A DNA stretch of 64,000 bases from Flavobacteriaceae bacterium UJ101 (GTDB lineage Bacteria; Bacteroidota; Bacteroidia; Flavobacteriales; UJ101), in the NCBI GenBank assembly GCA_001880285.1, contig CP016269.1, positions 1,188,501 through 1,252,500 of the forward strand, written 5' to 3'. The translations under genes were made by a program, and so were the position numbers. This document shows, piece after piece, positions 1 to 64,000 of this stretch. The first letter of the stretch is position 1. Each line of letters starts with the position of its first letter. The notes under the pieces were generated by a model. It searched no databases. It was given only the letters and a program-made list of their open reading frames with translations, and was not told where the DNA came from.

Positions 1-101
1 TTAAGATGAAAACTTTCTTCATAACTTCAATTTTAAACTAGATTTTACAAAATCTAAGCCAAAATTACCAGAAAACACACAAGAAACTGATTAACAACCA
101 A

Positions 102-344
102 TTATAAAATATTAATTACTTGTTCAATTTCAGGCACATGCTTTTTTATCGTCATCTCAACACCCGACTTTAATGTCATTTGATTAATAGAACATGCTGT
201 ACAGGTTCCTAAAAGACGAACTTTAACTAACTTATCATCAATGATTTCTACTAGTTCAATATCCCCTCCATCTGCTTTTAAAAATGGACGAATTTCTTCT
301 AATGCTACTTCTATTTTATTTTGAATATTTGACATGATCTTCAT
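102..344 (-). CDS. NifU C-terminal-domain Fe-S scaffold protein
   Basis: An 80-residue protein consisting only of the NifU C-terminal (Nfu) domain. The CxxC pair that holds a transferable 4Fe-4S cluster is at about residues 48-51 (LGTCTACS), preceded by the family signature ADGGDIELV. Full-length NifU or NfuA proteins are longer; this stand-alone form is common in Bacteroidota. A second in-frame ATG lies three codons in (MSNIQ, position 335) and could be the true start. It lies 4 bases after mrp on the same strand, so the two are probably co-transcribed. Both act in Fe-S cluster assembly or carriage, as does the suf operon elsewhere in the window. Confidence 0.9.
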   Translation of the reverse strand: MKIMSNIQNKIEVALEEIRPFLKADGGDIELVEIIDDKLVKVRLLGTCTACSINQMTLKSGVEMTIKKHVPEIEQVINIL

Positions 345-348
345 TTTT

Positions 349-1443
349 TTATTTTGAGCTACACCCAGCCATTGTGGTAATTCGAACTGCTTCTGTTGGA
401 GGCAAATCCTTATTACGTTTTACTAACTCTTCTACAATATTTTTTGAAATTTGATCGAACTTATCTGCCACTAAAGTATTATCCTGAAGTGCTGCAGGGC
501 GACCAATATCTCCAGCTTCACGGATGCTTTGTACGATAGGAATTTCTCCTAAAAACGGTACTTTTAAATCTTCAGCTAAATTGCGAGCCCCATCTTTTCC
601 AAACAAATAATATTTATTGTTTGGTAATTCATCTGGTGTGAAATAAGCCATATTCTCTATCATACCTAAAACAGGAACGTTAATCGCTTCTAATTGAAAC
701 ATTGCAACTCCTTTTCGAGCATCTGCTAAAGCTACAGTTTGCGGGGTTGAAACAATAACAGCACCTGTAATTGGAACTTCCTGAACTAAAGACAGATGAA
801 TATCTCCTGTTCCTGGAGGTAAATCTAAAACTAAGAAATCTAAATCCCCCCAATGCGCATCACGAATTAACTGATGGATAGCTTTCGAAGCCATGGCTCC
901 TCGCCATACTACGGCTTGATTTGCCTGTGCAAAGAATCCTAATGACAATACTTTAACACCATAATTTTCTACGGGTTGAATTTTTTGAACCCCATCTACT
1001 GTCGTTCCTAATGGCTTAGCTTCTGTTAAATCGAACATAGTAGGAGCAGAAGGCCCATAAATATCGGCATCTAAAAGCCCTACACGAAAACCTTTTTGTG
1101 CTAAAGCTACTGCTAAATTCGAAGAAACGGTCGATTTCCCTACTCCACCTTTTCCCGAAGCTACAGCAATAATATTATTAACGCCCGGAATTCCTGTTCC
1201 TTTAATTTCTTGTTTTTCGGGAGCATTTACATGAAAATTGGTTTTTACTTTTGCTTTTTCATATACAAAATCATGTACTGCCTTTAAAATATTTACTTCT
1301 ATTTTTTTCTTAACGTGCATGGTTGGAGATGATACAACAACATCTACTTCAACTTCATCTCCAAATATATTTACATTACGAATTTCTACTTCAATTCCTG
1401 CTAATTTAATAGCATTCAACACTTGATCTTTTGTGATTTTCAT
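349..1443 (-). CDS. mrp: Mrp/ApbC-family P-loop ATPase, Fe-S cluster carrier
   Basis: About 364 residues. An N-terminal DUF59/MIP18-like domain (about 1-85) is followed by a ParA/MinD-type ATPase with the deviant Walker A GKGGVGKS at about 97-104 and the DLPPGTGD motif. It is a cytoplasmic carrier delivering Fe-S clusters to apoproteins. The start at 1443 (MKITKDQ) is preferred over one nine codons upstream, because that upstream ATG overlaps the -7 box at 1468-1475. The internal CPxCG motif of E. coli Mrp is absent: the corresponding stretch reads ENMAYFTPDEL. The protein ends GCSSK. I believe that form is common in this phylum. It is followed by the Nfu gene in the same operon. Confidence 0.93.
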   Translation of the reverse strand: MKITKDQVLNAIKLAGIEVEIRNVNIFGDEVEVDVVVSSPTMHVKKKIEVNILKAVHDFVYEKAKVKTNFHVNAPEKQEIKGTGIPGVNNIIAVASGKGGVGKSTVSSNLAVALAQKGFRVGLLDADIYGPSAPTMFDLTEAKPLGTTVDGVQKIQPVENYGVKVLSLGFFAQANQAVVWRGAMASKAIHQLIRDAHWGDLDFLVLDLPPGTGDIHLSLVQEVPITGAVIVSTPQTVALADARKGVAMFQLEAINVPVLGMIENMAYFTPDELPNNKYYLFGKDGARNLAEDLKVPFLGEIPIVQSIREAGDIGRPAALQDNTLVADKFDQISKNIVEELVKRNKDLPPTEAVRITTMAGCSSK

Positions 1444-1467
1444 CTTAAAACTGTAATAAATAATAAA

Positions 1468-1475
1468 CAAATATA
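1468..1475 (-). promoter_or_regulatory. -7 promoter element of mrp
   Basis: On the minus strand this reads TATATTTG, an exact TAnnTTTG Bacteroidota -7 element, 24 bases before the chosen mrp start. Confidence 0.6.
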
Positions 1476-1497
1476 CGGATTATCTAAATTTAAACTC

Positions 1498-1549
1498 AAT
1501 AAAAAAGTATAGAAAAAATCAACTATCAGTTTGATTCTTTCTATACTTT
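1498..1549 (-). terminator. Rho-independent terminator
   Basis: Arms 1504-1522 and 1531-1549 pair over 19 bases with one mismatch around an 8-base loop. On the minus strand a T run follows. It ends the transcript of the membrane protein at 1574-1999 and separates it from mrp. Confidence 0.8.
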
Positions 1550-1573
1550 CGTTTTAAAAATTATGAGTTTAAC

Positions 1574-1999
1574 TTATTTAAACCATACTTCATAAGGAAT
1601 CCTACTTAACATTAAAATCAATCCGATTAAAAATAAAATAGGAATCGTCATATTAATTTTTTCAGCTTTTTTTAGTTTTACATTCGCAATAGTGATTAAT
1701 ATAATCCCTAACAACATCATTAAAGGATGTTCTAAAGCATATAAACGTAGTTCTGATGTTTTCATCGTTTCAGCTCCGAAAATTACCATAGGTGATATAA
1801 TGTATAAAATCACTCCAAAAACCAGTTGTAAATGTACTGTCATTACTGTAAAAAACCCTATTTTTTTAGTATTAGGATCTGCTTCTGCTTTCTTAGAAGC
1901 TTTGATAAAAGTAATTATCGTTGTTAGAGTAACCAATAATAACACTAAGTAAGCCCAATAACTATGAACTCCTTGTAAAATTTCATAAAATGTATTCAT
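1574..1999 (-). CDS. Small four-helix integral membrane protein
   Basis: 141 residues, almost entirely hydrophobic, with four predictable membrane helices (about 15-33, 50-70, 87-107, 119-137). Histidines occur near helix ends (QGVHSYWAY, MTVHLQLV, ALEHPLMM). This resembles small flavobacterial proteins loosely annotated as cytochrome-b-like, but I cannot confirm haem ligation. It lies 24 bases downstream of the large exported SPOR protein on the same strand and probably shares its transcript. Function is unknown. Confidence 0.65.
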   Translation of the reverse strand: MNTFYEILQGVHSYWAYLVLLLVTLTTIITFIKASKKAEADPNTKKIGFFTVMTVHLQLVFGVILYIISPMVIFGAETMKTSELRLYALEHPLMMLLGIILITIANVKLKKAEKINMTIPILFLIGLILMLSRIPYEVWFK

Positions 2000-2023
2000 A
2001 TCTTTTGTTTTCTTTTTAAATCA

Positions 2024-4189
2024 TCAATATTCTCTTTCTAAAATCCAAGTTCCTTTATTTCGTTTATAGATTTTATTTAATCTTTTTTGTGCTTCTTCTT
2101 TTGTAGCATATACTCCTTCGATCGTATAATAATAACCGTTCATTTCTAAATTCTCAGCTTGATCGAATCCTTTTCTTTTTAATCTTTTCAACATAATATT
2201 TGCTCCTTCTTGATCTTCCATTGTAGATAATACCAATAAATATTTGGTCACCCTCACTCTATTCTTATCAATTTTACGCTGATTTTCAACATGTTGATTA
2301 ACTCGGTCTCGTTGTGCAATTTGATCTTTAGTCATTTCAACTCCTTCAAAAGGGTTAGATAATTCATGACCATTTTTAACTTCAATTTTATTTGATGATA
2401 CTGCATTATTTTGCAAAGTACTTGAACTACTATTTACTCCAACCGACTTTGTTTCTTCTACACCTTGAAATCGATCAATATAGTTTTCTTCTTCAGGCAA
2501 TTTAAAATGATCTATCTTGGCAAATTCATCCGATTCGATAAATGAATTAAATTTATAGCTAACTAAAGTTAATTTTAATTCCTGATTATTTTCTAAAATA
2601 CGCAATCTATGTGGTATCACAAGATCATTTATCTTCGCATAAGATCCGTAATAAACTGTTTTAATTGGTGTATGAGCTTCTTTACAGAATTCTCTTTTCA
2701 TTAAAAGTCCTGAATAAGGATTGTAATATTCGTATACTATGTAATCATCTAAAGAAACTTTAATTTTATTAAAACGTTGGTCTTTATATTTTTCATCTTC
2801 TTCTACCACTAAACCTTCTACCACTATTTTACCTGAAGAATAAAATTGTTGTGGGAATACTGTTTCTTCTGCTAAAGCTTGGGCAATTTGTTCTTTATCG
2901 TAATCAATGATCACTCCTTTTTTATTAATCCAACCTCTATAACCATCAAAGATATTATACGATATATCTTCATCATTCAGTATCATTTTACGTAACTTAC
3001 GATGTGGCAACACATTTAAAAACTCTACTTTCAAATTCAATGTATCATTATTCACTACAACATCATATTTTGCTCGTGTATTCTGAATTGATTTGATCGC
3101 TTCTTTACTTCCTACTGCATCTAAATATTTATCTACAATTTCTTTCCCTGTTAAGTCAATACTTTTATATACAAAAGGATTTGCTATTGTTTCGTCTTTA
3201 ACATTTAAATATGTAATATCTTCATTTTTAAAACTTTCAAATATTCCATTTGCATCACCTGAAACAATAGTTCCAAACTTGTCGTAGTCTAATTGATTAC
3301 TTTTAGAAAAGGCTTTTAACTTATCTAACAAAGCTTTTCCATCTTTACCTTCTGTTTTTTGAACAATATGAACCTCAAAAAAATTATCAAAATCGCGTAT
3401 TGTTACATTTTCATCACCAAAAGTTTGTTTTAGAGCTCCTTCAAGATGTGGATCTACCTGACTATTTTGCGTATAAATAGAATATGTCTGTATTCCATCT
3501 TTTACATCTGAAAAAGGTTTGTAAATTAAAAATGAATTAGAAACTTTTACCTTTCCACAACCTAAATTCACTTCACCTAAATCAAGTTGACTCAAGGATT
3601 TTTCAAGTGTTTTTACTGCTTGTTTTTCATTTCCTTTTCCAAAAAGAGTTACTTTTATATTGTTAGTACCAATGGCATTTTTATAATCTTCTGATAATTG
3701 CTTTATTTTTTTAGAAGTAATATTTTTTTCTAAAAAAGGATAAGAATAATAAGGATACTTTTTATTAATAACATATTCTACCATTCCTCCTTCTTCAATC
3801 GAATTTTCCTTTGAAAAACGTGTTAATTCAGATAAATAGACTTTAGAAGAACCAATATTAAAATATTGTATAAAATTTTTTAAATCAAGAACTGCTTTCT
3901 CAAAACCACCATCTGTTTCATATTCAATTCTATCATAAAAAAAACGAACTTTGTTTTTTAAATAAGAACTTCTATTTGAATAATCTTCTAAAACTTTATC
4001 AATTGTTGCAATACTTACTGCATCTTGAAAGCATTTAGGTTTTTCTATATCCAAAACAATTTTAGTTCCTTTTCTTTTTTCTTTTACAAATTCGACTTCA
4101 ACCTGATTTGACAATATCACCTTTTCGCTTTGAGAAAACCCCAAAACTCCTGATAAAATCAAAATATAGAAAATAATATTTTTACTCAT
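2024..4189 (-). CDS. Large exported protein with degenerate M16-like region and C-terminal SPOR-like domain
   Basis: 721 residues with a signal peptide (MSKNIIFYILILSGVLGFSQ). Residues about 20-330 look like the fold of insulinase-family (M16) proteins, but the HxxEH zinc motif is absent, so if related it is inactive. Residues about 340-560 contain LDAVGSKEAIK and a long beta-rich stretch typical of LolA/LppX-fold outer-membrane-associated proteins. Residues about 640-721 (from VTKYLLVLS to the end) match the pattern of a SPOR/sporulation-related repeat, a peptidoglycan-binding domain. The location is probably periplasmic. The domain calls are inferred from motif patterns, not from alignment. 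The ATG lies only 4 bases after a -7 box, so the transcript may be leaderless. Confidence 0.6.
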   Translation of the reverse strand: MSKNIIFYILILSGVLGFSQSEKVILSNQVEVEFVKEKRKGTKIVLDIEKPKCFQDAVSIATIDKVLEDYSNRSSYLKNKVRFFYDRIEYETDGGFEKAVLDLKNFIQYFNIGSSKVYLSELTRFSKENSIEEGGMVEYVINKKYPYYSYPFLEKNITSKKIKQLSEDYKNAIGTNNIKVTLFGKGNEKQAVKTLEKSLSQLDLGEVNLGCGKVKVSNSFLIYKPFSDVKDGIQTYSIYTQNSQVDPHLEGALKQTFGDENVTIRDFDNFFEVHIVQKTEGKDGKALLDKLKAFSKSNQLDYDKFGTIVSGDANGIFESFKNEDITYLNVKDETIANPFVYKSIDLTGKEIVDKYLDAVGSKEAIKSIQNTRAKYDVVVNNDTLNLKVEFLNVLPHRKLRKMILNDEDISYNIFDGYRGWINKKGVIIDYDKEQIAQALAEETVFPQQFYSSGKIVVEGLVVEEDEKYKDQRFNKIKVSLDDYIVYEYYNPYSGLLMKREFCKEAHTPIKTVYYGSYAKINDLVIPHRLRILENNQELKLTLVSYKFNSFIESDEFAKIDHFKLPEEENYIDRFQGVEETKSVGVNSSSSTLQNNAVSSNKIEVKNGHELSNPFEGVEMTKDQIAQRDRVNQHVENQRKIDKNRVRVTKYLLVLSTMEDQEGANIMLKRLKRKGFDQAENLEMNGYYYTIEGVYATKEEAQKRLNKIYKRNKGTWILEREY

Positions 4190-4193
4190 AGGT

Positions 4194-4201
4194 CAAAAAT
4201 A
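4194..4201 (-). promoter_or_regulatory. -7 element immediately before the start codon
   Basis: Minus strand TATTTTTG, four bases upstream of the ATG at 4189. Transcription would begin at or next to the start codon. Confidence 0.5.
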
Positions 4202-4382
4202 GTATTATCAATAATTTATACCAAACATTTCATTACAAAAGATTTTATTTCCTAAGCTTCAATTGATAAAGATTTTAATATAAAACGCTTATTAAACTAC
4301 ACTACTATTTCTTTCGTTACCTTCTAAGTTATTCACTACAGAATTATTTCATGATTTTATAATGATTTTTATACAAATTTTG

Positions 4383-4390
4383 TATATTTG
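4383..4390 (+). promoter_or_regulatory. -7 promoter element of rplU-rpmA
   Basis: TATATTTG, exact TAnnTTTG consensus, 31 bases before the rplU ATG. Confidence 0.6.
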
Positions 4391-4421
4391 CAGGCCAAAG
4401 TAAAAATTAAACAATAATAAT

Positions 4422-5084
4422 ATGTACGCAATTGTAGAGATAGCAGGGCTTCAATATAAAGTTGAGCAAGACCAAAAATTGTACGTGCACCGTTTAGAAG
4501 GTAACGAAGGAGATGTTGTTACTTTCGATAAAGTTTTATTAACTGACAACGGTACTGTAACAGTTGGCGCCCCAGTTATAGAAGGAACAGCTGTAACAGC
4601 TAAAATCCTTAAGCACTTAAAAGGTGATAAAGTAATCGTTTTCAAAAAGAAAAGAAGAAAAGGTTACCAAAAGAGTAACGGACACAGACAGTTTTTAACT
4701 CAAATTGAAATCACTGGTGTAGGTGCAGGGTCTACAAAGAAAGCTACTAAAAAAGCAGCTCCAAAGAAAGAAGAAAAGGTAAAAGAGGAAGCTCCAAAAG
4801 CAACCAAAAAAGCAGCACCTAAAAAATCTTCTAAAGGAGATGATTTAACTAAAGTAGAAGGAATTGGACCAAAAGTGGCTGAATTATTTGCTGAAAATGG
4901 TATTAAATCTTTCTCAGATTTAGCTTCTAAATCTGCTGAAGAATTAAAAGCAATTTTAACTCCGAAAGGTGGACGTTATGCGTCAATGGAACCTGGAACA
5001 TGGCCTAAGCAAGCTGAATTGGCTGCAGAAGGAAAATGGGACGAGTTAAAAAAATGGCAAGATGAATTAGACGGTGGAAAATAA
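4422..5084 (+). CDS. rplU: 50S ribosomal protein L21 with C-terminal helix-hairpin-helix extension
   Basis: 220 residues, twice the usual L21 length of about 103. Residues 1-103 are canonical L21 ([16 protein letters not shown] at the start, [17 protein letters not shown] in the 23S rRNA-binding region). A Lys/Ala/Glu-rich linker follows (about 104-140). The last 80 residues contain a helix-hairpin-helix element ([15 protein letters not shown]) and a conserved tail with [20 protein letters not shown]. Such tails occur on L21 in many Bacteroidota. Their role is not established; the hairpin motif suggests nucleic-acid contact. It is co-transcribed with rpmA. Confidence 0.95.
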
Positions 5085-5121
5085 TTTTCCAACCAAAGTT
5101 TAACCCAAAAATTTAGAAAAA

Positions 5122-5382
5122 ATGGCTCATAAGAAAGGAGTAGGTAGTTCGAAAAACGGACGTGAATCAGAATCGAAAAGACTTGGTGTAAAGAAATTTG
5201 GTGGAGAAGCTGTAATCGCTGGTAACATCATTGTTCGCCAAAGAGGAACTCAACATCATCCTGGAAATAATGTAGGAATGGGTAAAGACCACACATTATT
5301 TGCTTTAATTGATGGAAAAGTAATTTTTACTAAAAAAAGAAATAACAGATCATATGTTTCTGTTCAACCTTTAGAAAATTAA
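5122..5382 (+). CDS. rpmA: 50S ribosomal protein L27
   Basis: 86 residues. The start [16 protein letters not shown] is the canonical L27 N terminus, which reaches toward the peptidyl-transferase centre. There is no N-terminal extension of the cleaved Firmicutes type. It lies 37 bases after rplU, the usual L21-L27 operon, and is followed by a strong terminator. Confidence 0.97.
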
Positions 5383-5405
5383 TCTTTATATTCCATAGAT
5401 TTAAG

Positions 5406-5437
5406 ACGTCCCGAAATGAATTCGGGACGTTTTTTAT
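5406..5437 (+). terminator. Rho-independent terminator of rplU-rpmA
   Basis: A perfect 10-bp stem, ACGTCCCGAA (5406-5415) with TTCGGGACGT (5421-5430), 5-base loop, then a T run. Confidence 0.92.
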
Positions 5438-5464
5438 TATAATTTATTCTCTTTTCACTACATA

Positions 5465-5497
5465 TTGTTTTTTTCTTATCTTGAAAGCTTATATTTG
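5465..5497 (+). promoter_or_regulatory. Promoter of trpS
   Basis: A -33 TTG at 5465-5467 and a -7 TATATTTG at 5490-5497, with 22 bases between them. The ATG follows 20 bases after the -7 box. Confidence 0.6.
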
Positions 5498-5517
5498 CTC
5501 CAAACAATTAAATTATA

Positions 5518-6495
5518 ATGTCAAGAATCTTAACAGGAATACAACCCACTGGCGTACCTCACTTAGGAAATTTATTAGGCGCTATTTTACCCGCTATCAG
5601 ATTATCCAATGAATCAAGTGATGAATCATTTTTATTTATGGCCGATATGCATTCTATCACCCAAATTAAAAATGGTTCTAATTTAAAACAAAATACTTAT
5701 GAAGTAGCTGCTGCATGGTTAGCATGCGGTCTTGATACTTCTAAAACTATCTTTTATCGTCAATCAGATATTCCTCAAGTAACAGAACTAGCTTGGTATT
5801 TAAATTGTTTTTACCCTTACCAACGATTGACTTTAGCACATTCTTTTAAAGATAAAGCAGATCGCTTAAGTGATATTAATACAGGTCTTTTTACATATCC
5901 TATGTTAATGGCTGCCGATATTCTCTTATATGATGCAGAAATTATACCTGTAGGTAAAGATCAATTACAGCATTTAGAAATGACTCGTGATGTTGCTTCT
6001 CGCTTTAACCATCAAATGGGAGAAACGTTTGTTTTACCACAGGATAAGTTACAAGAAAATACTATGTATGTTCCTGGAGTAGATGGTAATAAAATGTCTT
6101 CTTCCAGAGGAAATATTATCAATATATTTTTACCAGAAAAAAAATTGCGTAAACAAATTATGGGTATTCAAACGGATTCAACACCCTTAGAAGAACCTAA
6201 AAACCCCGATACAGATAATGTTTTTGCGATTTATAAATTACTTGCTACTCCTCAACAACTTGAAGTTATGCGTCAAAATTATTTAGGAGGAAATTATGGT
6301 TATGGACATGCTAAACAAGCGTTATTTGAATTAATTTTAGAACAATTTGGCGAAATAAGAGAACGTTATAATTATTATCTCGAAAATATCAATGAAGTAG
6401 AAGAAGAGCTACAAAAAGGAGCTGGGAAAGCGCGTACTATAGCACATGAGACATTAAATCGGGTAAGAGAAAAAGTTGGGTTTCATAATTTATAA
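5518..6495 (+). CDS. trpS: Tryptophanyl-tRNA synthetase
   Basis: 325 residues, normal for bacterial TrpRS (class Ic). The HIGH-type motif appears as GIQPTGVPHLGN near the N terminus and the KMSKS-type loop as NKMSSSRG. It charges tRNA-Trp with tryptophan in the cytoplasm. It is a single gene with its own promoter, followed after 12 bases by an AraC-type gene on the same strand. Confidence 0.96.
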   Translation: MSRILTGIQPTGVPHLGNLLGAILPAIRLSNESSDESFLFMADMHSITQIKNGSNLKQNTYEVAAAWLACGLDTSKTIFYRQSDIPQVTELAWYLNCFYPYQRLTLAHSFKDKADRLSDINTGLFTYPMLMAADILLYDAEIIPVGKDQLQHLEMTRDVASRFNHQMGETFVLPQDKLQENTMYVPGVDGNKMSSSRGNIINIFLPEKKLRKQIMGIQTDSTPLEEPKNPDTDNVFAIYKLLATPQQLEVMRQNYLGGNYGYGHAKQALFELILEQFGEIRERYNYYLENINEVEEELQKGAGKARTIAHETLNRVREKVGFHNL

Positions 6496-6507
6496 TCACA
6501 TGTCAAC

Positions 6508-7341
6508 ATGTTAATAAATAATATACCTGAATTATATATAAATAATCCTACAACAAAACCTGAACTCTTTGTGTATGATTTTAAAATGACTGAAGATACT
6601 ATCAAAACAAAGGTCAATTTAAACATGCATATGTTTAGTTTTTTACAACAAGGAAAAAAACATATACATTTTCCAGATACTTCAGTTTTAGTCAACGACA
6701 AGCAATCTATACTTGTTAAAAAAGGAAATTGTTTATGGAGTGAACTATTAGATAAAGAAGATATTTATTATTGCAAACTCTTTTTCTTTTCAGAACAACT
6801 GTTACGAGAATTTTTAACCAAACATATCAAAAACAGGGTTTCACCACAAAACAAACCTTCATATTTCGTCATTGAAAATGATTCATATATCACCTCTTAT
6901 CTTGATTCTCTTTCTATAATCACAACAAACTCTAAAACATTCAACAACAATATACTATCAGTAAAATTTGAAGAATTATTAATCTACTTGATTAATAAAT
7001 ACGGAACTGATTTTGAAAACTATTTACTTTCATTAATCACTTCAGAATCTTCATCATTTAAGAAAAATATTGAACAAAATGTTCATTCTACTCTATCACT
7101 TGAAGAAATTGCCTTCATATGCAACATGAGTCTTTCTACATTTAAACGCCATTTTAGAAAAGAATATAACGTTTCTCCAGGTAAATGGCTACGTGATAAA
7201 CGGTTATTAAAAGCAAAGGAATTACTTGAAAAAGGTCGTTTAAAACCATCTGAAATTTATTTAGATTTAGGATATAATAATTTATCCAGCTTTAGTATAG
7301 CTTTTAAAAACAAGTTCAATATAACACCTTCAGAAGTATAA
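6508..7341 (+). CDS. AraC-family transcriptional regulator
   Basis: 277 residues. The N-terminal half is an unassigned sensor-like domain. Residues about 180-277 carry the double helix-turn-helix of AraC/XylS proteins: SLEEIAFICNMSLSTFKRHFR, then GYNNLSSFSIAFKNKFNITPSE, the family signature. It lies just upstream of the GlcG/HbpS-like and aquaporin genes on the same strand, which have a separate promoter; regulation of these neighbours is possible but not shown. Confidence 0.9.
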   Translation: MLINNIPELYINNPTTKPELFVYDFKMTEDTIKTKVNLNMHMFSFLQQGKKHIHFPDTSVLVNDKQSILVKKGNCLWSELLDKEDIYYCKLFFFSEQLLREFLTKHIKNRVSPQNKPSYFVIENDSYITSYLDSLSIITTNSKTFNNNILSVKFEELLIYLINKYGTDFENYLLSLITSESSSFKKNIEQNVHSTLSLEEIAFICNMSLSTFKRHFRKEYNVSPGKWLRDKRLLKAKELLEKGRLKPSEIYLDLGYNNLSSFSIAFKNKFNITPSEV

Positions 7342-7424
7342 CAAAAAAGAGCTTTCTAAATAAGATGAGCTTTTCTCATAACTATTTGAACTTTTTTCAT
7401 AAACTATCAAACTATTAAACACTA

Positions 7425-7432
7425 TATCTTTG
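7425..7432 (+). promoter_or_regulatory. -7 promoter element
   Basis: TATCTTTG, exact TAnnTTTG, 27 bases before the ATG of the GlcG/HbpS-like gene. Confidence 0.6.
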
Positions 7433-7459
7433 CATCGTAAATTATAAAAACCATATATT

Positions 7460-7858
7460 ATGAATATTACATTAGAACAAGCAGAAAAAATTATTGCTGC
7501 AGCAAAATCTAGATCAGTTGCAATCGATACTAAAATGAATATTGCTATTGTAGATGCTGGCGCAAACTTAGTAGCTTTCGCACGTATGGATGGAGCTTGG
7601 TTAGGATCTTTAGATATTTCTATTAAAAAAGCAAAAACAGCACGCTTCTTTGACATGAATACAGGTGTAATTGGAGAATTATCTCAACCTGGAGGTTCTT
7701 TATATAACATTGAACATTCAAACAACGGTTTAATAACATTTCCGGGAGGAGTACCAATAAAAGACAACGCAGGTAATGTAATCGGAGCAATTGGTGTTAG
7801 CGGAAGTACTGTTGAAAACGATCATGACGTAGCAGAAGCAGGAGTTAATGCTTTATAA
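7460..7858 (+). CDS. GlcG/HbpS-family (haem-degrading-like) protein
   Basis: 132 residues, the usual length. Family features are the N-terminal [15 protein letters not shown] helix, the [21 protein letters not shown] strand-turn, and the C-terminal [24 protein letters not shown]. HbpS and GlcG relatives bind haem or small ligands and form octamers; most members have no proven enzymatic role. No signal peptide is visible. It is followed by a terminator and then an aquaporin gene. Confidence 0.88.
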
Positions 7859-7883
7859 ATATTAAATCAATTAATAATAGTAA

Positions 7884-7909
7884 GGGTAACCTTTGGTTAT
7901 CCTTTTTTT
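7884..7909 (+). terminator. Rho-independent terminator
   Basis: GGGTAACC (7884-7891) pairs with GGTTATCC (7895-7902), including one G-T pair, around a 3-base loop, followed by seven T. Confidence 0.85.
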
Positions 7910-7922
7910 ATAACCTTTAAAG

Positions 7923-8561
7923 ATGATGAAAAAATATATAGCTGAATTTATTGGAACTTTTGCTTTAGTATTCTGCGGAACAGGATCTATAATTGTAAAC
8001 TCATTAAGTAATGATAGTTTAGGGTTACTAGGTATTAGTTTAACTTTTGGAATCATCATTATAGCCATAATATATATTTTTGGAACTATTTCTGGAGCAC
8101 ATATAAATCCTGCTGTAACCATCGCCTTATCAATAGGTGAAATGTTACCAAAAAATGAGCTATTAGGTTATATTACGGCCCAAATCTTAGGTGCTTTTGT
8201 AGCAAGTGGCGTCTTACTTTTTCTATTTCCAGCAACGGAAACCTTGGGGGAAACTTTACCAACAGGAGGCATAATACCATCCTTTGCTTTAGAATTTATT
8301 TTAACCTTCTTCCTTATGCTAACTATTTTAGGTATAACATCTAAAAGAGAACATTCAAATCTAGCCGGCATTGTTATTGGATTATTAGTTGCAGGGATTA
8401 TTCTATTTGCTGGTCCTATTTCCGGAGGATCTTTTAACCCTGCAAGAAGTTTAGCTCCTGCAGTTTTATCAGGAAATATAACAACCATCTGGATTTACAT
8501 TCTTGCACCAATTTCAGGAGCAATCTTCGCAATGTTAACTTGGAAAACGTTAACTAAATAA
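7923..8561 (+). CDS. Aquaporin / MIP-family channel
   Basis: 212 residues with six membrane helices and the two pore NPA motifs, HINPAVT and SFNPARS, each in a re-entrant half-helix. The Arg after the second NPA is the selectivity-filter arginine. Its short length suggests AqpZ/AqpN-type water or small neutral solute channels, but substrate cannot be told from the sequence. A second ATG one codon in (7926) is equally possible. It lies downstream of the GlcG-like gene beyond a terminator and converges with buk. Confidence 0.92.
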   Translation: MMKKYIAEFIGTFALVFCGTGSIIVNSLSNDSLGLLGISLTFGIIIIAIIYIFGTISGAHINPAVTIALSIGEMLPKNELLGYITAQILGAFVASGVLLFLFPATETLGETLPTGGIIPSFALEFILTFFLMLTILGITSKREHSNLAGIVIGLLVAGIILFAGPISGGSFNPARSLAPAVLSGNITTIWIYILAPISGAIFAMLTWKTLTK

Positions 8562-8595
8562 AAAGATTAACTTATTATAAAATTCAAAAGAAATA

Positions 8596-9660
8596 TTAAA
8601 CATATTTTTTCAATTCAACTTTTCCTTGTTTTAACCAAACTGCATTTTGTGCTAAGGCCTCCATTTCATTTTCCCCAGCATATATTTCAATTGGTGCGAT
8701 AAATGAAATTTTAGGTTTTAAAAAATCAATTAGATATTTACTATAAGCCAATCCTCCTGTTAAAATAATAACATCTACTTTTCCTTCTAAAACCGTAGCA
8801 TACGCTCCTATTTCTTTTCCTAATTGCCAAGCTAAAGCTTTATAAACTTTTTGAAACTCTTCCTTCCCTGCTAACGCCCCATTTTCTATTTCTAAAGCAT
8901 CATTCGTGCCTGTATATGCTGTCATCCCACCTTTTCCAACTACCATTTTAAGTAATTCTTTTTCAGTGTACTTTCCTGAAAAAGCAGCTCGAATCACATC
9001 TCCCACAGGTAGAGTTCCACTTCGCTCAGGAGAAAAACAACCTTCTCCATCTAATCCTTGATTAGTATCAATGACTCTTCCATTTTTATGAGCTCCAATC
9101 GTAATTCCTCCTCCTAAATGTGCTATAATCAAATTGAGTTCTTCATATGTTTTCCCTTTCTTTTCAGCATAATTTCGTGCCACAGCCTTATGATTCAAAG
9201 CATGGAAAATAGATTTTCTAGGAAACAATGGATGTCCTGAATAACGAGCCAATTCATCCAATTCATCTACAACAACCGGATCTGCTATATATGTTTTAAT
9301 CGATGGATTCTCCTTTTTTAACTCAAACGCAATCATGGCAGCTAAATTACTAGCATGTTGTAAAACCGCTGTTTCCAAATCATAAACCATTTGAGCATTA
9401 ATTTCATAAACTCCTGATTCAATAGGTTTTAATAGACCTCCTCGGGCCATAACTACCTCTATCTCCTGCAAAGAAACCTGTTTCTGTTCTAAATAATCTA
9501 AAATAATATCCTTTCTAAAACTAAGTTGGGAAGGAATTGTTTTGAAAACCGATAATTCTTCAACAGAATGTTTAAAATTATATTCCCAAACTTCTTTATT
9601 ATCATTATATAATGCAATTTTAGTAGAAGTTGAACCCGGATTTATGATAAAAATATTCAT
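8596..9660 (-). CDS. buk: Butyrate kinase
   Basis: 354 residues, the family length. ASKHA-fold acyl kinase with N-terminal phosphate-binding NPGSTSTK (7-14), LIIAHLGGGITIGAHKNGRV and LTGGLAYSK. It interconverts butyryl phosphate and butyrate with ATP and may also act on branched acyl phosphates. It lies 50 bases downstream of ptb, its functional partner, within a three-gene operon headed by an SDR gene. Confidence 0.94.
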   Translation of the reverse strand: MNIFIINPGSTSTKIALYNDNKEVWEYNFKHSVEELSVFKTIPSQLSFRKDIILDYLEQKQVSLQEIEVVMARGGLLKPIESGVYEINAQMVYDLETAVLQHASNLAAMIAFELKKENPSIKTYIADPVVVDELDELARYSGHPLFPRKSIFHALNHKAVARNYAEKKGKTYEELNLIIAHLGGGITIGAHKNGRVIDTNQGLDGEGCFSPERSGTLPVGDVIRAAFSGKYTEKELLKMVVGKGGMTAYTGTNDALEIENGALAGKEEFQKVYKALAWQLGKEIGAYATVLEGKVDVIILTGGLAYSKYLIDFLKPKISFIAPIEIYAGENEMEALAQNAVWLKQGKVELKKYV

Positions 9661-9710
9661 ATAAAAGTTTTTACTAGCTTGTAGTCTATATTTAGAACAT
9701 TATAATGCTC

Positions 9711-10628
9711 TTATGAATTTTGCAATGCCACAACAGCCAATGCAATACTGTTAAATTTTGTTTCCTGACTATCTGCCCTTGAAGTCAATACAATCGGTGC
9801 TTGAGCTCCTAAGACAACTGCTGCAACCTTTGCTTTAGCAAAAAACACAAAAGCCTTATACAATACATTTCCTGCCTCAATATCAGGGACCAATAATAAA
9901 TCAGCATCACCAGCTACATCACTTTGAATTCCCTTTTGTTCTTTACTCTCTGTATTAATAGCATTATCAAACGCTAAAGGCCCGTCAATTATACATTTTT
10001 TAATTTGTCCTCGACGATTCATAATGGAAAGTAATGCAGCATCTAATGTCGCTTGCATTTTCTCATTTACACCTTCAATCGCCGCAATTGCTGCAATTTT
10101 TGGATTAATAATATCCAATTTTTCAAGAAATTCTACTGAATTATTAATAATCTTAATTTTATCTTGAAGATCAGGTGCTATATTCATAGCTACATCAGTC
10201 AAAGCTAATAATTTATGATATTCAGGTAAATCAAACAATGAAAGGTGCGAAATCATTTTATTTTTACTGATTCCCCATTCTTTGTTTAATACTCCTGATA
10301 AAATTTTTGAACTTGACAATTTTCCTTTCATTAAAAGATGTGCTTTCCCATCATGTACTAATTTCACTGATGTTTTAACCATTTCAGATTGTTCAATTAC
10401 ATCATAAATTTCTACACCTTCCAATGAAAAATTATGTTTTGAACAAATTTGTTCAATCACTTCCTTTTCACCCACTAAAATCGGAGTGACTAATTTAGCA
10501 TCACGAGCACGAAAAACAGCTTCTAAAGAGTGTAAATCGGCAGCTGCACATAAAACTAATTTGATATTTTTTGAACTTTTTTCAAAATCGATTGAATCAA
10601 AAAGTTCTTGTATATGTTTATAACTCAT
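9711..10628 (-). CDS. ptb: Phosphate butyryltransferase (phosphotransacylase)
   Basis: 305 residues, matching Ptb. PTA/PTB-fold protein with LMKGKLSSSKILSGVLN and AGDADLLLVPDIEAGNVLYKA, the hallmark of the family. It makes acyl phosphate from acyl-CoA and feeds Buk. Acetyl versus butyryl preference is inferred from the paired kinase. Its start overlaps the SDR stop by one base, so translation is probably coupled. Confidence 0.93.
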   Translation of the reverse strand: MSYKHIQELFDSIDFEKSSKNIKLVLCAAADLHSLEAVFRARDAKLVTPILVGEKEVIEQICSKHNFSLEGVEIYDVIEQSEMVKTSVKLVHDGKAHLLMKGKLSSSKILSGVLNKEWGISKNKMISHLSLFDLPEYHKLLALTDVAMNIAPDLQDKIKIINNSVEFLEKLDIINPKIAAIAAIEGVNEKMQATLDAALLSIMNRRGQIKKCIIDGPLAFDNAINTESKEQKGIQSDVAGDADLLLVPDIEAGNVLYKAFVFFAKAKVAAVVLGAQAPIVLTSRADSQETKFNSIALAVVALQNS

Positions 10629-11350
10629 TATAAATTTCTTAGATCAGATATGGTTTCATATCCTGTTGGGTTTTCAATAATTTTTAATAACTCTTTGGCT
10701 GTTTGAGAAGGTTGAACCAATTGATTTTCCTCATACAATTCAACAAATTTATCTTTATTCGAAAAATCCTCACTGGATTGTTCTCGAATTAAATCTTGCA
10801 TTTTAGTATCAATAATACCTGGAAGAATACAAAAAGCATAAGTGTTTTTACGATTTTCTTTTTCTATTTCTTCTTTCAAAATATTCGTATACATATGCAA
10901 TCCTGATTTACTGGAACAATAGGCACTCCATCCGTCATAAGGAAGATTAGCTGCTCCTGAACCAATATTTAAAACAACTTTCGTATACTCTTCTGATGAA
11001 AATGTATTGAAAAAAATATTTGTTAAAATGGAAGGTGTTATCAAGTTAACAGTTAACAAATCAGCTAATTCTTGATTATTTTGTCTCCCAATATAATTTA
11101 TTGGCGCTAAAAGACCTGCATTATTAATGAGCACTATTTTATCAAAATTTTCTACTTTAGGAAATGTAAAATCAATTACATTTTCTTGTTTAGATAAATC
11201 AATTTGTTCATGCACATAATTTTTACTTTCAAAAGTAACAGAAGATCTAGAAAAACCAAAAATTTGATTTCCATCATTCTTAAGTAATTCTTCTACCAAG
11301 CCTTGACCTATCCCAGAAGATGTTCCTGTAATAAAATATACTGTTTTCAT
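10628..11350 (-). CDS. Short-chain dehydrogenase/reductase
   Basis: 240 residues. Rossmann cofactor motif TGTSSGIGQ at about 8-16, NNAG, and catalytic Ser with the YCSSK pair. Substrate is unknown. It is the first gene of the SDR-ptb-buk operon; the link with acyl-phosphate metabolism is only by position. Some relatives are annotated as sepiapterin-reductase-like. Confidence 0.9.
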   Translation of the reverse strand: MKTVYFITGTSSGIGQGLVEELLKNDGNQIFGFSRSSVTFESKNYVHEQIDLSKQENVIDFTFPKVENFDKIVLINNAGLLAPINYIGRQNNQELADLLTVNLITPSILTNIFFNTFSSEEYTKVVLNIGSGAANLPYDGWSAYCSSKSGLHMYTNILKEEIEKENRKNTYAFCILPGIIDTKMQDLIREQSSEDFSNKDKFVELYEENQLVQPSQTAKELLKIIENPTGYETISDLRNL

Positions 11351-11490
11351 CTCTTTTTTTATTTTAGTAATTTAGCTAGATGGATTTTGTTTACTTTAGT
11401 ATCTATCAACTAAAATCACAACTCATTTCACCCTCATAAATTATTAATTTAACAAAATTAAGGGTAATAAATTCAAAATCCCAATAAATT

Positions 11491-11512
11491 AGATAAAGAA
11501 AAAGCTTTATCT
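11491..11512 (+). other. Hairpin upstream of the YhhQ-like gene
   Basis: AGATAAAG and CTTTATCT form a perfect 8-bp inverted repeat with a 6-base loop, 23 bases before the start codon. It may be a weak terminator, a leader structure or an operator. It does not match the preQ1 riboswitch layouts I know. Confidence 0.35.
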
Positions 11513-11534
11513 TTAGAAGAAAAACAATTTTTTA

Positions 11535-12224
11535 GTGAAGAACAAGAACAAACAACAAAAAGCAAGTCAGATTTATTTAATACTTGCTTCACTTTTCATT
11601 ACCTCTTTGGTAGTATCTAATCTGATTTTTCAGAAATTCTTTTATTGGAATTTTTTCGATATCCATACTTTCGAATTATCTGTTGGGATATTACCTTACC
11701 CCATTACTTTTTTAATCACCGATTTAATTAGTGAGATATATGGTAAAAAGAAAGCTAATCAAGTGGTTACAACAGGAATTTTTGCTTCATTCTTTTCCTT
11801 ATTAATCATTCTCGTTTCAAGTTACGTTCCTGCAACAGAATGGTCACCAATTGACAATCCGTTGTTTGATAAAGTTTTTGGCGTTACAGCTTTAGCTGTG
11901 TTTTCTTCTATGATGGCTTATTTATTTGCTCAATATATTGATATTCAAATTTATCATTTCTGGAAAAAGTTAACCAAAGGAAAACACTTATGGCTACGAA
12001 ATAATTTTTCAACCTTCACTTCTCAATTTATTGATACTTTTACTGTTCTTTTTCTATTATGCAGTTTTAACCTTATTAAATGGGATTTATTTAGCACTCT
12101 ATTGATCAGTGGCTTTTCTTTCAAAATACTAATTGCCTTAATTGATACACCTTTCTTATATTTAGGAGTCTATATTTTCAGACGAATATTTCATTTAAAA
12201 GAGGGTGAGGAAATTACGATCTAA
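11535..12224 (+). CDS. YhhQ/VUT-family queuosine-precursor transporter
   Basis: 229 residues with six or so membrane helices. Family features are the polar start, SLVVSNLIFQKFF, ILPYPITFLITDLISEIYGKKKAN, and LRNNFSTFTSQFIDTF. E. coli YhhQ imports the queuosine precursors preQ0/preQ1, so the protein probably scavenges these at the inner membrane. It is a single gene between two hairpins, ended by a near-perfect palindromic terminator. Confidence 0.88.
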   Translation: MKNKNKQQKASQIYLILASLFITSLVVSNLIFQKFFYWNFFDIHTFELSVGILPYPITFLITDLISEIYGKKKANQVVTTGIFASFFSLLIILVSSYVPATEWSPIDNPLFDKVFGVTALAVFSSMMAYLFAQYIDIQIYHFWKKLTKGKHLWLRNNFSTFTSQFIDTFTVLFLLCSFNLIKWDLFSTLLISGFSFKILIALIDTPFLYLGVYIFRRIFHLKEGEEITI

Positions 12225-12266
12225 AAAAACAGTCAAAATAACCTAGGTTATTTTGACTGTTTTTTT
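12223..12266. terminator. Bidirectional rho-independent terminator
   Basis: A perfect palindrome: AAAAAAACAGTCAAAATAACC (first arm 12223-12243) mirrored at 12246-12266 with T runs on both strands. It overlaps the stop codon of the + gene and can serve the nitroreductase gene on the other strand. Confidence 0.9.
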
Positions 12267-12310
12267 AGATTAATACTTATTTCTTTACTCTTTTTCTTTA
12301 TTAAAAAGTA

Positions 12311-12964
12311 TTATATAAGTGTAATTATTTCCTCTTCAGATAAACGAGACTTTGGCAATTTCGCATTAAAATCTGTTTCTGTACGATATCCTAAAGAAAC
12401 CACTGCTAATGCTGTATATCCTTTCTCTCTCAAATTAAACTCTTCATCTAATGCTTTTAAATCAACTCCTTCCATAGGTACCGCATCAATTCCTAAAGCT
12501 GCAACACCTAATAGCAAAGACCCCATATTTAAATACACTTGCTTTTCTAACCAATGCTGTAAATCCTTATAATCATAACGATGCATATTAGCAAACATCA
12601 TACGTCCTCCATGTAATTGTTCTTTAAATTGCTCTTCTGCAAAACGACCATCTTGATCTTCTTTATCTAAAAGGTGACGCATATACTTTTCATCAGCTCC
12701 TACTTTAGCACAAAAAACGATTGCATGAGAAGCATTCATTACTTTTGGTTCGTTAAAAGCGTAAAATCCTTGTGTTGATTTACTAATACGTTTTTTACCT
12801 TCTTCATCATTAGCAATAATAAAATGCCATGGTTGTGAATTTACACTAGATGGACTTAATCTTAATAATGCTTTAATTTGATTAAAATCTTCTTCTGATA
12901 TTTTCTTAGTTGCATCAAATTCCTTGGTTGAATAACGCTTGTTTAAAATTTCTATTAGATTCAT
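12311..12964 (-). CDS. NAD(P)H nitroreductase, NfsB-like
   Basis: 217 residues, typical of oxygen-insensitive FMN nitroreductases. N-terminal LNKRYSTKEFD and SPSSVNSQPWHFIIA are the FMN-binding signatures, and GIDAVPMEG is conserved in the C-terminal half. A cytoplasmic flavin enzyme reducing nitroaromatics or quinones. It is divergent from an HxlR-family gene with an operator-like repeat between, the standard arrangement for HxlR control of quinone/nitro-reductases. Confidence 0.93.
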   Translation of the reverse strand: MNLIEILNKRYSTKEFDATKKISEEDFNQIKALLRLSPSSVNSQPWHFIIANDEEGKKRISKSTQGFYAFNEPKVMNASHAIVFCAKVGADEKYMRHLLDKEDQDGRFAEEQFKEQLHGGRMMFANMHRYDYKDLQHWLEKQVYLNMGSLLLGVAALGIDAVPMEGVDLKALDEEFNLREKGYTALAVVSLGYRTETDFNAKLPKSRLSEEEIITLI

Positions 12965-12998
12965 TTTTTTGATTTTTTATTATTATAAAATACCATAA

Positions 12999-13029
12999 CA
13001 AAAGTAGATACAGATTATTTACCAAACAA
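12999..13029 (-). promoter_or_regulatory. Nitroreductase promoter
   Basis: Minus strand -7 TACTTTTG at 12999-13006 and -33 TTG at 13027-13029, with 20 bases between. TATAGT at 13044-13049, just upstream, matches a half-site of the operator at 13104-13120. Confidence 0.6.
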
Positions 13030-13103
13030 TAACGGTCAAAAAGTATAGTATCAACAAAAATATATAACTAACTTATTTTCAATCCATTTTAAAAAAATAT
13101 TAT

Positions 13104-13120
13104 ACTATAAAAAATATAGT
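13104..13120. promoter_or_regulatory. Candidate HxlR operator
   Basis: ACTATA-AAAAA-TATAGT, a perfect 6-bp inverted repeat, adjoining the -33 TTG (13120-13122) of the hxlR-type gene. A third TATAGT copy is at 13044-13049 beside the nitroreductase promoter. Confidence 0.55.
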
Positions 13121-13150
13121 TGCATAAGTTTAAATAGCTTAATACATTTG
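13120..13150 (+). promoter_or_regulatory. Promoter of the HxlR-family gene
   Basis: -33 TTG at 13120-13122 and -7 TACATTTG at 13143-13150 with 20 bases between, the expected Bacteroidota spacing. Confidence 0.6.
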
Positions 13151-13185
13151 TTTTAGGATTAAATTTTAATTTCAAATCAGAAAAA

Positions 13186-13536
13186 ATGGTTATAAAATAT
13201 AATGGTAAACTATTTTCTTGTAGTACAAGTATTGCAATGGAATTAATTGGGGGAAAATGGAAAAGTGTTATTCTAGTACATCTAATTGATGGTAAAAAAC
13301 GTTATAACGAGCTGCGCAAATTAATCCCTACCATTACAGAACGCACTTTAAGTCTACAACTTAAACAGCTAGAACAGGATCATTTAATTTCACGAAAGGC
13401 ATACACGACAAAGCCTCCATTAAAAGTTGAATATGCTCTTACTCCTCTTGGAGAAACGCTTATTCCTACTTTACTATCTATTGCCGAATGGGGTAGAAGT
13501 ATCGTTGATAAAAAAGGAGAGCTTATTGAAGAATAA
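13186..13536 (+). CDS. HxlR-family winged-helix regulator
   Basis: 116 residues. Conserved N-terminal Cys (LFSCSTSIAMELIGGKWK) that in relatives such as YodB and HypR senses electrophiles or oxidants, then the winged helix (ITERTLSLQLKQLEQDHLISRK) and ALTPLGETLIP. It is divergent from the nitroreductase gene, whose expression it most likely represses until thiol modification. That sensing mechanism is taken from relatives, not shown here. Confidence 0.92.
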   Translation: MVIKYNGKLFSCSTSIAMELIGGKWKSVILVHLIDGKKRYNELRKLIPTITERTLSLQLKQLEQDHLISRKAYTTKPPLKVEYALTPLGETLIPTLLSIAEWGRSIVDKKGELIEE

Positions 13537-13570
13537 AAAAACATTGTGAAAAAATTCACAATGTTTTTTA
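13536..13570. terminator. Terminator shared by hxlR-type gene and the original tRNA
   Basis: ACATTGTGAA (13541-13550) with TTCACAATGT (13555-13564), 4-base loop, T run after it on + and A/T run on the other side. Before integration the minus-strand tRNA would have read into this hairpin. Confidence 0.85.
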
Positions 13571-13619
13571 AAAGTGGTCCCACATGGGCTCGAACCATGG
13601 ACCCCCTGATTATGAGTCA
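13566..13619. repeat. attL: 54-bp direct repeat containing tRNA 3' fragment
   Basis: Identical over 54 bases to 43923-43976. It holds the tRNA 3' half (anticodon loop with CAT, variable region, T arm, acceptor strand) and 8-9 flanking bases. Homology to the intact tRNA stops after GAGTCA, so this copy is a non-functional fragment. It is the displaced original tRNA 3' end. Confidence 0.95.
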
Positions 13620-13727
13620 CTAAAATTTACTTTACAAAGACTTTCATTTATTTTCATTAAACTGATAAACAACACTTTACACAAAATAATATTTTCATTC
13701 TTTTTCATCTATTTATTATTCTATGAC

Positions 13728-13753
13728 AAAATGTTTCAGCATTGTTTCAGCAA
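13728..13753. repeat. Left arm-type repeat (candidate integrase/Xis site)
   Basis: AAAATGTTTCAGCATTGTTT... matches 43858-43883 with one change (C/T), same orientation relative to the att core. Each copy is itself a doubled TGTTTCAG motif 10 bases apart. Confidence 0.6.
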
Positions 13754-13806
13754 GATTTCTTCTACACAATATTTACTAGATAAATGTAAAACTGTAAAAG
13801 ATGTAA

Positions 13807-14619
13807 TTAATGTAATAAATCTTGTATTTTATTCAGTTCGGCAATTTTTATCTTCTTTAAATTATAAGATAAAATTATCACAAAACATTCAATAAAAATA
13901 GGTTCATAATAATTATATTTTTCAGCTAGTTCCATATAGTTTTCCCTTGAACTAGAATGAAAAAAATCCAACCATGCTTGATATAATTTTGAATTTATTA
14001 TCTGTTGATAATAGGCTTCATAATTTGAAGCCCAAACTTCTAAATCATTCAATTTATTATTATTAATTAGGAATTTTAATTCTTCTAATATTCTTTCTAG
14101 TTTTACTTTTCCTAATAAATCCATTTTATTTTGATCTAAGATTAATAAATAGGTGCTTTTAGCCTTAACATATTCTTTCAGTTTTTCAAGGTTCTCCCTA
14201 TAGTATAGCTCATTTACCATTATTTTATTGAATTCAACATTATATTTAAAAATATCTGGTTGGATTTGAATTACCGTATTATGATATTCTAATTTTAGGT
14301 CTGATTCTACTATGCAATATTCTGTAGAATATTTATCAATCCAATAAAATAAAGCTTTGTTATTATCTTTGTTTGTATTATAATAATCCAAAAGGGACTT
14401 AAAATATAACTCTTTATCACTTAGTACTACCAATTTTTGTACTTTCCAATAGATTTCAATAAAAGCTTTATGGTTACTAATCAATATGCTCTCAGGGATA
14501 TCTTCCGTAATTATTGATTTGTATGATTCTTCATAAGAATCAACCCAACTCTTTAAATCCAAAATACTGATATCAGAGCTTGATAATTTTAGAAGTTTTT
14601 CAATACTTTTTGTAATCAT
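13807..14619 (-). CDS. Unknown helical protein with duplicated halves
   Basis: 270 residues, no signal peptide or membrane segment, strongly alpha-helical. It looks internally duplicated: DLKSWVDSYEESYKSII near residues 20-36 resembles DLEVWASNYEAYYQQII near 195-211, with similar spacing to a following aromatic/acidic helix. I do not recognise the family. It is the last gene of a three-gene minus-strand run with two exported proteins at the left end of the island. Possible cargo such as an immunity or effector-associated protein, but there is no direct evidence. Confidence 0.6.
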   Translation of the reverse strand: MITKSIEKLLKLSSSDISILDLKSWVDSYEESYKSIITEDIPESILISNHKAFIEIYWKVQKLVVLSDKELYFKSLLDYYNTNKDNNKALFYWIDKYSTEYCIVESDLKLEYHNTVIQIQPDIFKYNVEFNKIMVNELYYRENLEKLKEYVKAKSTYLLILDQNKMDLLGKVKLERILEELKFLINNNKLNDLEVWASNYEAYYQQIINSKLYQAWLDFFHSSSRENYMELAEKYNYYEPIFIECFVIILSYNLKKIKIAELNKIQDLLH

Positions 14620-14637
14620 TTCTTTACATAATAAAAG

Positions 14638-15090
14638 CTATTTCTGAAATTGAAATGTTTTACGCAAGCCTATATATAACCTTTCCATGGTTTCCTTTTT
14701 ATTACTTACAACCATTATAGTATAGGCAATATTATCATGAAAAAAGATAATTTGTCTTCCGTAAGCATCTATTTGGAATATGTCAGCTATTATTGCAGAT
14801 TCTCCTACAAAAATGGACTCTCTATAATCAAAAGTACCTGAGTTTTTAATTGAAATTAAATATTCTTCTTGTTGTTTTTTATCCCTAGATATTATTTTTC
14901 TAAGAGCTATTAAATAGCCAGATAGCTCATCTTTCTTACCATAACTGTAATTATAAGATTGGTTTTTAGGATTATAATAATTTTCATTCTCTATGCATTC
15001 ACACTCAAATCTGAAATACTTTGTAGTCATGGTATTTTGAGATTTTAAGAATAATCCTAAACATGTGAATATTATAATTAAATGATTCAT
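14638..15090 (-). CDS. Small exported protein, unknown
   Basis: 150 residues with a probable signal peptide (MNHLIIIFTCLGLFLKSQ). After it comes a Cys pair region (FECECIEN), a Tyr/Asn-rich stretch (about 38-50) and a C-terminal beta-rich domain with GRQIIFFHDNIAYTIMVVS. It starts inside the stop of the preceding gene (4-base overlap), so translational coupling is likely. No family recognised. Confidence 0.6.
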   Translation of the reverse strand: MNHLIIIFTCLGLFLKSQNTMTTKYFRFECECIENENYYNPKNQSYNYSYGKKDELSGYLIALRKIISRDKKQQEEYLISIKNSGTFDYRESIFVGESAIIADIFQIDAYGRQIIFFHDNIAYTIMVVSNKKETMERLYIGLRKTFQFQK

Positions 15091-15695
15091 TTTGATTTTC
15101 TTTTATAGATCATGAATAAAACTCCAATAATAACAATACTAATCAAGCTCCATTTAAGGAATCTTTTTATTTTATAATTTCTTACCTGTTCCTCCATATT
15201 TAGAGGTAAAGCATGAGGATTCCAACCTAGTTCAGTTCCTATTTCATAATATTCTTTGGGAATAGACTTATCAACATATTTACCAATTCCATGACCTAAA
15301 CCAGTTAAATCAGTTTTTCCTTGTAATGATTTAGCTTCTCCTTGAAGAATGTTAGGGTCTTTAGCTAGCTCTTGTTTTATTTTATTTATAAAAGGATTAT
15401 CATGTAATTTTTGTTTCTTACCCAGCTTTGATTTTTTTGAAGTATCACCTATTTTTAGGATATTATTATAATTATTGAATCCAGCTATTTTATCTTTTTT
15501 GAAAGTTATTGTTGCAAGTCCATATTTACCATAACTCCATACTTCTTCTTTCAAAAGATCATAATTTTTAATAGAGTTTGGTTCTCCCATTACTTTTTTT
15601 ACATCTTTTTTTGTTGAACCAATATTAATGTAATTTTGTGCATTTAAAATAAGGTTAAAGAATATTGATAATATCCAAAATGTTTTTTTATTCAT
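15087..15695 (-). CDS. Exported BamE/SmpA-like domain protein with C-terminal membrane anchor
   Basis: 202 residues. Signal peptide (1-19), then a region resembling the SmpA/OmlA (BamE) fold: NIGSTKKDVKKVMGEPNSI followed by VWSYGKYGLATITFKKDKI. A glycine-containing linker (TDLTGLGHGIGKYVDKS) leads to a C-terminal membrane helix (about 178-197) with a basic tail. BamE-like domains are widespread in envelope proteins and do not define a function. First gene of the three-gene left-end run, opposite to the HTH regulator. Confidence 0.6.
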   Translation of the reverse strand: MNKKTFWILSIFFNLILNAQNYINIGSTKKDVKKVMGEPNSIKNYDLLKEEVWSYGKYGLATITFKKDKIAGFNNYNNILKIGDTSKKSKLGKKQKLHDNPFINKIKQELAKDPNILQGEAKSLQGKTDLTGLGHGIGKYVDKSIPKEYYEIGTELGWNPHALPLNMEEQVRNYKIKRFLKWSLISIVIIGVLFMIYKRKSK

Positions 15696-15804
15696 AGCAG
15701 TTTGTTTTTATTATTTTATATAATTTTCTGTTTGGAAATAACTTTAGAATTATTTTCATTCTAGTGAAGTTTTTTACTATCAATTAGTTTATACTATTTT
15801 TTAC

Positions 15805-15870
15805 ACTTGTCATATATGGCATTTAATTAAACAAATATAAGCATTTTCTTGACTTGTCAAATATGTCAAG
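15805..15870. promoter_or_regulatory. Repeated operator-like sites before the HTH gene
   Basis: ACTTGTCATATATGGCA (15805-15821) and ACTTGTCAAATATGTCA (15852-15868) match at 15 of 17 positions, 47 bases apart. The second overlaps the start codon and sits in an inverted repeat (TTGAC-TT-GTCAA at 15849-15860). Probable autoregulatory sites of the HTH protein. Confidence 0.5.
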
Positions 15871-16093
15871 TATGAGAAAAGAGGATTTATTAAAAACTTT
15901 AGGAAAGAATATTCAAGATATAAGACTTAAAAAAGGTTTAACTCAAGTAGATTTAGTTGGAAAAATGGAAGGGGATATTGATACTACAAATATTTCTAGA
16001 ATTGAATCAGGAAGAACAAATCCTACTATTTTTACACTTTATAGAATTGCTAATGCGTTAGAAATTTCTTTATCTGAGTTAATTAAAATATAA
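15863..16093 (+). CDS. Cro/CI-type HTH regulator (XRE family)
   Basis: About 76 residues, essentially one HTH_3 domain: LGKNIQDIRLKKGLTQVDLVGK, ISRIESGRTNPTIFTLYRIANALEISLSEL. The start may be the ATG at 15863 or at 15872; a TTG at 15854 is less likely. It is the only plus-strand gene in this part of the island and is preceded by repeats that overlap its start, so it is likely self-regulated and may control the divergent three-gene run. Confidence 0.85.
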   Translation: MSSMRKEDLLKTLGKNIQDIRLKKGLTQVDLVGKMEGDIDTTNISRIESGRTNPTIFTLYRIANALEISLSELIKI

Positions 16094-16220
16094 TCTTTTG
16101 AGAACTAAAATTCGCTATAATAAAATATAAAAGGTTATTTAGATGGTACAAATAAAGTAAATATCCAAGGATATATTTGAGCATCACATATAGCTTATTT
16201 TAATTTTTATAATAGTTATA

Positions 16221-16658
16221 CTACTGCAATAACTCTTTATCAGCAAAACTAAAATATCCATTATTGGAAATAATCAGATGATCTAGGAGTTTTAAATCAA
16301 GATAATTACAAGCCTTTTGTAATTTTTCAGTTATATCTCTATCTCGAATGCTTGGATTTAAATTTCCAGATGGATGATTATGAATTAAAATAATTCCATG
16401 AGAATTGGTTTTTAATGCTATTGCCACAATGATTTTTATATCAACAATACATCCTGTAGTTCCTCCTTTAGCTAAATCTACTATTCCTAAAACCTTGTTT
16501 GACTTATTTAAAAGTAATAATTTAACTTCTTCTTGATATTCAATTATATCTTTATTCCATTTAGATAAAATCAAATCATACACATCATTACTATTTTTTA
16601 GTACAACATTCTCTTGTGCTTTTGATTTATAACTTATTTCAATTTCTGATACATTCAT
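16221..16658 (-). CDS. RadC-family JAB/MPN-domain protein, short mobile-element form
   Basis: 145 residues comprising only the MPN/JAMM domain; the N-terminal helix-hairpin-helix of chromosomal RadC is missing. Metal-site motif HNHPSGNLNPSIRD is intact, preceded by GIILI. This short form is frequent on Bacteroidota islands and plasmids. A role in DNA repair is unproven even for full-length RadC. It is probably an element backbone gene. Confidence 0.9.
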   Translation of the reverse strand: MNVSEIEISYKSKAQENVVLKNSNDVYDLILSKWNKDIIEYQEEVKLLLLNKSNKVLGIVDLAKGGTTGCIVDIKIIVAIALKTNSHGIILIHNHPSGNLNPSIRDRDITEKLQKACNYLDLKLLDHLIISNNGYFSFADKELLQ

Positions 16659-16721
16659 GATGATTTAACTTTCAAACATTACTACTTAAAAACTCATTTA
16701 TAGCCAGTCTTAGGGGAAATT

Positions 16722-16774
16722 GTACGTCTACTTTTTGTACTCATATAATATATAAGTTTGAAAAGTAGACGTAC
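16722..16774. repeat. Perfect 14-bp inverted repeat with 25-bp spacer
   Basis: GTACGTCTACTTTT at 16722-16735 and AAAAGTAGACGTAC at 16761-16774. It lies just past the stop of the gene at 16780 and before radC. It lacks a T run directly after either arm, so it is not a simple terminator. Its length and GC content stand out from the surrounding AT-rich sequence. Confidence 0.7.
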
Positions 16775-16779
16775 TTAAT

Positions 16780-17178
16780 TTACATAAACTGTTCTTCTAG
16801 TTGTTGAACTCCATTTTTAGAGAAAGCAGGGCTATTCTCTAATAATTCAGCTACAGCTTGATCTTCTTTTGTTAAAGCAGACTCATTAGGAGAATAAACC
16901 CAACGATGAGAAAGAATAATTTCTTCTCCTGTTTCCTTTATTGTATAGGTATAAGGCTCTACCTCTTGTTTTAGAATACTACCCTGCATTTCTGTACCTA
17001 TTAGGGCTTGGCAAGTAATTTCATCAAAGGTTGAAGTAATGAAAGCTTTTTTAGCTGTGGCATAAAATTGTCCTGTTTCTTTGCTTTGAACCATTTCAAT
17101 TCCTCCTTGAATTTCTAAAAGATGAAAAATTGTACCATCTTCTCTTTCCTTTTGTTTGTAACCAATAATTCTAACCAT
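16780..17178 (-). CDS. Unknown small cytoplasmic protein of Bacteroidota mobile elements
   Basis: 132 residues from the start MVRIIGYKQKEREDG (an upstream ATG at 17208 gives ten extra hydrophobic residues and looks wrong). Mixed alpha/beta, no signal or membrane segment. Contains GTIFHLLEIQGGIEMV and FYATAKKAFITSTFDE. I do not recognise a function. Position next to radC on the same strand suggests an element backbone gene. Confidence 0.65.
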   Translation of the reverse strand: MVRIIGYKQKEREDGTIFHLLEIQGGIEMVQSKETGQFYATAKKAFITSTFDEITCQALIGTEMQGSILKQEVEPYTYTIKETGEEIILSHRWVYSPNESALTKEDQAVAELLENSPAFSKNGVQQLEEQFM

Positions 17179-17640
17179 AATAATAAATTTTAAGTTGATG
17201 ATGATCATTTCAATAACTCTACTAAATCAATATAATTGCTACTTTCACCTAGAATTATTTGATACAGTAGATTTGATATGAACAAGTCTTAACAGACTTG
17301 CACAAATAAGAGAGGGTATTAAGTGTGTGGAAGAACTGAAAAATAAATAATATCAATTTATAACTACATACACAAAATAATTCCAAATAGATGATTAAGT
17401 ATAGCATGAGATTCAAAAGCAAATAAATACCCTAAGGCTATGAAACTATACAGAATAGGTATGAAAAATATAAAGACCTGCTACAATTTGATTATCATTC
17501 TCTCCCTGAAAAAAATCTTTCATGATAAAAAAAGGGGTGGGGGAGTGTTTTATCCAAAATAAGTGGGGGGGGGGTGTGTAGGGTGGTGTATGAACTCATT
17601 ATTAATTTCAAATTTTTTATCATAAAATTTTTGAAGCTTT
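17179..17640. other. Non-coding gap with hairpin and G-rich tract
   Basis: 462 bases without a credible gene. A perfect 7-bp hairpin (CAAGTCT/AGACTTG, 17283-17300) lies in the first part. At 17534-17592 a G-rich block contains GGGG, GGGGG, a run of ten G and GGG, strikingly unlike the AT-rich flanks. The block is downstream of the SIR2 gene stop and upstream of the unknown gene. Confidence 0.7.
17534..17592 (+). repeat. G-rich tract including a run of ten G
   Basis: G runs at 17534-17537, 17539-17543, 17565-17574 and 17581-17583 could form an intramolecular G-quadruplex. The ten-G run is a candidate slippage site. Confidence 0.7.
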
Positions 17641-20600
17641 CTATGACTTTATAATATCTGCCCATAACCCTGTATAAGTAAAATATAAATGCACCTCTAA
17701 AGTTTGGTTTAGAAGTTTTTTAAAATCAAATTTTTTGTTATTTATTCGAGCAATTAAAGACCTTCCATGTGAAGTAGCCTTTAGATTATAAAAACTACCC
17801 TCTTTTATTATAGTTCCATCAAAAACCTGTTTCTCATTGGTTTCATAATCAGTAAAATATAAAGAAGTTTTTAATTTAGCAGAAGGAAATATTCTTCGAA
17901 TATCTTTTTGAAATGAAAAGGCTTCCTTGAGGTTTCTATTATATATTTCAGCAATAAAACTAAAGTATAAGTAATCTATCTTATTCTTTTCTATTATTGA
18001 TTTATTGTTATTAATAATATTATTAAATTCTATCCTATTGTTAGTATAGTGTAATCTACTACCATAATAATACATTAAAAACTCAGAAACCTCATTTACA
18101 AATGAATACATTTTTATTTCATCAATAATACTTTCATCTATTTCTTCCCCCTTTGTATTTAAGTATTCTATTCGCATTAACAATGAATAAGGTCGTGTCT
18201 CTTGGTCTTGATATAAATCATCTATTCTTTGGAGTAATTCACTCTCATTAAGACGTTTTTTATATCGTTTTTGGAGCTTAATTATTTCATCAGCATTCTC
18301 TTCTAAGTTAGCTATAGCCTTATTAATTAATCTATATATTTTAATATCATTTTTAGCTTTTTCAACCTCATCTTCAGAAATTCCTTCATACCAATATAGT
18401 GCTTTAATGTAGTTTCTGTAGCTAAAAATACTATCAGGGGCTAATGACAATTTTATGTCAAAAAGTTCTATTGCTTCTTGATATTCATTAATGTAGTATC
18501 CATCATTATTATTGTACAACAGTTTTGCTAATTCAATTTTAACACATGCTTTTCTGTGTATTAAATATTCGTCTCTTGAAAAGTAACTTCTTTTTAAATC
18601 TTCGTTTAATTCATATTCGTCAAGTAACTTAATTGCTTTAATTAAGTTATCTTTTTTATTTAAAATACGAAATTGTAAATTTTTAGTATAGTGAATAAGG
18701 AATTGCTTTTCTAAGCCTATATGCTTAAATGCTAAATCATACAGTCTATTTATTTTGCTATCATCAAACTTTTTTTCATTTCTTAATTCTTTTATGAGCT
18801 TAACAAATAATTTAACAGAATAAGAATTAGATGATAATGAATTTACTATCTTCTGAAAATCAGAAAATAAAGTATTAGTGTTTTTATAGAAATTATCAAT
18901 AAAACTTTTTGCCAAAATTTTGTGATTGACTTTAAAATACAAATCAGGCATCAAGTATTTATCATTCGTAATATGTTCTTGAATAAAAACCCCTTTTCCA
19001 TCTGTTTGCAATACTTCTGTTTTGAATTTTTGATAATCTGCTGAAATAAGGTTTTTTAAAACTCCAACAGGCATTTTTATACCATATTGGTATAATAAAC
19101 AAGTAAATTTAAAAGCTTTTTTTGTGTCTTCATTATCAAATTGATTATAGGCATTAATAATATACTTTGAGTGATTCCCTTTTTTTATTATTTTTAAGAA
19201 TATTGTTAATGGATTGTTTAATTCTTTATCAATGAGTATATCATTTATGATAGTCTGCTTTTCTTTTTCATCCTTCAATTCAATAACAGACTTTTGAGCT
19301 AACTTAGAAATTAATTCATTTAATTCATCTTCATTAAAAATACAATTAATATCTATCTCATTAATGTCTTTAATTTTGAATTTATTTTTATATGCTTCTA
19401 ATCTATTTTCTCTAATCGATTGTAGAAGAATTATACTTTTGTCTTGATATTGTTCAGCATTTAACTCTCCTCTTAACTCTCTGATTCTTTTAAAATTATT
19501 CTCAAGGTCAACTAAATCACTATAAATAATTACTTTTTGAACTTCTTTTAGGTTTTCTATTAAAGATTTTATTAAACCAATATTTAATTTATCAAAATCA
19601 ATTATCTCAAAAGCAACAATGTCTTTACTTTCTGTAGTTAACTCTTTTATGAGCCTGTATGAAAATGTAGATTTCCCTGTACCATATGAACCTTTTAGAA
19701 ATATTATAGAACAATCTAATTCTTGCTCCTCAAACTTATTTAGTAATACCTGTTTAACTTCTTTTGTTTTTTCTTTCCAGACAACATCTAAATTTTCTTT
19801 GATTATTAAATAATTTGGCTCTTGTCCTAAATAAAACTTTAAAGGGTCAATATTATCTTTAATCGAGTAATTATCATTAATAGGTACTATAAAGTATTCT
19901 AACTGACTACTTAAGTGAAAATTGATTTTAGTATTATTAGGCAACACATATCTGTTTCTTGATTTAGAGTTGTATTTGTCTTTATTCGCATCATACCATT
20001 TTGAATAATCATCAATGAAAGTCTTATAATCTTTTTTGATTGGTGTAATCTTTTTAGAACTCCAATAATCTTGATAAAATTCAGAAGTATCTATGTCTGG
20101 TGAAACTAAATAATGATTTCTACCAACCAACTTTTCTTGGAACATATTTAGAAATAAATCTCCAAATCTATCGCTAAAAGAATATCCTATAAACAAAATA
20201 GTAACATCATCGCTAAACTGATTTAATAACGAGAATATCTGATTATAAAACTTATTATTTTTTTCAAATTCTTTAGTAGAAAAAAGTATTGGATATTCTC
20301 CAATATCAGAAATACACCCATGCAATTTGACTACTTTTGTTTTTGTATTGGAATGTATATTGTGCTTAAATTCTTTAATATTTCTTAAAAATTCAAAAGA
20401 GCTTTCAATTTTATTTTTTGCAACAGATTCTTCAATTAGGGTATCAATATTTGTAGTTATTATAAGTTTCCAAGGAATTGATATGCTTTCAAAATGAAAA
20501 CTCTCAGCTTTTAACTTTCTACCTAACCAATCTGAAATTCTAACATCAAAATCATTTCTGTCATATTTTGATATTGAAAAAACTTTGTTTACAAAATCTA

Positions 20601-20760
20601 CAATATCATTGCCATGATTATCATATGGAATATTTGCTATTTCAGTATAATAATCAATTAATTCCTTACTCAGATATTTATGCTTTGAAGTAACTGATGC
20701 TCCAGCACCTAAAAATAAAATACACTTTCCACTTGCTATTGAGTCAAATAATTTGTTCAT
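17641..20760 (-). CDS. SIR2-domain plus P-loop NTPase protein, candidate antiphage defence (Avs5-like)
   Basis: 1039 residues from MNKLFDSIASGK; an upstream in-frame ATG (20808) would place promoter and hairpin inside the gene. SIR2-like domain at about 1-290: FLGAGAS (17-22), TTNID (102-106), KLHG (145-148), IGYSFSDRF. P-loop NTPase at about 330-620 with GSYGTGKST (357-365). A long helical C-terminal region, probably TPR-like sensor repeats, completes it. SIR2 effectors in Avs5, DSR and related systems deplete NAD+ on phage sensing; the SIR2-NTPase-repeat order fits Avs5/STAND proteins. No partner gene is adjacent. Defence function is inferred from architecture and island location. Confidence 0.8.
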   Translation of the reverse strand: MNKLFDSIASGKCILFLGAGASVTSKHKYLSKELIDYYTEIANIPYDNHGNDIVDFVNKVFSISKYDRNDFDVRISDWLGRKLKAESFHFESISIPWKLIITTNIDTLIEESVAKNKIESSFEFLRNIKEFKHNIHSNTKTKVVKLHGCISDIGEYPILFSTKEFEKNNKFYNQIFSLLNQFSDDVTILFIGYSFSDRFGDLFLNMFQEKLVGRNHYLVSPDIDTSEFYQDYWSSKKITPIKKDYKTFIDDYSKWYDANKDKYNSKSRNRYVLPNNTKINFHLSSQLEYFIVPINDNYSIKDNIDPLKFYLGQEPNYLIIKENLDVVWKEKTKEVKQVLLNKFEEQELDCSIIFLKGSYGTGKSTFSYRLIKELTTESKDIVAFEIIDFDKLNIGLIKSLIENLKEVQKVIIYSDLVDLENNFKRIRELRGELNAEQYQDKSIILLQSIRENRLEAYKNKFKIKDINEIDINCIFNEDELNELISKLAQKSVIELKDEKEKQTIINDILIDKELNNPLTIFLKIIKKGNHSKYIINAYNQFDNEDTKKAFKFTCLLYQYGIKMPVGVLKNLISADYQKFKTEVLQTDGKGVFIQEHITNDKYLMPDLYFKVNHKILAKSFIDNFYKNTNTLFSDFQKIVNSLSSNSYSVKLFVKLIKELRNEKKFDDSKINRLYDLAFKHIGLEKQFLIHYTKNLQFRILNKKDNLIKAIKLLDEYELNEDLKRSYFSRDEYLIHRKACVKIELAKLLYNNNDGYYINEYQEAIELFDIKLSLAPDSIFSYRNYIKALYWYEGISEDEVEKAKNDIKIYRLINKAIANLEENADEIIKLQKRYKKRLNESELLQRIDDLYQDQETRPYSLLMRIEYLNTKGEEIDESIIDEIKMYSFVNEVSEFLMYYYGSRLHYTNNRIEFNNIINNNKSIIEKNKIDYLYFSFIAEIYNRNLKEAFSFQKDIRRIFPSAKLKTSLYFTDYETNEKQVFDGTIIKEGSFYNLKATSHGRSLIARINNKKFDFKKLLNQTLEVHLYFTYTGLWADIIKS

Positions 20761-20765
20761 AGCTA

Positions 20766-20773
20766 CAAAGGTA
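20766..20773 (-). promoter_or_regulatory. -7 element of the SIR2-NTPase gene
   Basis: Minus strand TACCTTTG, five bases before the ATG at 20760. It directly follows the T run of the terminator at 20775-20806, so the gene starts its own, possibly leaderless, transcript. Confidence 0.5.
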
Positions 20774-20774
20774 T

Positions 20775-20806
20775 AAAAAAACCACCTCACAATAAAGCAA
20801 GGTGGC
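20775..20806 (-). terminator. Terminator upstream of SIR2-NTPase gene
   Basis: CCACCT/AGGTGG (20782-20787, 20800-20805) with a 12-base loop; on the minus strand it is followed by seven T. It lies just after the decayed DUF3871 end, mirroring the hairpin that follows the intact DUF3871 gene. Confidence 0.65.
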
Positions 20807-20811
20807 ATCTA

Positions 20812-20831
20812 TCAACCTAAAAACAATAGTT
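20812..20831 (-). pseudogene. Relic of a DUF3871 gene 3' end
   Basis: TCAACCTAAAAAC followed by AATAGTT equals 37428-37440 plus 37445-37451 of the intact DUF3871 gene, with only a 4-base deletion between the two blocks. It includes the stop and the last codons (FLG stop). The following hairpin also corresponds in position to the DUF3871 terminator. The match is short, so the interpretation is tentative. Confidence 0.45.
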
Positions 20832-20897
20832 GGTATAATAAATTATTATCTTATAATTTTAAATTGTTGTGTAAATTAATATTAAGCAATATTTATG

Positions 20898-21710
20898 TTA
20901 ACTGTTTTTATTTTTTATCATTTTTTCTTTTAGTTTATATAAATCTGAAAGATATAATTGACCAAAAACATCTTTATATGAATCTTTGTTTAAATAACCT
21001 TGTTCTGCATATTTTATAGCCTTATTTATGTAAACTAATGCTTTACTTGTATTTTCATTCTTAAGATGAATTTTTGCTAAGTAATAATAAGTGTCTCCAC
21101 TATTAGGGTAATATTTGAGTGCTTTATTTAATGATATAATTGCTTTTTTATTTTGGCTTAACATATTATAACAAATACCTAAATAGATGAATGTATATAC
21201 ATCTACTAAATCTTCAGATGTACGATGAATACTTTTATTAAAAAAATTAATTGCTTTTTTATATTCTTTCTTTTGCCAATAAGCTTTCCCAATTAAAAAA
21301 TCTAAATCTTCTCCTTTTGCTGCTAATTCAATTGAATCATGATGCATATTTCTAAATTGATAAAAATCATTAAGTGCACCGTCAAAATCATGAAGAAAAT
21401 TCATTTTTATTACACCTCTCCAACCTATATAAATATCAGGATCTAATTCTACTGCTTTATTCATATAATTAAAATACTTCTCATAATCTCCTTTTTTAAT
21501 TTCCCATGTAGATTTTTCAAACCATGCATCTGCATTATTAGGATTATAATATAAAGAACTATCAAATAAAATTTGTTGATATTCTGATCCTTGTCTTATT
21601 TCATCTAGTTTTAATGCTTTATTAAAATAAAATTCTGATTTTTTAATATCTATTTTATTATTAATTTTTTTGCACGAAATAAGAGTGAAAATAATCAATA
21701 ATAATAGCAT
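20898..21710 (-). CDS. TPR-repeat lipoprotein
   Basis: About 270 residues. Lipoprotein-like N terminus (MLLLLIIFTLISC) followed by five or more TPR units, e.g. NADAWFEKSTWEIKKGDYEKYFNYMNKAVELDP and GDTYYYLAKIHLKNENTSKALVYINKAI (the cited stretches contain the W-G-Y-A-P pattern). The start at 21710 is one base after the stop of the preceding gene; an ATG at 21743 would overlap it by 32 bases. Last gene of the long minus-strand lanthipeptide-like operon. Envelope lipoproteins at such operon ends may serve in immunity, which is inference. Confidence 0.7.
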   Translation of the reverse strand: MLLLLIIFTLISCKKINNKIDIKKSEFYFNKALKLDEIRQGSEYQQILFDSSLYYNPNNADAWFEKSTWEIKKGDYEKYFNYMNKAVELDPDIYIGWRGVIKMNFLHDFDGALNDFYQFRNMHHDSIELAAKGEDLDFLIGKAYWQKKEYKKAINFFNKSIHRTSEDLVDVYTFIYLGICYNMLSQNKKAIISLNKALKYYPNSGDTYYYLAKIHLKNENTSKALVYINKAIKYAEQGYLNKDSYKDVFGQLYLSDLYKLKEKMIKNKNS

Positions 21711-21711
21711 T

Positions 21712-22773
21712 TTATTTAGGTAATATATCAATGATTTTTCCATCTTGTAATTTAAATGTTAAGTGTTTATAATTGTCATAAGCTGTTCCATTTTTACGAA
21801 GACCTGGATTCCATTCATTTAACCCTATAATTATATTGAATAATTGGTTGATTATTTCTTCATTAAATTGAAAAGACTCATATCTACTATTTAACTCTTT
21901 TAAAACAAATTGCCCTTTTTCTCCTTTACAATTAACTATAAATCTGAAAGTAATGAACCCTGTTTGATTCTTTGAATATTTTGGTGTTATATATTTTTCA
22001 AATATTTCTTTTTTTATTTTTTTTAGACCTCCTTTATAGTTTGTTCCTTCACCATTATAATAATATTGACCTATATTAAAATCATAGCATAGAGAAAAAT
22101 AATTGAATTTTTCATCTTTTATTACCTTATCTGTTCTACGAAAAGTTGTTGTGCCTTTATTAATATTATTCAAAAACTCTATTTTAAACTCATCATTAGA
22201 TTTTTTCAATATTTGTCCTTGATAAGAATATCCATTATCCTTATAAAATGTAAGTACATGAATCCCTTTTTCTTTAAAGGAGGTTATATTGTATTTCAAT
22301 TTTTCCGTTTCGTTATAAATTATAGCTCCTTTGTATAGATAATCTGTATATCGAATTACAATGGAATCATTTATAAAGGAATAGTAACTTTCTTTTTTGA
22401 AAGTGTTTTTATCGTTTATTTTAGCAATGTAATACCAATTATTTCTTTTTAAATATTCAACATCAAAAGAAGTAATATTAGTAGGTTTTGATTTACTGTA
22501 GTACCTAATAAAAATACTGTCATTTTTAGACTTAACAACTAAATCATTTTTATTAAATTTTAATTGTTTTCCTTTCTTGTTTAATCTTATAACTTTATTA
22601 TTTGTTGAATTATAAACCACGGAATCCTTAAAGTCTAAAATCATAGGAAGAGGATATTTATGGACTTTATTAGTATAATTTCCTATCCAAATATCATGTT
22701 CAACCTTTTTTTTACATGAAAAAAAGAGGAAGAGAATACAACCATAACAAATTATTTTGATTAAATTTTTCAT
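21712..22773 (-). CDS. Lipoprotein with TonB-C-like C-terminal region
   Basis: About 353 residues from MKNLIKII; lipobox LFFSC at about residue 20. The middle is beta-rich with Lys/Asn repeats. The C-terminal 85 residues (TGFITFRFIVNCKGEKGQF, WNPGLRKNG) look like the TonB C-terminal-type domains common in Bacteroidota exported proteins. Same transcript as the lanthipeptide-like genes. Function unknown; producer immunity is one possibility. Confidence 0.6.
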   Translation of the reverse strand: MKNLIKIICYGCILFLFFSCKKKVEHDIWIGNYTNKVHKYPLPMILDFKDSVVYNSTNNKVIRLNKKGKQLKFNKNDLVVKSKNDSIFIRYYSKSKPTNITSFDVEYLKRNNWYYIAKINDKNTFKKESYYSFINDSIVIRYTDYLYKGAIIYNETEKLKYNITSFKEKGIHVLTFYKDNGYSYQGQILKKSNDEFKIEFLNNINKGTTTFRRTDKVIKDEKFNYFSLCYDFNIGQYYYNGEGTNYKGGLKKIKKEIFEKYITPKYSKNQTGFITFRFIVNCKGEKGQFVLKELNSRYESFQFNEEIINQLFNIIIGLNEWNPGLRKNGTAYDNYKHLTFKLQDGKIIDILPK

Positions 22774-22840
22774 AGAGTACAATAAAACAATTAAAAAAAG
22801 CTTCTTAATCTATAGAGGACTTCTTCATTTATGTTTAAAA

Positions 22841-23125
22841 TTAATTGTTTAAAGCATAGTTATAACCTTCATTGAAAGAACTTATAATAGCATCATAATC
22901 TATTTGAAGCAAACAAATTACAGCAGTTGTAATTGTAATAAAAAATAAATTTTTGTTTAATTTTTGTGTTTTCTTTATAGATATGAATAGTAAAATCATT
23001 ATTCCAAGAGAAATAAATGTTTTACCATTTATTGACCAATTGAATAAGGGGGTTAATTCTAAATTAAGTAACAAAACAATTGACGTTATGGAGATCAATG
23101 GTAAAATGACTGTTTCTTTTTTCAT
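22841..23125 (-). CDS. Small membrane protein in the peptide cluster
   Basis: About 94 residues from MKKETVILPL with three membrane helices (about 5-22, 33-49, 58-77) and an acidic, Asn-containing tail. No family recognised. Small multi-helix proteins within bacteriocin operons are often immunity proteins; here that is by analogy only. It lies between the carboxypeptidase-regulatory-like protein and the lipoprotein genes on the same strand. Confidence 0.55.
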   Translation of the reverse strand: MKKETVILPLISITSIVLLLNLELTPLFNWSINGKTFISLGIMILLFISIKKTQKLNKNLFFITITTAVICLLQIDYDAIISSFNEGYNYALNN

Positions 23126-23147
23126 AATTTTAAATTTAATATACTTA

Positions 23148-23900
23148 TTAATTAGGAAAAGCATTATATTTTATAGCTAATTTAAACAATAAAACTTGAA
23201 TCTCACTAAATTTATGATCTTGAGCTAGTTCATTTATATTAGAATTATAATCACAAAAAAGAATAAAGTTCTGTATGTCAGAATCTTTTATTTTTAAATC
23301 ATTAATAAAAAAATAAGCCCCAAAATATTCTTGTATTAATTTTCTAATTTTATGATTATCTATATATGTTTTTGCCTTTTTTAATTTTTTTTGAGATGAT
23401 TTATACATATTAAATGATCTTCTATAAAATACAGGAGGACCGTTGTTTTTTGGAGGAGCAATATAAAAAGACACTTGTTCCCCTAAATCTAAATTAGTTG
23501 GTTGAACTTTGTTTAAAATTTGTTGTTGCTTGTAACTTTTTAATTTTGATTGATTTTCTTTTATATCGGCTGCTAAATCTCCAGAAAATTTTAAAGGACT
23601 TATAATAACTTCATCTATAGTATACCTGTTAATATCAATATAAAAGTATTTTTCTTTTATTTCCTTACTTGTAATAATATATTCTTTATTAAAAGCATTT
23701 AGTATAAGTGTATCACTTTCTTTAACCTTTAATTTGAAAATTGTATTGGTAACAGTATTAATAGAGTCATAACTATTCTTATTATACAACATTATAAGTG
23801 TATTTTCTTCACTTAAAATCTCCCCATTTATAATTTCTCTGTTTTGAGAAAAAAGTAGATGAAACAGTATAAACAATATAAAAGAAAAAGAATACTTCAT
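23148..23900 (-). CDS. Exported protein with carboxypeptidase-regulatory-like N-terminal region
   Basis: 250 residues with signal peptide (MKYSFSFILFILFHLLFSQ). Residues 20-95 have the strand pattern of a CarboxypepD_reg-like domain (INGEILSEENTLIMLYN, YFYIDINRYTIDEVII); the Lys/Gln-rich C-terminal part is helical. Proteins of this kind recur in Bacteroidota RiPP export loci. Its start overlaps the HlyD stop by one base, tying it to the export genes. Confidence 0.6.
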   Translation of the reverse strand: MKYSFSFILFILFHLLFSQNREIINGEILSEENTLIMLYNKNSYDSINTVTNTIFKLKVKESDTLILNAFNKEYIITSKEIKEKYFYIDINRYTIDEVIISPLKFSGDLAADIKENQSKLKSYKQQQILNKVQPTNLDLGEQVSFYIAPPKNNGPPVFYRRSFNMYKSSQKKLKKAKTYIDNHKIRKLIQEYFGAYFFINDLKIKDSDIQNFILFCDYNSNINELAQDHKFSEIQVLLFKLAIKYNAFPN

Positions 23901-25195
23901 TAATTGTATTTAAATAAATCCCTAAACTGATAAAAAATACGTTCAATTAATCTTAAATCTTCTGTTATAATATCAGCAGTTCCTTGCATTTCTTGTTGGA
24001 AATATAGATCCTTATTATAGGTTGTATGTAATTTATTAGGTAATGTTACCTCTATGTAATAGTTCCCTTGTTTATCAGGTGTCAAAGACATGGTTTTAAC
24101 ATAACCTTCTACCATTCCAAACTCTTGATAAGGGTAATTATCTAATTTAATCAAAACTTTCTGATTGGGTTTTATTTTTCCTGTTTTATTTGCTTTTGTA
24201 GTTATCTTTCCTACAATTTCAGAATCTAAAGGTAAAATAGAAATCACATTATCTCCAACTTTTACAAATTGATTTTCTCCCCAAAACTGCTGAAAACTAG
24301 CTTTTCCACTAATGGAAGCTTTTATTAAATAAATATGTTCCCACTGTTTTAAAGAACGTTTTAATTGCTCATAAGATAAAATAACTTCTTTTAAAAAACG
24401 GGTATTATCTTGCGTATTATGAATTGTTGAACTTTGAATTCCCTTTTGAGCTGTTACCTTTGATGAATGAAGCTGTGAAAGTTGTATTTTTGTATTCTCA
24501 TAATTTCGTTTTGCCTGTAAATAATCCAATTCTTTTGATTCAAGATCTACTTGAGATATTACACCTTCTTCATATAGAGATTTTGTTCGATTATAATCTT
24601 TTTTTCTTACTTCTAATTCTTTTCTTTCCAATTCTTGCTGAGATTTTAAAACTCTGGATTGTGTATTTAGTTCTAATAAAGTCTGTTCACTGGCTAATGA
24701 CTCTATTGAATAAGGTTTTAATTTTTTATGCAATGTATAATCGGAATAGGCTTTTTCAAATAAAGCATAATCTTGTTCCAGTTCTCCTAAATTGAGATGT
24801 TGTATTTTTTCTATTGGAAATTTAAAATTAGTATAATTTTGATTAAAAGAATCTATAACCTCTCTTAAGTTTAAAATATCATTGAAATTAGCTGTATTCT
24901 CGATAACCGCTAATATTTCATTTCTATTTACTTTTTGTTGATCTTCAACTAAGAATTTCACAATTCTCCCCCCTGTTTGGGCTTCAATTTTCTCTATAGG
25001 CGTATTGGTTGTAATTTTAATAGTTGTTGAAATAAAATCAGGATATTTAACCATCCAACTTACCATTAATATAAGTATTATAGATAAGAATATAATCGTT
25101 ATTCCCCATCTAACAATCCATCTAGGAGGGTTACTCAATACTTCCTGAACTTCTTCAGATCTTAAATCAATATGTTCTAATTCATTAGGATTCAT
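23900..25195 (-). CDS. HlyD-family membrane fusion protein (peptide exporter adaptor)
   Basis: 431 residues. One N-terminal membrane helix (about 31-49), a lipoyl/barrel-sandwich half (IEKIEAQTGGRIVKFLVEDQQ), a long coiled-coil hairpin (about 110-270), the second half-lipoyl segment and a beta-barrel (TTKANKTGKIKPNQKVLIKLDNYPYQEFG). It should join the C39 ABC exporter to an outer-membrane channel, none of which is in the cluster. Its start overlaps the exporter gene by 11 bases. Confidence 0.9.
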   Translation of the reverse strand: MNPNELEHIDLRSEEVQEVLSNPPRWIVRWGITIIFLSIILILMVSWMVKYPDFISTTIKITTNTPIEKIEAQTGGRIVKFLVEDQQKVNRNEILAVIENTANFNDILNLREVIDSFNQNYTNFKFPIEKIQHLNLGELEQDYALFEKAYSDYTLHKKLKPYSIESLASEQTLLELNTQSRVLKSQQELERKELEVRKKDYNRTKSLYEEGVISQVDLESKELDYLQAKRNYENTKIQLSQLHSSKVTAQKGIQSSTIHNTQDNTRFLKEVILSYEQLKRSLKQWEHIYLIKASISGKASFQQFWGENQFVKVGDNVISILPLDSEIVGKITTKANKTGKIKPNQKVLIKLDNYPYQEFGMVEGYVKTMSLTPDKQGNYYIEVTLPNKLHTTYNKDLYFQQEMQGTADIITEDLRLIERIFYQFRDLFKYN

Positions 25196-27386
25196 TTAAC
25201 TTCTCTAGTTCTAATTGATTTTTAACTAAATGGTAATAATCTCCTTTCTTTGCAATAAGACTACTATGCGTTCCTTGTTCTACAATTTTTCCACTATTCA
25301 TTACAATGATCTGATCTGCATTTTTTACGGTACTAAGGCGATGAGCTATTATAACAGCTGTTTTACCTTTAAAAAACTGATTGAGATTTTCCATTATAAT
25401 TCTTTCATTGTGAGCATCTAAAGCACTTGTTGCTTCATCAAAAAAAATGAAATCTGGATTTTTATATACAGCTCGTGCAATTAATAAACGTTGTTTTTGG
25501 CCACCACTTATCCCAATTCCTTCACTCCCAATTTTTGAATTGTAACTTAAAGGTAAACTTTCTATAAAATCTTTGATATTAGCTACAGTTACAGCTCGCA
25601 ACAACTTTTCTTTATCAATATAATTTTCTCCTACTACAATATTATGGGCAATGGTATCATTAAAAATATAACCTTCCTGCATAACAGCTCCACAGTGTGA
25701 ACGCCATGTTCTTTGTGAAATGGTATTAAAGTTTTGACTCCCTAGCTTAATAAAACCTTCATTAGGTTCATAAAAACGCATTAAAAGTTTCATAAGGGTT
25801 GTTTTTCCACTTCCTGAAGCTCCTACTATAGCTGTTGTTTTTTTATGAGGAATAATTAGATCAATCTGATTAAGTACATATTCTTTTACTCCTATATAAC
25901 GAAAACTCAAATTATCAATTTGAATATCTTTGTTAGGTTCTATTTCATATAATTTAGGTTGTTCTAAATCTTCCTCATCTTCTTTATCATGAATTTCATT
26001 TAATCGTTCTAAGCTAATCTTAGCATCTTGCATATCCTGTATAAAATCAACCAATTGAGAAATTGGATTATTTAACTGTCCTATAATGTATTGTATTGAT
26101 AACATCATACCTAATGAAATTTCTCCTTTTAAAACCAAAGAAGCAGAAGTAAATGTAATGAGAATATTTTTTAATTCATTAATAAACTGAGAGCCAATAG
26201 ATTGCAATTGCTCTAAGGTTAAACCTTCCATAGACACCTTAAATAAACGAACTTGTATAAACTCCCATCCCCATCGTTTTTGTCTTTCAGCATTATGTAG
26301 TTTTATTTCTTGCATTCCACTAATGAGTTCAATGGTTTTACTTTGTTCTTCACTCATTTGGGTGAAACGTTTGTAATCCAATTCTTTTCTGCGTTTTAAA
26401 AAGAAAAAAATCCAACCAATAAATAAAATACTTCCTATAATAAAAATTAAAAAAATAGTAAGATTATAATAAATAAGAATAAAACTAAAAACAATAATAT
26501 TAAAAAATGAAAAAAGAGTATTAAGAGACGATCCAGTTAAAAAAGTTTCTATTCTTTTGTGATCTTCAATACGTTGCATAATATCGCCTGTCATTCGAGT
26601 ATCAAAATAGGCTATGGGAAGATTCATGAGTTTTATAAAAAAATCTGAAACTAATGAAATATTGATTCGTGTGCTTAAATGTAATAAAATCCAACTTCGA
26701 ATAGCTTGAATACTGATTTGCCCTACAAACAACATAATTTGAGCAATTAATATTAAATAGATAAAATCTAAATCTTGATTTTGAATCCCAATATCTACAA
26801 TACTTTGAGTAAGAAAAGGAAATAGTAATTGTAAAAGACTTCCTGCTACTAACCCTATAATTAACTGAAAAACAAGTAATTTGTATTTGAATAGATAAGT
26901 GTAAATGAATTTAAATCCAGCATTGGATTTTGTCTCCCATTTATTATCGTAGAATCTATGAGTTGGTTCTAAAAATAAAGCAATTCCTTCTTCGGTTGTT
27001 TCGTTTGCATTTTTACCAATCCAATTTTCTATAAATTCATCTTCTTCATACGTTATTAAACCATAAGCAGGATCTGAAATATAAACTGTATTTTTTGTGA
27101 TCTTATAAATTACTACAAAATGGTATTTATTCCAATGTAAAATACAAGGTAAAGGAGCCTCTTCTTCTAACGTTTCATAATCTAATTTAGCACCTATAGT
27201 TTTGAATCCAATATTTTCAGCAGCTTCTGATAAACCTAATAAAGAACTTCCCTCTCTTGTAGTTTCACTCAAATGACGTATTTGTTCCAAATTAATAGAT
27301 TTACCATAATATTTACTTATAATTCGTAAACAAGTAGGTCCACAATCTTTTTGCCCTGGCTGCTTATAATTTGGGAATGATTTCAA
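25185..27386 (-). CDS. Peptidase-containing ABC transporter (C39, bacteriocin-type)
   Basis: 733 residues. C39 peptidase (about 1-140) with catalytic Cys15 in QKDCGPTC, His in HFVVIYK and Asp in ISDPAYG, so it should be active and cleave after double-glycine leaders. Five or six membrane helices follow (about 160-450). The nucleotide-binding domain has Walker A GASGSGKTT, signature ISGGQKQRL and Walker B IIFFDEATSALD. It would cut and export both GG peptides of the cluster (31686-31832, 35042-35188). Downstream of the SpaB_C gene by 16 bases. Confidence 0.95.
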   Translation of the reverse strand: MKSFPNYKQPGQKDCGPTCLRIISKYYGKSINLEQIRHLSETTREGSSLLGLSEAAENIGFKTIGAKLDYETLEEEAPLPCILHWNKYHFVVIYKITKNTVYISDPAYGLITYEEDEFIENWIGKNANETTEEGIALFLEPTHRFYDNKWETKSNAGFKFIYTYLFKYKLLVFQLIIGLVAGSLLQLLFPFLTQSIVDIGIQNQDLDFIYLILIAQIMLFVGQISIQAIRSWILLHLSTRINISLVSDFFIKLMNLPIAYFDTRMTGDIMQRIEDHKRIETFLTGSSLNTLFSFFNIIVFSFILIYYNLTIFLIFIIGSILFIGWIFFFLKRRKELDYKRFTQMSEEQSKTIELISGMQEIKLHNAERQKRWGWEFIQVRLFKVSMEGLTLEQLQSIGSQFINELKNILITFTSASLVLKGEISLGMMLSIQYIIGQLNNPISQLVDFIQDMQDAKISLERLNEIHDKEDEEDLEQPKLYEIEPNKDIQIDNLSFRYIGVKEYVLNQIDLIIPHKKTTAIVGASGSGKTTLMKLLMRFYEPNEGFIKLGSQNFNTISQRTWRSHCGAVMQEGYIFNDTIAHNIVVGENYIDKEKLLRAVTVANIKDFIESLPLSYNSKIGSEGIGISGGQKQRLLIARAVYKNPDFIFFDEATSALDAHNERIIMENLNQFFKGKTAVIIAHRLSTVKNADQIIVMNSGKIVEQGTHSSLIAKKGDYYHLVKNQLELEKLNES

Positions 27387-27402
27387 AGTCTTAAAATTAA
27401 AT

Positions 27403-28248
27403 TTATTTTAAATATTTCTGTATTCCATATTCACTCTTATAATACTGAAATAGTAGATCGTAGCATACCCATTCATTAATTCGTTGCTTGGAATGAAAAG
27501 ACCTATTGCATAACATATGTAAATAGCTATACAACAAACTATTAATTATCTCCTGATCTTTTGTCTTTTGAGAAATATCTTTAGCTATTTTAGAATATAG
27601 TTCGTGAAAATAGGATTCATCTTCCGTTTCTTCTTTAAGGGTACTCTTTATCATATTAGCTGAATCTCTATATTTTTTATTAAGTTGTTTTCTTGTAAAC
27701 TTATTAATTTTAAACTCATCTCCAAAATCCATTTTCATAGTTTCTAATAAATCTTTTTTACTTTTTAAATCTAATTTGAAACTATTTAATATTGTATCAA
27801 TCATTTTTATTACTAAAAGCCATCTATTTTCACTATTAAAATCTATAGATTGTAAATTTGTGAGGACTTGCTTACTGTTTATATAAAAAAACTCTTCAGA
27901 AAACTCTATTAATTCGTTATGATATCGTTCAATTTCTCTATTATACGTGTCTAAAACAACTTTATAAGCCATTTTTTTTGAGACTAACGTATCTAATTTT
28001 TTATATAAAATAGAAATAATGAACCCTATATTATTTACATCATTGATCAAAAAACGTATTCTAATATGAGGATCAGGATCATTATAACGAATAAAAAACC
28101 ATTTTATAATATTTTTTTTTATTATTTCTTCCTCAAGAATATCAGGTAAATAATTAATTATAAAATGATCTATAGTCTGAGTACCCATATATATTTTATA
28201 ATAGATCCATTCACTACCAATAATAAAATGACGTTTTATGTTTTGCAT
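27403..28248 (-). CDS. Stand-alone SpaB_C/thiopeptide-type domain protein (LanB elimination half)
   Basis: 281 residues. The hallmark W-F-x-R-Y-x-D-P-x-P-H-x-R-x-R appears as WFFIRYNDPDPHIRIRF at about 50-66. In full-length LanB this C-terminal domain eliminates glutamate from glutamylated Ser/Thr to give dehydroamino acids. Here it is a separate protein, as in split-LanB systems such as pinensin. It overlaps the dehydratase gene by 13 bases, implying stoichiometric synthesis. Confidence 0.92.
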   Translation of the reverse strand: MQNIKRHFIIGSEWIYYKIYMGTQTIDHFIINYLPDILEEEIIKKNIIKWFFIRYNDPDPHIRIRFLINDVNNIGFIISILYKKLDTLVSKKMAYKVVLDTYNREIERYHNELIEFSEEFFYINSKQVLTNLQSIDFNSENRWLLVIKMIDTILNSFKLDLKSKKDLLETMKMDFGDEFKINKFTRKQLNKKYRDSANMIKSTLKEETEDESYFHELYSKIAKDISQKTKDQEIINSLLYSYLHMLCNRSFHSKQRINEWVCYDLLFQYYKSEYGIQKYLK

Positions 28249-30404
28249 ACTGAAAAAATAAATTCGTTAGAGTAAACACAATCTTCTTTTTTAACAATAG
28301 AATTATATTTAGTAAATAAATTTTCTTTTAAAATAACCTCTTCTTTATTTTTTATAACTTCTAAAAAAAGATTACAATTAAATTGATCCTTTAAATTGAT
28401 AGGTAGTTCATTATCAAATTCAACTACTAAAATATGGTCATCAATATTCATTTCATTTGTAATTTTAAAAACATCATTAGGTGTTTTTAACATTTTTAAT
28501 TGTTTTTCGTCTAACAACCATTTTTTTGGAGAAAGAATTATATTTTGATATTGAACTCTAGGAACATATTTAAAATCTTTCAATAATGAATTTATATTCA
28601 TACCTAAATAATCAACTTTATCTTGAGTTTGTAAATCACATAAAAAATTATAGATAGGTAATGCATTAAAACTATAGTTATGAGCATTTGATAATCTTGG
28701 TTCAACTATTTTATTATGCTTTCTTGATCTTAGAATTATCTTATTATTTTTTATAGACAGATATAAATCATTAATATTAATTTGATTCTCTATTGGTAAA
28801 TTACTTTTTGCTAAATAAGGTATTTCATAGTTTCTTACATTTTTCCTATAAAGGATATTCCCTGTTCTACTTTCTGGAAGATGAATAATTTCTGCTAGAA
28901 TTCGATTGGATTGATTTTGATTTTCAAGCTCTAAAATATTATTTATAAGGTTTTCAATATTTTTGCTAACATGACCAAATCTTCCTAATAAATACGTACC
29001 AGAAGATCCTCCAACAGAACTCATACTAATCAAGTTTTCTCCTTTTTTTTCTCCCTCTAATAAAGAACATAAAATAGAAAATGTATCAGGTAAATCATTC
29101 CATTTGTCTTCAAAATTACTTAGGTCAGATTCCGAAATAATAATTTTTTCTTCATTATTTTTTAAAGCTTCAACATATTTTTCTTTTAAAAATTGAGGAA
29201 TAGTATTTTGATCACTTTGACCTTCTTCTGTATTCAAATTTAAAATTAGATCATCTATTAGAGGATTTACATCGTATCCCCCTTTTAAATTTTGATCATA
29301 CCCTATGCCTAACTCTACATCTAATGCTAGAGGTAAAGCAATTTCCTCATCTTCATATCTTTTATAAAATTCTTCTTTGAATTTTTCTAATCTAGTGTTT
29401 GGAACTTTACTAGTAAGTTTAGTTAAAATATAAACTCCTTTTTTAAGATCTTTTAAAATACTTTTATTAATCGTATTAGTATTATAAAACACTTCTAAAT
29501 CTGTTTGTAATATGTATTTTTTATTTATAGAAGTATTATTCTTTTTTAAGAGTTTTTCTAATACATTGTAATCTTTATAAGCATAAAAAGATGACATTGA
29601 ATTATTAGTTATGAGATCACGTATATCATGCAAGTTAGGAATATTCGTTTTATCACATAATATATTTAAATAGTCATTTCCAGAAACAGGTGAGGATAGA
29701 TCACTTATCAATATTTGATTTTCAATGAGTTCTAATATAAAGTTTTTCAAATCAGTTTTATTTATAGAAGTATCATTCATATATAATTGAAGTTCATCTA
29801 CTATTTCTTTTATCGTTTTTCCATATTTAGTTTTTTCTAATATAAATTTAATATAGTCTGAATAGTCAATAGATATGGTAAAATGTTGTCTAATATTGTC
29901 AATATACTTATATTCTACATATCGATAATGATCTCCTACTCGATAAATACTCGTATTTGGATAATATTTTAATTGCTTATAGACATTTTCTTGCTTTTCT
30001 AATTCAAAAGAAAGAGAGCATAGATAGTTCATATCCAATCTATTAATTCTTCTAAATTTATCAAAAGAGCCTATTTCTACTTCCGTCGTTTTTTCTGATA
30101 TATCACCTATTGCAATTCCTGAAAATAAACCAAAAGGAGTACATCTAGATGACATCCGTAATATATATTTCAGAATACTTCTTTTTAATTTCTCTACTTT
30201 ATCTATCGAAGTTATTTCTTGATTTAAATACTTTATAATTTGATCATAAAGTTCTGGAGAAGCTAAATATACTGCTTCTAAAAATAGATCGTTTTTACAA
30301 AAACTTTTTATTTCTTCATCAGTAAATTCTTTATATATCCACTGTAAATCAAATAGAGGAGTCCTTGCTACGTATTGATTAAGAATTTTATATTCTCTAC
30401 TCAT
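28236..30404 (-). CDS. Lantibiotic dehydratase, glutamylation domain (LanB N-terminal half)
   Basis: 722 residues, matching the N-terminal glutamylation domain of class I LanB (full LanB is about 1000). Hallmarks: RMSSRCTPFGLFSG at about 83-96, FGHVSKN, and ILRSRKHNKIVEPRLSNAHN, all characteristic of LanB. It uses glutamyl-tRNA to esterify precursor Ser/Thr. The elimination domain is encoded separately just downstream. The transcript starts upstream at or before the precursor gene at 31686-31832 and passes through the LanC-like gene. Confidence 0.94.
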   Translation of the reverse strand: MSREYKILNQYVARTPLFDLQWIYKEFTDEEIKSFCKNDLFLEAVYLASPELYDQIIKYLNQEITSIDKVEKLKRSILKYILRMSSRCTPFGLFSGIAIGDISEKTTEVEIGSFDKFRRINRLDMNYLCSLSFELEKQENVYKQLKYYPNTSIYRVGDHYRYVEYKYIDNIRQHFTISIDYSDYIKFILEKTKYGKTIKEIVDELQLYMNDTSINKTDLKNFILELIENQILISDLSSPVSGNDYLNILCDKTNIPNLHDIRDLITNNSMSSFYAYKDYNVLEKLLKKNNTSINKKYILQTDLEVFYNTNTINKSILKDLKKGVYILTKLTSKVPNTRLEKFKEEFYKRYEDEEIALPLALDVELGIGYDQNLKGGYDVNPLIDDLILNLNTEEGQSDQNTIPQFLKEKYVEALKNNEEKIIISESDLSNFEDKWNDLPDTFSILCSLLEGEKKGENLISMSSVGGSSGTYLLGRFGHVSKNIENLINNILELENQNQSNRILAEIIHLPESRTGNILYRKNVRNYEIPYLAKSNLPIENQININDLYLSIKNNKIILRSRKHNKIVEPRLSNAHNYSFNALPIYNFLCDLQTQDKVDYLGMNINSLLKDFKYVPRVQYQNIILSPKKWLLDEKQLKMLKTPNDVFKITNEMNIDDHILVVEFDNELPINLKDQFNCNLFLEVIKNKEEVILKENLFTKYNSIVKKEDCVYSNEFIFSVCKT

Positions 30405-30427
30405 TTAATAGAAATTTCATTAAAAAT

Positions 30428-31627
30428 TTATTGATAAAAACCTAAAGCTTCTGCCCATAAATAATCATCAAAATCAGAAGAGGATAATATTAAACCAATA
30501 CCTAAAATACCATCAAATAAACTATATTTATCATAAGGATAATTTTTTGTTTCATTTTGCCATATTGATTCAGGCATAAGAATAGTTTCATTAGTATTTA
30601 AAACAGTTTGAGTATTTATCAATAATTGGTTCTCCCAATATTGAATTTTTTCTTTCACAATTTCTAATTTCAAGTAATTGTTTACTTTTTTTAAAAGGAA
30701 GACTATAGCACCAATTCCATGTGAAAATCCAATATCATAAAATGATTCTTTCTCAAAATAAATAATACCTGATTCTTTAATATCTATTTGGCAAAAGTCA
30801 AGAACCATTTCTTTAGCTATGAGAAACAGGTTATCTCTCCCATTCCCAATAACATTATTCGCATATAATAAAGAATATGCTACTCTTAAATAACCAAAAG
30901 AGTTTGATAAATTATTAATATTCTGTTTAGGTTTAAAAGTTTTATGTTTTTTTATACTCACCTCTTTGAACATGATTTTATAATCTATAGCAACTTTTAA
31001 AAGTTCATCGAGTATTGAGTCTATATATTTATTTTGAAAATTTATCTCTTTTAATTTTATAAAATAATTTAAAATATCCAAATGATAATTAATGTCAATT
31101 GATTTTTTCATTAAATAATCATCCCATGTAATATAATTTTCATAATAAGTACGTTTGTAATAAAGTATGTTTATAATTTCATTAATTATACTATCTTTTT
31201 GATCTTTATATTTTTTTGATAAAAAAAATATTTGAGATTTACCAATACATCCATGAATGAAATTATATTTTCTATTAGTTAAATCATAATGAATAGACTC
31301 TATTAAATACTTCTCTATATCATCAGTTAATGACTGATCATTAATAATATTACTTTTATAGAAATAATTAATTGCCCAAAATATTCCCTCAAATCCATGT
31401 ATAAAACTATAAGCTAATTCTTGTTTTTCAAATTCCTTTATAAATTCTTGTAAAAGATTTATAGCTTTATTCTTATTTACTTCTTCATTAGTGACTCTAT
31501 ATAGATGTGTAAAAAAAATTATTGTACCTAAATCTTCATCAATAAATGGATAATACATCTTTTTTGATTTTTCAAAAAGTCTTGTAGAAATCTCATTTAT
31601 AATCCTTTGTCTATCTATGTTTAACAT
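30428..31627 (-). CDS. LanC-like protein lacking the zinc-ligand cysteines
   Basis: 399 residues with the repeating (alpha/alpha) GxxxHG-type motifs of LanC: SFIHGFEGI (74-82), NFIHGCIGK (122-130), SNSFGYLRVAYSLL (241-254), GFSHGIGAI (300-308), LFDGILGIG (370-378). In NisC-type cyclases the fourth and fifth positions are WCYG and CHG, supplying two Cys and one His to zinc. Here, by motif order, they read NSFG and SHG: both Cys are Ser and only His303 remains. The whole protein has two cysteines (127, 279). Either it is a non-cyclising partner or it uses another mechanism. Motif assignment is by eye. Confidence 0.82.
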   Translation of the reverse strand: MLNIDRQRIINEISTRLFEKSKKMYYPFIDEDLGTIIFFTHLYRVTNEEVNKNKAINLLQEFIKEFEKQELAYSFIHGFEGIFWAINYFYKSNIINDQSLTDDIEKYLIESIHYDLTNRKYNFIHGCIGKSQIFFLSKKYKDQKDSIINEIINILYYKRTYYENYITWDDYLMKKSIDINYHLDILNYFIKLKEINFQNKYIDSILDELLKVAIDYKIMFKEVSIKKHKTFKPKQNINNLSNSFGYLRVAYSLLYANNVIGNGRDNLFLIAKEMVLDFCQIDIKESGIIYFEKESFYDIGFSHGIGAIVFLLKKVNNYLKLEIVKEKIQYWENQLLINTQTVLNTNETILMPESIWQNETKNYPYDKYSLFDGILGIGLILSSSDFDDYLWAEALGFYQ

Positions 31628-31644
31628 TTTTATACTTTTAAATA

Positions 31645-31675
31645 ATTATCTGATAGGTTTACCCTACCAGATAAT
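31645..31675 (-). promoter_or_regulatory. Hairpin between precursor gene and LanC-like gene
   Basis: ATTATCTGATAGG (31645-31657) pairs with CCTACCAGATAAT (31663-31675) over 13 bases with one G-T pair, loop of 5. On the minus strand it follows the precursor stop and is not followed by a strong T run. A partial terminator or 3'-stabilising hairpin would raise peptide over enzyme expression, as in many RiPP operons. Confidence 0.65.
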
Positions 31676-31685
31676 AAAAAAACAC

Positions 31686-31832
31686 TTATTTTTGATAAGT
31701 TGTAACAGAGCCACCTATAGCAATAAAACATTTCTTCTTAGTACTAAGAATACATAATCCTCCATGTACTTTTTGCATTTCTTGATTATTAAGTCTTGAA
31801 ACTGTTTTTTTGTTTAATTGTAATTTATCCAT
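31686..31832 (-). CDS. Lanthipeptide-like precursor peptide with GG leader
   Basis: 48 residues, too short for the usual cutoff. The leader starts MDKLQLNKKTVSRLNNQ and ends EMQKVHGG (residues 19-25), close to the Bacteroidota class I lanthipeptide leader pattern (LNKKT...LN..EM..V.GG). The 23-residue core begins LCILSTKKKC and ends GGSVTTYQK: two Cys (core 2 and 10), two Ser and three Thr. Only Cys10 has Ser/Thr on its N-terminal side within the core (Ser5, Thr6), so an ordinary ring could join those. Cys2 could ring only with downstream residues or stay free. It lies directly upstream of lanC/lanB-type genes. Confidence 0.85.
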   Translation of the reverse strand: MDKLQLNKKTVSRLNNQEMQKVHGGLCILSTKKKCFIAIGGSVTTYQK

Positions 31833-31880
31833 TTTTTTAATTTTTAAATTAGTACCTACTCTATTAAATAGGATTTTCAG

Positions 31881-31890
31881 TTACCTCCTT
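31881..31890 (-). promoter_or_regulatory. Strong Shine-Dalgarno-like sequence with no ATG after it
   Basis: Minus strand AAGGAGGTAA, an unusually perfect anti-16S match for this phylum, lies about 50 bases before the precursor ATG. The next in-frame codon run from CTG (31880) is open into the precursor, but a CTG start is unlikely. Confidence 0.35.
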
Positions 31891-31923
31891 ACTTTATGTC
31901 TAGAATTTAAAGTCTAAATGATT

Positions 31924-31939
31924 AAATCATATATGATTT
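31924..31939. promoter_or_regulatory. 16-bp perfect palindrome upstream of the precursor operon
   Basis: AAATCATATATGATTT is its own reverse complement. It lies between the retropepsin-like gene stop and the precursor gene, so it could be an operator for the minus-strand operon or part of a weak terminator. Confidence 0.45.
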
Positions 31940-33142
31940 TTATAATAATATTTTTTTGATTAATCTATATGTGTTTCTGATTCCATTTCTTGAAACAATA
32001 ATATCCTCTTCAGTTACATCTTTTATATTATCGTTCATTATAAAATCACACCAATTTTCGGATGACATATTCTCGTAATTAACGTCATTAATCATAATTA
32101 TTTTATCTCCAATTTGAAGTCCTTTTTTGCTTGCATCAGAGCCATCGTAAATAGCGCTTATGTACAAGTTGTTATTTTTAAAATTAAGTGTATACCCAAA
32201 AGATTTTAAACTTTTAGTTTTATCTAAATTTAGAGACTTATCAATTAACATCTCTTTATCAAACCAATTTAGAATTATATGTGTATTTTTAAAAAAATCA
32301 AATCCTATTACATTCCCTGATAAGTCATTAAAAGTAACAGTCTGATTTTTTAGATTCATGTCTCCAATTGAAAATTCATCTACTCGAGCAAAATTTATCG
32401 TTTCATGAATCTCTTGTCCATAAATACCTACGTTATGTATTCCTTTTGCTTGAATTGACTTAATATCAGTTAACTTTTCATAAACTCTATTTGATATATT
32501 CACTCCTCCATTATACCCCAAATCAATTATAGTATTTAACACTTTATTTCCATTAATTTTACTTATAATAGATGGCGTTTTATCATACCCAACAAAAAAT
32601 TTAGTCCGATATACATCTTTTAAACTTTCTTTACCAAAAGTCATTTTATCTTTTATAGTAATGATATTTTCTGGAAAATTAAAGTCCCAAATTGTACTTT
32701 TCATTAAATTAGCTCCTATTATTCCTTCAATATTGAGACATTTAAAATGATCTTCTTCTAAATCATAAACAGAAGCTCCTATATTTTGAAAATTAACCCC
32801 TGCTATATTAATATTATCAATCAAAGTAAAATTCAACGCAGTGGTATCCGAATTAAAATCTGACACATTTTGTTTCCCTTCAAATTTTAACCCTAATTTA
32901 TTAAATAAATGATGACTAATTACTGTAGGAGCACCTGTATCTAGTAAAAAATTATATTTATTACCTTTTAACTCCGCTTCAATTATAATTAAACCATTTT
33001 TAATTTTATAAGGAATATCTACAGAATAACTTTTTTCAACAACATTTCCACTATTTAATGTTGAAATTATCTTAGAGTTTACACAACTATTTATTAATAA
33101 ACAAAAAGTTAAAATAGTAAGAATAGATCTATTTATCTTCAT
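31940..33142 (-). CDS. Retropepsin-like aspartyl protease lipoprotein with PDZ domain
   Basis: About 400 residues from MKINRSIL. Lipobox LINSC at about residue 20. Retroviral-type aspartyl protease half with LLDTGAPTVIS (DTG 68-70) and a second half with IIDLGYNGG, where Thr is replaced by Leu. A C-terminal PDZ domain follows (AIYDGSDASKKGLQIGDKIIMIND). It is envelope-anchored. It sits immediately upstream of the precursor operon on the same strand, within the cluster, so a role in peptide maturation or immunity is plausible but unproven. Confidence 0.85.
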   Translation of the reverse strand: MKINRSILTILTFCLLINSCVNSKIISTLNSGNVVEKSYSVDIPYKIKNGLIIIEAELKGNKYNFLLDTGAPTVISHHLFNKLGLKFEGKQNVSDFNSDTTALNFTLIDNINIAGVNFQNIGASVYDLEEDHFKCLNIEGIIGANLMKSTIWDFNFPENIITIKDKMTFGKESLKDVYRTKFFVGYDKTPSIISKINGNKVLNTIIDLGYNGGVNISNRVYEKLTDIKSIQAKGIHNVGIYGQEIHETINFARVDEFSIGDMNLKNQTVTFNDLSGNVIGFDFFKNTHIILNWFDKEMLIDKSLNLDKTKSLKSFGYTLNFKNNNLYISAIYDGSDASKKGLQIGDKIIMINDVNYENMSSENWCDFIMNDNIKDVTEEDIIVSRNGIRNTYRLIKKILL

Positions 33143-33335
33143 AGAAATTAAATATAAATTTTGAAACAATATTAAACGTTATAAGAGTAAAATAAAACAA
33201 TAATTGACAATGATTTATAAATCTACTTTTAACAATTTATAAATTCACCCTACAAAATAACTTTTTAAACCACTGATAAAAAGGAAATTACGTTATTTTA
33301 TCTATTTTTATTTTTTTTACTAAATTCTTTAACAC

Positions 33336-33343
33336 TAAATTTG
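33336..33343 (+). promoter_or_regulatory. -7 element before the TPR-AraC regulator
   Basis: TAAATTTG, exact TAnnTTTG, 13 bases before the TTG start codon at 33357. Confidence 0.5.
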
Positions 33344-33356
33344 AAAAAAAACTAAT

Positions 33357-35042
33357 TTGTACAAAAAAATTAATCTAATAGTTACTTTTTTTATTTCTAT
33401 TACTTTTATATTTTTTATAAAAGCTGAAATAAATGATTCTTTAATTACAAAAAATTATAAAGAATTAGAAGAAAAAATCCATGATTATGCTAAAACAAAA
33501 AAGGATAGAAAACAATATGCATACACTTATTTAAAAAAGGCTAAAATTAATAGAGATACATTAAATTTATTAAATGCTTATTACAATATTTGTTTTGTTA
33601 TAGACTATAACAAAGGTTTACAATACACAGATAGCATGCTATTAATTTCAAAAACAGGTTATTATATGAATTATCCTGAAAAGGCCTATGAAATGAAAGG
33701 AAACCTTTATTATAATCTTAATAATAATGTTGAAGCTCTCGAAAATTATTTGATAGCAGAAAAAATAGCTAAGAAAAAAAACAATAAAGAATTACTATTT
33801 TTTTTAAAACAATCTTTAGGTAATCTTTATAATAATTTTAATAGAAATAAAAAAGCTAAAAAATATTTAATTGAAACTACAAATTATCATGAAAATTTAT
33901 ATCTAAAAAATTCTTCTTCTAAAAATAGATTTTCATATTTAGCAAATTTATATTCACTAGCAAATAATTATAGAAAATCTAATAATTATGATTCAGCACA
34001 ATTTCTCCTAGATAAAGGATTAAAAATTAATAAAAATGATTCAACACTTATAAATTTGTTTTTACTAGAAAAAAATGTTATTAAATATAACTTAGAGAAC
34101 TATACTGAATCAATTGCTGGAATAAAAAGAAATTTATCCTACTTAAAGAAAAGAAAAGACACACCATTATCTGATGTCATGTCGTGTTACTTATATTTAG
34201 GTAAAAATTATGAAAAACTTAATAGAAATGATAGTACTTTATTTTTTTATAATAAAGTTGATTCATTACTAAAAATTTCAACTATTCTTTATCATGATTA
34301 TCTAAGACCATATCAATTTTTAATTAAATATTATAGAAATAAAAATGTAGAAAAGGAACTTTATTACACAAAAAGACTACTATTTTTAGATAGTGTATAT
34401 AAAAACAACACTCTTTTTCTTACAGAAAAAGTTCTTGAAGAATATGAATTACCTAATAGATTACAAAATAAAGAAAAACAAATTTCTTCATTAAAGTATT
34501 CTAAAAACAAAGCTTATTTTTGGTTATGTTTACTTTTAATTGCAATAACTCTAGTTATATACTATTTTCATCAAAGATCAAAAAATATCAAACTACGATA
34601 TGAAAAAATAATAAAAAGACTAGAAGAGAATAAACAAATAATTATTAAAAAAAATAATACTACAAATTCATCTATTGATATTGAACAAAATACTGTAGAA
34701 AAAATTATCTCTCATTTAAATAATTTCGAAAAAAACAAATTATACCTCAATAAATATACACTAAATAAGTTAGCCTCTGAATTTAATACAAATAGTACCT
34801 ATCTTTCAAAAGTTATAAACCACAAAAAAGGTATTAGTTTTTCAAATTATATCAATTCATTAAGGATTGAATATATTTTAAAAAGATTAAGAGAAGATAA
34901 AATTTTTAGAAATTATACTATTAAAGCAATAGCAGAAGAAACAGGTTTTAGTAGTGCTCAATCTTTTTCACGAACATTTAAAAAAGAAACAGGTATATAT
35001 CCTTCTTATTTTATAGAAAAAATTAATCAAAATAAATTATAA
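33357..35042 (+). CDS. Membrane-anchored TPR-AraC transcriptional regulator
   Basis: 561 residues, TTG start (no in-frame ATG near). An N-terminal hydrophobic signal (about 5-23) leads to TPR-like repeats (about 90-370), then a membrane helix (NKAYFWLCLLLIAITLVIYYF, about 382-403), a coiled linker and a C-terminal AraC double HTH (about 455-561: LASEFNTNSTYLSKVINH, GFSSAQSFSRTFKKETG). This places the sensor outside and the DNA-binding domain inside the cytoplasm. The adjoining peptide gene overlaps its stop by one base (TAATG). It probably senses a periplasmic or extracellular signal and controls the cluster; the exported peptide is a candidate ligand, which is inference. Confidence 0.88.
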   Translation: MYKKINLIVTFFISITFIFFIKAEINDSLITKNYKELEEKIHDYAKTKKDRKQYAYTYLKKAKINRDTLNLLNAYYNICFVIDYNKGLQYTDSMLLISKTGYYMNYPEKAYEMKGNLYYNLNNNVEALENYLIAEKIAKKKNNKELLFFLKQSLGNLYNNFNRNKKAKKYLIETTNYHENLYLKNSSSKNRFSYLANLYSLANNYRKSNNYDSAQFLLDKGLKINKNDSTLINLFLLEKNVIKYNLENYTESIAGIKRNLSYLKKRKDTPLSDVMSCYLYLGKNYEKLNRNDSTLFFYNKVDSLLKISTILYHDYLRPYQFLIKYYRNKNVEKELYYTKRLLFLDSVYKNNTLFLTEKVLEEYELPNRLQNKEKQISSLKYSKNKAYFWLCLLLIAITLVIYYFHQRSKNIKLRYEKIIKRLEENKQIIIKKNNTTNSSIDIEQNTVEKIISHLNNFEKNKLYLNKYTLNKLASEFNTNSTYLSKVINHKKGISFSNYINSLRIEYILKRLREDKIFRNYTIKAIAEETGFSSAQSFSRTFKKETGIYPSYFIEKINQNKL

Positions 35043-35188
35043 TGAAAACAAAAAAGTTAGAAGAAAAAAACTTTCCAAAAAGTTTAGAATTAAGAAAAAT
35101 CACTATTTCTAAAATGAATTTAGTAAAAGGTGGAGGACCAGGTGGAGGTAATACATCATTTACTTTAGGTCGAACAAGACAAAAATAA
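35042..35188 (+). CDS. Cysteine-free GG-leader peptide
   Basis: 48 residues. Leader MKTKKLEEKNFPKSLELRK, then ITISKMNLVKGG, ending with a double glycine at about 29-31. The core, from the second glycine on, is GPGGGNTSFTLGRTRQK. It has no Cys, so lanthionine rings cannot form on it; Thr/Ser (NTSFT, RT) could only be dehydrated or left unmodified. Start overlaps the regulator stop (TAATG), implying coupled translation. The core resembles neither the first precursor nor its ring pattern. It may be an inducer peptide for the regulator, or a substrate of the prolyl oligopeptidase encoded next. Confidence 0.75.
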   Translation: MKTKKLEEKNFPKSLELRKITISKMNLVKGGGPGGGNTSFTLGRTRQK

Positions 35189-35255
35189 TTTTGTAATTTT
35201 AAATCCTTAAGACTTTTTATTTTAGTCTTAAGGTTATCTATAATGCTGTTTAACG

Positions 35256-37385
35256 ATGAAATATAACAATATTTATACAATTCTATTATCTCTAATTTTA
35301 ATTTCTTTAAAAAGTCAAACTTTATCTTATGATTCTATATCATCTCCTAATAATGATCCTTATTCATTTCTAGAAGATATTGATAATGAAAAAGTAATGG
35401 AATATCTTAAAAAACAAGATCAATTAACAGATTCCATTTTAAAAACAATACAGAGTACAAATAGTATTTATGATGAGTTTATTGGAAAAAGAAAAAATAA
35501 AACAGAAATTTCAAAACTTGAAATAGTCAATAACACCTTATTTTATTTAAAGAAAGATGGGGATTTACATGCGTATCCCAAATTATATAAAAGAAGTATT
35601 TTCAAAGGAAAAGAAAAATTATTATACGATCCTTCTACTATTTCTACTAATAGTAGTGATTTATATATCAATTATATCAACCCTAGCCCTGATGGGACTA
35701 AAATTATTATAGGTTTAAGTGAAGGAGGTAAAGAGTTCTCAAATCTAATTATATTGAATACAAATAATTTATATCAATATCCTACTACATTAGATAAAAC
35801 ATTTCCTAATTCATTTTTCACTTCATGGCTATATGATAATTCTCAATTTATTTATGCTAAATTTCCTAATAGTAACAATACAGGGGTAGATCGATATGAA
35901 AATTTTGAATCTCGAATCATTAAATTGGATCATGAAAAAATCAAATCAAATGAAGTTATTTTTTCAGAAAAACATAATCCTAATATTAATATAAAAAAAT
36001 CTGATTTCCCATTGACATATACAATTAATTCAAGTACAAATTATCTATTTTCAGGAATATTTGATGGAAGCAATTCGGTAGATCATTATTATAAAACCAT
36101 TCATGATAAGAAATGGTCTAAATTATACGATGCTAACGAATCCATAATTTCATTCAGTATTAATAAAAATCAACTGATTTATTTAACAAATAAAAACACA
36201 CCTAATTATTCCATTAGGCAAACTTCTTTATCAAAACCTGATTATACTAACTATCAAACATTAATAGCTGAAGATTCTATCAGTGTATTAGAAGATTTTG
36301 TTTTAACCAAAAATGGAATTTATTTTTCAAAAGTTAAAAACGGTGTAGAAGCTAAACTATATCATTATCAAAAAGGGAAGATTAACGAAGTTAAATTACC
36401 AAAAAAAGCGGGTAGCATAAAACTAAATTCAAATTATGATCAATGTTGGATAAAAATTGAAGGGTGGACTTTTGAAGAAGAATATTATATGATAAACCCT
36501 AAAAATGATAAACTAAAACCCATTATATTTTCTGATGATAATCACATTCAAATTGAAAATGCAATAATCAAAGAAATAGAAATCCCTTCCCATGATGGGA
36601 CTTTAGTCCCTTTAAGCATAATCTATAAGAAAGGGCTAAAATTAAATGGGAAAAATAAGGTATTACTTAATGCTTATGGAGCATATGGCTATAATTATGA
36701 TGCTCTGTATGAAAATTACCTTGATTATTGGTTGTCAGAAGGAGGTGTTTATGCAATAGCTCATGTAAGAGGAGGAGGAGAAAAAGGGAAAAAATGGCAT
36801 GAAGGAGGTTTTAAAAAAACAAAGCCTAATTCTTGGAAGGATCTAATTGCTTGTACAGAATATTTAATTAACCAAGGTTATACATCTCCTTCTTATTTAG
36901 CAATAAGAGGTACTAGTGCAGGAGGAATTGTCATAGGAAGAGCTATTACAGAACGTCCTGATTTGTTTAAAGTAGCAGTAGTTAATGTTGGAGCATTAAA
37001 TATTATAGAAATGGAAAAAATGGCTACTGGAGCAGCTAATACACCTGAGTTTGGTTCTGTTAAAAACCCTGAAGAATTAAAATATTTATATGAAATGGAT
37101 GCTTATCATCATATTCAAAAAGATGTAAAATATCCTTCTGTTTATTTAACTGCTGGGATGAATGATCCTAGAATTCCTGTTTTTCAACCTGCTAAATTTG
37201 CAGCTAAAATGCAAGAATATTCTACTTCAGGGAATCCTATTTTATTAGATATAAACTTTAATAGTGGCCATGGTTATGATGTTTCAGATGAAATTTTTTA
37301 TGATGAATTGAAGAAAACAATGAATTTTATTTTATCTCAAATGGGACATCCTTATTATAAAAACACATCTAATTCAAATAAATAA
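35256..37385 (+). CDS. Exported prolyl oligopeptidase (S9 family)
   Basis: 709 residues with signal peptide (MKYNNIYTILLSLILISLKSQ). Beta-propeller (about 70-420) then an alpha/beta hydrolase domain. Catalytic triad: Ser in GTSAGGIVIG (about 554), Asp in MNDPRIP (about 638), His in SGHGYD (about 672). These serine peptidases cut peptides under about 30 residues after Pro. Family relatives trim leaders in some class III lanthipeptide pathways (FlaP-type). Its place, 67 bases after the GG peptide gene, suggests it processes or degrades the cluster peptides in the periplasm. Confidence 0.92.
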   Translation: MKYNNIYTILLSLILISLKSQTLSYDSISSPNNDPYSFLEDIDNEKVMEYLKKQDQLTDSILKTIQSTNSIYDEFIGKRKNKTEISKLEIVNNTLFYLKKDGDLHAYPKLYKRSIFKGKEKLLYDPSTISTNSSDLYINYINPSPDGTKIIIGLSEGGKEFSNLIILNTNNLYQYPTTLDKTFPNSFFTSWLYDNSQFIYAKFPNSNNTGVDRYENFESRIIKLDHEKIKSNEVIFSEKHNPNINIKKSDFPLTYTINSSTNYLFSGIFDGSNSVDHYYKTIHDKKWSKLYDANESIISFSINKNQLIYLTNKNTPNYSIRQTSLSKPDYTNYQTLIAEDSISVLEDFVLTKNGIYFSKVKNGVEAKLYHYQKGKINEVKLPKKAGSIKLNSNYDQCWIKIEGWTFEEEYYMINPKNDKLKPIIFSDDNHIQIENAIIKEIEIPSHDGTLVPLSIIYKKGLKLNGKNKVLLNAYGAYGYNYDALYENYLDYWLSEGGVYAIAHVRGGGEKGKKWHEGGFKKTKPNSWKDLIACTEYLINQGYTSPSYLAIRGTSAGGIVIGRAITERPDLFKVAVVNVGALNIIEMEKMATGAANTPEFGSVKNPEELKYLYEMDAYHHIQKDVKYPSVYLTAGMNDPRIPVFQPAKFAAKMQEYSTSGNPILLDINFNSGHGYDVSDEIFYDELKKTMNFILSQMGHPYYKNTSNSNK

Positions 37386-37388
37386 TCT

Positions 37389-37423
37389 AAAAAAAATTGA
37401 GCTACCTTTTATAGGTAGCTCAA
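37389..37423 (-). terminator. Terminator of the DUF3871 gene
   Basis: TTGAGCTACC (37397-37406) with GGTAGCTCAA (37414-37423), 7-base loop; on the minus strand a T run follows. It begins 4 bases after the DUF3871 stop and also lies just past the prolyl oligopeptidase stop on the other strand. Confidence 0.88.
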
Positions 37424-37427
37424 ATCA

Positions 37428-38510
37428 TCAACCTAAAAACCAAGAATAGTTAGAATTTCCATTCAAGGTATTTTTTAGCCCATTTGTAAAATCAAATACA
37501 TTAGTATTTCTATCTAAAAAGGTATCAATATAACTGCTCTTATTGGCTGATGTAAAAAGGTTGTACACATTCCAAAGATTGATGTTCCCTTCTCCATTTC
37601 TACAAAAAGATTCATCTGTGTAATAATCTTTTGTAATAGTAGAAATCTGTCCGTCATTTAATAATAATTCAGGAAGCTGTGATTTTTCCTTTTTTGGTAA
37701 ATAGTGATACAGCTTAATCTTTCCTATGAGCTGTGCAAATTGTCTTTCTGATAAACTGTAATTAGGAAGCTCTTGCATTTGTAGTAAATGTTTTTCCATA
37801 CTGTACGATTGGAGTAGATCTATGATTTTTTGCTTTAACTCCATATAATTACTTACTCTTATTTCAGAAGAAAATCCATCTGTAGAAATACACAAATTGC
37901 AACACACCAAATTCTGAAACCCAATAAAGAATTTAAACTTTTCAATACTCTTCTTTGAGTACAAATTTTCATGATTATAAGCTCTTACACCTCCTGCAAT
38001 TAAAGAAAGTTGATTACCATTAACATCTTCTGTAATACTTGGAATCCTTACTACAAAAGCCATCCTTTCAAAATATTGAGTTCTTTCGTAATCTAATAGG
38101 TCTTTAGCAGGCTTATGAATTGCATCAGGCACTCTACCTTTTATTTGATGTGATACTCTAATTTCTGGACTGTTTATAATATGGTTCCTAAATACATTAG
38201 AAATGCTCTCTTGGGCTATCTCTATAAACTCCTGATGTGCAATGGTCTTTTCATTATCCTTTGAGAACACAGGAATAATACAATCATTTTTTAGTTCCTT
38301 AAAGTCAATTTCTTTAGTATTTGCTTCAATAAATGGTTTTTGAACAAATTGAGATTTCTCTACAGCTTTTATTCTATCAAATAAATTGCTATTATTCTCT
38401 ATTGGATATAATTCTTTCTCTATTATGTTGCTACTTTTTTGAATAGGCTTTAAATCCAATTCAAATGCTTCTTCTATAGAAGTGGGTTGTATGATATTAT
38501 TATGTGTCAT
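37428..38510 (-). CDS. DUF3871 family protein
   Basis: 360 residues, cytoplasmic. Family features include SHQIKGRVPDAIHKPAKDLL, FVVRIPSI, GGVRAYNHENLY and the conserved centre NLVCCNLCISTDG. Members resemble phage or island proteins of the DUF932 type that often accompany Bacteroidota integrative elements. Function unknown. It overlaps the HAD gene by 11 bases. Its last codons are duplicated as a relic at 20812-20831. Confidence 0.88.
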   Translation of the reverse strand: MTHNNIIQPTSIEEAFELDLKPIQKSSNIIEKELYPIENNSNLFDRIKAVEKSQFVQKPFIEANTKEIDFKELKNDCIIPVFSKDNEKTIAHQEFIEIAQESISNVFRNHIINSPEIRVSHQIKGRVPDAIHKPAKDLLDYERTQYFERMAFVVRIPSITEDVNGNQLSLIAGGVRAYNHENLYSKKSIEKFKFFIGFQNLVCCNLCISTDGFSSEIRVSNYMELKQKIIDLLQSYSMEKHLLQMQELPNYSLSERQFAQLIGKIKLYHYLPKKEKSQLPELLLNDGQISTITKDYYTDESFCRNGEGNINLWNVYNLFTSANKSSYIDTFLDRNTNVFDFTNGLKNTLNGNSNYSWFLG

Positions 38511-39000
38511 TTGTAATGTTATTTAAAAAATTAATCATTTGGTCTGTTAACCATGAGGTTAACCCTATTTTGGGGTCAGTAATAAAAGTATGCCTCTTTT
38601 GACTTTCTAGAAAATCATTATAATCATCTAGAATAACATACTGTAAAGGCTTTTTTCTTTTGCTTTGATAGTTCTTAACCCATTGTAGTATTTCATAGCC
38701 TCTTGGGGCTGGATTATTAGAACTGGGATCTTGTAAGGCATCTGTTTTTCCTATAATTTTTCCTTTAAAACCTACTTGAATAAAGAGGGCTTCTAAATCC
38801 TTAATGGAATATAGTGTCCTCCAAGCAGAAGAAATTACAATATGTGCATCTGTCTTTTGAATTAATTTGTTTAGTAGTTCAATAGCTGTAGGATCAAAAT
38901 TAGCCCTAGAATCTCCTATTTCAAATTCTCTGTACTTTTCTGATTTAAACCAATTTAAATTATTAAGTACTCCATCAATGTCTAAAAATATAACTTTCAT
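38500..39000 (-). CDS. HAD-superfamily hydrolase-like protein
   Basis: 166 residues. N-terminal FLDIDGVLNN with the catalytic DxD (Asp7, Asp9), VISSAWRT (motif II), and YVILDDYNDF (motif IV-like). The pattern matches HAD-fold domains such as those in RNA-repair-associated proteins. Phosphatase or kinase-phosphatase activity on nucleic acid ends is possible; substrate unknown. Overlaps DUF3871 downstream and follows the RecA-like ATPase by 13 bases. Confidence 0.87.
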   Translation of the reverse strand: MKVIFLDIDGVLNNLNWFKSEKYREFEIGDSRANFDPTAIELLNKLIQKTDAHIVISSAWRTLYSIKDLEALFIQVGFKGKIIGKTDALQDPSSNNPAPRGYEILQWVKNYQSKRKKPLQYVILDDYNDFLESQKRHTFITDPKIGLTSWLTDQMINFLNNITNDT

Positions 39001-39013
39001 ATCCTAAATATAG

Positions 39014-39880
39014 TTAATGTGATGCATTATTATGCACTCCATTGGAACTAAAATGATCATGGTTGGTTAGTTGTTCCAATTGTAATTTCTTTGTTTGAAA
39101 TTGAGGTTGTAAAGCTTTTTGAAACTGTGGGTAAGAAGAATATAATTTTTCTAATTCAGTTATGCTTAGAGCACCATTAATCCTAGCAATAACCTCTTTT
39201 ACTGATATAGAATCATGATTACACCATTTTAGAATCTTTTTACCTGTGGTTGGACTTATTGTAAATTCAGGTTTTCCCATAAATAGTCCTGTTCTGTCTT
39301 TTGAACTTGTAGCATAATGTTTTATATCTAAATCAAATACAATAGTAAATTCATAATCTACACCATCTTTTTGTACAGCTTTTAGACCTACTTTTTCGGG
39401 AATATATTTCCCATCCTTTTGATTGAGTACATAGTCTTGTTTGGTTCTCATAGTGGCTATAATATGAGCATCAGCTTGTAACATTTTATCCACAAAAGCT
39501 TTTTGTAAAGGCATGATTTTACTCCAATTCGTAAAGCTATTACCTGCTAGTTTAGAATGATAATCTAATAGATAATCCCAACAATGACTGATACTATCTA
39601 GTATAATAACTTCCATACCTGCTTGTAAGCATACATCTATGGCTTTAATGTATTTTTCAGTAGTAAAAGGAGGTTTTAATGTAAGTACATTATAATTCCC
39701 AAGATCAGCATATAAATCAGCACTTCCATTTTCTGTATCTATAATGGCTACTTTGGTTAGATCATCATTGGAAAGTCCTTTTGCTAGTAATATACTAGAG
39801 TAGGTCTTCCCTGAACCAGCACTACCTTGTAATGCCAATTTGATTTTTGCTTGTTTCCTTTCGGATTTTCTTAATTGCAT
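39014..39880 (-). CDS. RecA-like ATPase (Sak4-type, element replication/recombination)
   Basis: 288 residues. Walker A GSAGSGKT at about 19-26, Walker B VIILDSISHCW at about 94-104, and TTGKKILKWCN near the end of the ATPase core. Similar phage and island ATPases (Sak4) are RecA-fold single-strand annealing or recombination mediators. First gene of the ATPase-HAD-DUF3871 run. The Sak4 label is by overall pattern. Confidence 0.82.
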   Translation of the reverse strand: MQLRKSERKQAKIKLALQGSAGSGKTYSSILLAKGLSNDDLTKVAIIDTENGSADLYADLGNYNVLTLKPPFTTEKYIKAIDVCLQAGMEVIILDSISHCWDYLLDYHSKLAGNSFTNWSKIMPLQKAFVDKMLQADAHIIATMRTKQDYVLNQKDGKYIPEKVGLKAVQKDGVDYEFTIVFDLDIKHYATSSKDRTGLFMGKPEFTISPTTGKKILKWCNHDSISVKEVIARINGALSITELEKLYSSYPQFQKALQPQFQTKKLQLEQLTNHDHFSSNGVHNNASH

Positions 39881-39935
39881 GATTATTAAAATTTAAAGTG
39901 TTAAACATTTTTCTGTTAAATTGTTCATTTATATA

Positions 39936-39972
39936 TGAAAAAAGGTTAATCCATAACTGAATTAACCTTTTC
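39936..39972 (-). terminator. Integrase terminator
   Basis: AAAGGTTAAT (39941-39950) pairs perfectly with ATTAACCTTT (39961-39970); on the minus strand a T run follows, 21 bases after the integrase stop. Confidence 0.85.
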
Positions 39973-39993
39973 TAATCGAGCATATTTTACTCA

Positions 39994-41202
39994 TTATAAG
40001 TCTAATAACTTTCTATTTTCCTTATCCAAAGCTTCATTATCAAACTCTTTTAGGTAAGACATTGTAATATTAACATCTGCATGTCCCATCATCTCAGAAA
40101 TTTTTTCAACTGAAGTACCACTCATTTTAAGGATCGTGGCAAAACTGTGTCTAGCAACATATGAAGATAACTTTTTATCAACACCTGCTATCTTGGCAAG
40201 TTCTTTTAATTTCTTATTATATCTACTCAATACTTTATGTTTCCTGTTGGCAATCTGTTGTGGAGTCATTCCATCTTTTAAAAGTATAGGAAACACATAC
40301 TGTGTTGGTCTATTTTGGGCTCTGTAATAATCCAGTATTTCCTGAACCTTTTCAATAATTTCTAAATTGAATTTACCTTTGGTTTTAGACCTTGTATAAT
40401 AAATTCTTTCATTCTGAATATTTTCCCATTTTAACAACATCATATCCTGAAAATTCATTCCTCTGGTATATATGGAAAACATAAAATAGTGATGTGCTTC
40501 CTGTAAATGAGGATATTTTGTCAAATCCACATCTCTGATTTTCTTAAATTCATCAATAGTTAAGGCTCTTTTAATAGGATTGGATTTTAACTTGGAAATT
40601 TTATACTCTTCAAAGGGATAAGGTTCTTTAGGTATTAATTTTCTTTTTCTAGCTTTATTGAAAACAGCTCTAATTTCCCTCATCTTAAAAGCAATTCCAC
40701 CATTTTGATTTCCATTTTCTCTTAAAAACACTTCGTACTTCTCTAAAAATATTGGTGTTATTTCTTGAAAACACAAATCCTTACCTCTAAATTTCACTAA
40801 TGAATCTCTAGTATCCTTATAAGCTTCACCATTAGCTGTTCTGCCTGACTTAATCATCTCAGCAATAATTTCATTGAAGAATTCTATAACCTTTAATCTA
40901 TTATTATTCTTTACACCTCTAAATTCATCTTCAAAATTTTCCAAAGTGAAATCATCTTGACTCAATTGTAGTTCTCTAATAATTTTAAATGCTCTTGCTT
41001 TAAATTGTAAAAGCAATTCATTTTCTATTTGATAATTAAGATGTTGTTTGGTAAAAGACTCATTTTTAAAATGATCTTTTTTAGATTCTAAACCTAAACT
41101 AATATTTTTCTTTTTTCTATCCTTAATTATTCTAAGATAGATTCTATGTTTACCATTAGACAATTCTCTACCATCCAACACCAATTTAATTGTTGTTGCC
41201 AT
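39994..41202 (-). CDS. int: Tyrosine recombinase / integrase of the island
   Basis: 402 residues, typical for Bacteroidota tyrosine integrases: N-terminal Arm-binding region, SAM-like core-binding domain (about 100-195), catalytic domain. Catalytic residues visible: Arg in IYTRGMN (about 232), Lys in the SKTKGK turn, ARHSFAT (box II Arg), GHADVNITMSYL with the final His and nucleophile Tyr. The first histidine of the HxxR motif is replaced (SYVAR), a variant seen in this group. It should recombine the 54-bp core at the tRNA and, through the TGTTTCAG arm repeats, drive excision. Confidence 0.95.
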   Translation of the reverse strand: MATTIKLVLDGRELSNGKHRIYLRIIKDRKKKNISLGLESKKDHFKNESFTKQHLNYQIENELLLQFKARAFKIIRELQLSQDDFTLENFEDEFRGVKNNNRLKVIEFFNEIIAEMIKSGRTANGEAYKDTRDSLVKFRGKDLCFQEITPIFLEKYEVFLRENGNQNGGIAFKMREIRAVFNKARKRKLIPKEPYPFEEYKISKLKSNPIKRALTIDEFKKIRDVDLTKYPHLQEAHHYFMFSIYTRGMNFQDMMLLKWENIQNERIYYTRSKTKGKFNLEIIEKVQEILDYYRAQNRPTQYVFPILLKDGMTPQQIANRKHKVLSRYNKKLKELAKIAGVDKKLSSYVARHSFATILKMSGTSVEKISEMMGHADVNITMSYLKEFDNEALDKENRKLLDL

Positions 41203-41220
41203 ATTGTTTGTTTTTGAATA

Positions 41221-41244
41221 AACTGCCTCAGAATTGAAGCAGTT
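41221..41244. terminator. Hairpin between DUF3987 and integrase genes
   Basis: AACTGCCTCA with TGAAGCAGTT (41221-41230, 41235-41244), 10 bp with one G-T pair. No strong T run; it may be a weak terminator of the DUF3987 gene or a leader structure of the integrase gene. Confidence 0.45.
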
Positions 41245-41279
41245 TTATTACACGTATTACATCTTTTACAGTCTTACAT

Positions 41280-42551
41280 TTATACTACTTTGTAATGACC
41301 CTTTTTAACTCGTTTAATTATTCTCTTTTTCTTCCACTGTAGAAGCTTATCAATCATTGTTCTGTTAGGAACACCATAATTCTCACCTACTTCATAAGCT
41401 TCCTGTGTTGAAAAAGACTCCCCTAAATCACTTAAAATTTTACCATCTTGTAGAGATAAAATCCCATCATCAATTGAATCATAAGTAAATTGGCTATGCC
41501 CTAGCAAAGTTTGCATTAGTTTAAGCGCTACCATAAAATCAATATTATTACATTCTATTTTATCAAACTCATGTAAATTATTCTTATTTCTAATAGCAGT
41601 TAAAATCATAGCTATTCGAAACAGTATTAAACCATGCCTATGCAAATTAGATACAAACCCTTCTGAATAATTCTCAATAATTGCTGTTCTTATAGGTTTA
41701 ATTCTATTTAAAAATTTCTGTTGTTGGGCTTCTGTAAATATAAATTCAATAGGACTAGATAAATTCTCTAACTTATCGTATAATTCAGAAATTTCTTGCC
41801 CCATTTCTTCAAATACTTCTTTATGACTTCTAGTCTTCTCTGCAAATACATCTTTAAAATCACCCACCTCATCAAAATTATAGATGATAAACCTTGAAAA
41901 CAATCCATTTTCTTTCGATTTGATCAAAGGTTGTAATTGATCTGGAGTCCCTGAAACAACCATTGCTAATTTAGCCCCTTTAATATCTACAAAAATTTTA
42001 TCTACTTTCCTACTTATAGAAATAGGTTCATGATGAAAAGCCTTTCTCAACACATCTGAATAATTACTCCAATCATTTTTCAACATATTACTCATGGTAT
42101 CTGCTTCACTTTCCATAATTAATAACCCATTTTTACTACTATCTAAATAAGAATACATTTCGGATGTACTAATATTAGCAGGTAATAACTTAATCCTAAT
42201 AGCTGGACAATCTACTTTTTTACTCCCTTTGTTTTCCTCATCACATATCCGATATGCATTTTTACTATCTTCAAAAACCCTATCATGTATTGGCTCAATT
42301 AAGGCTCTAGAATAATTCATCACTCCTTTTCCACTTGCTGGAGGGGCAATAATCATTACATATAAGTGAGCATAAATATCATCTCCATCATAAACTCCAT
42401 AAAAATTAGGTAAACAATTACTCAAAACACCTAAACTTGATAATAACACTATATCCTTCTCTCTACCTTCAAAATTTTGTGTTAATTTTTTTAACTCTTC
42501 TGGTAATCTTCTATAGATGGAAATATCTATAAAACTTCTATCCATTTTCAT
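41280..42551 (-). CDS. DUF3987 P-loop protein
   Basis: 423 residues. APPASGKGVMNYS at about 71-83 is a Walker A-like loop; the rest matches the DUF3987 helicase-like/primase-associated family found on many Bacteroidota islands. It presumably acts in element replication or excision. C-terminal MIDKLLQWKKKRIIKRVKKGHYKVV is a basic, winged-helix-like end. Overlaps the excisionase-like gene by 4 bases. Confidence 0.88.
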   Translation of the reverse strand: MKMDRSFIDISIYRRLPEELKKLTQNFEGREKDIVLLSSLGVLSNCLPNFYGVYDGDDIYAHLYVMIIAPPASGKGVMNYSRALIEPIHDRVFEDSKNAYRICDEENKGSKKVDCPAIRIKLLPANISTSEMYSYLDSSKNGLLIMESEADTMSNMLKNDWSNYSDVLRKAFHHEPISISRKVDKIFVDIKGAKLAMVVSGTPDQLQPLIKSKENGLFSRFIIYNFDEVGDFKDVFAEKTRSHKEVFEEMGQEISELYDKLENLSSPIEFIFTEAQQQKFLNRIKPIRTAIIENYSEGFVSNLHRHGLILFRIAMILTAIRNKNNLHEFDKIECNNIDFMVALKLMQTLLGHSQFTYDSIDDGILSLQDGKILSDLGESFSTQEAYEVGENYGVPNRTMIDKLLQWKKKRIIKRVKKGHYKVV

Positions 42552-42820
42552 TTTGCATTATCTTTTAAATAATTCAACATTTGCTTTTCCAATTTATCTT
42601 TACTAACCGATTCATTTTGCAACATCCAATTATCTAAATCTTTTTTCTTGAAATAGATTTTACCCCCATTAGGTTTACTAAATTCAATCTCTTTTTTAGA
42701 TGTTAGTTTATATAAAAATGATTCACTTACATCAAGATAAACTACAGCTTCTTTAAAACTTAATATTTCCTTTAATGCTATACGTTGCATTTGGTCAAAT
42801 AATCTTTTTTGATTACTCAT
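42548..42820 (-). CDS. Excisionase-like HTH protein
   Basis: 90 residues with a MerR/excisionase-type HTH (ILSFKEAVVYLDVSESFLYKLTSKKEIEFSKPNGGKIYFKK pattern: helix, turn, helix, then the beta wing). Such proteins in Bacteroidota elements act as Xis or replication-initiation helpers. Its ATG is preceded by TGTAGA iterons at 42899-42955, and the DUF3987 gene follows in the same operon. Confidence 0.85.
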   Translation of the reverse strand: MSNQKRLFDQMQRIALKEILSFKEAVVYLDVSESFLYKLTSKKEIEFSKPNGGKIYFKKKDLDNWMLQNESVSKDKLEKQMLNYLKDNAK

Positions 42821-42890
42821 TTAATAAAATTTTATGACACCCTGGATCCATTTAATTTAGGTATCAAATTATGAGTGCAAAGATTTTAAT

Positions 42891-42955
42891 AGAAGTATTG
42901 TAGACAAAATCGTAACCTTTGTAGATTCTTACAAATTTTGTAGAAGTAATGTAGA
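42891..42955. repeat. Iterated TGTAGA motif cluster
   Basis: TGTAGA at 42899, 42920, 42939 and 42950. The outer copies are part of a 14-base repeat, AGAAGTATTGTAGA (42891-42904) and AGAAGTAATGTAGA (42942-42955). Spacings of 21 and 19 are close to two helical turns. Candidate Xis or replication-initiator sites upstream of the excisionase-like gene. Confidence 0.55.
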
Positions 42956-42970
42956 TGAGAATATTTTACC

Positions 42971-43843
42971 TTATTCTAGATGTTTTAAAATTATTTTTGG
43001 CAGAAATTTATGACTATAAACTCTAGATTTAGTTCCAAATTGACTTTTTATGGAAGGTATCGTACTATCCTTAAAATTATTAAAAACAGAGTATATAAAA
43101 TCATAAAAATACTTATGTATTCTCTTAGTAGTGTATAATTCAAAATGTAAAACCCAAAAAGTAAAGCTTATCGTATCATTTGTTAAATTAGGTTCTAACT
43201 GTCTTTCAATAGTAGGTAATTCTTTATTATTTATTAAGTGTGTAGTATATTCTATCAATAATTTAAAATCTTCATCATTTAAGATCACCTCCTGTTGTTC
43301 ATTCTTACCTTTCATATATTCTAACACAGAAAAAATTATTTCTTCATTTGTTTTTAATATTTCATTAGGTTCGTTCTTAAGTGTATCCAATTCAATTCCA
43401 TCCTCATTTAATTGAAATCTAGCCATATCTGGTAATAATAATGTTTCGTTCATAAACTTCACTAATCCTCTTAATGGTAGTAATAAATAAGGGTACTTAT
43501 TAATAACTTCTGTATTATTTTTAACAAGATTCTGGATAATATTAAATTGGACCGTTAAAAACAGCTTTCTATCGTATTGATCATCACTAGTAAATCTCTT
43601 GAATAATCGTTCTTTTGATTTTTTGAACTGAATTCTTAAAATTGGAGTCAATATAGACTTTACAGTAGCTTCACACTCTTCAGATTCCCCAAATTGATTA
43701 CTTTCAACATAAGTTATTTTATCAGGTAAGTTGATTTTATAAGAAAGCACATCAGAATATCCTAAATCAGTATCAATTTTATTATATATATTTTTTTCGT
43801 TCAATATAAATTCAAAAAACTTTAATATTTCTAGATCTTGCAT
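42971..43843 (-). CDS. Unknown element protein near attR
   Basis: 290 residues, no signal or membrane segment. N-terminal two thirds helical with QKSKER-like charged stretches; C-terminal ISFTFWVLHFELYTTKRIHKYFYDFIY. Some Bacteroidota element proteins with RteC annotation have similar size and position, but I see none of the RteC C-terminal motifs I know. Single gene between the iteron cluster and the right arm repeat. Left as hypothetical. Confidence 0.65.
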   Translation of the reverse strand: MQDLEILKFFEFILNEKNIYNKIDTDLGYSDVLSYKINLPDKITYVESNQFGESEECEATVKSILTPILRIQFKKSKERLFKRFTSDDQYDRKLFLTVQFNIIQNLVKNNTEVINKYPYLLLPLRGLVKFMNETLLLPDMARFQLNEDGIELDTLKNEPNEILKTNEEIIFSVLEYMKGKNEQQEVILNDEDFKLLIEYTTHLINNKELPTIERQLEPNLTNDTISFTFWVLHFELYTTKRIHKYFYDFIYSVFNNFKDSTIPSIKSQFGTKSRVYSHKFLPKIILKHLE

Positions 43844-43857
43844 AGTGTAAAATTAGT

Positions 43858-43883
43858 AAAATGTTTCAGTATTGTTTCAGCAA
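43858..43883. repeat. Right arm-type repeat (candidate integrase/Xis site)
   Basis: Same 26-base sequence as 13728-13753 except one C/T change; a doubled TGTTTCAG motif, 39 bases inside the attR core. Confidence 0.6.
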
Positions 43884-43888
43884 TAATA

Positions 43889-43923
43889 AAAAAACACTTA
43901 CAAATTTATTGTAAGTGCTTGAT
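43889..43923 (-). terminator. Terminator downstream of the tRNA
   Basis: CACTTACAA and TTGTAAGTG stem with a T run on the minus strand. It is supplied by the island, replacing the tRNA's original terminator at 13541-13564. Confidence 0.8.
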
Positions 43924-43976
43924 TTTAAAAGTGGTCCCACATGGGCTCGAACCATGGACCCCCTGATTATGAGTCA
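43923..43976. repeat. attR: 54-bp direct repeat inside the intact tRNA
   Basis: Identical to 13566-13619. The intact tRNA's 3' half is the island-borne copy, so integration restores a functional tRNA. Confidence 0.95.
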
Positions 43977-44005
43977 GGTGCTCTAACCAGCTGAGCTATA
44001 GGACC
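43932..44005 (-). tRNA. tRNA with CAU anticodon (elongator Met or Ile2)
   Basis: 74 nt. Acceptor GGTCCTA pairs with TGGGACC (one wobble), D arm AGCTCAGCTGGTTAGAGC, anticodon loop CTCATAA with CAT, T arm containing GTTCGA; discriminator A, CCA not encoded. Met versus lysidine-modified Ile2 cannot be decided by eye. The 3' half coincides with the attR core of the island. Confidence 0.93.
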
Positions 44006-44089
44006 TGAATTCTATTACTAGAATTTTGCGTTTGCAATTTTACGATTTTCTAACCTTTCTTGCAAGAAATAATGATGAAAAAAGTATTT

Positions 44090-45385
44090 TTAGAATTCTA
44101 AATCAACTTGCAAACGTTCTGCAATAATTTTATTGACATAATTTTTTATGGGCGCTACCGTTACCTTTTCCATTACTTCACTAGTAAAGGCAAATAACAA
44201 TAATGCACGAGCTTCTTTTTCCGGAATACCACGTTGTCTTAAATAAAACATACCGGTTTCATCTAATTGTCCTACTGTACAACCGTGTGAACACAATACA
44301 TCATCTGCAAAAATCTCTAATTGTGGTTTTGTATCAACAGATGCATTCTCAGATAATAATACATTATCATTTTGTTGATAAGCATTGGTTTTTTGTGCAA
44401 TCTTATCTACTAATACTTTTCCGTTAAACACACCTCTAGATTTACCATCATAGATCGATTTGTACAATTCATTACTTTCACAATTCGGAACACTATGATC
44501 AATTAAAGTATGGTTATCTACTAACGTATTTCCTTGCAAAAAGCTCACTCCATACATATTTGACTCTAAATATTCACCTTTGTGATAGAAATTCAAGTTA
44601 TTTCGAACTATATTTCCATTAAATGAAAACGTAAAGACTGTTGCTGTACTTTTCTCATCGTGTGAAATAAAAGTATTATCTACTAATGATGATGTTTCTT
44701 TATCATTTTGAATTTTATAATACTTAGGATGCGCCTCTTTTCCCACTATCATTTCTGTAACAGCATTTGTAAATACAGTACTTTCAGAAATGGTCTTATG
44801 TTGTTCAAAGATCTTCACTTCTGCGCGATCTTCTACTACAATCAAATTTCGTGGTTGATTAAATGTGTTTTCAGTATATAAATATAGTACTTGAATTACT
44901 TTTTCTACTATTTTCCCTTTTGGAACATGTACGAAAAGTCCTTCTTTTGTATAAGAAGTATTTAAAGCTGAAAAAGTATCCTCTTTTGGAGCAACAGATC
45001 CTAAATGCTTTATAATAATTTCTTGATACTGATTATCTTCTAAAGCTGATGCTAAATTGGTTACTACAAATCCTTCTTCATTAATCGTTGAAAACTCGGG
45101 AGAAAAAATACCGTTAACAAAAACCATAGTATGACTGTCCAAATCATTTAATAAATGGGCTTCTACTATCGTTTTATCCACTGATGTATTGCTTGAAAAC
45201 ACATCATAGGATGATTTTAAAACATTTCTTAAATTGGTATATTTCCACTCTTCATTCTTTACCGTAGGAAATCCTTTTTCTTTAAAAATACCAATCGCAT
45301 TTTCTCTCAATTTTAATAAATGAGAATTATTAACTGTATTTTCTGAAGCGGTATAAGATGTTATTAATTGTTCTTTTAAATCCAT
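44090..45385 (-). CDS. sufD: Fe-S cluster assembly protein SufD
   Basis: 431 residues, normal length. SufB/SufD beta-helix with DGKSRGVFNGKVLVDKIAQKTNAYQ and the C-terminal SHGCTVGQLDE...YLRQRGIPE motif, conserved in SufD. Part of the SufBCD scaffold complex. Last gene of the iscA-sufB-sufC-sufD operon. It is 85 bases from the tRNA; no sufS follows it. Confidence 0.95.
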   Translation of the reverse strand: MDLKEQLITSYTASENTVNNSHLLKLRENAIGIFKEKGFPTVKNEEWKYTNLRNVLKSSYDVFSSNTSVDKTIVEAHLLNDLDSHTMVFVNGIFSPEFSTINEEGFVVTNLASALEDNQYQEIIIKHLGSVAPKEDTFSALNTSYTKEGLFVHVPKGKIVEKVIQVLYLYTENTFNQPRNLIVVEDRAEVKIFEQHKTISESTVFTNAVTEMIVGKEAHPKYYKIQNDKETSSLVDNTFISHDEKSTATVFTFSFNGNIVRNNLNFYHKGEYLESNMYGVSFLQGNTLVDNHTLIDHSVPNCESNELYKSIYDGKSRGVFNGKVLVDKIAQKTNAYQQNDNVLLSENASVDTKPQLEIFADDVLCSHGCTVGQLDETGMFYLRQRGIPEKEARALLLFAFTSEVMEKVTVAPIKNYVNKIIAERLQVDLEF

Positions 45386-45454
45386 TTTTTTAAGTTAAAA
45401 GTTAACCAAAGTTCAAAAGTTACTAAAGTTGAGTGATTAAAGCATTTCTTACTT

Positions 45455-45475
45455 TTCACTCTTCACTCTTCACTT
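45455..45475. repeat. Short tandem repeat, TTCACTC x3
   Basis: Two exact TTCACTC units and a third TTCACTT in the sufC-sufD gap. Probably slippage-derived. Confidence 0.6.
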
Positions 45476-45487
45476 TTTACTTAAAAT

Positions 45488-46231
45488 TTATAGTTCTTTA
45501 ATCCAATCGTATCCTTTAGCTTCTAATTCTAAAGCTAATTCTTTACCTCCTGATTTAACAATTTTTCCTTGGTAAAGCACATGTACAAAATCAGGAACGA
45601 TATAATCTAATAAACGTTGATAGTGCGTAATTAAAAGAACTCCATTATTTTCATCTTTATAACGATTTACACCTTCTGCTACTATTTTTAAGGCATCAAT
45701 ATCTAAACCTGAATCTGTTTCATCAAGAATAGCTAATTTTGGTTCTAACATCGACATTTGAAAGATCTCGTTACGTTTTTTCTCTCCTCCCGAAAATCCT
45801 TCATTTAGAGAACGTGAAAGGAATGATTGATCAATATTTAAAGCTGCTGCATTTTTACGAATTTTTGTCAACATTTCTTTTGCTGGCATAGGCTCTTCAC
45901 CTCTTGCTTTTCGTGTTTCGTTAATGGCAGTTTTAATAAAATTCGTTACTGAAACTCCAGGTATTTCTATAGGATATTGCATTGAAAGGAAAATCCCTCT
46001 ATGTGCCCTTTCTTCTGGAGCATCTTCTAAAATATCTTCTCCTTCAAAAACAACTTCTCCTCCGGTTACTTCATAAGCTTCATGTCCTGCAATAACAGAT
46101 GATAATGTTGATTTTCCTGATCCATTAGGTCCCATAATAGCATGAACCTCTCCTGGTTTGATTTCTAAATTAATTCCTTTAAGGATTTCTTTATCCTCAA
46201 TTCCTGCTTGTAAATTATTTATTTTTAACAT
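45488..46231 (-). CDS. sufC: Fe-S cluster assembly ATPase SufC
   Basis: 247 residues. Walker [10 protein letters not shown], signature SGGEKKRNE (the SufC form of the ABC motif), Walker [21 protein letters not shown] hydrolysis drives the SufBD conformational cycle. Between sufB and sufD in the same operon. Confidence 0.97.
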
Positions 46232-46284
46232 TGTATTCTATATAAGTGTGACACCAAATATTATGTCTATTTATTGATTTTTTT

Positions 46285-47736
46285 CTATCCAACAGAACCC
46301 TCTAATGAAATTTCTAACAATTTTTGGGCTTCTACGGCAAACTCCATTGGTAATTTATTCAATACTTCTTTACTAAATCCATTTACAATTAAGGCAATAG
46401 CCTTTTCTGTATCAATACCTCTTTGGTTACAGTAAAAAATTTGATCTTCACCAATTTTAGATGTTGTAGCTTCATGCTCAACTTTTCCTGTTTTATTTTT
46501 CACTTCTATATACGGGAAAGTATGTGCTCCACATTCATTACCCATTAATAAAGAATCACATTGTGAAAAATTTCGAGCTCCTGTTGCATTAGGCTGAACT
46601 TTTACCAAACCACGATAGCTATTTTGTGATTTTCCTGCTGAAATACCTTTTGAAATAATAGTCGAACTTGTATTTTTACCAATATGAACCATTTTGGTTC
46701 CTGTATCAGCTTGCTGAAAGTTATTAGTCAAAGCAATGGAATAAAATTCTCCTACTGAATTATCTCCTTTCAAAATACATGAAGGATATTTCCATGTTAC
46801 AGCTGAACCTGTTTCTACTTGCGTCCACGATACTTTCGCATTCTTCTCTGCTACAGCACGCTTGGTAACAAAGTTATACACTCCTCCGTTTCCTTCTTTA
46901 TCACCAGGGAACCAATTTTGAACGGTTGAATATTTAATTTCTGCACCATCCATTGCAATTAATTCAACAACTGCTGCGTGTAATTGATTTTCATCTCGAG
47001 AAGGTGCTGTACATCCTTCTAAGTACGAAACATACGAGTCTTCGTCTGCAATTAATAAAGTACGTTCAAATTGACCTGTTCCTGCCTGATTAATTCGGAA
47101 ATAAGTCGATAGCTCCATTGGACAACGAACACCTTTTGGAATATAACAAAATGATCCATCTGAAAAAACAGCTGAATTCAATGCTGCGTAAAAATTATCT
47201 GTTCTTGGAACCACAGTCCCAATGTATTTTTTAACAAGCTCTGGATGTTCTTTAATCGCTTCACTCATCGACATAAAAATAATGCCTCTTTCAGCTAATG
47301 TCTTTTTGAATGTGGTAGCTACTGAAACAGAATCTACCACAATATCCATTGCTACTCCAGCTAATTTTTTTTGTTCTTCTAAAGGAATACCCAATTTATT
47401 AAATGTATCCAATAATTCAGGATCCACTTCATCTATACTATTGTATTTTGGAGCATTACTTGGAGCCGAATAATAACTAATCGACTGAAAATCAGGTTTT
47501 TCATATTGAACATTCGGCCAATCTGGCTCTTCCATCTCTTTCCATTTTCTAAAAGCTTCCAAGCGCCATTCTGTCATCCATTCTGGCTCTTCTTTCTTTT
47601 TAGAAATCAAACGAACAACATCTTCATTTAGACCTACAGGAATAGTATCTGATTCTATATCTGTTGTAAAACCAAACTTATATTCTTGTTCTTGTTCTAA
47701 TTCGATTCTTAAATCGTCTTCAGTATATTTACTCAT
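46285..47736 (-). CDS. sufB: Fe-S cluster assembly protein SufB
   Basis: 483 residues. Conserved [39 protein letters not shown] and [20 protein letters not shown] motifs; candidate scaffold cysteines are in the latter two. Core of the SufBC2D complex. Second gene of the suf operon. Confidence 0.97.
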
Positions 47737-47832
47737 AGATTTATATTAAAACCTGTTGTTAATTAAAATAATTTTTGAAATTTAGTAAGATATCATTCTT
47801 CAAATTTATGACATATATCATGTTTTGAAAAA

Positions 47833-48162
47833 TTAAACTGCAAAACTTTCACCACAACCACATGTTCTTTCTGCATTTGGGTTGTTAAAAGAAAAGCCTT
47901 TTCCGTTAAGTCCTCCTTCATATTCTAAGGTAGTACCAACAACATATAAAAAGCTTTTTTTATCAACTAATATTCGAACTCCTTTGTCCTCAAACTCTTT
48001 ATCGTCATTGTCTTTTTGCTGTGTAAAATCTAATACGTAAGAAAGTCCAGAGCAACCTCCTCCTTTTACACCAACGCGAACATAACTATTTTCGATAGTT
48101 TGTCCTTCTTCTTCAAGAAGTTGGCTTATCTTAATTTTTGCTTGTTCTGCTACTTTTATCAT
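47833..48162 (-). CDS. A-type Fe-S carrier (IscA/SufA family)
   Basis: 109 residues. Three conserved cysteines: GGCSGLSY and the C-terminal RTCGCGES pair. First gene of the suf operon and its probable cluster acceptor/carrier. A -7 box is 19 bases upstream of its ATG. Confidence 0.95.
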   Translation of the reverse strand: MIKVAEQAKIKISQLLEEEGQTIENSYVRVGVKGGGCSGLSYVLDFTQQKDNDDKEFEDKGVRILVDKKSFLYVVGTTLEYEGGLNGKGFSFNNPNAERTCGCGESFAV

Positions 48163-48180
48163 CTTCCTATTTGTTTGTTA

Positions 48181-48188
48181 CAAAGATA
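48181..48188 (-). promoter_or_regulatory. -7 promoter element of the suf operon
   Basis: Minus strand TATCTTTG, exact TAnnTTTG, 18 bases before the IscA-type ATG. Confidence 0.65.
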
Positions 48189-48249
48189 ATAAGTTATGAT
48201 GAAATATCTAATGTTTTTTAACTATTGCATGATAGTAGCAGTCGATTAA

Positions 48250-48936
48250 TTAACCGTTATTGTTAAATCGTTCTAAATCGTTTTTATTTCCGTAGAGAAT
48301 TAAGCTATCTTCTTTCTCAAATTCAAAGTTTGGAGCAATAACACCCAATGCTTTTTTCTTAATAGTAGTTTTCCCAAAAACATTTTTAGTTTTATATTCT
48401 CGCACTACTGTTATTAAATTCAAATTCCACTTAGATCTTAAATCACTTTCTTTCAGTTGTTTACCAACCATTTTATTTAAAACCCTTAATTCTACCACTT
48501 CATGATTTTCATCAAATGTCATGGTTCTTATAGCTCCTTTAAGACTTAAACGATTAGCTAATTCTTTTGCATATTCTGCTTCAGGATATAAAATCTGATA
48601 AATTCCCATTGATTCTAAAATAGTTCCATGAACATCATTAATCGCACGGCAAAGTATGGGTTGATTTGTATTTCTTTTCAACAGAGCAGTAGTAGTTAAG
48701 GAAACACTCATTTCACTTCCTATACTCACTATAATATAATCTGCATCATCTAAGGGTAGTTTTCTTATGTTTAATTCTTCAGTAGTATCAGCACAAACAG
48801 CATGTGTTAAATGTTCAGAATTAGATTCAACTCGATCCATCTTATAATCAATACCAAATACTTCATGACCTTCTTTTATAAGTTGATGACTTAAATTGGT
48901 TCCAAAATTACCTAATCCAATGACTATAAATTTCAT
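48250..48936 (-). CDS. TrkA/KtrA-type K+ channel regulatory protein
   Basis: 228 residues. RCK/NAD-binding domain with GLGNFGTNLSHQ (Rossmann) and a C-terminal TrkA_C part (ELRVLNKMVGKQLKESDLR). Gates the adjoining membrane subunit by nucleotide binding. 10 bases after the TrkH/KtrB-type gene on the same strand. Confidence 0.93.
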   Translation of the reverse strand: MKFIVIGLGNFGTNLSHQLIKEGHEVFGIDYKMDRVESNSEHLTHAVCADTTEELNIRKLPLDDADYIIVSIGSEMSVSLTTTALLKRNTNQPILCRAINDVHGTILESMGIYQILYPEAEYAKELANRLSLKGAIRTMTFDENHEVVELRVLNKMVGKQLKESDLRSKWNLNLITVVREYKTKNVFGKTTIKKKALGVIAPNFEFEKEDSLILYGNKNDLERFNNNG

Positions 48937-48946
48937 ATGCTATTTT

Positions 48947-50725
48947 TTAAGAATATATATTAATTTTTGGGGCTTTAAATGTTGTGGTTTCTTTTTTTCT
49001 ATAAGGGCGTAATTGAAGTATTAATCCACTAAGAAATGTCAAAAAACTAATTCTACCTATAAACATTACCACAATCAAAACCAGTTTACTTGAAAAACTC
49101 AATTGAGCTGTGATACCTAAACTTAATCCAACAGTACTATATGCGGAAAAACATTCAAAAAGAGCTTCAACAGGCTTTATTTGTGGATCAAATAATAACA
49201 ACAGGAAGCAACTTAACCCTATGGCAATTAATGATAGAGAAATAACAGCAAACATACGACTTATAGTATATTCTGAAATTTCTCGCCAATAAATCATCAA
49301 ATGTTTCTTTCGGGTTACTTGTTTTACAATATTTAAAGAAGCCACAGCAAAAGTAGTAGTTTTAATACCTCCTCCTGTTGACCCAGGAGCCGCACCAATC
49401 CACATTAACAACATGAAAATCATAAGTGTTGGAATGGATAACGAACTTAAATCTAATGTATTAAACCCTGCTGTTCTAGTTGTAACTGAATTAAAAAACG
49501 AACTAACTAGTTTTCCATAAGTATCATAATTTTCTAAAGCATGATCTTTCTCTAAAAAATAAAACATCACCATCCCTATAAAAATCAGAATAAATGTAGT
49601 TCTAACTGATATTAGAGCATTTACACTTTGTTTTTTATTATTTATAATAACATTCCCTTTCCCTGTTATTCTCTGTAGTTTATTGATTAATTTTAACCGT
49701 GCTTTATTAATATAAAATGAGGAAACATTAAAACCCATTGCTCCTATGATAATAAGGATTCCTATCACTAATTGTAAATTATAATTAAATCGAACAGTTT
49801 CTTCATAAAATGAATTTTGTAAAGTAGAAAATCCTGCATTACAAAAAGCAGAAATTGCATGAAATACTGAAAAAAACACCTTATTCTCAATTTCTGAAGT
49901 ATCTATAACCGATTGATACACAAAAACAGCACCTATAAATTCAATTAAAAAGGTAAAAACAATAATGCTTACCAACATTCTAAATGTGCTATTTATATTC
50001 TCTTCGTTTACAAATTCTCCAATCATTAAACGTGTACGAAAAGATGTTTTATTCCCCATTGAAATCACTAATAAATTTGTAAATGTCAACATTCCTAACC
50101 CTCCAATTTGGAATAAAAACATTATAAATGTTTGCCCTAATTGAGTAAAATCATTTGCGGTATCAACAACAGCTAGACCTGTAACGGTTACGGCACTTGT
50201 TGCTGTAAAAAGTGCATTAATAAGGGAAATGCTATCATGCGTTGAATTAGGCAATAACAATAATATCGTACCAATAACTATTAAAAAAACAAAACTTAAT
50301 ATAAATATTAAGCTTGGGTGTAATAATTTTATTTCAATTCTATTCAACCAATGACTTAAAACAATAAAAGAAATTAATAATAAAATAATATCACGTTCTA
50401 TATGATCTATAAATCCCCAAGAAGAATTAATTAAACCTAAACCCGTTGCTATTAAAAGGAAAACACTAAGGATCCAAACAATGATTCGAGTAATTTTACC
50501 AAAAAGATGTTTACTCTTTTTAAGTTTAACAAAAAAAGTAATTACAAAAAAGAATGTATAAATAAACTCGAAAAAGGTAGTACTAGATCTAAAATAAACT
50601 TGTTCTTCTGTATGAAGTTTTAATCCTAAATCGAGAAAAACAACTATAAAAACGATAACACTCAAAGGTGTCATACTTTTTTCTATAGACCGTATTATCT
50701 TTTTTAATATCATAATTGATTGCAA
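48947..50725 (-). CDS. TrkH/KtrB-type potassium transporter membrane subunit
   Basis: 592 residues with a short extra N-terminal membrane region (about 20-130) and then the four-fold pore repeats (TATSAVTVTGLAVVD, AISAFCNAGFSTL, FFNSVTTRTAGFNTLD, AAPGSTGGGIKTTTFA, FECFSAYSTVGLSLG). K+ uptake at the inner membrane, gated by the adjacent RCK protein. Forms the downstream end of an rpsP-rimM-trk run. An ATG four codons in is also possible. Confidence 0.94.
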   Translation of the reverse strand: MQSIMILKKIIRSIEKSMTPLSVIVFIVVFLDLGLKLHTEEQVYFRSSTTFFEFIYTFFFVITFFVKLKKSKHLFGKITRIIVWILSVFLLIATGLGLINSSWGFIDHIERDIILLLISFIVLSHWLNRIEIKLLHPSLIFILSFVFLIVIGTILLLLPNSTHDSISLINALFTATSAVTVTGLAVVDTANDFTQLGQTFIMFLFQIGGLGMLTFTNLLVISMGNKTSFRTRLMIGEFVNEENINSTFRMLVSIIVFTFLIEFIGAVFVYQSVIDTSEIENKVFFSVFHAISAFCNAGFSTLQNSFYEETVRFNYNLQLVIGILIIIGAMGFNVSSFYINKARLKLINKLQRITGKGNVIINNKKQSVNALISVRTTFILIFIGMVMFYFLEKDHALENYDTYGKLVSSFFNSVTTRTAGFNTLDLSSLSIPTLMIFMLLMWIGAAPGSTGGGIKTTTFAVASLNIVKQVTRKKHLMIYWREISEYTISRMFAVISLSLIAIGLSCFLLLLFDPQIKPVEALFECFSAYSTVGLSLGITAQLSFSSKLVLIVVMFIGRISFLTFLSGLILQLRPYRKKETTTFKAPKINIYS

Positions 50726-50774
50726 ATTTTATCTAAAAAAAATCTAAAATCAAAATATAATATTTAATAATCAA

Positions 50775-51308
50775 CTATGTATCACTATCTAAATAAAGCT
50801 CTAATAGACCTTCAGGAGTTATTACTTCTATTGTTTTATTGGGTTTATCTACTTTTTTTATAAAGTGGTCATTAACCGGAATTAGAATCTCTTTATCATC
50901 TTTTTCAATTTCAAAAAGAGGTTGCGGTCCATAATCATTTACTCGTTTTATTATACCTATAGCACCATATTTTTCATCTACAATATTAAATCCTATGATT
51001 TCATGATAATAAAATTGATCATCTGCTAATTTTGGTAAAAAACTAAGTGGTAAAAAAACTTCTGAACCAATCAACTGCTCAACTTGTTCAAGTGGAACAT
51101 CTTCAAAAGTAACTCGAAGATTGGTATTGTGTTGTTGCTCACATTTTTTAAAGAAGAAAGGAACCAGCATTCCGTTAAATTCGATAAATGCTGATTCCAA
51201 TTTTTTGTATAGTTCAGGCTCGTCTGTATCAAGTTTAATAACAACTTCACCTTTATAACCATGTTTTTTAATAATTTTTCCTAAAGAAAAGCAATTTTCT
51301 TTTTGCAT
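50775..51308 (-). CDS. rimM: 16S rRNA maturation factor RimM
   Basis: 177 residues. N-terminal RimM beta-barrel (CFSLGKIIKKHGYKGEVVIKLDT) and C-terminal PRC-like barrel (ILIPVNDHFIKKVDKPNKTIEVITPEGLLEL). Assists 30S assembly via S19. 18 bases downstream of rpsP. Confidence 0.95.
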   Translation of the reverse strand: MQKENCFSLGKIIKKHGYKGEVVIKLDTDEPELYKKLESAFIEFNGMLVPFFFKKCEQQHNTNLRVTFEDVPLEQVEQLIGSEVFLPLSFLPKLADDQFYYHEIIGFNIVDEKYGAIGIIKRVNDYGPQPLFEIEKDDKEILIPVNDHFIKKVDKPNKTIEVITPEGLLELYLDSDT

Positions 51309-51326
51309 CTTCTTGTGACTAAATTA

Positions 51327-51887
51327 TTACTCTGCTGATTCTTCAGCTGGCTTTTCCTCACCTCCTTCTTCTGCAGGAGCCTCGGTTACTTCTTCAGTTG
51401 TTGCTTCTGCTGCTTCAACTTCTTCAGCTGGTGTTTCAGCTTCTACAGCTGCTGCTGCACGAGCTTCTTTAATTTTAACTTCTTCTGCAAAACGAGCTGC
51501 TTTAGCATCTTCTTGCGCTTTAGTTAAACCATCTTTCTTAGCTTGAACTTTTCCTTCTTTTTGTTCTAACCAAGCTTGGAAACGTTTTTCAGCTTCCGCT
51601 TCATCAAAAGCACCTTTTGCAACACCTCCTAATAAATGTTTTTTTAATAAAACACCTTTATAAGATAAAATTGCACGAGCAGTATCCGTTGGTTGAGCTC
51701 CATTGTTTAACCATTCTACTGATCCGTCTACATTTAATTCAATAGTAGCAGGATTTGTATTAGGATTATAAGTACCTAATTTTTCAATAAAACGACCGTC
51801 ACGTTTTGCTCTTGAATCCGCAACTACAATATGATAGAAAGGTTTTCCTTTCTTACCATGTCTTTGTAATCTAATTTTTACTGGCAT
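51327..51887 (-). CDS. rpsP: 30S ribosomal protein S16 with acidic Ala/Glu-rich tail
   Basis: 186 residues against a usual length of about 80-90. Residues 1-80 are S16 ([32 protein letters not shown]). The remainder is a charged helical extension ending in an Ala/Glu/Pro-rich acidic tail (about 140-186). Long S16 tails are known in Bacteroidota; function unclear. Leads into rimM. Confidence 0.95.
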
Positions 51888-51901
51888 AATTTTAAATTTT
51901 T

Positions 51902-51914
51902 GGGATCTCGTCCC
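51902..51914 (-). promoter_or_regulatory. rpsP leader hairpin
   Basis: GGGATCTCGTCCC contains GGGA/TCCC arms; it lies in the presumed 5' leader, 14 bases before the rpsP ATG. Possible regulatory hairpin, short. Confidence 0.35.
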
Positions 51915-51934
51915 GGTTTATTATTTTGTGGATG

Positions 51935-51942
51935 CAAAAATA
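51935..51942 (-). promoter_or_regulatory. -7 promoter element of rpsP operon
   Basis: Minus strand TATTTTTG, 47 bases before the rpsP start; back to back with the HD-gene promoter at 51966. Confidence 0.6.
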
Positions 51943-51965
51943 ATCAAAATATATTCATATTTACG

Positions 51966-51973
51966 TATTTTTG
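51966..51973 (+). promoter_or_regulatory. -7 promoter element of HD-domain gene
   Basis: TATTTTTG. It overlaps a TTG at 51971 that would otherwise lengthen the protein, which supports the ATG at 52016. Confidence 0.55.
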
Positions 51974-52015
51974 AAAAAATATTATGGATTTAATTTTATT
52001 CACACTTTAATTTTT

Positions 52016-52663
52016 ATGAATCAGGAAGAAATTCTTTTAAAAACTAGCCAATATGTTCAACAACAATTAGAAAATGAAGGGTCAGGACATGATTGGTGGC
52101 ATATTAAACGTGTTTATCGTAACGCTGAATTAATCTTACAAAGTGAGCCTTGTGATCATTTTCAAGTAAAAATGGCCGTATTACTTCATGATATTGGAGA
52201 TTATAAACTACATAATGGTGTCGATAAAACTCGTGAGTTAGTCTATCCTTTTCTAAGTTCTTTAAATTTGGAAGGTTCTTTCATAGAAGATATACTCTCC
52301 ATTATCAAGCAAATTAGTTTTAGTAGTAATAAAAACACAAAACCTTCTTCTATTGAAGCTATGGTTGCTCAAGATGCTGATCGGTTAGACGCTATTGGAG
52401 CAATTGGTATTGCAAGAACTTTTCAATATGGTGGTCATAAAGGACATCCCTTGTATGATCCTAAAATCCCCCCTATTTTACATCATTCTACGGATAGTTA
52501 TAAAAAATCAACTGCGCCAACTCTTAATCATTTCTACGAAAAATTACTATTAATTAAAGATTTGATGAATACTCAAACAGCTAAAAGCATAGCTCAACAA
52601 CGTCATAAATTTATGGAAACTTTTTTAACTCAATTTTATGATGAATGGGAAGGGAAAAAATAA
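52016..52663 (+). CDS. HD-domain phosphohydrolase (YedJ-like)
   Basis: About 215 residues from MNQEEILLKTS. HD metal site: HDWWHIKRVYRN (first His), LLHDIGDYK (HD pair), and QDADRLDAIGAIG (final Asp). Family members hydrolyse nucleotides or phosphoesters; substrate unknown. Ends in a hairpin shared with the convergent Spy-like gene. Confidence 0.92.
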   Translation: MNQEEILLKTSQYVQQQLENEGSGHDWWHIKRVYRNAELILQSEPCDHFQVKMAVLLHDIGDYKLHNGVDKTRELVYPFLSSLNLEGSFIEDILSIIKQISFSSNKNTKPSSIEAMVAQDADRLDAIGAIGIARTFQYGGHKGHPLYDPKIPPILHHSTDSYKKSTAPTLNHFYEKLLLIKDLMNTQTAKSIAQQRHKFMETFLTQFYDEWEGKK

Positions 52664-52689
52664 AGCCCTTTGTTTTCACAAAGAGCTTT
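52662..52689. terminator. Bidirectional hairpin between convergent genes
   Basis: AAAGCCCTTTG (52662-52672) and CAAAGAGCTTT (52679-52689), 11 bp with one mismatch. Confidence 0.55.
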
Positions 52690-52720
52690 ATCACTTAACT
52701 CAAAAACTTCTATTACTTAA

Positions 52721-53437
52721 TTATGATCTTCCTTCTTTCATGCGTCCTCCAAAATGCTTTTTCATTTTCTCTTGCATTTTTTCCATTTTAGCCTTTTGCT
52801 CTGCATTTAAAACTTGCTTAACCTCAGTCATTTTCTTATCTTTTAAAGCTTTTCTCTTATCCATTAAGGCTTTTCTTTCAGCTTTTTCTGCTTCTGTAGG
52901 CTTATATTTCTCTTTGATTGACTTCATTTGAGCAACTTGCGCATCAGATAATCCTAAACGTTCTTTCATTTTATTTAAACGCTTATCTTCTTTATCTCCA
53001 CCTTTAAAGTCATCTCTTCTTTCTCCATCAAAATCTTTTGGTTTTCTTACTCCCATTTTCCCTTTCATTCCATGTCTACCACGTTTCCCTTCATGCTTTT
53101 CTCGCATTTCTTCAAATTTCTTTTGTTGTTCAGGAGTCAATACTGCTTGCATTTCTTCTTTCATAGCTTCTCGCTTTGGCTTATTTGCTTCACGGCTAGC
53201 TTTCATTTCTTCATGTAGTGCTTTTTCTTCATCAGCATATTTAGCATCAATATTTTTTATTTGAGAAATTTGGCTATCAGAAAGTTCTAAATGTTTTGAC
53301 ATTCTTTCTAATCGTTTCTCTTTCATTTCTTGAATATCTTTTTCACTAAACTCTTTCATTCCTTTTTGAGCATTCATCTGTGTAAAACCAAATACTACAA
53401 ACCCTATTACTGCCAATCTTTGAATTGTCTTTTTCAT
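52721..53437 (-). CDS. Exported Spy/CpxP-like DUF4890 protein
   Basis: 238 residues with signal peptide (MKKTIQRLAVIGFVVFGFTQMNAQ) and highly charged helical repeats. Two copies of the LTXXQ-type motif appear (VLTPEQQKKFEEM at about 103-115, and LNAEQKAKMEKM near the C terminus), as in Spy/CpxP periplasmic chaperone-like proteins. Met/Lys/Glu-rich. Periplasmic stress or metal-related role is inferred. Confidence 0.85.
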   Translation of the reverse strand: MKKTIQRLAVIGFVVFGFTQMNAQKGMKEFSEKDIQEMKEKRLERMSKHLELSDSQISQIKNIDAKYADEEKALHEEMKASREANKPKREAMKEEMQAVLTPEQQKKFEEMREKHEGKRGRHGMKGKMGVRKPKDFDGERRDDFKGGDKEDKRLNKMKERLGLSDAQVAQMKSIKEKYKPTEAEKAERKALMDKRKALKDKKMTEVKQVLNAEQKAKMEKMQEKMKKHFGGRMKEGRS

Positions 53438-53562
53438 TTTTATTGATTTTTAATTTGTTTCTGATTCTAAGACCAAAAAGTTTACCAAAGGTTTAATTTA
53501 TTTGTTTTTTTAACGATATATTAACAAATAAAAACATATAAAAACCTATCTATCAACTACAT

Positions 53563-53592
53563 AAAAAAAGAAGCTGTTTCCAGCTTCTTTTT
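53563..53592 (-). terminator. Terminator of the SnoaL-type lipoprotein gene
   Basis: AAAAAGAAGCTG (53565-53576) with CAGCTTCTTTTT (53581-53592), perfect 12-bp stem and 4-base loop. Confidence 0.9.
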
Positions 53593-53617
53593 ACATATTA
53601 TATTCTTTTGGCTAATC

Positions 53618-54610
53618 TTATGAATCTAAACCTCCAAACATTCCATTTTCATTTGCTTGTTTTGCTGGAATTTCTTGAATAACATCCCAATGCTCTACAA
53701 TTTTTCCATCTTGTAAACGGAATAAATCATAAAAAGAAGTTGGTTTATTATTCCATTCTCCTTCACTTATTGAAAGTACAAAATTACCCTCTCCTAATAT
53801 TTTATGAGTCTTTTTATAAACAAACATATTATTTTGAGAGGTTAAATATTTAATTGCTTCATTTAACCCTTCTAATCCATCTTTTACCATTGGATTATGC
53901 TGATCGTATTGTTCTGAACTAACATATTCAGTAATTTTACCTGGAGCTTTTCCAAACAATACATCATCAATAAAGTTCTTTACAATTCCTTTATTTGCAT
54001 CTGTTTTATCTAAATCTGTTACTTCAGTCGGCCCATCAACTTGTGAACGTCCACTCGCTGTTTTTTCAACTTTTGGCGTAATAGCATCCCAATGCTCTGC
54101 TACTTTTCCATCTTGTAAACGCCAAACATCAAATGTTACAATTTCTTTTGCTCCAAATGCATCTGCATTATCGTATGTATTATGCATTATAATAAAATTA
54201 CCATCTTGGAATAAACGGTGGTTCTTATATGTTGTACCAGCTTTCTTCAAAGCGGGTAGAAGACCTAAAACAGGCTCTATTCCAGTAGGAACAAATGGGT
54301 CGTGTTGAATATAATCTTTAGCAAAATATTTTTCAACTAATGCTGAGTCATACGTTTTAAAAAATGCATCTTGCGCTTCCATTGCAAATGCTTTTTCACC
54401 TTTCATTGCCTCAGTAAGTTTCGTTGCTTCTACAACCTCTTTATCTCCTTTTTTGTTTTTACAACATTCTTTTTCACAATCCTTATCACATTTTTTCTTG
54501 TCCTCTTTTGAACAATTTTCCTTCTTACAGTCTTCTTTACATTTTCCACCACAGTTCGTTAACATTGTTAAACCTAACATCATGGATAATACTAAAAATA
54601 CTTTTTTCAT
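53618..54610 (-). CDS. Cys-rich lipoprotein with two SnoaL/NTF2-like domains
   Basis: 330 residues. Lipobox MLTNC at about residue 20, then a Lys/Cys-rich segment (residues 20-51) with nine further cysteines in KCKEDC, KKENC, KKKC, KDCEKECC patterns. Two tandem SnoaL-like (NTF2-fold) domains follow, each ending in the EHWD signature (about 165-171 and 305-311). The Cys-rich spacer could bind metal. SnoaL relatives act on small ligands or are binding proteins. Probably an outer- or inner-membrane lipoprotein. Precedes sufE's convergent end by 17 bases on the same strand. Confidence 0.85.
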   Translation of the reverse strand: MKKVFLVLSMMLGLTMLTNCGGKCKEDCKKENCSKEDKKKCDKDCEKECCKNKKGDKEVVEATKLTEAMKGEKAFAMEAQDAFFKTYDSALVEKYFAKDYIQHDPFVPTGIEPVLGLLPALKKAGTTYKNHRLFQDGNFIIMHNTYDNADAFGAKEIVTFDVWRLQDGKVAEHWDAITPKVEKTASGRSQVDGPTEVTDLDKTDANKGIVKNFIDDVLFGKAPGKITEYVSSEQYDQHNPMVKDGLEGLNEAIKYLTSQNNMFVYKKTHKILGEGNFVLSISEGEWNNKPTSFYDLFRLQDGKIVEHWDVIQEIPAKQANENGMFGGLDS

Positions 54611-54627
54611 AATTCTATTCTTTTATA

Positions 54628-55047
54628 TTATTTTTTCATTTTTAACGCTATTGCATATAATTTTATTTGCTTAATCATGGCTAATGTACCATTTGCCCGC
54701 GTGGGAGATAAAAATTCTTGCAATCCAATTTCATGTAAAAAGTTCTCATCTGAAGCCATGATTTCTTCTGGTTTCTGCCCTGAATACAAACGAACTAATA
54801 ATGCTGCTATTCCTTTTGGTAAAATAGCATCTGAGTCAGCCTCAAAAACAATTTTATCTTCGTCCATATTAGCTTTTAACCATACTTGTGACTGACATCC
54901 TTTAATCAATCTATCGGATGTCTTTTCATTTTCGGGCAATGGTTTTAATGATTTTCCTAATTCAATTAGGTATTCATACTTTTGTTGCCAGTCTTCAAAA
55001 AATGAAAATTCATCAATAATTTCTTTTTGAATATTTTGAATAGTCAT
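54628..55047 (-). CDS. sufE: SufE-family cysteine desulfurase partner
   Basis: About 139 residues from MTIQNIQKE. Active-site Cys in DRLIKGCQSQVW (about residue 53). Accepts sulfur from SufS for SufBCD. The ATG at 55047 is favoured over one seven codons upstream because it lies 18 bases after a -7 box at 55066-55073. It is separated from the suf operon by about 6.5 kb. Confidence 0.93.
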   Translation of the reverse strand: MTIQNIQKEIIDEFSFFEDWQQKYEYLIELGKSLKPLPENEKTSDRLIKGCQSQVWLKANMDEDKIVFEADSDAILPKGIAALLVRLYSGQKPEEIMASDENFLHEIGLQEFLSPTRANGTLAMIKQIKLYAIALKMKK

Positions 55048-55065
55048 GTTTCTTAAAATTTCGTA

Positions 55066-55073
55066 CAAAAATA
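55066..55073 (-). promoter_or_regulatory. -7 promoter element of sufE
   Basis: Minus strand TATTTTTG, 18 bases before the sufE ATG. Confidence 0.55.
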
Positions 55074-55130
55074 CATTAAAAATTTAGTCAAATAAGGAAC
55101 ATTTATTATTTTTATCAAAATTCATTCTTT

Positions 55131-55538
55131 ATGATTCGATTATTAACTTTATATATTTTATTCTTTCTATTGATTTCATGTCATGAAAAAAAACAACCCC
55201 GTTATAATCAACCTTATAATTCATCTTCAAAATCATCTCCTAAAAAAGAAAAAGATCCTAAGCTTCTAGAAGGAGAAGAAATATTTGATACTCAATGTGC
55301 TGCCTGTCATCGCATGGAACGAAAACTAGTTGGGCCTTCTTTAAAAGATATTACCAAACGACATGATAAAAAATGGTTGCTTTCTTTTATTGTAGACAAT
55401 CAAAAATTAATACAAAAAAAGGACTCTGCTGCTCTTAGCATATGGATTGAATACAACAAATCTCCTATGCCCAATTTTAAACATTTAACAGAAAAAGAAT
55501 TAGAAGATCTTTATTATTATTTAGAAAATTATAAATAA
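55131..55538 (+). CDS. Mono-haem cytochrome c lipoprotein
   Basis: 135 residues. Lipobox LLISC (about residue 17), a Ser/Lys-rich spacer, then a class I cytochrome c: CAACH haem motif at about 61-65, VGPSLKDI, and MPNFKHLTEKEL with the axial Met. Periplasmic electron carrier; partner oxidase not in the window. Convergent with nadD. Confidence 0.9.
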   Translation: MIRLLTLYILFFLLISCHEKKQPRYNQPYNSSSKSSPKKEKDPKLLEGEEIFDTQCAACHRMERKLVGPSLKDITKRHDKKWLLSFIVDNQKLIQKKDSAALSIWIEYNKSPMPNFKHLTEKELEDLYYYLENYK

Positions 55539-55540
55539 AA

Positions 55541-56116
55541 TTAACGATAGAAGTTATTTTTTTCTAAAAAATTCCATACATCAGGATACAACAAAGGCGC
55601 TATATTCTTTCCATCTTTTATTGCCTTTCGTATAAATGTTGCTGAAATCTGCATTATCGGAACATCTTCAACAATATGTATATTTGGGTGTTCTACCAAG
55701 TTATTATCTCCTGAACCAATCCTTGGATAAACATATATTTCATGATTTTCAAGAATAACTTCATAGTTTTTCCACTTATGTAATGTATCCAAATTATCCA
55801 TACCCATAATTAAAGAAAAATTATACGTAGGATACTTTTCATTAATATAAGCTAATGTATCAACGGTATAGGAAGGTTGTGGTAATGAGAATTCAATATC
55901 AGAAGCTCTTAATTTATAATTTTCTCCTATTGCAATCCGAACCATTTCCAAACGATGATAATCATCCAAAAGTGATGATTTTTTCTTATGTGGATTATGG
56001 GGAGAAACTACAAACCATACTTCGTCTAAAGTAGTGAACTCTACCATATGATTTGCAATAACCAAATGTCCAATATGAATAGGGTTAAATGATCCAAAAA
56101 ACAATCCTACTTTCAT
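55541..56116 (-). CDS. nadD: Nicotinate-nucleotide adenylyltransferase
   Basis: 191 residues. Nucleotidyltransferase GSFNPIHIGHLVIA motif (T/HxGH) near the N terminus, SPHNPHKK, and ISATFIRKAI. Makes deamido-NAD from nicotinate mononucleotide. Single gene, convergent with the cytochrome c gene. Confidence 0.95.
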   Translation of the reverse strand: MKVGLFFGSFNPIHIGHLVIANHMVEFTTLDEVWFVVSPHNPHKKKSSLLDDYHRLEMVRIAIGENYKLRASDIEFSLPQPSYTVDTLAYINEKYPTYNFSLIMGMDNLDTLHKWKNYEVILENHEIYVYPRIGSGDNNLVEHPNIHIVEDVPIMQISATFIRKAIKDGKNIAPLLYPDVWNFLEKNNFYR

Positions 56117-56379
56117 TTTGATGATAATTTTTTAAAAGTAAAGATAAAAAACTGTTTTAATAAATTTAATTATAAACAAAATATAACAAACCGTTCATTA
56201 TACACTTAGTATATTTTATTATATATTCTTATATAAATTCTATTATTCATTGCATAATTTCTAAATATAAACGTCGTAAAATATAGAGTACAAAAAAACA
56301 CCTCTATCTCAAAAAAATCTATTCTATTTCAACTACATTTTTTTATTTTTATAGTGTAATTTTTAATAAGAAATAAACA

Positions 56380-57495
56380 ATGATAATTGGATTACCAAAA
56401 GAAATTAAAAACAATGAAAACCGAGTTGGATTAACTCCAGCTGGGGTTATGGAATTCATAAAAAATGGACATACTGTTTATGTTCAAGCTACTGCAGGAA
56501 ATGGAAGTGGTTTTTCAGACGAAGACTATATAAAAACCGGAGCTAAAATTTTACCTACGATTGAAGAAGTTTACGCTATCGCCGAAATGATTGTAAAAGT
56601 AAAAGAGCCTATTGAAGCTGAATATAACTTAATTAAAGAAGATCAAATTGTATTTACATATTTTCACTTTGCTTCACATCTACCTTTGACTGAGGCTATG
56701 ATCAAGAGTAAATCAATCTGTATTGCTTACGAAACAGTTGAAGATCCTGATAGAAGTTTACCATTACTAACACCTATGTCAGAAGTAGCAGGAAGAATGT
56801 CTATTCAACAAGGTGCTAAATATTTAGAAAAACCATTAAAAGGGCGTGGAATTCTTTTAGGTGGTGTACCAGGAGTACCTCCGGCTAAAGTAGCTATTTT
56901 AGGAGGTGGTATCGTTGGAACTCAAGCAGCAAAAATGGCCGCAGGAATGGGGGCTGACGTCACTATTTTAGATATCAACGTAAAACGCATGCGTTATTTA
57001 GATGATGTAATGCCTGCTAATGTTAATACTGAAATGTCAAATGAATTTAATATACGCAAGCATATTAAAACTTCTGATCTAATTGTAGGAGGAGTATTAA
57101 TCCCAGGAGCTAAAGCACCTAAGTTAATCACTCGTGATATGTTAAAAGATATGCGTCCAGGAACTGTTTTAGTGGATGTTGCGGTAGATCAAGGTGGATG
57201 TTTTGAAACAACAAAACCTACTACACATGAAGACCCTACTTATATTATAGATGATGTTGTACATTATTCTGTTGCCAATATGCCAGGAGCTGTTCCTTAT
57301 ACTTCTACATTGGCCTTAACGAATGTTACATTACCTTACGCATTACAATTGGCCAATAAAGGATGGAAAAAAGCTTGTAAAGAAAATCAACCTTTAAAAT
57401 TAGGTTTAAATGTAATCAACGGGAAAGTTGTATACAAAGGAGTTTCTGATGCTTTTGATTTAGAATACTATGATGTAGAACCATTTTTAGAGTAA
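56380..57495 (+). CDS. ald: Alanine dehydrogenase
   Basis: 371 residues. N-terminal [48 protein letters not shown] with substrate-binding residues, Rossmann [24 protein letters not shown]-dependent reversible alanine-to-pyruvate conversion. Alone on its strand; a 263-base upstream gap holds no gene and no clear TAnnTTTG box. Confidence 0.96.
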
Positions 57496-57514
57496 AATAA
57501 TAAACACTTTAAAT

Positions 57515-57546
57515 AAAAAGATCTTCCTAAAAAGGAAGATCTTTTT
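57515..57546. terminator. Bidirectional terminator between ald and pyk
   Basis: AAAAAGATCTTCC and GGAAGATCTTTTT pair over 13 bases around a 6-base loop, with T runs in both directions. Confidence 0.92.
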
Positions 57547-57573
57547 TATATTAAATAACAATATCTAAAAAAT

Positions 57574-59007
57574 TTAAATTCTATTAATAATTAATGTGTT
57601 GGTCTTCCCTTTTTCAAAGGCAGGCATAGAAAATAAGTTAACTGTTAAATCTCCTTTATTCACTGTTCCATAATCAATAGCAGTCTGCTTTACATGTTTA
57701 AAGATATCTTCATGAGTTTCTCCTTTAGAATCATATAAAAAGGTTCGTACTCCCCATAATAGATTTAACATACAAACAATTCTAGGATTATCTGTAAAAC
57801 ATAAAACATGTGCATGAGCACGATAAGAAGAAACTTGAAATGCCGTATAACCACTATGTGTTAATGTAATAATTGCTTCAGCATTAACTCTTTGCGCTAC
57901 CTTTGCCGCTTGAGCACAGGTTGTATTTGTAATATAATGTTGGTCTGTTTTTTGAGGTTTATAACGTGGTGTTATAATAGAATCATCTAATTCAACTGCA
58001 CGTAAAATACTACTCATTTTTTTAATTACTTCTACAGGATATTTACCTACAGATGTTTCCCCCGAAAGCATTACAGCATCAGCACCGTCTAAAACGGAAT
58101 TAGCCACGTCATTAACCTCTGCACGAGTTGGAGTCATACTATCGATCATAGTTTCCATCATTTGTGTAGCAATAATCACCGGTTTACGTGCTAATTTTGC
58201 AGCATCAACTATTCGTTTTTGTATTAATGGAACTTCTTCCATTGGGACTTCAACTCCTAAGTCTCCACGAGCTACCATTAAAGCATCTGTATTATTAATA
58301 ATTTCATCTAAATTATCAATTGCTTCTGGTTTTTCTATTTTGGAAATAACTGGAATCTTATAATCAGAATATTCTTTAATTAAATTTTTAATATCCTCTA
58401 AATCTTGAGCGTGCCTTACAAAAGAAAGCGCGATCCAATCTACTTGTTGTTCACAAGCAAATTTTGCATCTTTAACATCTTTTTCTGTTAAAGCAGGTAA
58501 TGATATCTTCGTATTCGGTAAGTTCACCCCTTTTTTTGATTTTAAAGGTCCACCTTGAATTACTTTAGCCTTTACTGTATCTTTTTTATTTGTTTCTACA
58601 ATTTCAACAATTAATTTCCCATCATCCATTAAAACACGTTCTCCCGGGTTTACATCTTGAGGGAATTGTTCATAATTCATATAGACCCGCTCAGAGTTTC
58701 CTACAATCTTATCACTTGTAAATACTAAGCTATCTCCTGGGTTAATAAAAGCACCTGCTTCTACTTCACCAATTCTTAATTTTGGACCTTGTAAATCAGC
58801 TAAAACTGCAATATTATAACCATACTCTTTATTTATTTCTCTAATTAATCGAATGCGTTCAGCTGCCACTTCATATTCAGCATGAGAAAAATTAATTCGA
58901 AATACATTTACCCCCGACTTAATCATTTCTAACATGATTTCTTTTGTTCCTGAAGCAGGTCCTAAAGTCGCAACGATTTTAGTTTTTTTACTAAATTTTA
59001 CAGCCAT
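57574..59007 (-). CDS. pyk: Pyruvate kinase
   Basis: 477 residues. KTKIVATLGPAS start, INFSHAEYEVA, MVARGDLGVEVPMEEVP and ATQMMETMIDS signatures. Glycolytic phosphoenolpyruvate to pyruvate step with ATP formation. Preceded by the IPExxxVDY gene on the same strand. Confidence 0.97.
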   Translation of the reverse strand: MAVKFSKKTKIVATLGPASGTKEIMLEMIKSGVNVFRINFSHAEYEVAAERIRLIREINKEYGYNIAVLADLQGPKLRIGEVEAGAFINPGDSLVFTSDKIVGNSERVYMNYEQFPQDVNPGERVLMDDGKLIVEIVETNKKDTVKAKVIQGGPLKSKKGVNLPNTKISLPALTEKDVKDAKFACEQQVDWIALSFVRHAQDLEDIKNLIKEYSDYKIPVISKIEKPEAIDNLDEIINNTDALMVARGDLGVEVPMEEVPLIQKRIVDAAKLARKPVIIATQMMETMIDSMTPTRAEVNDVANSVLDGADAVMLSGETSVGKYPVEVIKKMSSILRAVELDDSIITPRYKPQKTDQHYITNTTCAQAAKVAQRVNAEAIITLTHSGYTAFQVSSYRAHAHVLCFTDNPRIVCMLNLLWGVRTFLYDSKGETHEDIFKHVKQTAIDYGTVNKGDLTVNLFSMPAFEKGKTNTLIINRI

Positions 59008-59020
59008 AATCTAAGTTCTT

Positions 59021-59479
59021 CTAAAATATTAAATGATGAATCGACTTGATATTCGATACCTCCATTGTTTTAATAATTTGAATATTTGTTATTTTTTTTA
59101 TTTTATTTACTAATTCATCTGTATTGTATCCATAAACTTTTAGGATAAAATCAAATTCAGATAACTCCGGAATTAAAAAGGATTTTTCCTCTTTAATATT
59201 CTCTTCAAATAATGTTGCTTCTTTTTCCACAACTTTATTTAATGTGTTGTTCTTTAATAAACAGAATTCTTTTTGATCCTCTTCATCAAAATATTGATAC
59301 GTAGCAAAGTTTACTGCTTTATCTTTGACGACCAAATCTAAATCATTTTCCCAACGAACTAACTTAACTCCAAGGCATTGATTTAAATGGTATGCTAACT
59401 TATATTCTGGTAGAACACTACGCACCCCTATCACTTCAAAATCTACTTCATCTTCTATGTCAAATAAATCAAAAGCCAT
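59021..59479 (-). CDS. IPExxxVDY family protein
   Basis: 152 residues from MAFDLFDIEDE; longer starts run back into the rnc stop region and are not supported. The family-naming motif appears as IPELSEFDF (V and Y both replaced by F). Family function unknown, restricted to Bacteroidota and usually beside pyk or rnc, as here. A -7 box (TACTTTTG, 59489-59496 on this strand) lies 9 bases upstream. Confidence 0.88.
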   Translation of the reverse strand: MAFDLFDIEDEVDFEVIGVRSVLPEYKLAYHLNQCLGVKLVRWENDLDLVVKDKAVNFATYQYFDEEDQKEFCLLKNNTLNKVVEKEATLFEENIKEEKSFLIPELSEFDFILKVYGYNTDELVNKIKKITNIQIIKTMEVSNIKSIHHLIF

Positions 59480-59488
59480 AGTAAGTGT

Positions 59489-59496
59489 CAAAAGTA
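59489..59496 (-). promoter_or_regulatory. -7 element of the IPExxxVDY-pyk transcript
   Basis: Minus strand TACTTTTG, 9 bases before the ATG at 59479; leader very short. Confidence 0.5.
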
Positions 59497-59519
59497 CAAA
59501 ATATTTATGAGATAACCTT

Positions 59520-60254
59520 TTATTTTGAAGAAGAGAGCTCGTCTTGCATGGTAAAATACGCTCTTTTTGCAGAAATCTCTTCTGCTTTTTTCTTTGAATT
59601 TGCTCTTCCTTTAGCAATTATTTTTTCATCAATCATTATAGAAGACATAAAAACAATATTTTCTTCGGCATTTTCTTCTTCTATAGTAACAAATTCAATT
59701 ACTTTTCTATTTTTTTGAGACCATTCAATCATCAAACTTTTGTAACTTGAAATTTGATTTTCTAATTGATCTAAATCAATGAAAGGGTTAATAATTTTTT
59801 TGTGAATAAATTTGCGACAGGCCTCATATCCCTGATCTTCATAAATAGCTCCTATCAATGCTTCAAAAACATCCCCAAGAATATCTTTTGAATCTTTTGT
59901 TTTAGAGCGAATTAAGGATTTTAATTCTAATTTTTCACCTAAATTATTTAAATTCTTTCTACTAACTATTTTTGAACGCATTTGAGTTAAATAGCCTTCT
60001 TGTTCATTAGGTGATTCAGTATACAACCAATGGGCAATTACAGCACCTAAAATAGCATCTCCTAAGAATTCTAAACGTTCATAATTAAGCCTTTTACCTG
60101 TTTCTCTATTTTTTTTAGATATAGATCTATGTGTAAATGCTTCTATATAAAGAGAAATGTCTTGAGGGGGAAACCCCACTATTACCTTAATCTTATTATA
60201 AAAAATCCCGCCTTGCTTTGGACGGGAAAATATATTTTTAAAGATTTGAATCAT
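59520..60254 (-). CDS. rnc: Ribonuclease III
   Basis: About 244 residues from MIQIFKNIF, four bases after the fabF stop; a longer start (60305) would overlap fabF by 47 bases. RNase III signature NYERLEFLGDAILGAV and a second acidic motif LGDVFEALIGAIYED, then a dsRNA-binding domain (about 165-240). Processes rRNA precursors. Third gene of acpP-fabF-rnc. Confidence 0.95.
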   Translation of the reverse strand: MIQIFKNIFSRPKQGGIFYNKIKVIVGFPPQDISLYIEAFTHRSISKKNRETGKRLNYERLEFLGDAILGAVIAHWLYTESPNEQEGYLTQMRSKIVSRKNLNNLGEKLELKSLIRSKTKDSKDILGDVFEALIGAIYEDQGYEACRKFIHKKIINPFIDLDQLENQISSYKSLMIEWSQKNRKVIEFVTIEEENAEENIVFMSSIMIDEKIIAKGRANSKKKAEEISAKRAYFTMQDELSSSK

Positions 60255-60258
60255 TAAA

Positions 60259-61506
60259 TTAATATCTCTTAAAAATAACACATGCGTTGTGTCCACCAAA
60301 CCCAAATGTATTACTTAATGCCACATCAACTTTTCTCTTTTGAGATTCATTAAAAGTGAAATTAAGTTTTGGATCAATATTTTCATCTGGTGTATGAAAA
60401 TTAATTGTTGGGGGCACTTCATTATGTAAAATAGCTAAAATCGATGCTAATGCTTCTACAATTCCTGCAGCACCTAACAGGTGTCCTGTCATTGATTTAG
60501 TAGAATTAATATTCACATTATATGCATGATCTCCAAACACTTCCACAATTGCTTTTGATTCTGCTACATCTCCTAAAGGTGTTGAAGTACCGTGCATATT
60601 AATAGCATCTACTTCTTCAGGTTTAATATTCGCATCTTCTAAACAATTCTTCATTACTGCAATAGCTCCTAATCCTTCTGGATGTGGTGCTGTGATATGA
60701 TAAGCATCTGCAGACATTCCACCTCCAGCTAACTCCGCATATATTTTAGCACCTCTTGCTTTTGCATGCTCTTCTGTTTCAATTACAAAACAGGCTCCTC
60801 CTTCTCCCATTACAAATCCATCACGATCTTTATCAAAAGGTCGAGACGCTGATTTAGGATCATCATTTCTAGTAGATAATGCCTTTAAAGCATTGAATCC
60901 TCCTATTCCACCTTCTGTAATTGCAGCTTCTGATCCACCTACAACCATAACATCAGCTTTTCCTAATCGAATGTAATTTAAAGCATCGATTAAAGCATTT
61001 GCAGATGAAGCACAAGCCGAAACTGTTGTGAAATTAGGGCCTCTAAACCCATACTTAATTGAAATGTGTCCTGGAGTAATATCGGCAATCATTTTAGGTA
61101 TAAAGAAAGGATTATATCGAGGAATACCATTACCCGTAGCAAAAGCAGCCACCTCTTCTTCAAAAGTTTTTATTCCTCCTATTCCTGACCCCCAAATAAC
61201 ACCTACTCGATCCTTATTGACTGTTTCGATATCTAATCCACTATCTTCTATCGCTTGATCTGCCGCTACAATACCAAACTGAGCGCACTTATCAAGTTGA
61301 CGAGATAATTTTCTATCGAAATAAGTACTTGGATCATAATTTTTGACTTCACAAGCAAACTGTGTTTTAAATTGTGAAGCATCAAAGTTTGTAATAGGTG
61401 CAGCACCACTTACTCCACCAGATACATTTTGCCAAAATTCTTCAACATTATTTCCGATTGGGGTAAGTGCGCCTAAACCTGTTACGACAACTTTTTTAAA
61501 ATTCAT
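60259..61506 (-). CDS. fabF: 3-oxoacyl-ACP synthase II
   Basis: 415 residues. Catalytic Cys in VSACASSANA (about 163-172), His in MHGTSTPLGD and in KSMTGHLLGAAG. Elongating condensing enzyme of fatty-acid synthesis. Between acpP (31 bases upstream) and rnc. Confidence 0.97.
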   Translation of the reverse strand: MNFKKVVVTGLGALTPIGNNVEEFWQNVSGGVSGAAPITNFDASQFKTQFACEVKNYDPSTYFDRKLSRQLDKCAQFGIVAADQAIEDSGLDIETVNKDRVGVIWGSGIGGIKTFEEEVAAFATGNGIPRYNPFFIPKMIADITPGHISIKYGFRGPNFTTVSACASSANALIDALNYIRLGKADVMVVGGSEAAITEGGIGGFNALKALSTRNDDPKSASRPFDKDRDGFVMGEGGACFVIETEEHAKARGAKIYAELAGGGMSADAYHITAPHPEGLGAIAVMKNCLEDANIKPEEVDAINMHGTSTPLGDVAESKAIVEVFGDHAYNVNINSTKSMTGHLLGAAGIVEALASILAILHNEVPPTINFHTPDENIDPKLNFTFNESQKRKVDVALSNTFGFGGHNACVIFKRY

Positions 61507-61536
61507 ACTTTATATGAAATTATTAGAGTTGTTAAA

Positions 61537-61773
61537 TTATTTGTTGATTCCTTCGATATAAGAAACCGCTTGACCAACAGTTGAAATATTTTCAGCTTGA
61601 TCATCTGGAATTTGTACGTCAAATTCTTTTTCGAATTCCATAATTAATTCAACAGTATCTAATGAATCTGCTCCTAAATCGTTTGTAAAGCTAGCTTCTG
61701 GCGTAACTTCGCTTTCATCAACTCCTAATTTGTCAACAATAATCGCTTTTACTCTTGATGCAATATCAGACAT
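61537..61773 (-). CDS. acpP: Acyl carrier protein
   Basis: 78 residues. Phosphopantetheine site [13 protein letters not shown] (Ser at about 38) in an acidic four-helix fold. First gene of acpP-fabF-rnc, with a promoter about 32 bases upstream. Confidence 0.97.
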
Positions 61774-61805
61774 AATTTTTAAATTTTAATATTATATTAT
61801 TTACG

Positions 61806-61813
61806 CAAAAATA
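61806..61813 (-). promoter_or_regulatory. -7 promoter element of acpP
   Basis: Minus strand TATTTTTG, 32 bases before the acpP start. Confidence 0.6.
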
Positions 61814-62127
61814 GTAAACTTTATTAAAAAATGAACAATTTATTTTACGAGCTTCTCTTTTTTTTATGCTTGCATAATAAATACCTTCACATCATAAGCC
61901 TATCTATTTTATTAAAAACCCTAATTTTTTCATTGTTAAATTGAGGAACTTATTGAAAAACATGAAGTTTATCATTATTCAATTACAAAAGTGTTTTGAT
62001 TACACTTATAAAATTTCGTAACTTATTGTTTTATAATATTATATCATATTGATTTTGTGTTAAAAATACACTTATTTCAAATTTTAAAAAAAGTTCAAAA
62101 ACGTTCTAATAGCGCATAAAAAAGCCA

Positions 62128-62135
62128 TACATTTG
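62128..62135 (+). promoter_or_regulatory. -7 promoter element of pckA
   Basis: TACATTTG, exact TAnnTTTG, 29 bases before the ATG. Confidence 0.6.
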
Positions 62136-62164
62136 TTATAAATTTAATCATAAAAAAATTAAAA

Positions 62165-63754
62165 ATGAGTAAGGTTAATCTTGCAGATTATGGTATTGAG
62201 AATGCTACAATCAAGTATCAATTAACTTCTGATGAATTACACCAAGAAGTAATGGATAAAAAAATGGGAGTTGAATCAAGTCAAGGTGCAATCGTTATTA
62301 AAACAGGTGAATTTACGGGTCGTTCACCTAAAGACAGATTCATTGTAAAAGATTCTGTTACAGAAGATTCCATTTGGTGGGATGGAGAAATTAATCTTCC
62401 TTTTGATTCTGATAAATTTGATGCTTTATATAAACGTGTTACAGAATATCTTTCTGGGAAAGAATTATATGTTCGTGATGCTTATGCTTGTGCGGATCCT
62501 AAATATAAATTAAATATCCGTATTATAAATGAATACCCTTGGTCTAATATGTTTGTTTATAACATGTTCTTAAGACCTACGGAACAAGAATTAGAAAACT
62601 TTACTCCTGAGTGGAAAATCATCAACGCTCCAGGGTTTATGGCTGATCCAACAATAGACGGTACACGCCAACATAATTTTGCTATTTTAAACTTTTCAAA
62701 AAAAATTGCTTTAGTCGGAGGAACAGGTTATACTGGAGAAATGAAAAAAGGAATTTTTTCTGCTTTAAACTTTATTTTGCCAAAAGAACGAAACGTATTT
62801 CCAATGCACTGTTCTGCTAATGTTGGAAAAGATGGGGACACTGCAATCTTTTTTGGACTATCAGGAACTGGAAAAACAACTTTATCTGCCGATCCAAATC
62901 GCCATTTAATTGGAGATGATGAGCATGGTTGGACTTCTGAAAATGGTGTTTTCAATTTTGAAGGTGGATGTTATGCTAAAGTAATTGATATCTCAGCTGA
63001 AAGTGAACCTGATATTTATGCAGCTATTCGTAAAGGAGCTATTTTAGAAAATGTTGTTTTCAAAGGAAACACGAATGAAGTAGATTATGAAGATGCTTCT
63101 ATTACCCAAAATACACGAGTATCTTACCCTATCGATTTTATACCAAATATTCAAAAGCCTTCATTTGCTAAGAATCCTAAGAATATTTTCTTTTTAACTT
63201 ATGATGCCTTTGGAGTATTGCCTCCCATCTCAAAGTTAACACCAGGTCAAGCCGCATATCATTTTATTTCTGGTTACACTTCAAAAGTAGCAGGAACTGA
63301 AGCAGGTGTTAATGAACCTCAAACTACATTTTCTGCATGCTTTGGTGCTCCATTTATGCCTTTACATCCAGCAGAATATGGGGCTATGTTAAGTAAAAAG
63401 ATAGAAGAATCAGGTGTAAACGTTTGGTTATTAAATACAGGATTAGTTGGTGGAGCTTACGGTGTTGGTAAACGTATGAGTTTAAAACATACTCGTGCAT
63501 TAATTACAGCTGCTTTAGAAGGAAAATTAGAACAAGTGAATTTTGATACACATAGAGTATTTGGAGTTCAAATACCACAAGAATGTCCTGGAGTTCCTGA
63601 TGATGTTTTAAACCCAAGAAATACTTGGTCTGATAAAGATGCTTATGATGCTCAAGCTAACTCGTTAGCTTCTAAATTTGAAGAAAATTTCAAACAATTT
63701 GAGAGTAATGCTAATCAAGATATTTTAGCGGGAGCTCCTAAAGTTATGGTTTAA
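62165..63754 (+). CDS. pckA: ATP-dependent phosphoenolpyruvate carboxykinase
   Basis: 529 residues, the ATP-type length. P-loop GLSGTGKTTLSADP, GDDEHGW, FEGGCYAK and SGYTSKVAGTE. Oxaloacetate to phosphoenolpyruvate; gluconeogenic, or the reverse direction in fermentative Bacteroidota. Followed by a strong terminator. Confidence 0.97.
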   Translation: MSKVNLADYGIENATIKYQLTSDELHQEVMDKKMGVESSQGAIVIKTGEFTGRSPKDRFIVKDSVTEDSIWWDGEINLPFDSDKFDALYKRVTEYLSGKELYVRDAYACADPKYKLNIRIINEYPWSNMFVYNMFLRPTEQELENFTPEWKIINAPGFMADPTIDGTRQHNFAILNFSKKIALVGGTGYTGEMKKGIFSALNFILPKERNVFPMHCSANVGKDGDTAIFFGLSGTGKTTLSADPNRHLIGDDEHGWTSENGVFNFEGGCYAKVIDISAESEPDIYAAIRKGAILENVVFKGNTNEVDYEDASITQNTRVSYPIDFIPNIQKPSFAKNPKNIFFLTYDAFGVLPPISKLTPGQAAYHFISGYTSKVAGTEAGVNEPQTTFSACFGAPFMPLHPAEYGAMLSKKIEESGVNVWLLNTGLVGGAYGVGKRMSLKHTRALITAALEGKLEQVNFDTHRVFGVQIPQECPGVPDDVLNPRNTWSDKDAYDAQANSLASKFEENFKQFESNANQDILAGAPKVMV

Positions 63755-63773
63755 TCAATTTTTATTATCATAC

Positions 63774-63803
63774 AAAATCCCGATTTTTCATCGGGATTTT
63801 TTA
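63774..63803 (+). terminator. Terminator of pckA
   Basis: AAATCCCGAT (63775-63784) with ATCGGGATTT (63790-63799), 5-base loop, T run. Confidence 0.9.
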
Positions 63804-63809
63804 TTTTTG
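63802..63809 (+). promoter_or_regulatory. -7 element of nth
   Basis: TATTTTTG immediately after the pckA terminator and five bases before the nth ATG; a leaderless start is likely. Confidence 0.5.
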
Positions 63810-63814
63810 TTGCT

Positions 63815-64000
63815 ATGACCAAGCAAGAAAAAGTACAATTTGTAATTGATGAATTGGAAAAATTATATCCTGAAACTCCAATTCCTTTAGATCACTACTC
63901 ACCTTACACCCTTTTATTAGCTGTTTTAATGTCTGCTCAAACAACAGACAAAAAAGTAAATGAAGTAACACCTGCTCTTTTTCAAAAAGCAGATACTCCT
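63815..64000 (+). CDS. nth: Endonuclease III, 5' part
   Basis: 62 codons before the window ends. MTKQEKVQFVIDELEKLYPET and YTLLLAVLMSAQTTDKKVNEVTPALF match the N terminus of Nth, including the LSAQTTD motif (here MSAQTTD). Base-excision repair glycosylase/AP lyase. The catalytic Lys/Asp and Fe-S cysteines lie beyond the window. Confidence 0.9.
   Translation, partial: MTKQEKVQFVIDELEKLYPETPIPLDHYSPYTLLLAVLMSAQTTDKKVNEVTPALFQKADTP

Follow-up and report, generated by a model that had tools for sequence, protein, structure and literature searches.

How thioether rings are closed by a LanC fold without zinc is a question raised so far by large, fused class III enzymes. ThurKC is a LanC-fold cyclase without zinc ligands, in which S726, F770 and D771 stand at the ligand positions. 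The last two occupy the positions of C330 and H331 of NisC, the F770A and D771A variants lose labionin, and cyclisation is reported to be metal-independent (PMC10604976). LanC-like proteins of Bacteroidales also lack the zinc motif and are not lanthipeptide enzymes in their authors' view (PMC10352776). Both the zinc-less cyclases of class III and the Bacteroidales LanC-likes without motif and LanB are thus already known. A zinc-less LanC within a class I cluster, next to LanB, is a different matter, and no description of one was found in an open-access full-text search. The window considered here, the whole 64,000-nucleotide stretch from Flavobacteriaceae bacterium UJ101, carries a cluster of this kind, and its altered LanC may be a ring-closing enzyme that dispenses with the canonical zinc site.

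The operon and its genomic island

The main features of the window are as follows.

13566-13619, no strand: left 54-bp direct repeat of the tRNA-Met island, att-like
23900-25195, minus: HlyD-type adaptor of the exporter (domains)
25185-27386, minus: PCAT, a C39 peptidase/ABC transporter, expected to cleave at GG and export (domains)
27403-28248, minus: LanB-C, elimination half, 281 aa (Lant_dehydr_C, NisB alignment)
28236-30404, minus: LanB-N, glutamylation half of the split dehydratase, 722 aa (Lant_dehydr_N, NisB alignment)
30428-31627, minus: LanC-like protein, zinc cysteines absent, 399 aa (LANC_like profile, alignments, model)
31686-31832, minus: precursor A1, leader MDKLQLNKKTVSRLNNQEMQKVHGG, core LCILSTKKKCFIAIGGSVTTYQK (NF038153 leader match)
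31940-33169, minus: retropepsin-like aspartic protease with a PDZ domain and a lipoprotein-like N-terminus (domains)
33357-35042, plus: TPR-AraC regulator, divergent from the operon (domains)
35042-35188, plus: candidate second precursor A2, Cys-free, ...MNLVKGG followed by GPGGGNTSFTLGRTRQK (no NCBIfam match)
35256-37385, plus: prolyl oligopeptidase (S9, POP), partner of A2-type modules (domain match)
43923-43976, no strand: right 54-bp direct repeat, within the tRNA-Met gene

On the minus strand, the genes run in the order aspartic protease, A1, LanC-like, LanB-N, LanB-C, C39/ABC exporter, HlyD and a weak BamP-like gene. The Pfam matches of LANC_like (E-value 6.6e-17), Lant_dehydr_N (1.1e-126) and Lant_dehydr_C (4.1e-60) each lie above their cut-offs, and the 3.07-Mb genome has no LANC_like match besides the window's LanC. 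The preliminary description of this DNA had divided the dehydratase into proteins of 722 and 281 aa, and both the open reading frames and Pfam agree. The interval that it assigned to the system (28236-31627) holds the LanC-like protein and LanB-N, while LanB-C, which overlaps LanB-N by 13 bp, lies mostly outside it. The split itself was rejected as the novelty of the locus, being a common arrangement in Bacteroidota: across the order, the better LanB-N matches are mostly open frames of about 720-760 aa, with LanB-C encoded separately after them.

Residues R83, R87 and T89 of LanB-N align with the residues of the same numbers in NisB, and R63, R65, R108 and H244 of LanB-C align with R784, R786, R826 and H961. 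Because the glutamylation and elimination residues are both aligned, dehydration is likely. The A1 leader matches NF038153, a curated class I lanthipeptide family, with 36.3 bits against a cut-off of 22. The locus therefore has the attributes of a class I lanthipeptide cluster: a LanB with residues for glutamylation and elimination, and a precursor with a class I leader and Ser/Thr and Cys in its core.

The cluster is located on an AT-rich 30-kb tRNA-Met island, and four of the island's proteins had no match when scanned for defence genes. The TPR-AraC/POP/A2 module (33357-37385) lies in the window without a second LanB pair. Many split-LanB loci of the order have no LanC, and in many LanC-less loci a TPR-AraC gene adjoins the split LanB, often with POP and a small Cys-poor precursor; Aquimarina longa has a LanC-less LanB pair separately, beside its zinc-less cluster. 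In the LanB tree, the window's LanB-N groups with the LanC-associated LanBs.

The LanC-like protein and its zinc-less relatives

The LanC-like protein scores 61.6 bits against the LANC_like profile (cut-off 23.2), which places it in PF05147. Its AlphaFold model (mean pLDDT 89.6, pTM 0.91) is an alpha,alpha-toroid with NisC and MadC as its best PDB matches (TM 0.65-0.71) and LanCL2 also among the top ones. On the predicted model and these matches, the protein belongs to the LanC superfamily and keeps the repeat architecture, as had been proposed. Since phmmer searches of the LanC against the PDB gave only chance matches, a LanC profile was used to compare the sequence with NisC. Residue equivalence was taken from the alignment of the profile to NisC (2g02), in which D141, H212, C284 and C330 all fall at one constant numbering offset (6), together with alignments within the LanC subfamily.

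In these alignments, C330 of NisC corresponds to S302 and H331 to the retained H303. C284 corresponds to S243, replaced by Leu in the Aquimarina copies; the preceding loop (227-242) is modelled at low confidence, so S243 is assigned to its column with less certainty than S302. D141 is replaced by N122, H212 is lost to a deletion of 3 residues, where the Aquimarina copies have Asn, and Y285 corresponds to F244 (His in the Aquimarina copies). Consequently, the protein has neither the C284/C330/H331 ligand set nor the catalytic D141 and H212 of a zinc-dependent class I LanC. Serines at both zinc-cysteine positions beside a retained His303 had been noted from the start, and so had their consequence: with both cysteines gone, thiol activation by zinc in the NisC way is impossible. 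All three ligands are retained in 117 of the 126 other LanC ORFs compared, so the loss in the window is not a matter of chance. The protein has two cysteines in total, Cys127 and Cys279, as counted previously. Either had been named as a possible substitute at the zinc site. Cys279 was rejected as a ligand, its position being occupied by Ser, Ser and Ala in the zinc-less relatives, and Cys127 was kept as a candidate.

The relatives were found by a LanB-profile scan of GTDB contigs, which led to Aquimarina longa (L126), and by a search of 66 Aquimarina genomes, which added two zinc-less LanCs (G416, G407) along with three cousins that keep zinc (G400, G461, G438). The altered LanC is thus present in three Aquimarina genomes, at about 40% identity to the window (38-42%), and the four zinc-less ORFs, from four species, are intact at 396-399 aa. 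In samples of the order (396), the Flavobacteriaceae (397) and the class (345 genomes), the zinc-less clade consisted of the window and A. longa only; a single-protein LanC scan of genome contigs gave no match, nor did a plasmid scan for LanC. Between A. longa and the window, identity is 44% for LanB-N, 50% for LanB-C, 39% for LanC, 74% for the exporter and 39% for the aspartic protease. Over the zinc-less clusters of Aquimarina, identity of the PCAT exporter is 74-75%. In A. longa and G416, the altered LanC stands in the same operon, with the aspartic protease kept in both clusters; the G407 contig starts just upstream of LanC, its visible part comprising LanC, exporter and HlyD.

A LanC tree computed after removal of the zinc-ligand columns joins the four zinc-less proteins in one clade (SH-aLRT 99) within an 11-member subfamily (100), of which the seven other members keep zinc. 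The LanB tree gives the same grouping with support of 93 and 100; both are quick trees with SH-aLRT support only. By parsimony on the LanC tree, which is unrooted, this suggests a single loss of the zinc site on the stem of the four. Psychroserpens also has zinc-less LanC copies (L083-L085), which share their locus with a canonical LanC close by and branch separately in the tree.

Selection on the altered gene bears on the proposal that this cyclase gene is decaying, in a cluster that is itself dying or was stranded by horizontal transfer. Between the A. longa and G416 LanCs, pN is 0.125 and pS 0.735, a pN/pS of 0.17, compared with 0.18 for the LanBs of the same two genomes. A pair of zinc-keeping LanCs gives 0.15; with synonymous sites near saturation, these ratios are indicative only. 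The zinc-less Aquimarina copies give about 0.17-0.21 among themselves, which is not what a non-functional gene would show. The window LanC gives 0.56-0.62 against the others and, at 38-42% identity, is too distant for this figure to be interpreted. An AT-rich island and the patchy distribution of the cluster among relatives would fit decay. Nevertheless, the intact frames in four species, the low ratios in Aquimarina, the conservation of LanC across the clade and of its neighbours, and precursor arrays such as the six A1-type genes of G416 led to its rejection for the clade, and it is the least probable explanation considered here. The altered LanC and its two-cysteine peptide have been kept in distant marine bacteria, so the protein is probably useful.

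Conservation is strongest around the pocket. The mouth of the toroid is ringed by seven inner-helix tips, which are 61% identical between the window and A. longa, compared with 33% elsewhere (Fisher p 4e-5, a descriptive value since the segments were chosen from the alignment and model); the two proteins differ at the old zinc position 243. His77, Cys127 and Ser302 occur in all four zinc-less LanCs and in none of 123 others, and Asn122 in all four and 1 of 123. Among 28 private columns in all, the position of these residues outweighs their number, because common ancestry also yields private residues.

Proposed ring closure and its alternatives

The A1-type cores of the window, A. longa (LCIKSTKRACTWTLTINLKAAK) and G416 (LCIKSTKKECTWSLEITIDLQA, six gene copies) are alike, with C2, S5, T6 and C10 constant, and two of the three Aquimarina genomes also have the core motif LCIxSTKxxC (shared with L126, L183 and L188). 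This conserved precursor is present in three of the four zinc-less clusters and adjoins LanC wherever upstream DNA is present. The cores of the zinc-keeping cousins follow an SC...CC pattern with three or more Cys, so the loss of zinc accompanies a simpler, two-cysteine core. As no Ser/Thr precedes C2 in the core, a usual ring can form only through C10, with S5 or T6; C2 would have to enter a reverse ring, form a disulfide or remain a free thiol. The motif DhxDhxXxxXxxCys, described for self-directed cyclisation (PMC9934072), was tried and not matched, S-T-K-x-x-C in A1 being one residue longer before Cys.

Taken together, the data are best read as a functioning class I lanthipeptide system whose LanC has been rebuilt without the zinc site of NisC. 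LanB-N would glutamylate Ser5/Thr6 of the A1 core and LanB-C would eliminate, as the domains and aligned catalytic residues indicate. The LanC toroid, its central pocket kept, would bind the dehydrated core and, in the absence of canonical zinc, promote the addition of Cys10, perhaps also Cys2, to the dehydro residues. The retained His303, a counterpart of Asp771 in ThurKC, would most likely act as the base or positioning group, together with the newly fixed His77/Cys127. PCAT/HlyD would then cleave at GG and export the product. That LanC is a selected, rewired cyclase partner of class I, closing rings independently of zinc as class III LanKC does, is the most likely explanation, although its chance is put somewhat below even. 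It is favoured by the intact fold, the single clade, the low pN/pS, the conserved tips and cores, the LanB catalytic residues and the precedent of ThurKC. Against it count the additional loss of D141 and H212, the variation of residue 243 within the clade and the private residues expected from ancestry alone; NisC, SpaC and LctM are all impaired when their H212-type acid is mutated (PMC9934072).

The next most likely explanation, though a rather doubtful one, is that LanC is a pseudo-cyclase scaffold that only holds leader or core and supports the split LanB, with rings forming spontaneously or a Cys2-Cys10 disulfide after export. All canonical catalytic residues except H331 have changed, and the core has lost cysteines relative to the zinc-keeping sisters. 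Mutations in the cyclase domain of ThurKC also lower dehydration, so LanC-fold domains can support a dehydratase. The abundance of LanC-less split-LanB loci in the order is counted in its favour as well, and means that LanB does not need a cyclase. However, the best-conserved part of the protein is the pocket-facing helix tips, with a His and a Cys newly fixed there, and a thiol-oxidoreductase gene was not seen in the listed zinc-less clusters, although a gene of this sort, of 515-545 aa, is present in two of the zinc-keeping sisters and was recognised as VKOR in L186 only. If the scaffold is real, a cyclase can be retained for a non-catalytic role.

Third in order, and unlikely, is a relocated metal site, in which His77, His125, Cys127, His182 and/or His303 would bind zinc or another metal and activate the thiol. 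It is suggested by Cys127, which is invariant in the clade and at an inner-helix tip. Like Cys127, His77 is private and invariant; His125, His182 and His303 are invariant as well, and all candidates lie at inner-helix tips in the alignment and predicted model. On the other hand, His125 is common in zinc-keeping LanCs (104 of 123), and His77 and His303 may not reach one metal, since they belong to well-separated repeats (2 and 6). A shift of LanC to non-thioether chemistry on A1 or A2 is highly improbable. The missing catalytic residues leave class I logic unreadable from sequence and the island holds the Cys-free candidate A2, but A1 keeps its Cys and S-T and adjoins LanC in each zinc-less cluster with upstream DNA.

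The interpretation offered in the preliminary description, in which a split LanB and an altered LanC would yield non-cyclised, spontaneously cyclised or newly cyclised products, stands in part. The loss of zinc holds, the split LanB is unremarkable, and the altered LanC proves to be a conserved clade under selection. A plain non-cyclised product is less likely, because the neighbouring precursor retains two cysteines and the S-T pair. For genome mining, the locus is a caution that a LANC_like match does not imply zinc chemistry.

Comparison with described systems

The window LanC resembles class III LanKC (ThurKC, PMC10604976) in being a LanC toroid that lacks the zinc ligands, with Ser243 matching ThurKC Ser726 at the C284 position and D141 and H212 replaced too. 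It differs in being a stand-alone protein of 399 aa with only a LANC_like match, beside a tRNA-Glu-type split LanB, whereas LanKC carries lyase and kinase domains in the same chain; the window protein also has His303 in place of Asp771 at H331 and Ser302 in place of Phe770 at C330. A free-standing class I LanC lineage with a His77/Asn122/Cys127/Ser302/His303 pocket, making thioether rings by zinc-independent or relocated-metal chemistry and evolved separately from LanKC, is a further, tentative reading, given somewhat less than even odds. The Bacteroidales LanC-likes (PMC10352776) share the annotation without the C...CH triad; they lack LanB and lie near CAZymes, whereas here LanB-N and LanB-C are adjacent, so the window protein is not of that type. 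Bacteroidetes split-LanB clusters such as pinensin (PMC7268733) share the separate glutamylation and elimination proteins, the LxLxKx5L / GG leader and the C39 protease.

NisC and MadC (2g02, 8byk) agree with the window LanC in fold, length and operon partners and differ at two of the three zinc ligands and at the Asp141, His212 and Tyr285 positions. The nearest zinc-keeping relatives, at 28-32% identity, are the subfamily members from Flavobacterium, Croceivirga and Aquimarina (L080, L081, L082, L099, L185-L187), which have similar clusters and NF038153-like GG leaders but retain the equivalents of C284, C330 and H331. A LanC that is small, stands alone and lacks zinc, and that has zinc-keeping cousins and short two-cysteine substrates, would make a tractable test system, in which members of one subfamily that differ in the metal site could be compared in the same fold and in similar operons.

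A tRNA-Met island carrying the cluster

The lanthipeptide cluster is located on an island of 30.4 kb (window 13566-43976), whose ends are an exact 54-bp direct repeat spanning the 3' part of tRNA-Met. GC content is mostly 22-30% within the island, compared with 30-33% outside. In addition to DUF3987, AAA_24, RadC, and DUF3871 genes, the island carries:

39994-41202, tyrosine integrase
17641-20808 (-), 1055-aa protein with a SIR2_2 domain and a weak nSTAND NTPase match

The domain composition of the 1055-aa protein is defence-like; PADLOC returned no match for it.

Precursor, LanC, and 515-545 aa genes in related loci

A1-type precursor genes (core motif LCIxSTKxxC) form a row of six near-identical copies in Aquimarina G416 (L183:9957-11474, (-)), and at least two more flank an assembly gap of Ns in A. 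longa. Psychroserpens-type loci contain a second LanC copy with none of the three zinc ligands, and a canonical LanC nearby. In zinc-keeping sister clusters, a gene of 515-545 aa is found near LanC; the L186 copy has VKOR and weak thioredoxin matches, hinting at disulfide chemistry, and the L080 copy was likened to it by eye only.

L083:152-1330, L084:157-1329, L085:87-1259, zinc-ligand-free second LanC
L186:11099-12736, L080:10122-11669, 515-545 aa gene

Split-LanB loci without LanC

Loci without LanC recur in which a TPR-AraC gene, a small Cys-poor GG precursor, and a prolyl oligopeptidase accompany a split LanB; their peptides are candidates for dehydrated, non-lanthionine products. The TPR-AraC/Cys-poor precursor/prolyl oligopeptidase type comprises:

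window 33357-37385 (no second LanB pair)
L053-L079, L148, L159

Follow-up and report, generated by a model that had tools for sequence, protein, structure and literature searches.

Peptide pheromones are well known in Firmicutes, and in nisin-type lantibiotic autoinduction (NisA-NisRK) a LanB-modified peptide regulates its own cluster via a two-component system. Here we describe a locus within a window of 64,000 nucleotides from Flavobacteriaceae bacterium UJ101 (assembly GCA_001880285.1, contig CP016269.1, positions 1,188,501 to 1,252,500 of the forward strand; all coordinates below refer to this window, at its full length). As in the nisin system, a peptide putatively modified by LanB would act on the expression of its own cluster, but the proposed sensor is a one-component membrane TPR-AraC protein and no cyclised product is expected. 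With the RRNPP systems (Rap-Phr, NprR-NprX, and Rgg-SHP) it shares a TPR protein, here a candidate receptor, and an adjacent gene for a small peptide that is probably exported, and the predicted TPR fold aligns with Rap and NprR, though no better than with eukaryotic TPR proteins. In contrast to RRNPP receptors, which are cytoplasmic and depend on peptide re-import, the TPR domain here is predicted to lie in the periplasm, with a membrane helix connecting it to an AraC-type HTH. The peptide likewise differs, carrying a GG/LanB-type leader instead of the Sec signal or SHP form of RRNPP peptides.

The precursors of Bacteroidetes class I lanthipeptides (NF038153; Walker et al. 2020, PMC7268733) are alike in leader motif and GG site, and their clusters sometimes contain a split LanB and often a C39 exporter, as is the case here (PMC7268733). 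Unlike these precursors, the peptide of the window has a core without Cys, which leaves no partner for lanthionine, and half of the genomes with a comparable gene cassette lack LanC. The survey of Bacteroidetes lanthipeptides was seeded from LanC (PMC7268733), so LanC-less loci would escape it. GG precursors, C39 exporters, and TPR proteins occur together in Bacteroidales RiPP clusters, as do LanC-like proteins without zinc motifs (PMC10352776); those clusters rely on radical SAM, YcaO, or LanM enzymes, and the section consulted describes no TPR-AraC/peptide/protease/LanB cassette. Each part of the present system (leader, LanB, C39 export, TPR fold) is known by itself. A cassette of TPR-AraC regulator, Cys-poor peptide, protease, and LanB was not described in the open-access literature searched; new with respect to this literature is that a membrane TPR-AraC protein, the putative sensor, is combined with a LanB-type peptide poor in Cys and with an exported protease of exchangeable family, LanC often being absent.

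A Cys-free GG-leader peptide overlaps a TPR-AraC regulator gene

We identified an intact ORF of 48 codons (35042-35188, plus strand) that encodes a putative GG-leader precursor peptide of 48 aa, composed of the leader MKTKKLEEKNFPKSLELRKITISKMNLVKGG (residues 1-31, ending in LVKGG and containing an LxLxKx5M motif) and the predicted core GPGGGNTSFTLGRTRQK. The core has no Cys, and its Ser/Thr residues are T38, S39, T41, and T45. The start codon (35042-35044) has one base in common with the stop codon of the TPR-AraC regulator (TAA, 35040-35042), giving TAATG. The preliminary description of this DNA was correct on the length of the peptide, the end of its leader, the lack of Cys, and the shared base, but had called the peptide fused to the regulator. 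The two genes are in different reading frames and therefore overlap, which excludes a fusion; translational coupling of regulator and peptide through the one-base overlap is possible.

The peptide matched no model in Pfam or NCBIfam, including NF038153, and the family leader profile described below, built without this peptide, scored it at 1.4 bits (E 6.4). LELRKITISKM in its leader fits LxLxKx5L, with Met replacing the last Leu. When every stop-free 17-mer in the six-frame translation of the window was ranked by ungapped BLOSUM score, LELRKITISKMNLVKGG of the window leader scored 53 against LSLKKLQLTKLNLIRGG, the leader of a homologous regulator-peptide pair in another genome (locus L062), and the runner-up scored 38. 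The match thus exceeds chance, and when the small ORFs at 100 other loci were cut into 17-mers (185,377 in all), a score of at least 40 was reached by only the two query leaders, themselves picked after the fact. The proposed homology of the peptide rests on this ungapped match to short-leader members, on position, and on context; its position beside a regulator of the peptide-bearing clade is non-random. We regard the peptide as a probable LanB-type precursor and do not class it as a lanthipeptide, its core being free of Cys.

The regulator (33357-35042, plus strand; Pfam HTH_18, 3.1e-15) consists of an N-terminal signal/anchor helix, a TPR superhelix (residues ~30-345), a transmembrane helix (~385-403), and an AraC-type HTH (472-552), and was modelled by AlphaFold2 with a mean pLDDT of 87.9. 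It is predicted from hydropathy only to be a single-pass membrane protein with periplasmic TPR and cytoplasmic HTH. The TPR model aligned with Rap-Phi3T (Z 23.6) and NprR (Z 22.5). The fold is a common one, however, and eukaryotic proteins that have it, among them APPBP2 (Z 26.6), APC/C subunits, and LGN, align to the model as well as, or better than, Rap and NprR. The modelled fold would allow peptide sensing, without demonstrating it. Covariation between sensor and core was weak (partial Mantel 0.17), significant by permutation, and hard to separate from the TPR domain's faster divergence, a confounding for which it was dropped as proof of sensing.

Genes of the surrounding cluster

Directly downstream of the peptide, 35256-37385 (plus strand) encodes a protease of the S9 prolyl oligopeptidase family (Pfam Peptidase_S9, 1.6e-45; S9_N, 4.3e-34). 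Its signal-peptide-like N-terminus, and a position matching that of proteases in other loci, suggest that it is the exported protease of the cassette, a member of the unit that the preliminary description had overlooked. A 10-bp stem-loop at 35205-35233 lies between the peptide and the S9 gene, where it may keep expression of the protease below that of the peptide. A terminator-like hairpin at this place was tested for conservation and is not general, stems of at least 7 bp being found at 13 of 33 peptide loci.

The minus strand carries the genes of a lanthipeptide cluster. Its LanB is split into a glutamylation domain protein (N part, 28236-30404; Pfam Lant_dehydr_N, 1.1e-126) and an elimination domain protein (C part, 27403-28248; Lant_dehydr_C, 4.1e-60), which match NisB with 1.4e-25 and 5.3e-11, respectively; the C part has kept the FFxRYxDPxPHIRxR and ERY motifs. 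In a LanB tree the window sequence stands on a long branch near the split LanBs of the cassettes described below and apart from most fused LanBs. The C39 transporter that had been ascribed to the cluster is present as a C39 peptidase-containing ABC exporter (25185-27386; Pfam Peptidase_C39, 1.7e-37), which is a candidate for cleavage of the leader after GG, and is accompanied by a HlyD-type adaptor (23900-25195; TIGR01843, 1e-28; HlyD_3, 1.1e-09). A companion class I lanthipeptide precursor (31686-31832) has two Cys and the leader LQLNKKTVSRLNNQEMQKVHGG, and matches NF038153 (lant_leader_L1a, 4.6e-09) above the cut-off. The LanC-like protein (30428-31627; Pfam LANC_like, 6.6e-17) has lost both zinc-ligand Cys (WCYG to SFGY and CHG to SHG), so this Cys-containing precursor may also not be cyclised in the usual way; class III cyclase domains too are missing the zinc site (PMC7268733), and inactivity of the LanC-like protein is hence not proved. 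A lipoprotein-like aspartyl protease with PDZ domain (31940-33169, minus strand; Asp_protease_2, 5.5e-15; PDZ, 3.9e-08) is divergent from the regulator, with which it has the operator region in common. An aspartyl protease is present in only one of 100 regulator loci and is thus outside the conserved cassette, which makes it a candidate for a locus-specific partner or immunity protein.

A recurrent regulator-peptide-protease-LanB cassette

Searching 296 genomes of the order Flavobacteriales with the regulator yielded matches in 67 genomes, amounting to ~150 paralogues that are mostly 25-35% identical, and 100 of these loci were examined. Peptides were called by combining a profile of the leader with visual reading of the loci. 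Adjacency was the criterion for choosing the profile seeds, and LanB, protease, and tree position played no part in the profile; the peptides of L105 and L120 were spotted by reading loci that have LanB. Most pairs escape a plain regular-expression match to the leader. A search at family level was uninformative, the family consisting of one genome; a scan of genome contigs with the regulator found one weak relative, and a plasmid search gave partial AraC matches only.

The equivalent regulator-peptide pair, for which the preliminary description had proposed to look in other genomes, is present at 33 of the 100 loci, with the GG-leader peptide located 83-191 nt downstream of the regulator or divergently just upstream, while no peptide was detected beside the other 67 related regulators. 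The one-base overlap of the window is absent from all 33 pairs. In the regulator tree, the 34 peptide-bearing regulators, window included, fall into one half (34/55 rows versus 0/46; SH-aLRT 94). An exported serine protease is encoded next to the peptide in 32 of the 33 loci, compared with two of the 67 peptide-less ones (Fisher 1e-22; median p about 0.004 with phylogenetically independent pairs). This protease belongs to S9, S8, or S15 depending on the lineage; it is the activity, and not the gene, that is conserved. Similarly, a split LanB lies within the fetched stretch at 29/33 peptide loci and at 4/67 of the others (Fisher 1e-16; phylogenetically independent pairs, median p 0.016), often in the same operon as the peptide. 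A common gene order is regulator, peptide, protease, LanB-N, LanB-C.

The leaders of the family carry LxLxKx5L, which is the motif of Bacteroidetes class I lanthipeptide precursors (PMC7268733). Their cores contain no Cys in 11 cases, one in 19, and two in one (at least one Cys in 20/31); the Cys-rich or missing homologue that the preliminary description had named as evidence against its reading was not encountered at the peptide-bearing loci. LanC (PF05147) is absent from 13 of the 26 cassette genomes, so the cassette has no need of LanC, and a C39 domain is encoded somewhere in all 26. Two contexts recur among the cores with one Cys, SSxxC near the C-terminus in one group (L059, L069, L041, L091, and L035) and C-x6-S in another (L063, L098, L100, L087, and L068). 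Single-ring (lanthionine) products are possible for such one-Cys cores, though several of these genomes are without LanC. A class-wide search with the peptide profile retrieved, outside the sampled cassettes, mainly GG leaders of multi-Cys lanthipeptide precursors; the profile alone therefore does not define the family. Downstream of the regulator of L060, the 5' part of the peptide is apparently out of frame with the rest, which may reflect a frameshift or an error in the sequence.

The window has a regulator of the peptide clade, an adjacent GG peptide, and an adjacent exported protease, and has no LanB inside its own cassette. Its cassette appears to have merged with the neighbouring lanthipeptide cluster, sharing LanB and exporter, and we infer that its peptide uses the LanB encoded on the opposite strand. 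The pairing of regulator and peptide and the cassette around them are well supported, and the recurrence of this arrangement suggests an unrecognised chemical-signal or natural-product system, not a stray bacteriocin gene.

A putative family operator upstream of the peptide genes

De novo motif search upstream of the peptides recovered a palindrome, CGAAATTTATAAATTTCG, as family operator, with its centre 70-104 nt before the start codon in most loci and a log-likelihood of 230, compared with 67-83 for shuffled regions. Scores of at least 10 were obtained at 28/33 peptide loci and at 11/21 peptide-less loci in the same half of the regulator tree, the latter having been outside the training set, but at only 1/46 loci of the other half and in 11/300 random pieces. 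The operator is tied to the regulator clade. A sub-clade consisting of L053, L071, L073, L075, L084, and relatives has operator-like sites without peptide, protease, or adjacent LanB.

Two operator-like palindromes are located 22 bp apart in the divergent promoter region between the regulator and the aspartyl protease of the window (33209-33226 and 33231-33248). Both copies are weak (PWM scores 4.3 and 6.5); as a double site (33209-33248) they were found once in the 3.07 Mb genome, even allowing two mismatches. They precede the regulator; the peptide gene, overlapping as it does with the regulator, has no operator immediately in front of it. In the region 31833-31939, on which the preliminary description would have placed a reporter, the family operator is not matched (the best score, -4.1, ranks 1488 in the window). 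Control of the Cys-containing precursor by the regulator via this region was rejected as a candidate, the operator matrix giving it no support.

Proposed function and alternatives

The gene, its pairing, the cassette, the operator, and the predicted topology and fold point to a reading to which we assign a probability of roughly 0.55: the peptide would give rise to a RiPP that is modified by LanB without need of LanC, exported, trimmed by a protease, and sensed by the periplasmic TPR of the neighbouring regulator. The regulator would bind the palindromes at 33209-33248 and drive a regulator-peptide transcript. The LxLxKx5[L/M] leader would dock on the split LanB of the cluster, and some of T38, S39, T41, and T45 would be dehydrated; the product would remain linear, because the core is without Cys and the LanC-like protein is without zinc cysteines. 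The C39 exporter would then cut the leader after GG and export the core, which the S9 protease would trim or degrade outside the cytoplasm. Binding of the mature peptide by the TPR superhelix would switch the regulator and thereby cause autoinduction.

The preliminary description had left three readings side by side. A pheromone and a dehydroamino-acid peptide both survive and probably belong together, while the unmodified bacteriocin does not fit a LanB-type leader in a family with which LanB travels. In its wider form, the latter reading has the peptide, as pheromone or bacteriocin, exported unmodified, with the C39 exporter and the S9 protease as the only enzymes to cut it and LanB serving the precursor at 31686-31832. 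This would agree with a GG leader before a core lacking Cys, with the window LanB standing in an operon with the other precursor, and with the four peptide loci that have no LanB in the fetched stretch. We nevertheless rank it low, because LanB is associated with the homologous peptides (near 29 of 33, often in the same operon) and the leader has the LanB-type motif, and consider it improbable. Still less probable is a decaying ORF, left over from a cassette whose own LanB was lost, and retained only through the overlap with the regulator. The cassette indeed has no LanB directly in it, the overlap is unmatched among the 33 other pairs, and the leader is poorly recognised by the family profile, but the ORF, its LxLxKx5M-GG leader, and the downstream S9 gene are all intact, and L068 and L077 likewise have a regulator, peptide, and S9 protease adjoining a lanthipeptide cluster that brings its own LanB, so the arrangement recurs.

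An alternative of real weight, though on balance an unlikely one, is that LanB dehydrates the peptide to give an effector, either an antimicrobial or another secreted product, and that the TPR-AraC protein controls the cluster while sensing envelope stress or another ligand. The recurring one-to-one pairing with a sensor, the many cassettes without a dedicated exporter alongside, and the great differences among cores of paralogous cassettes argue against such an effector. It would, however, account for a leader type equal to that of real lanthipeptide precursors, for an exporter in the cluster, and for the combination of LanB with S8/S9 proteases, families from which lanthipeptide clusters have leader proteases of the LanP type (PMC7268733).

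Extending the favoured reading, that of a LanB-modified peptide sensed by its neighbouring regulator, to signalling in Flavobacteriales is more tentative, and we put it at somewhat less than even odds. In this extension a LanB-dehydrated, Cys-free pheromone would be matured or removed by an S9, S8, or S15 protease and received by a periplasmic TPR-AraC protein. Such a system would correspond to Rap/NprR quorum sensing, but in a Gram-negative setting, with the receptor facing outward and a modified peptide serving as the signal. If true, Bacteroidota would have a paired peptide-receptor module with many cognate pairs, making cell-cell signalling in this phylum directly testable, and there would be a LanB dehydratase family that needs no LanC and acts on peptides poor in Cys or free of it. 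LanB products may also be more numerous than currently counted, since the LanC-seeded survey (PMC7268733) would miss such loci.

The cluster lies between the two copies of a 54-bp direct repeat (13566-13619 and 43923-43976) that takes in the 3' portion of the gene for a tRNA-Met (minus strand, 43931-44005), and a tyrosine integrase is encoded at 39994-41202. The whole cluster appears to be part of a 30.4-kb integrative element (13566-43976). Also on this element, 17641-20808 is likely an anti-phage defence gene; its product of 1055 aa combines a SIR2-like with a STAND NTPase-like domain and has only a weak PADLOC match.
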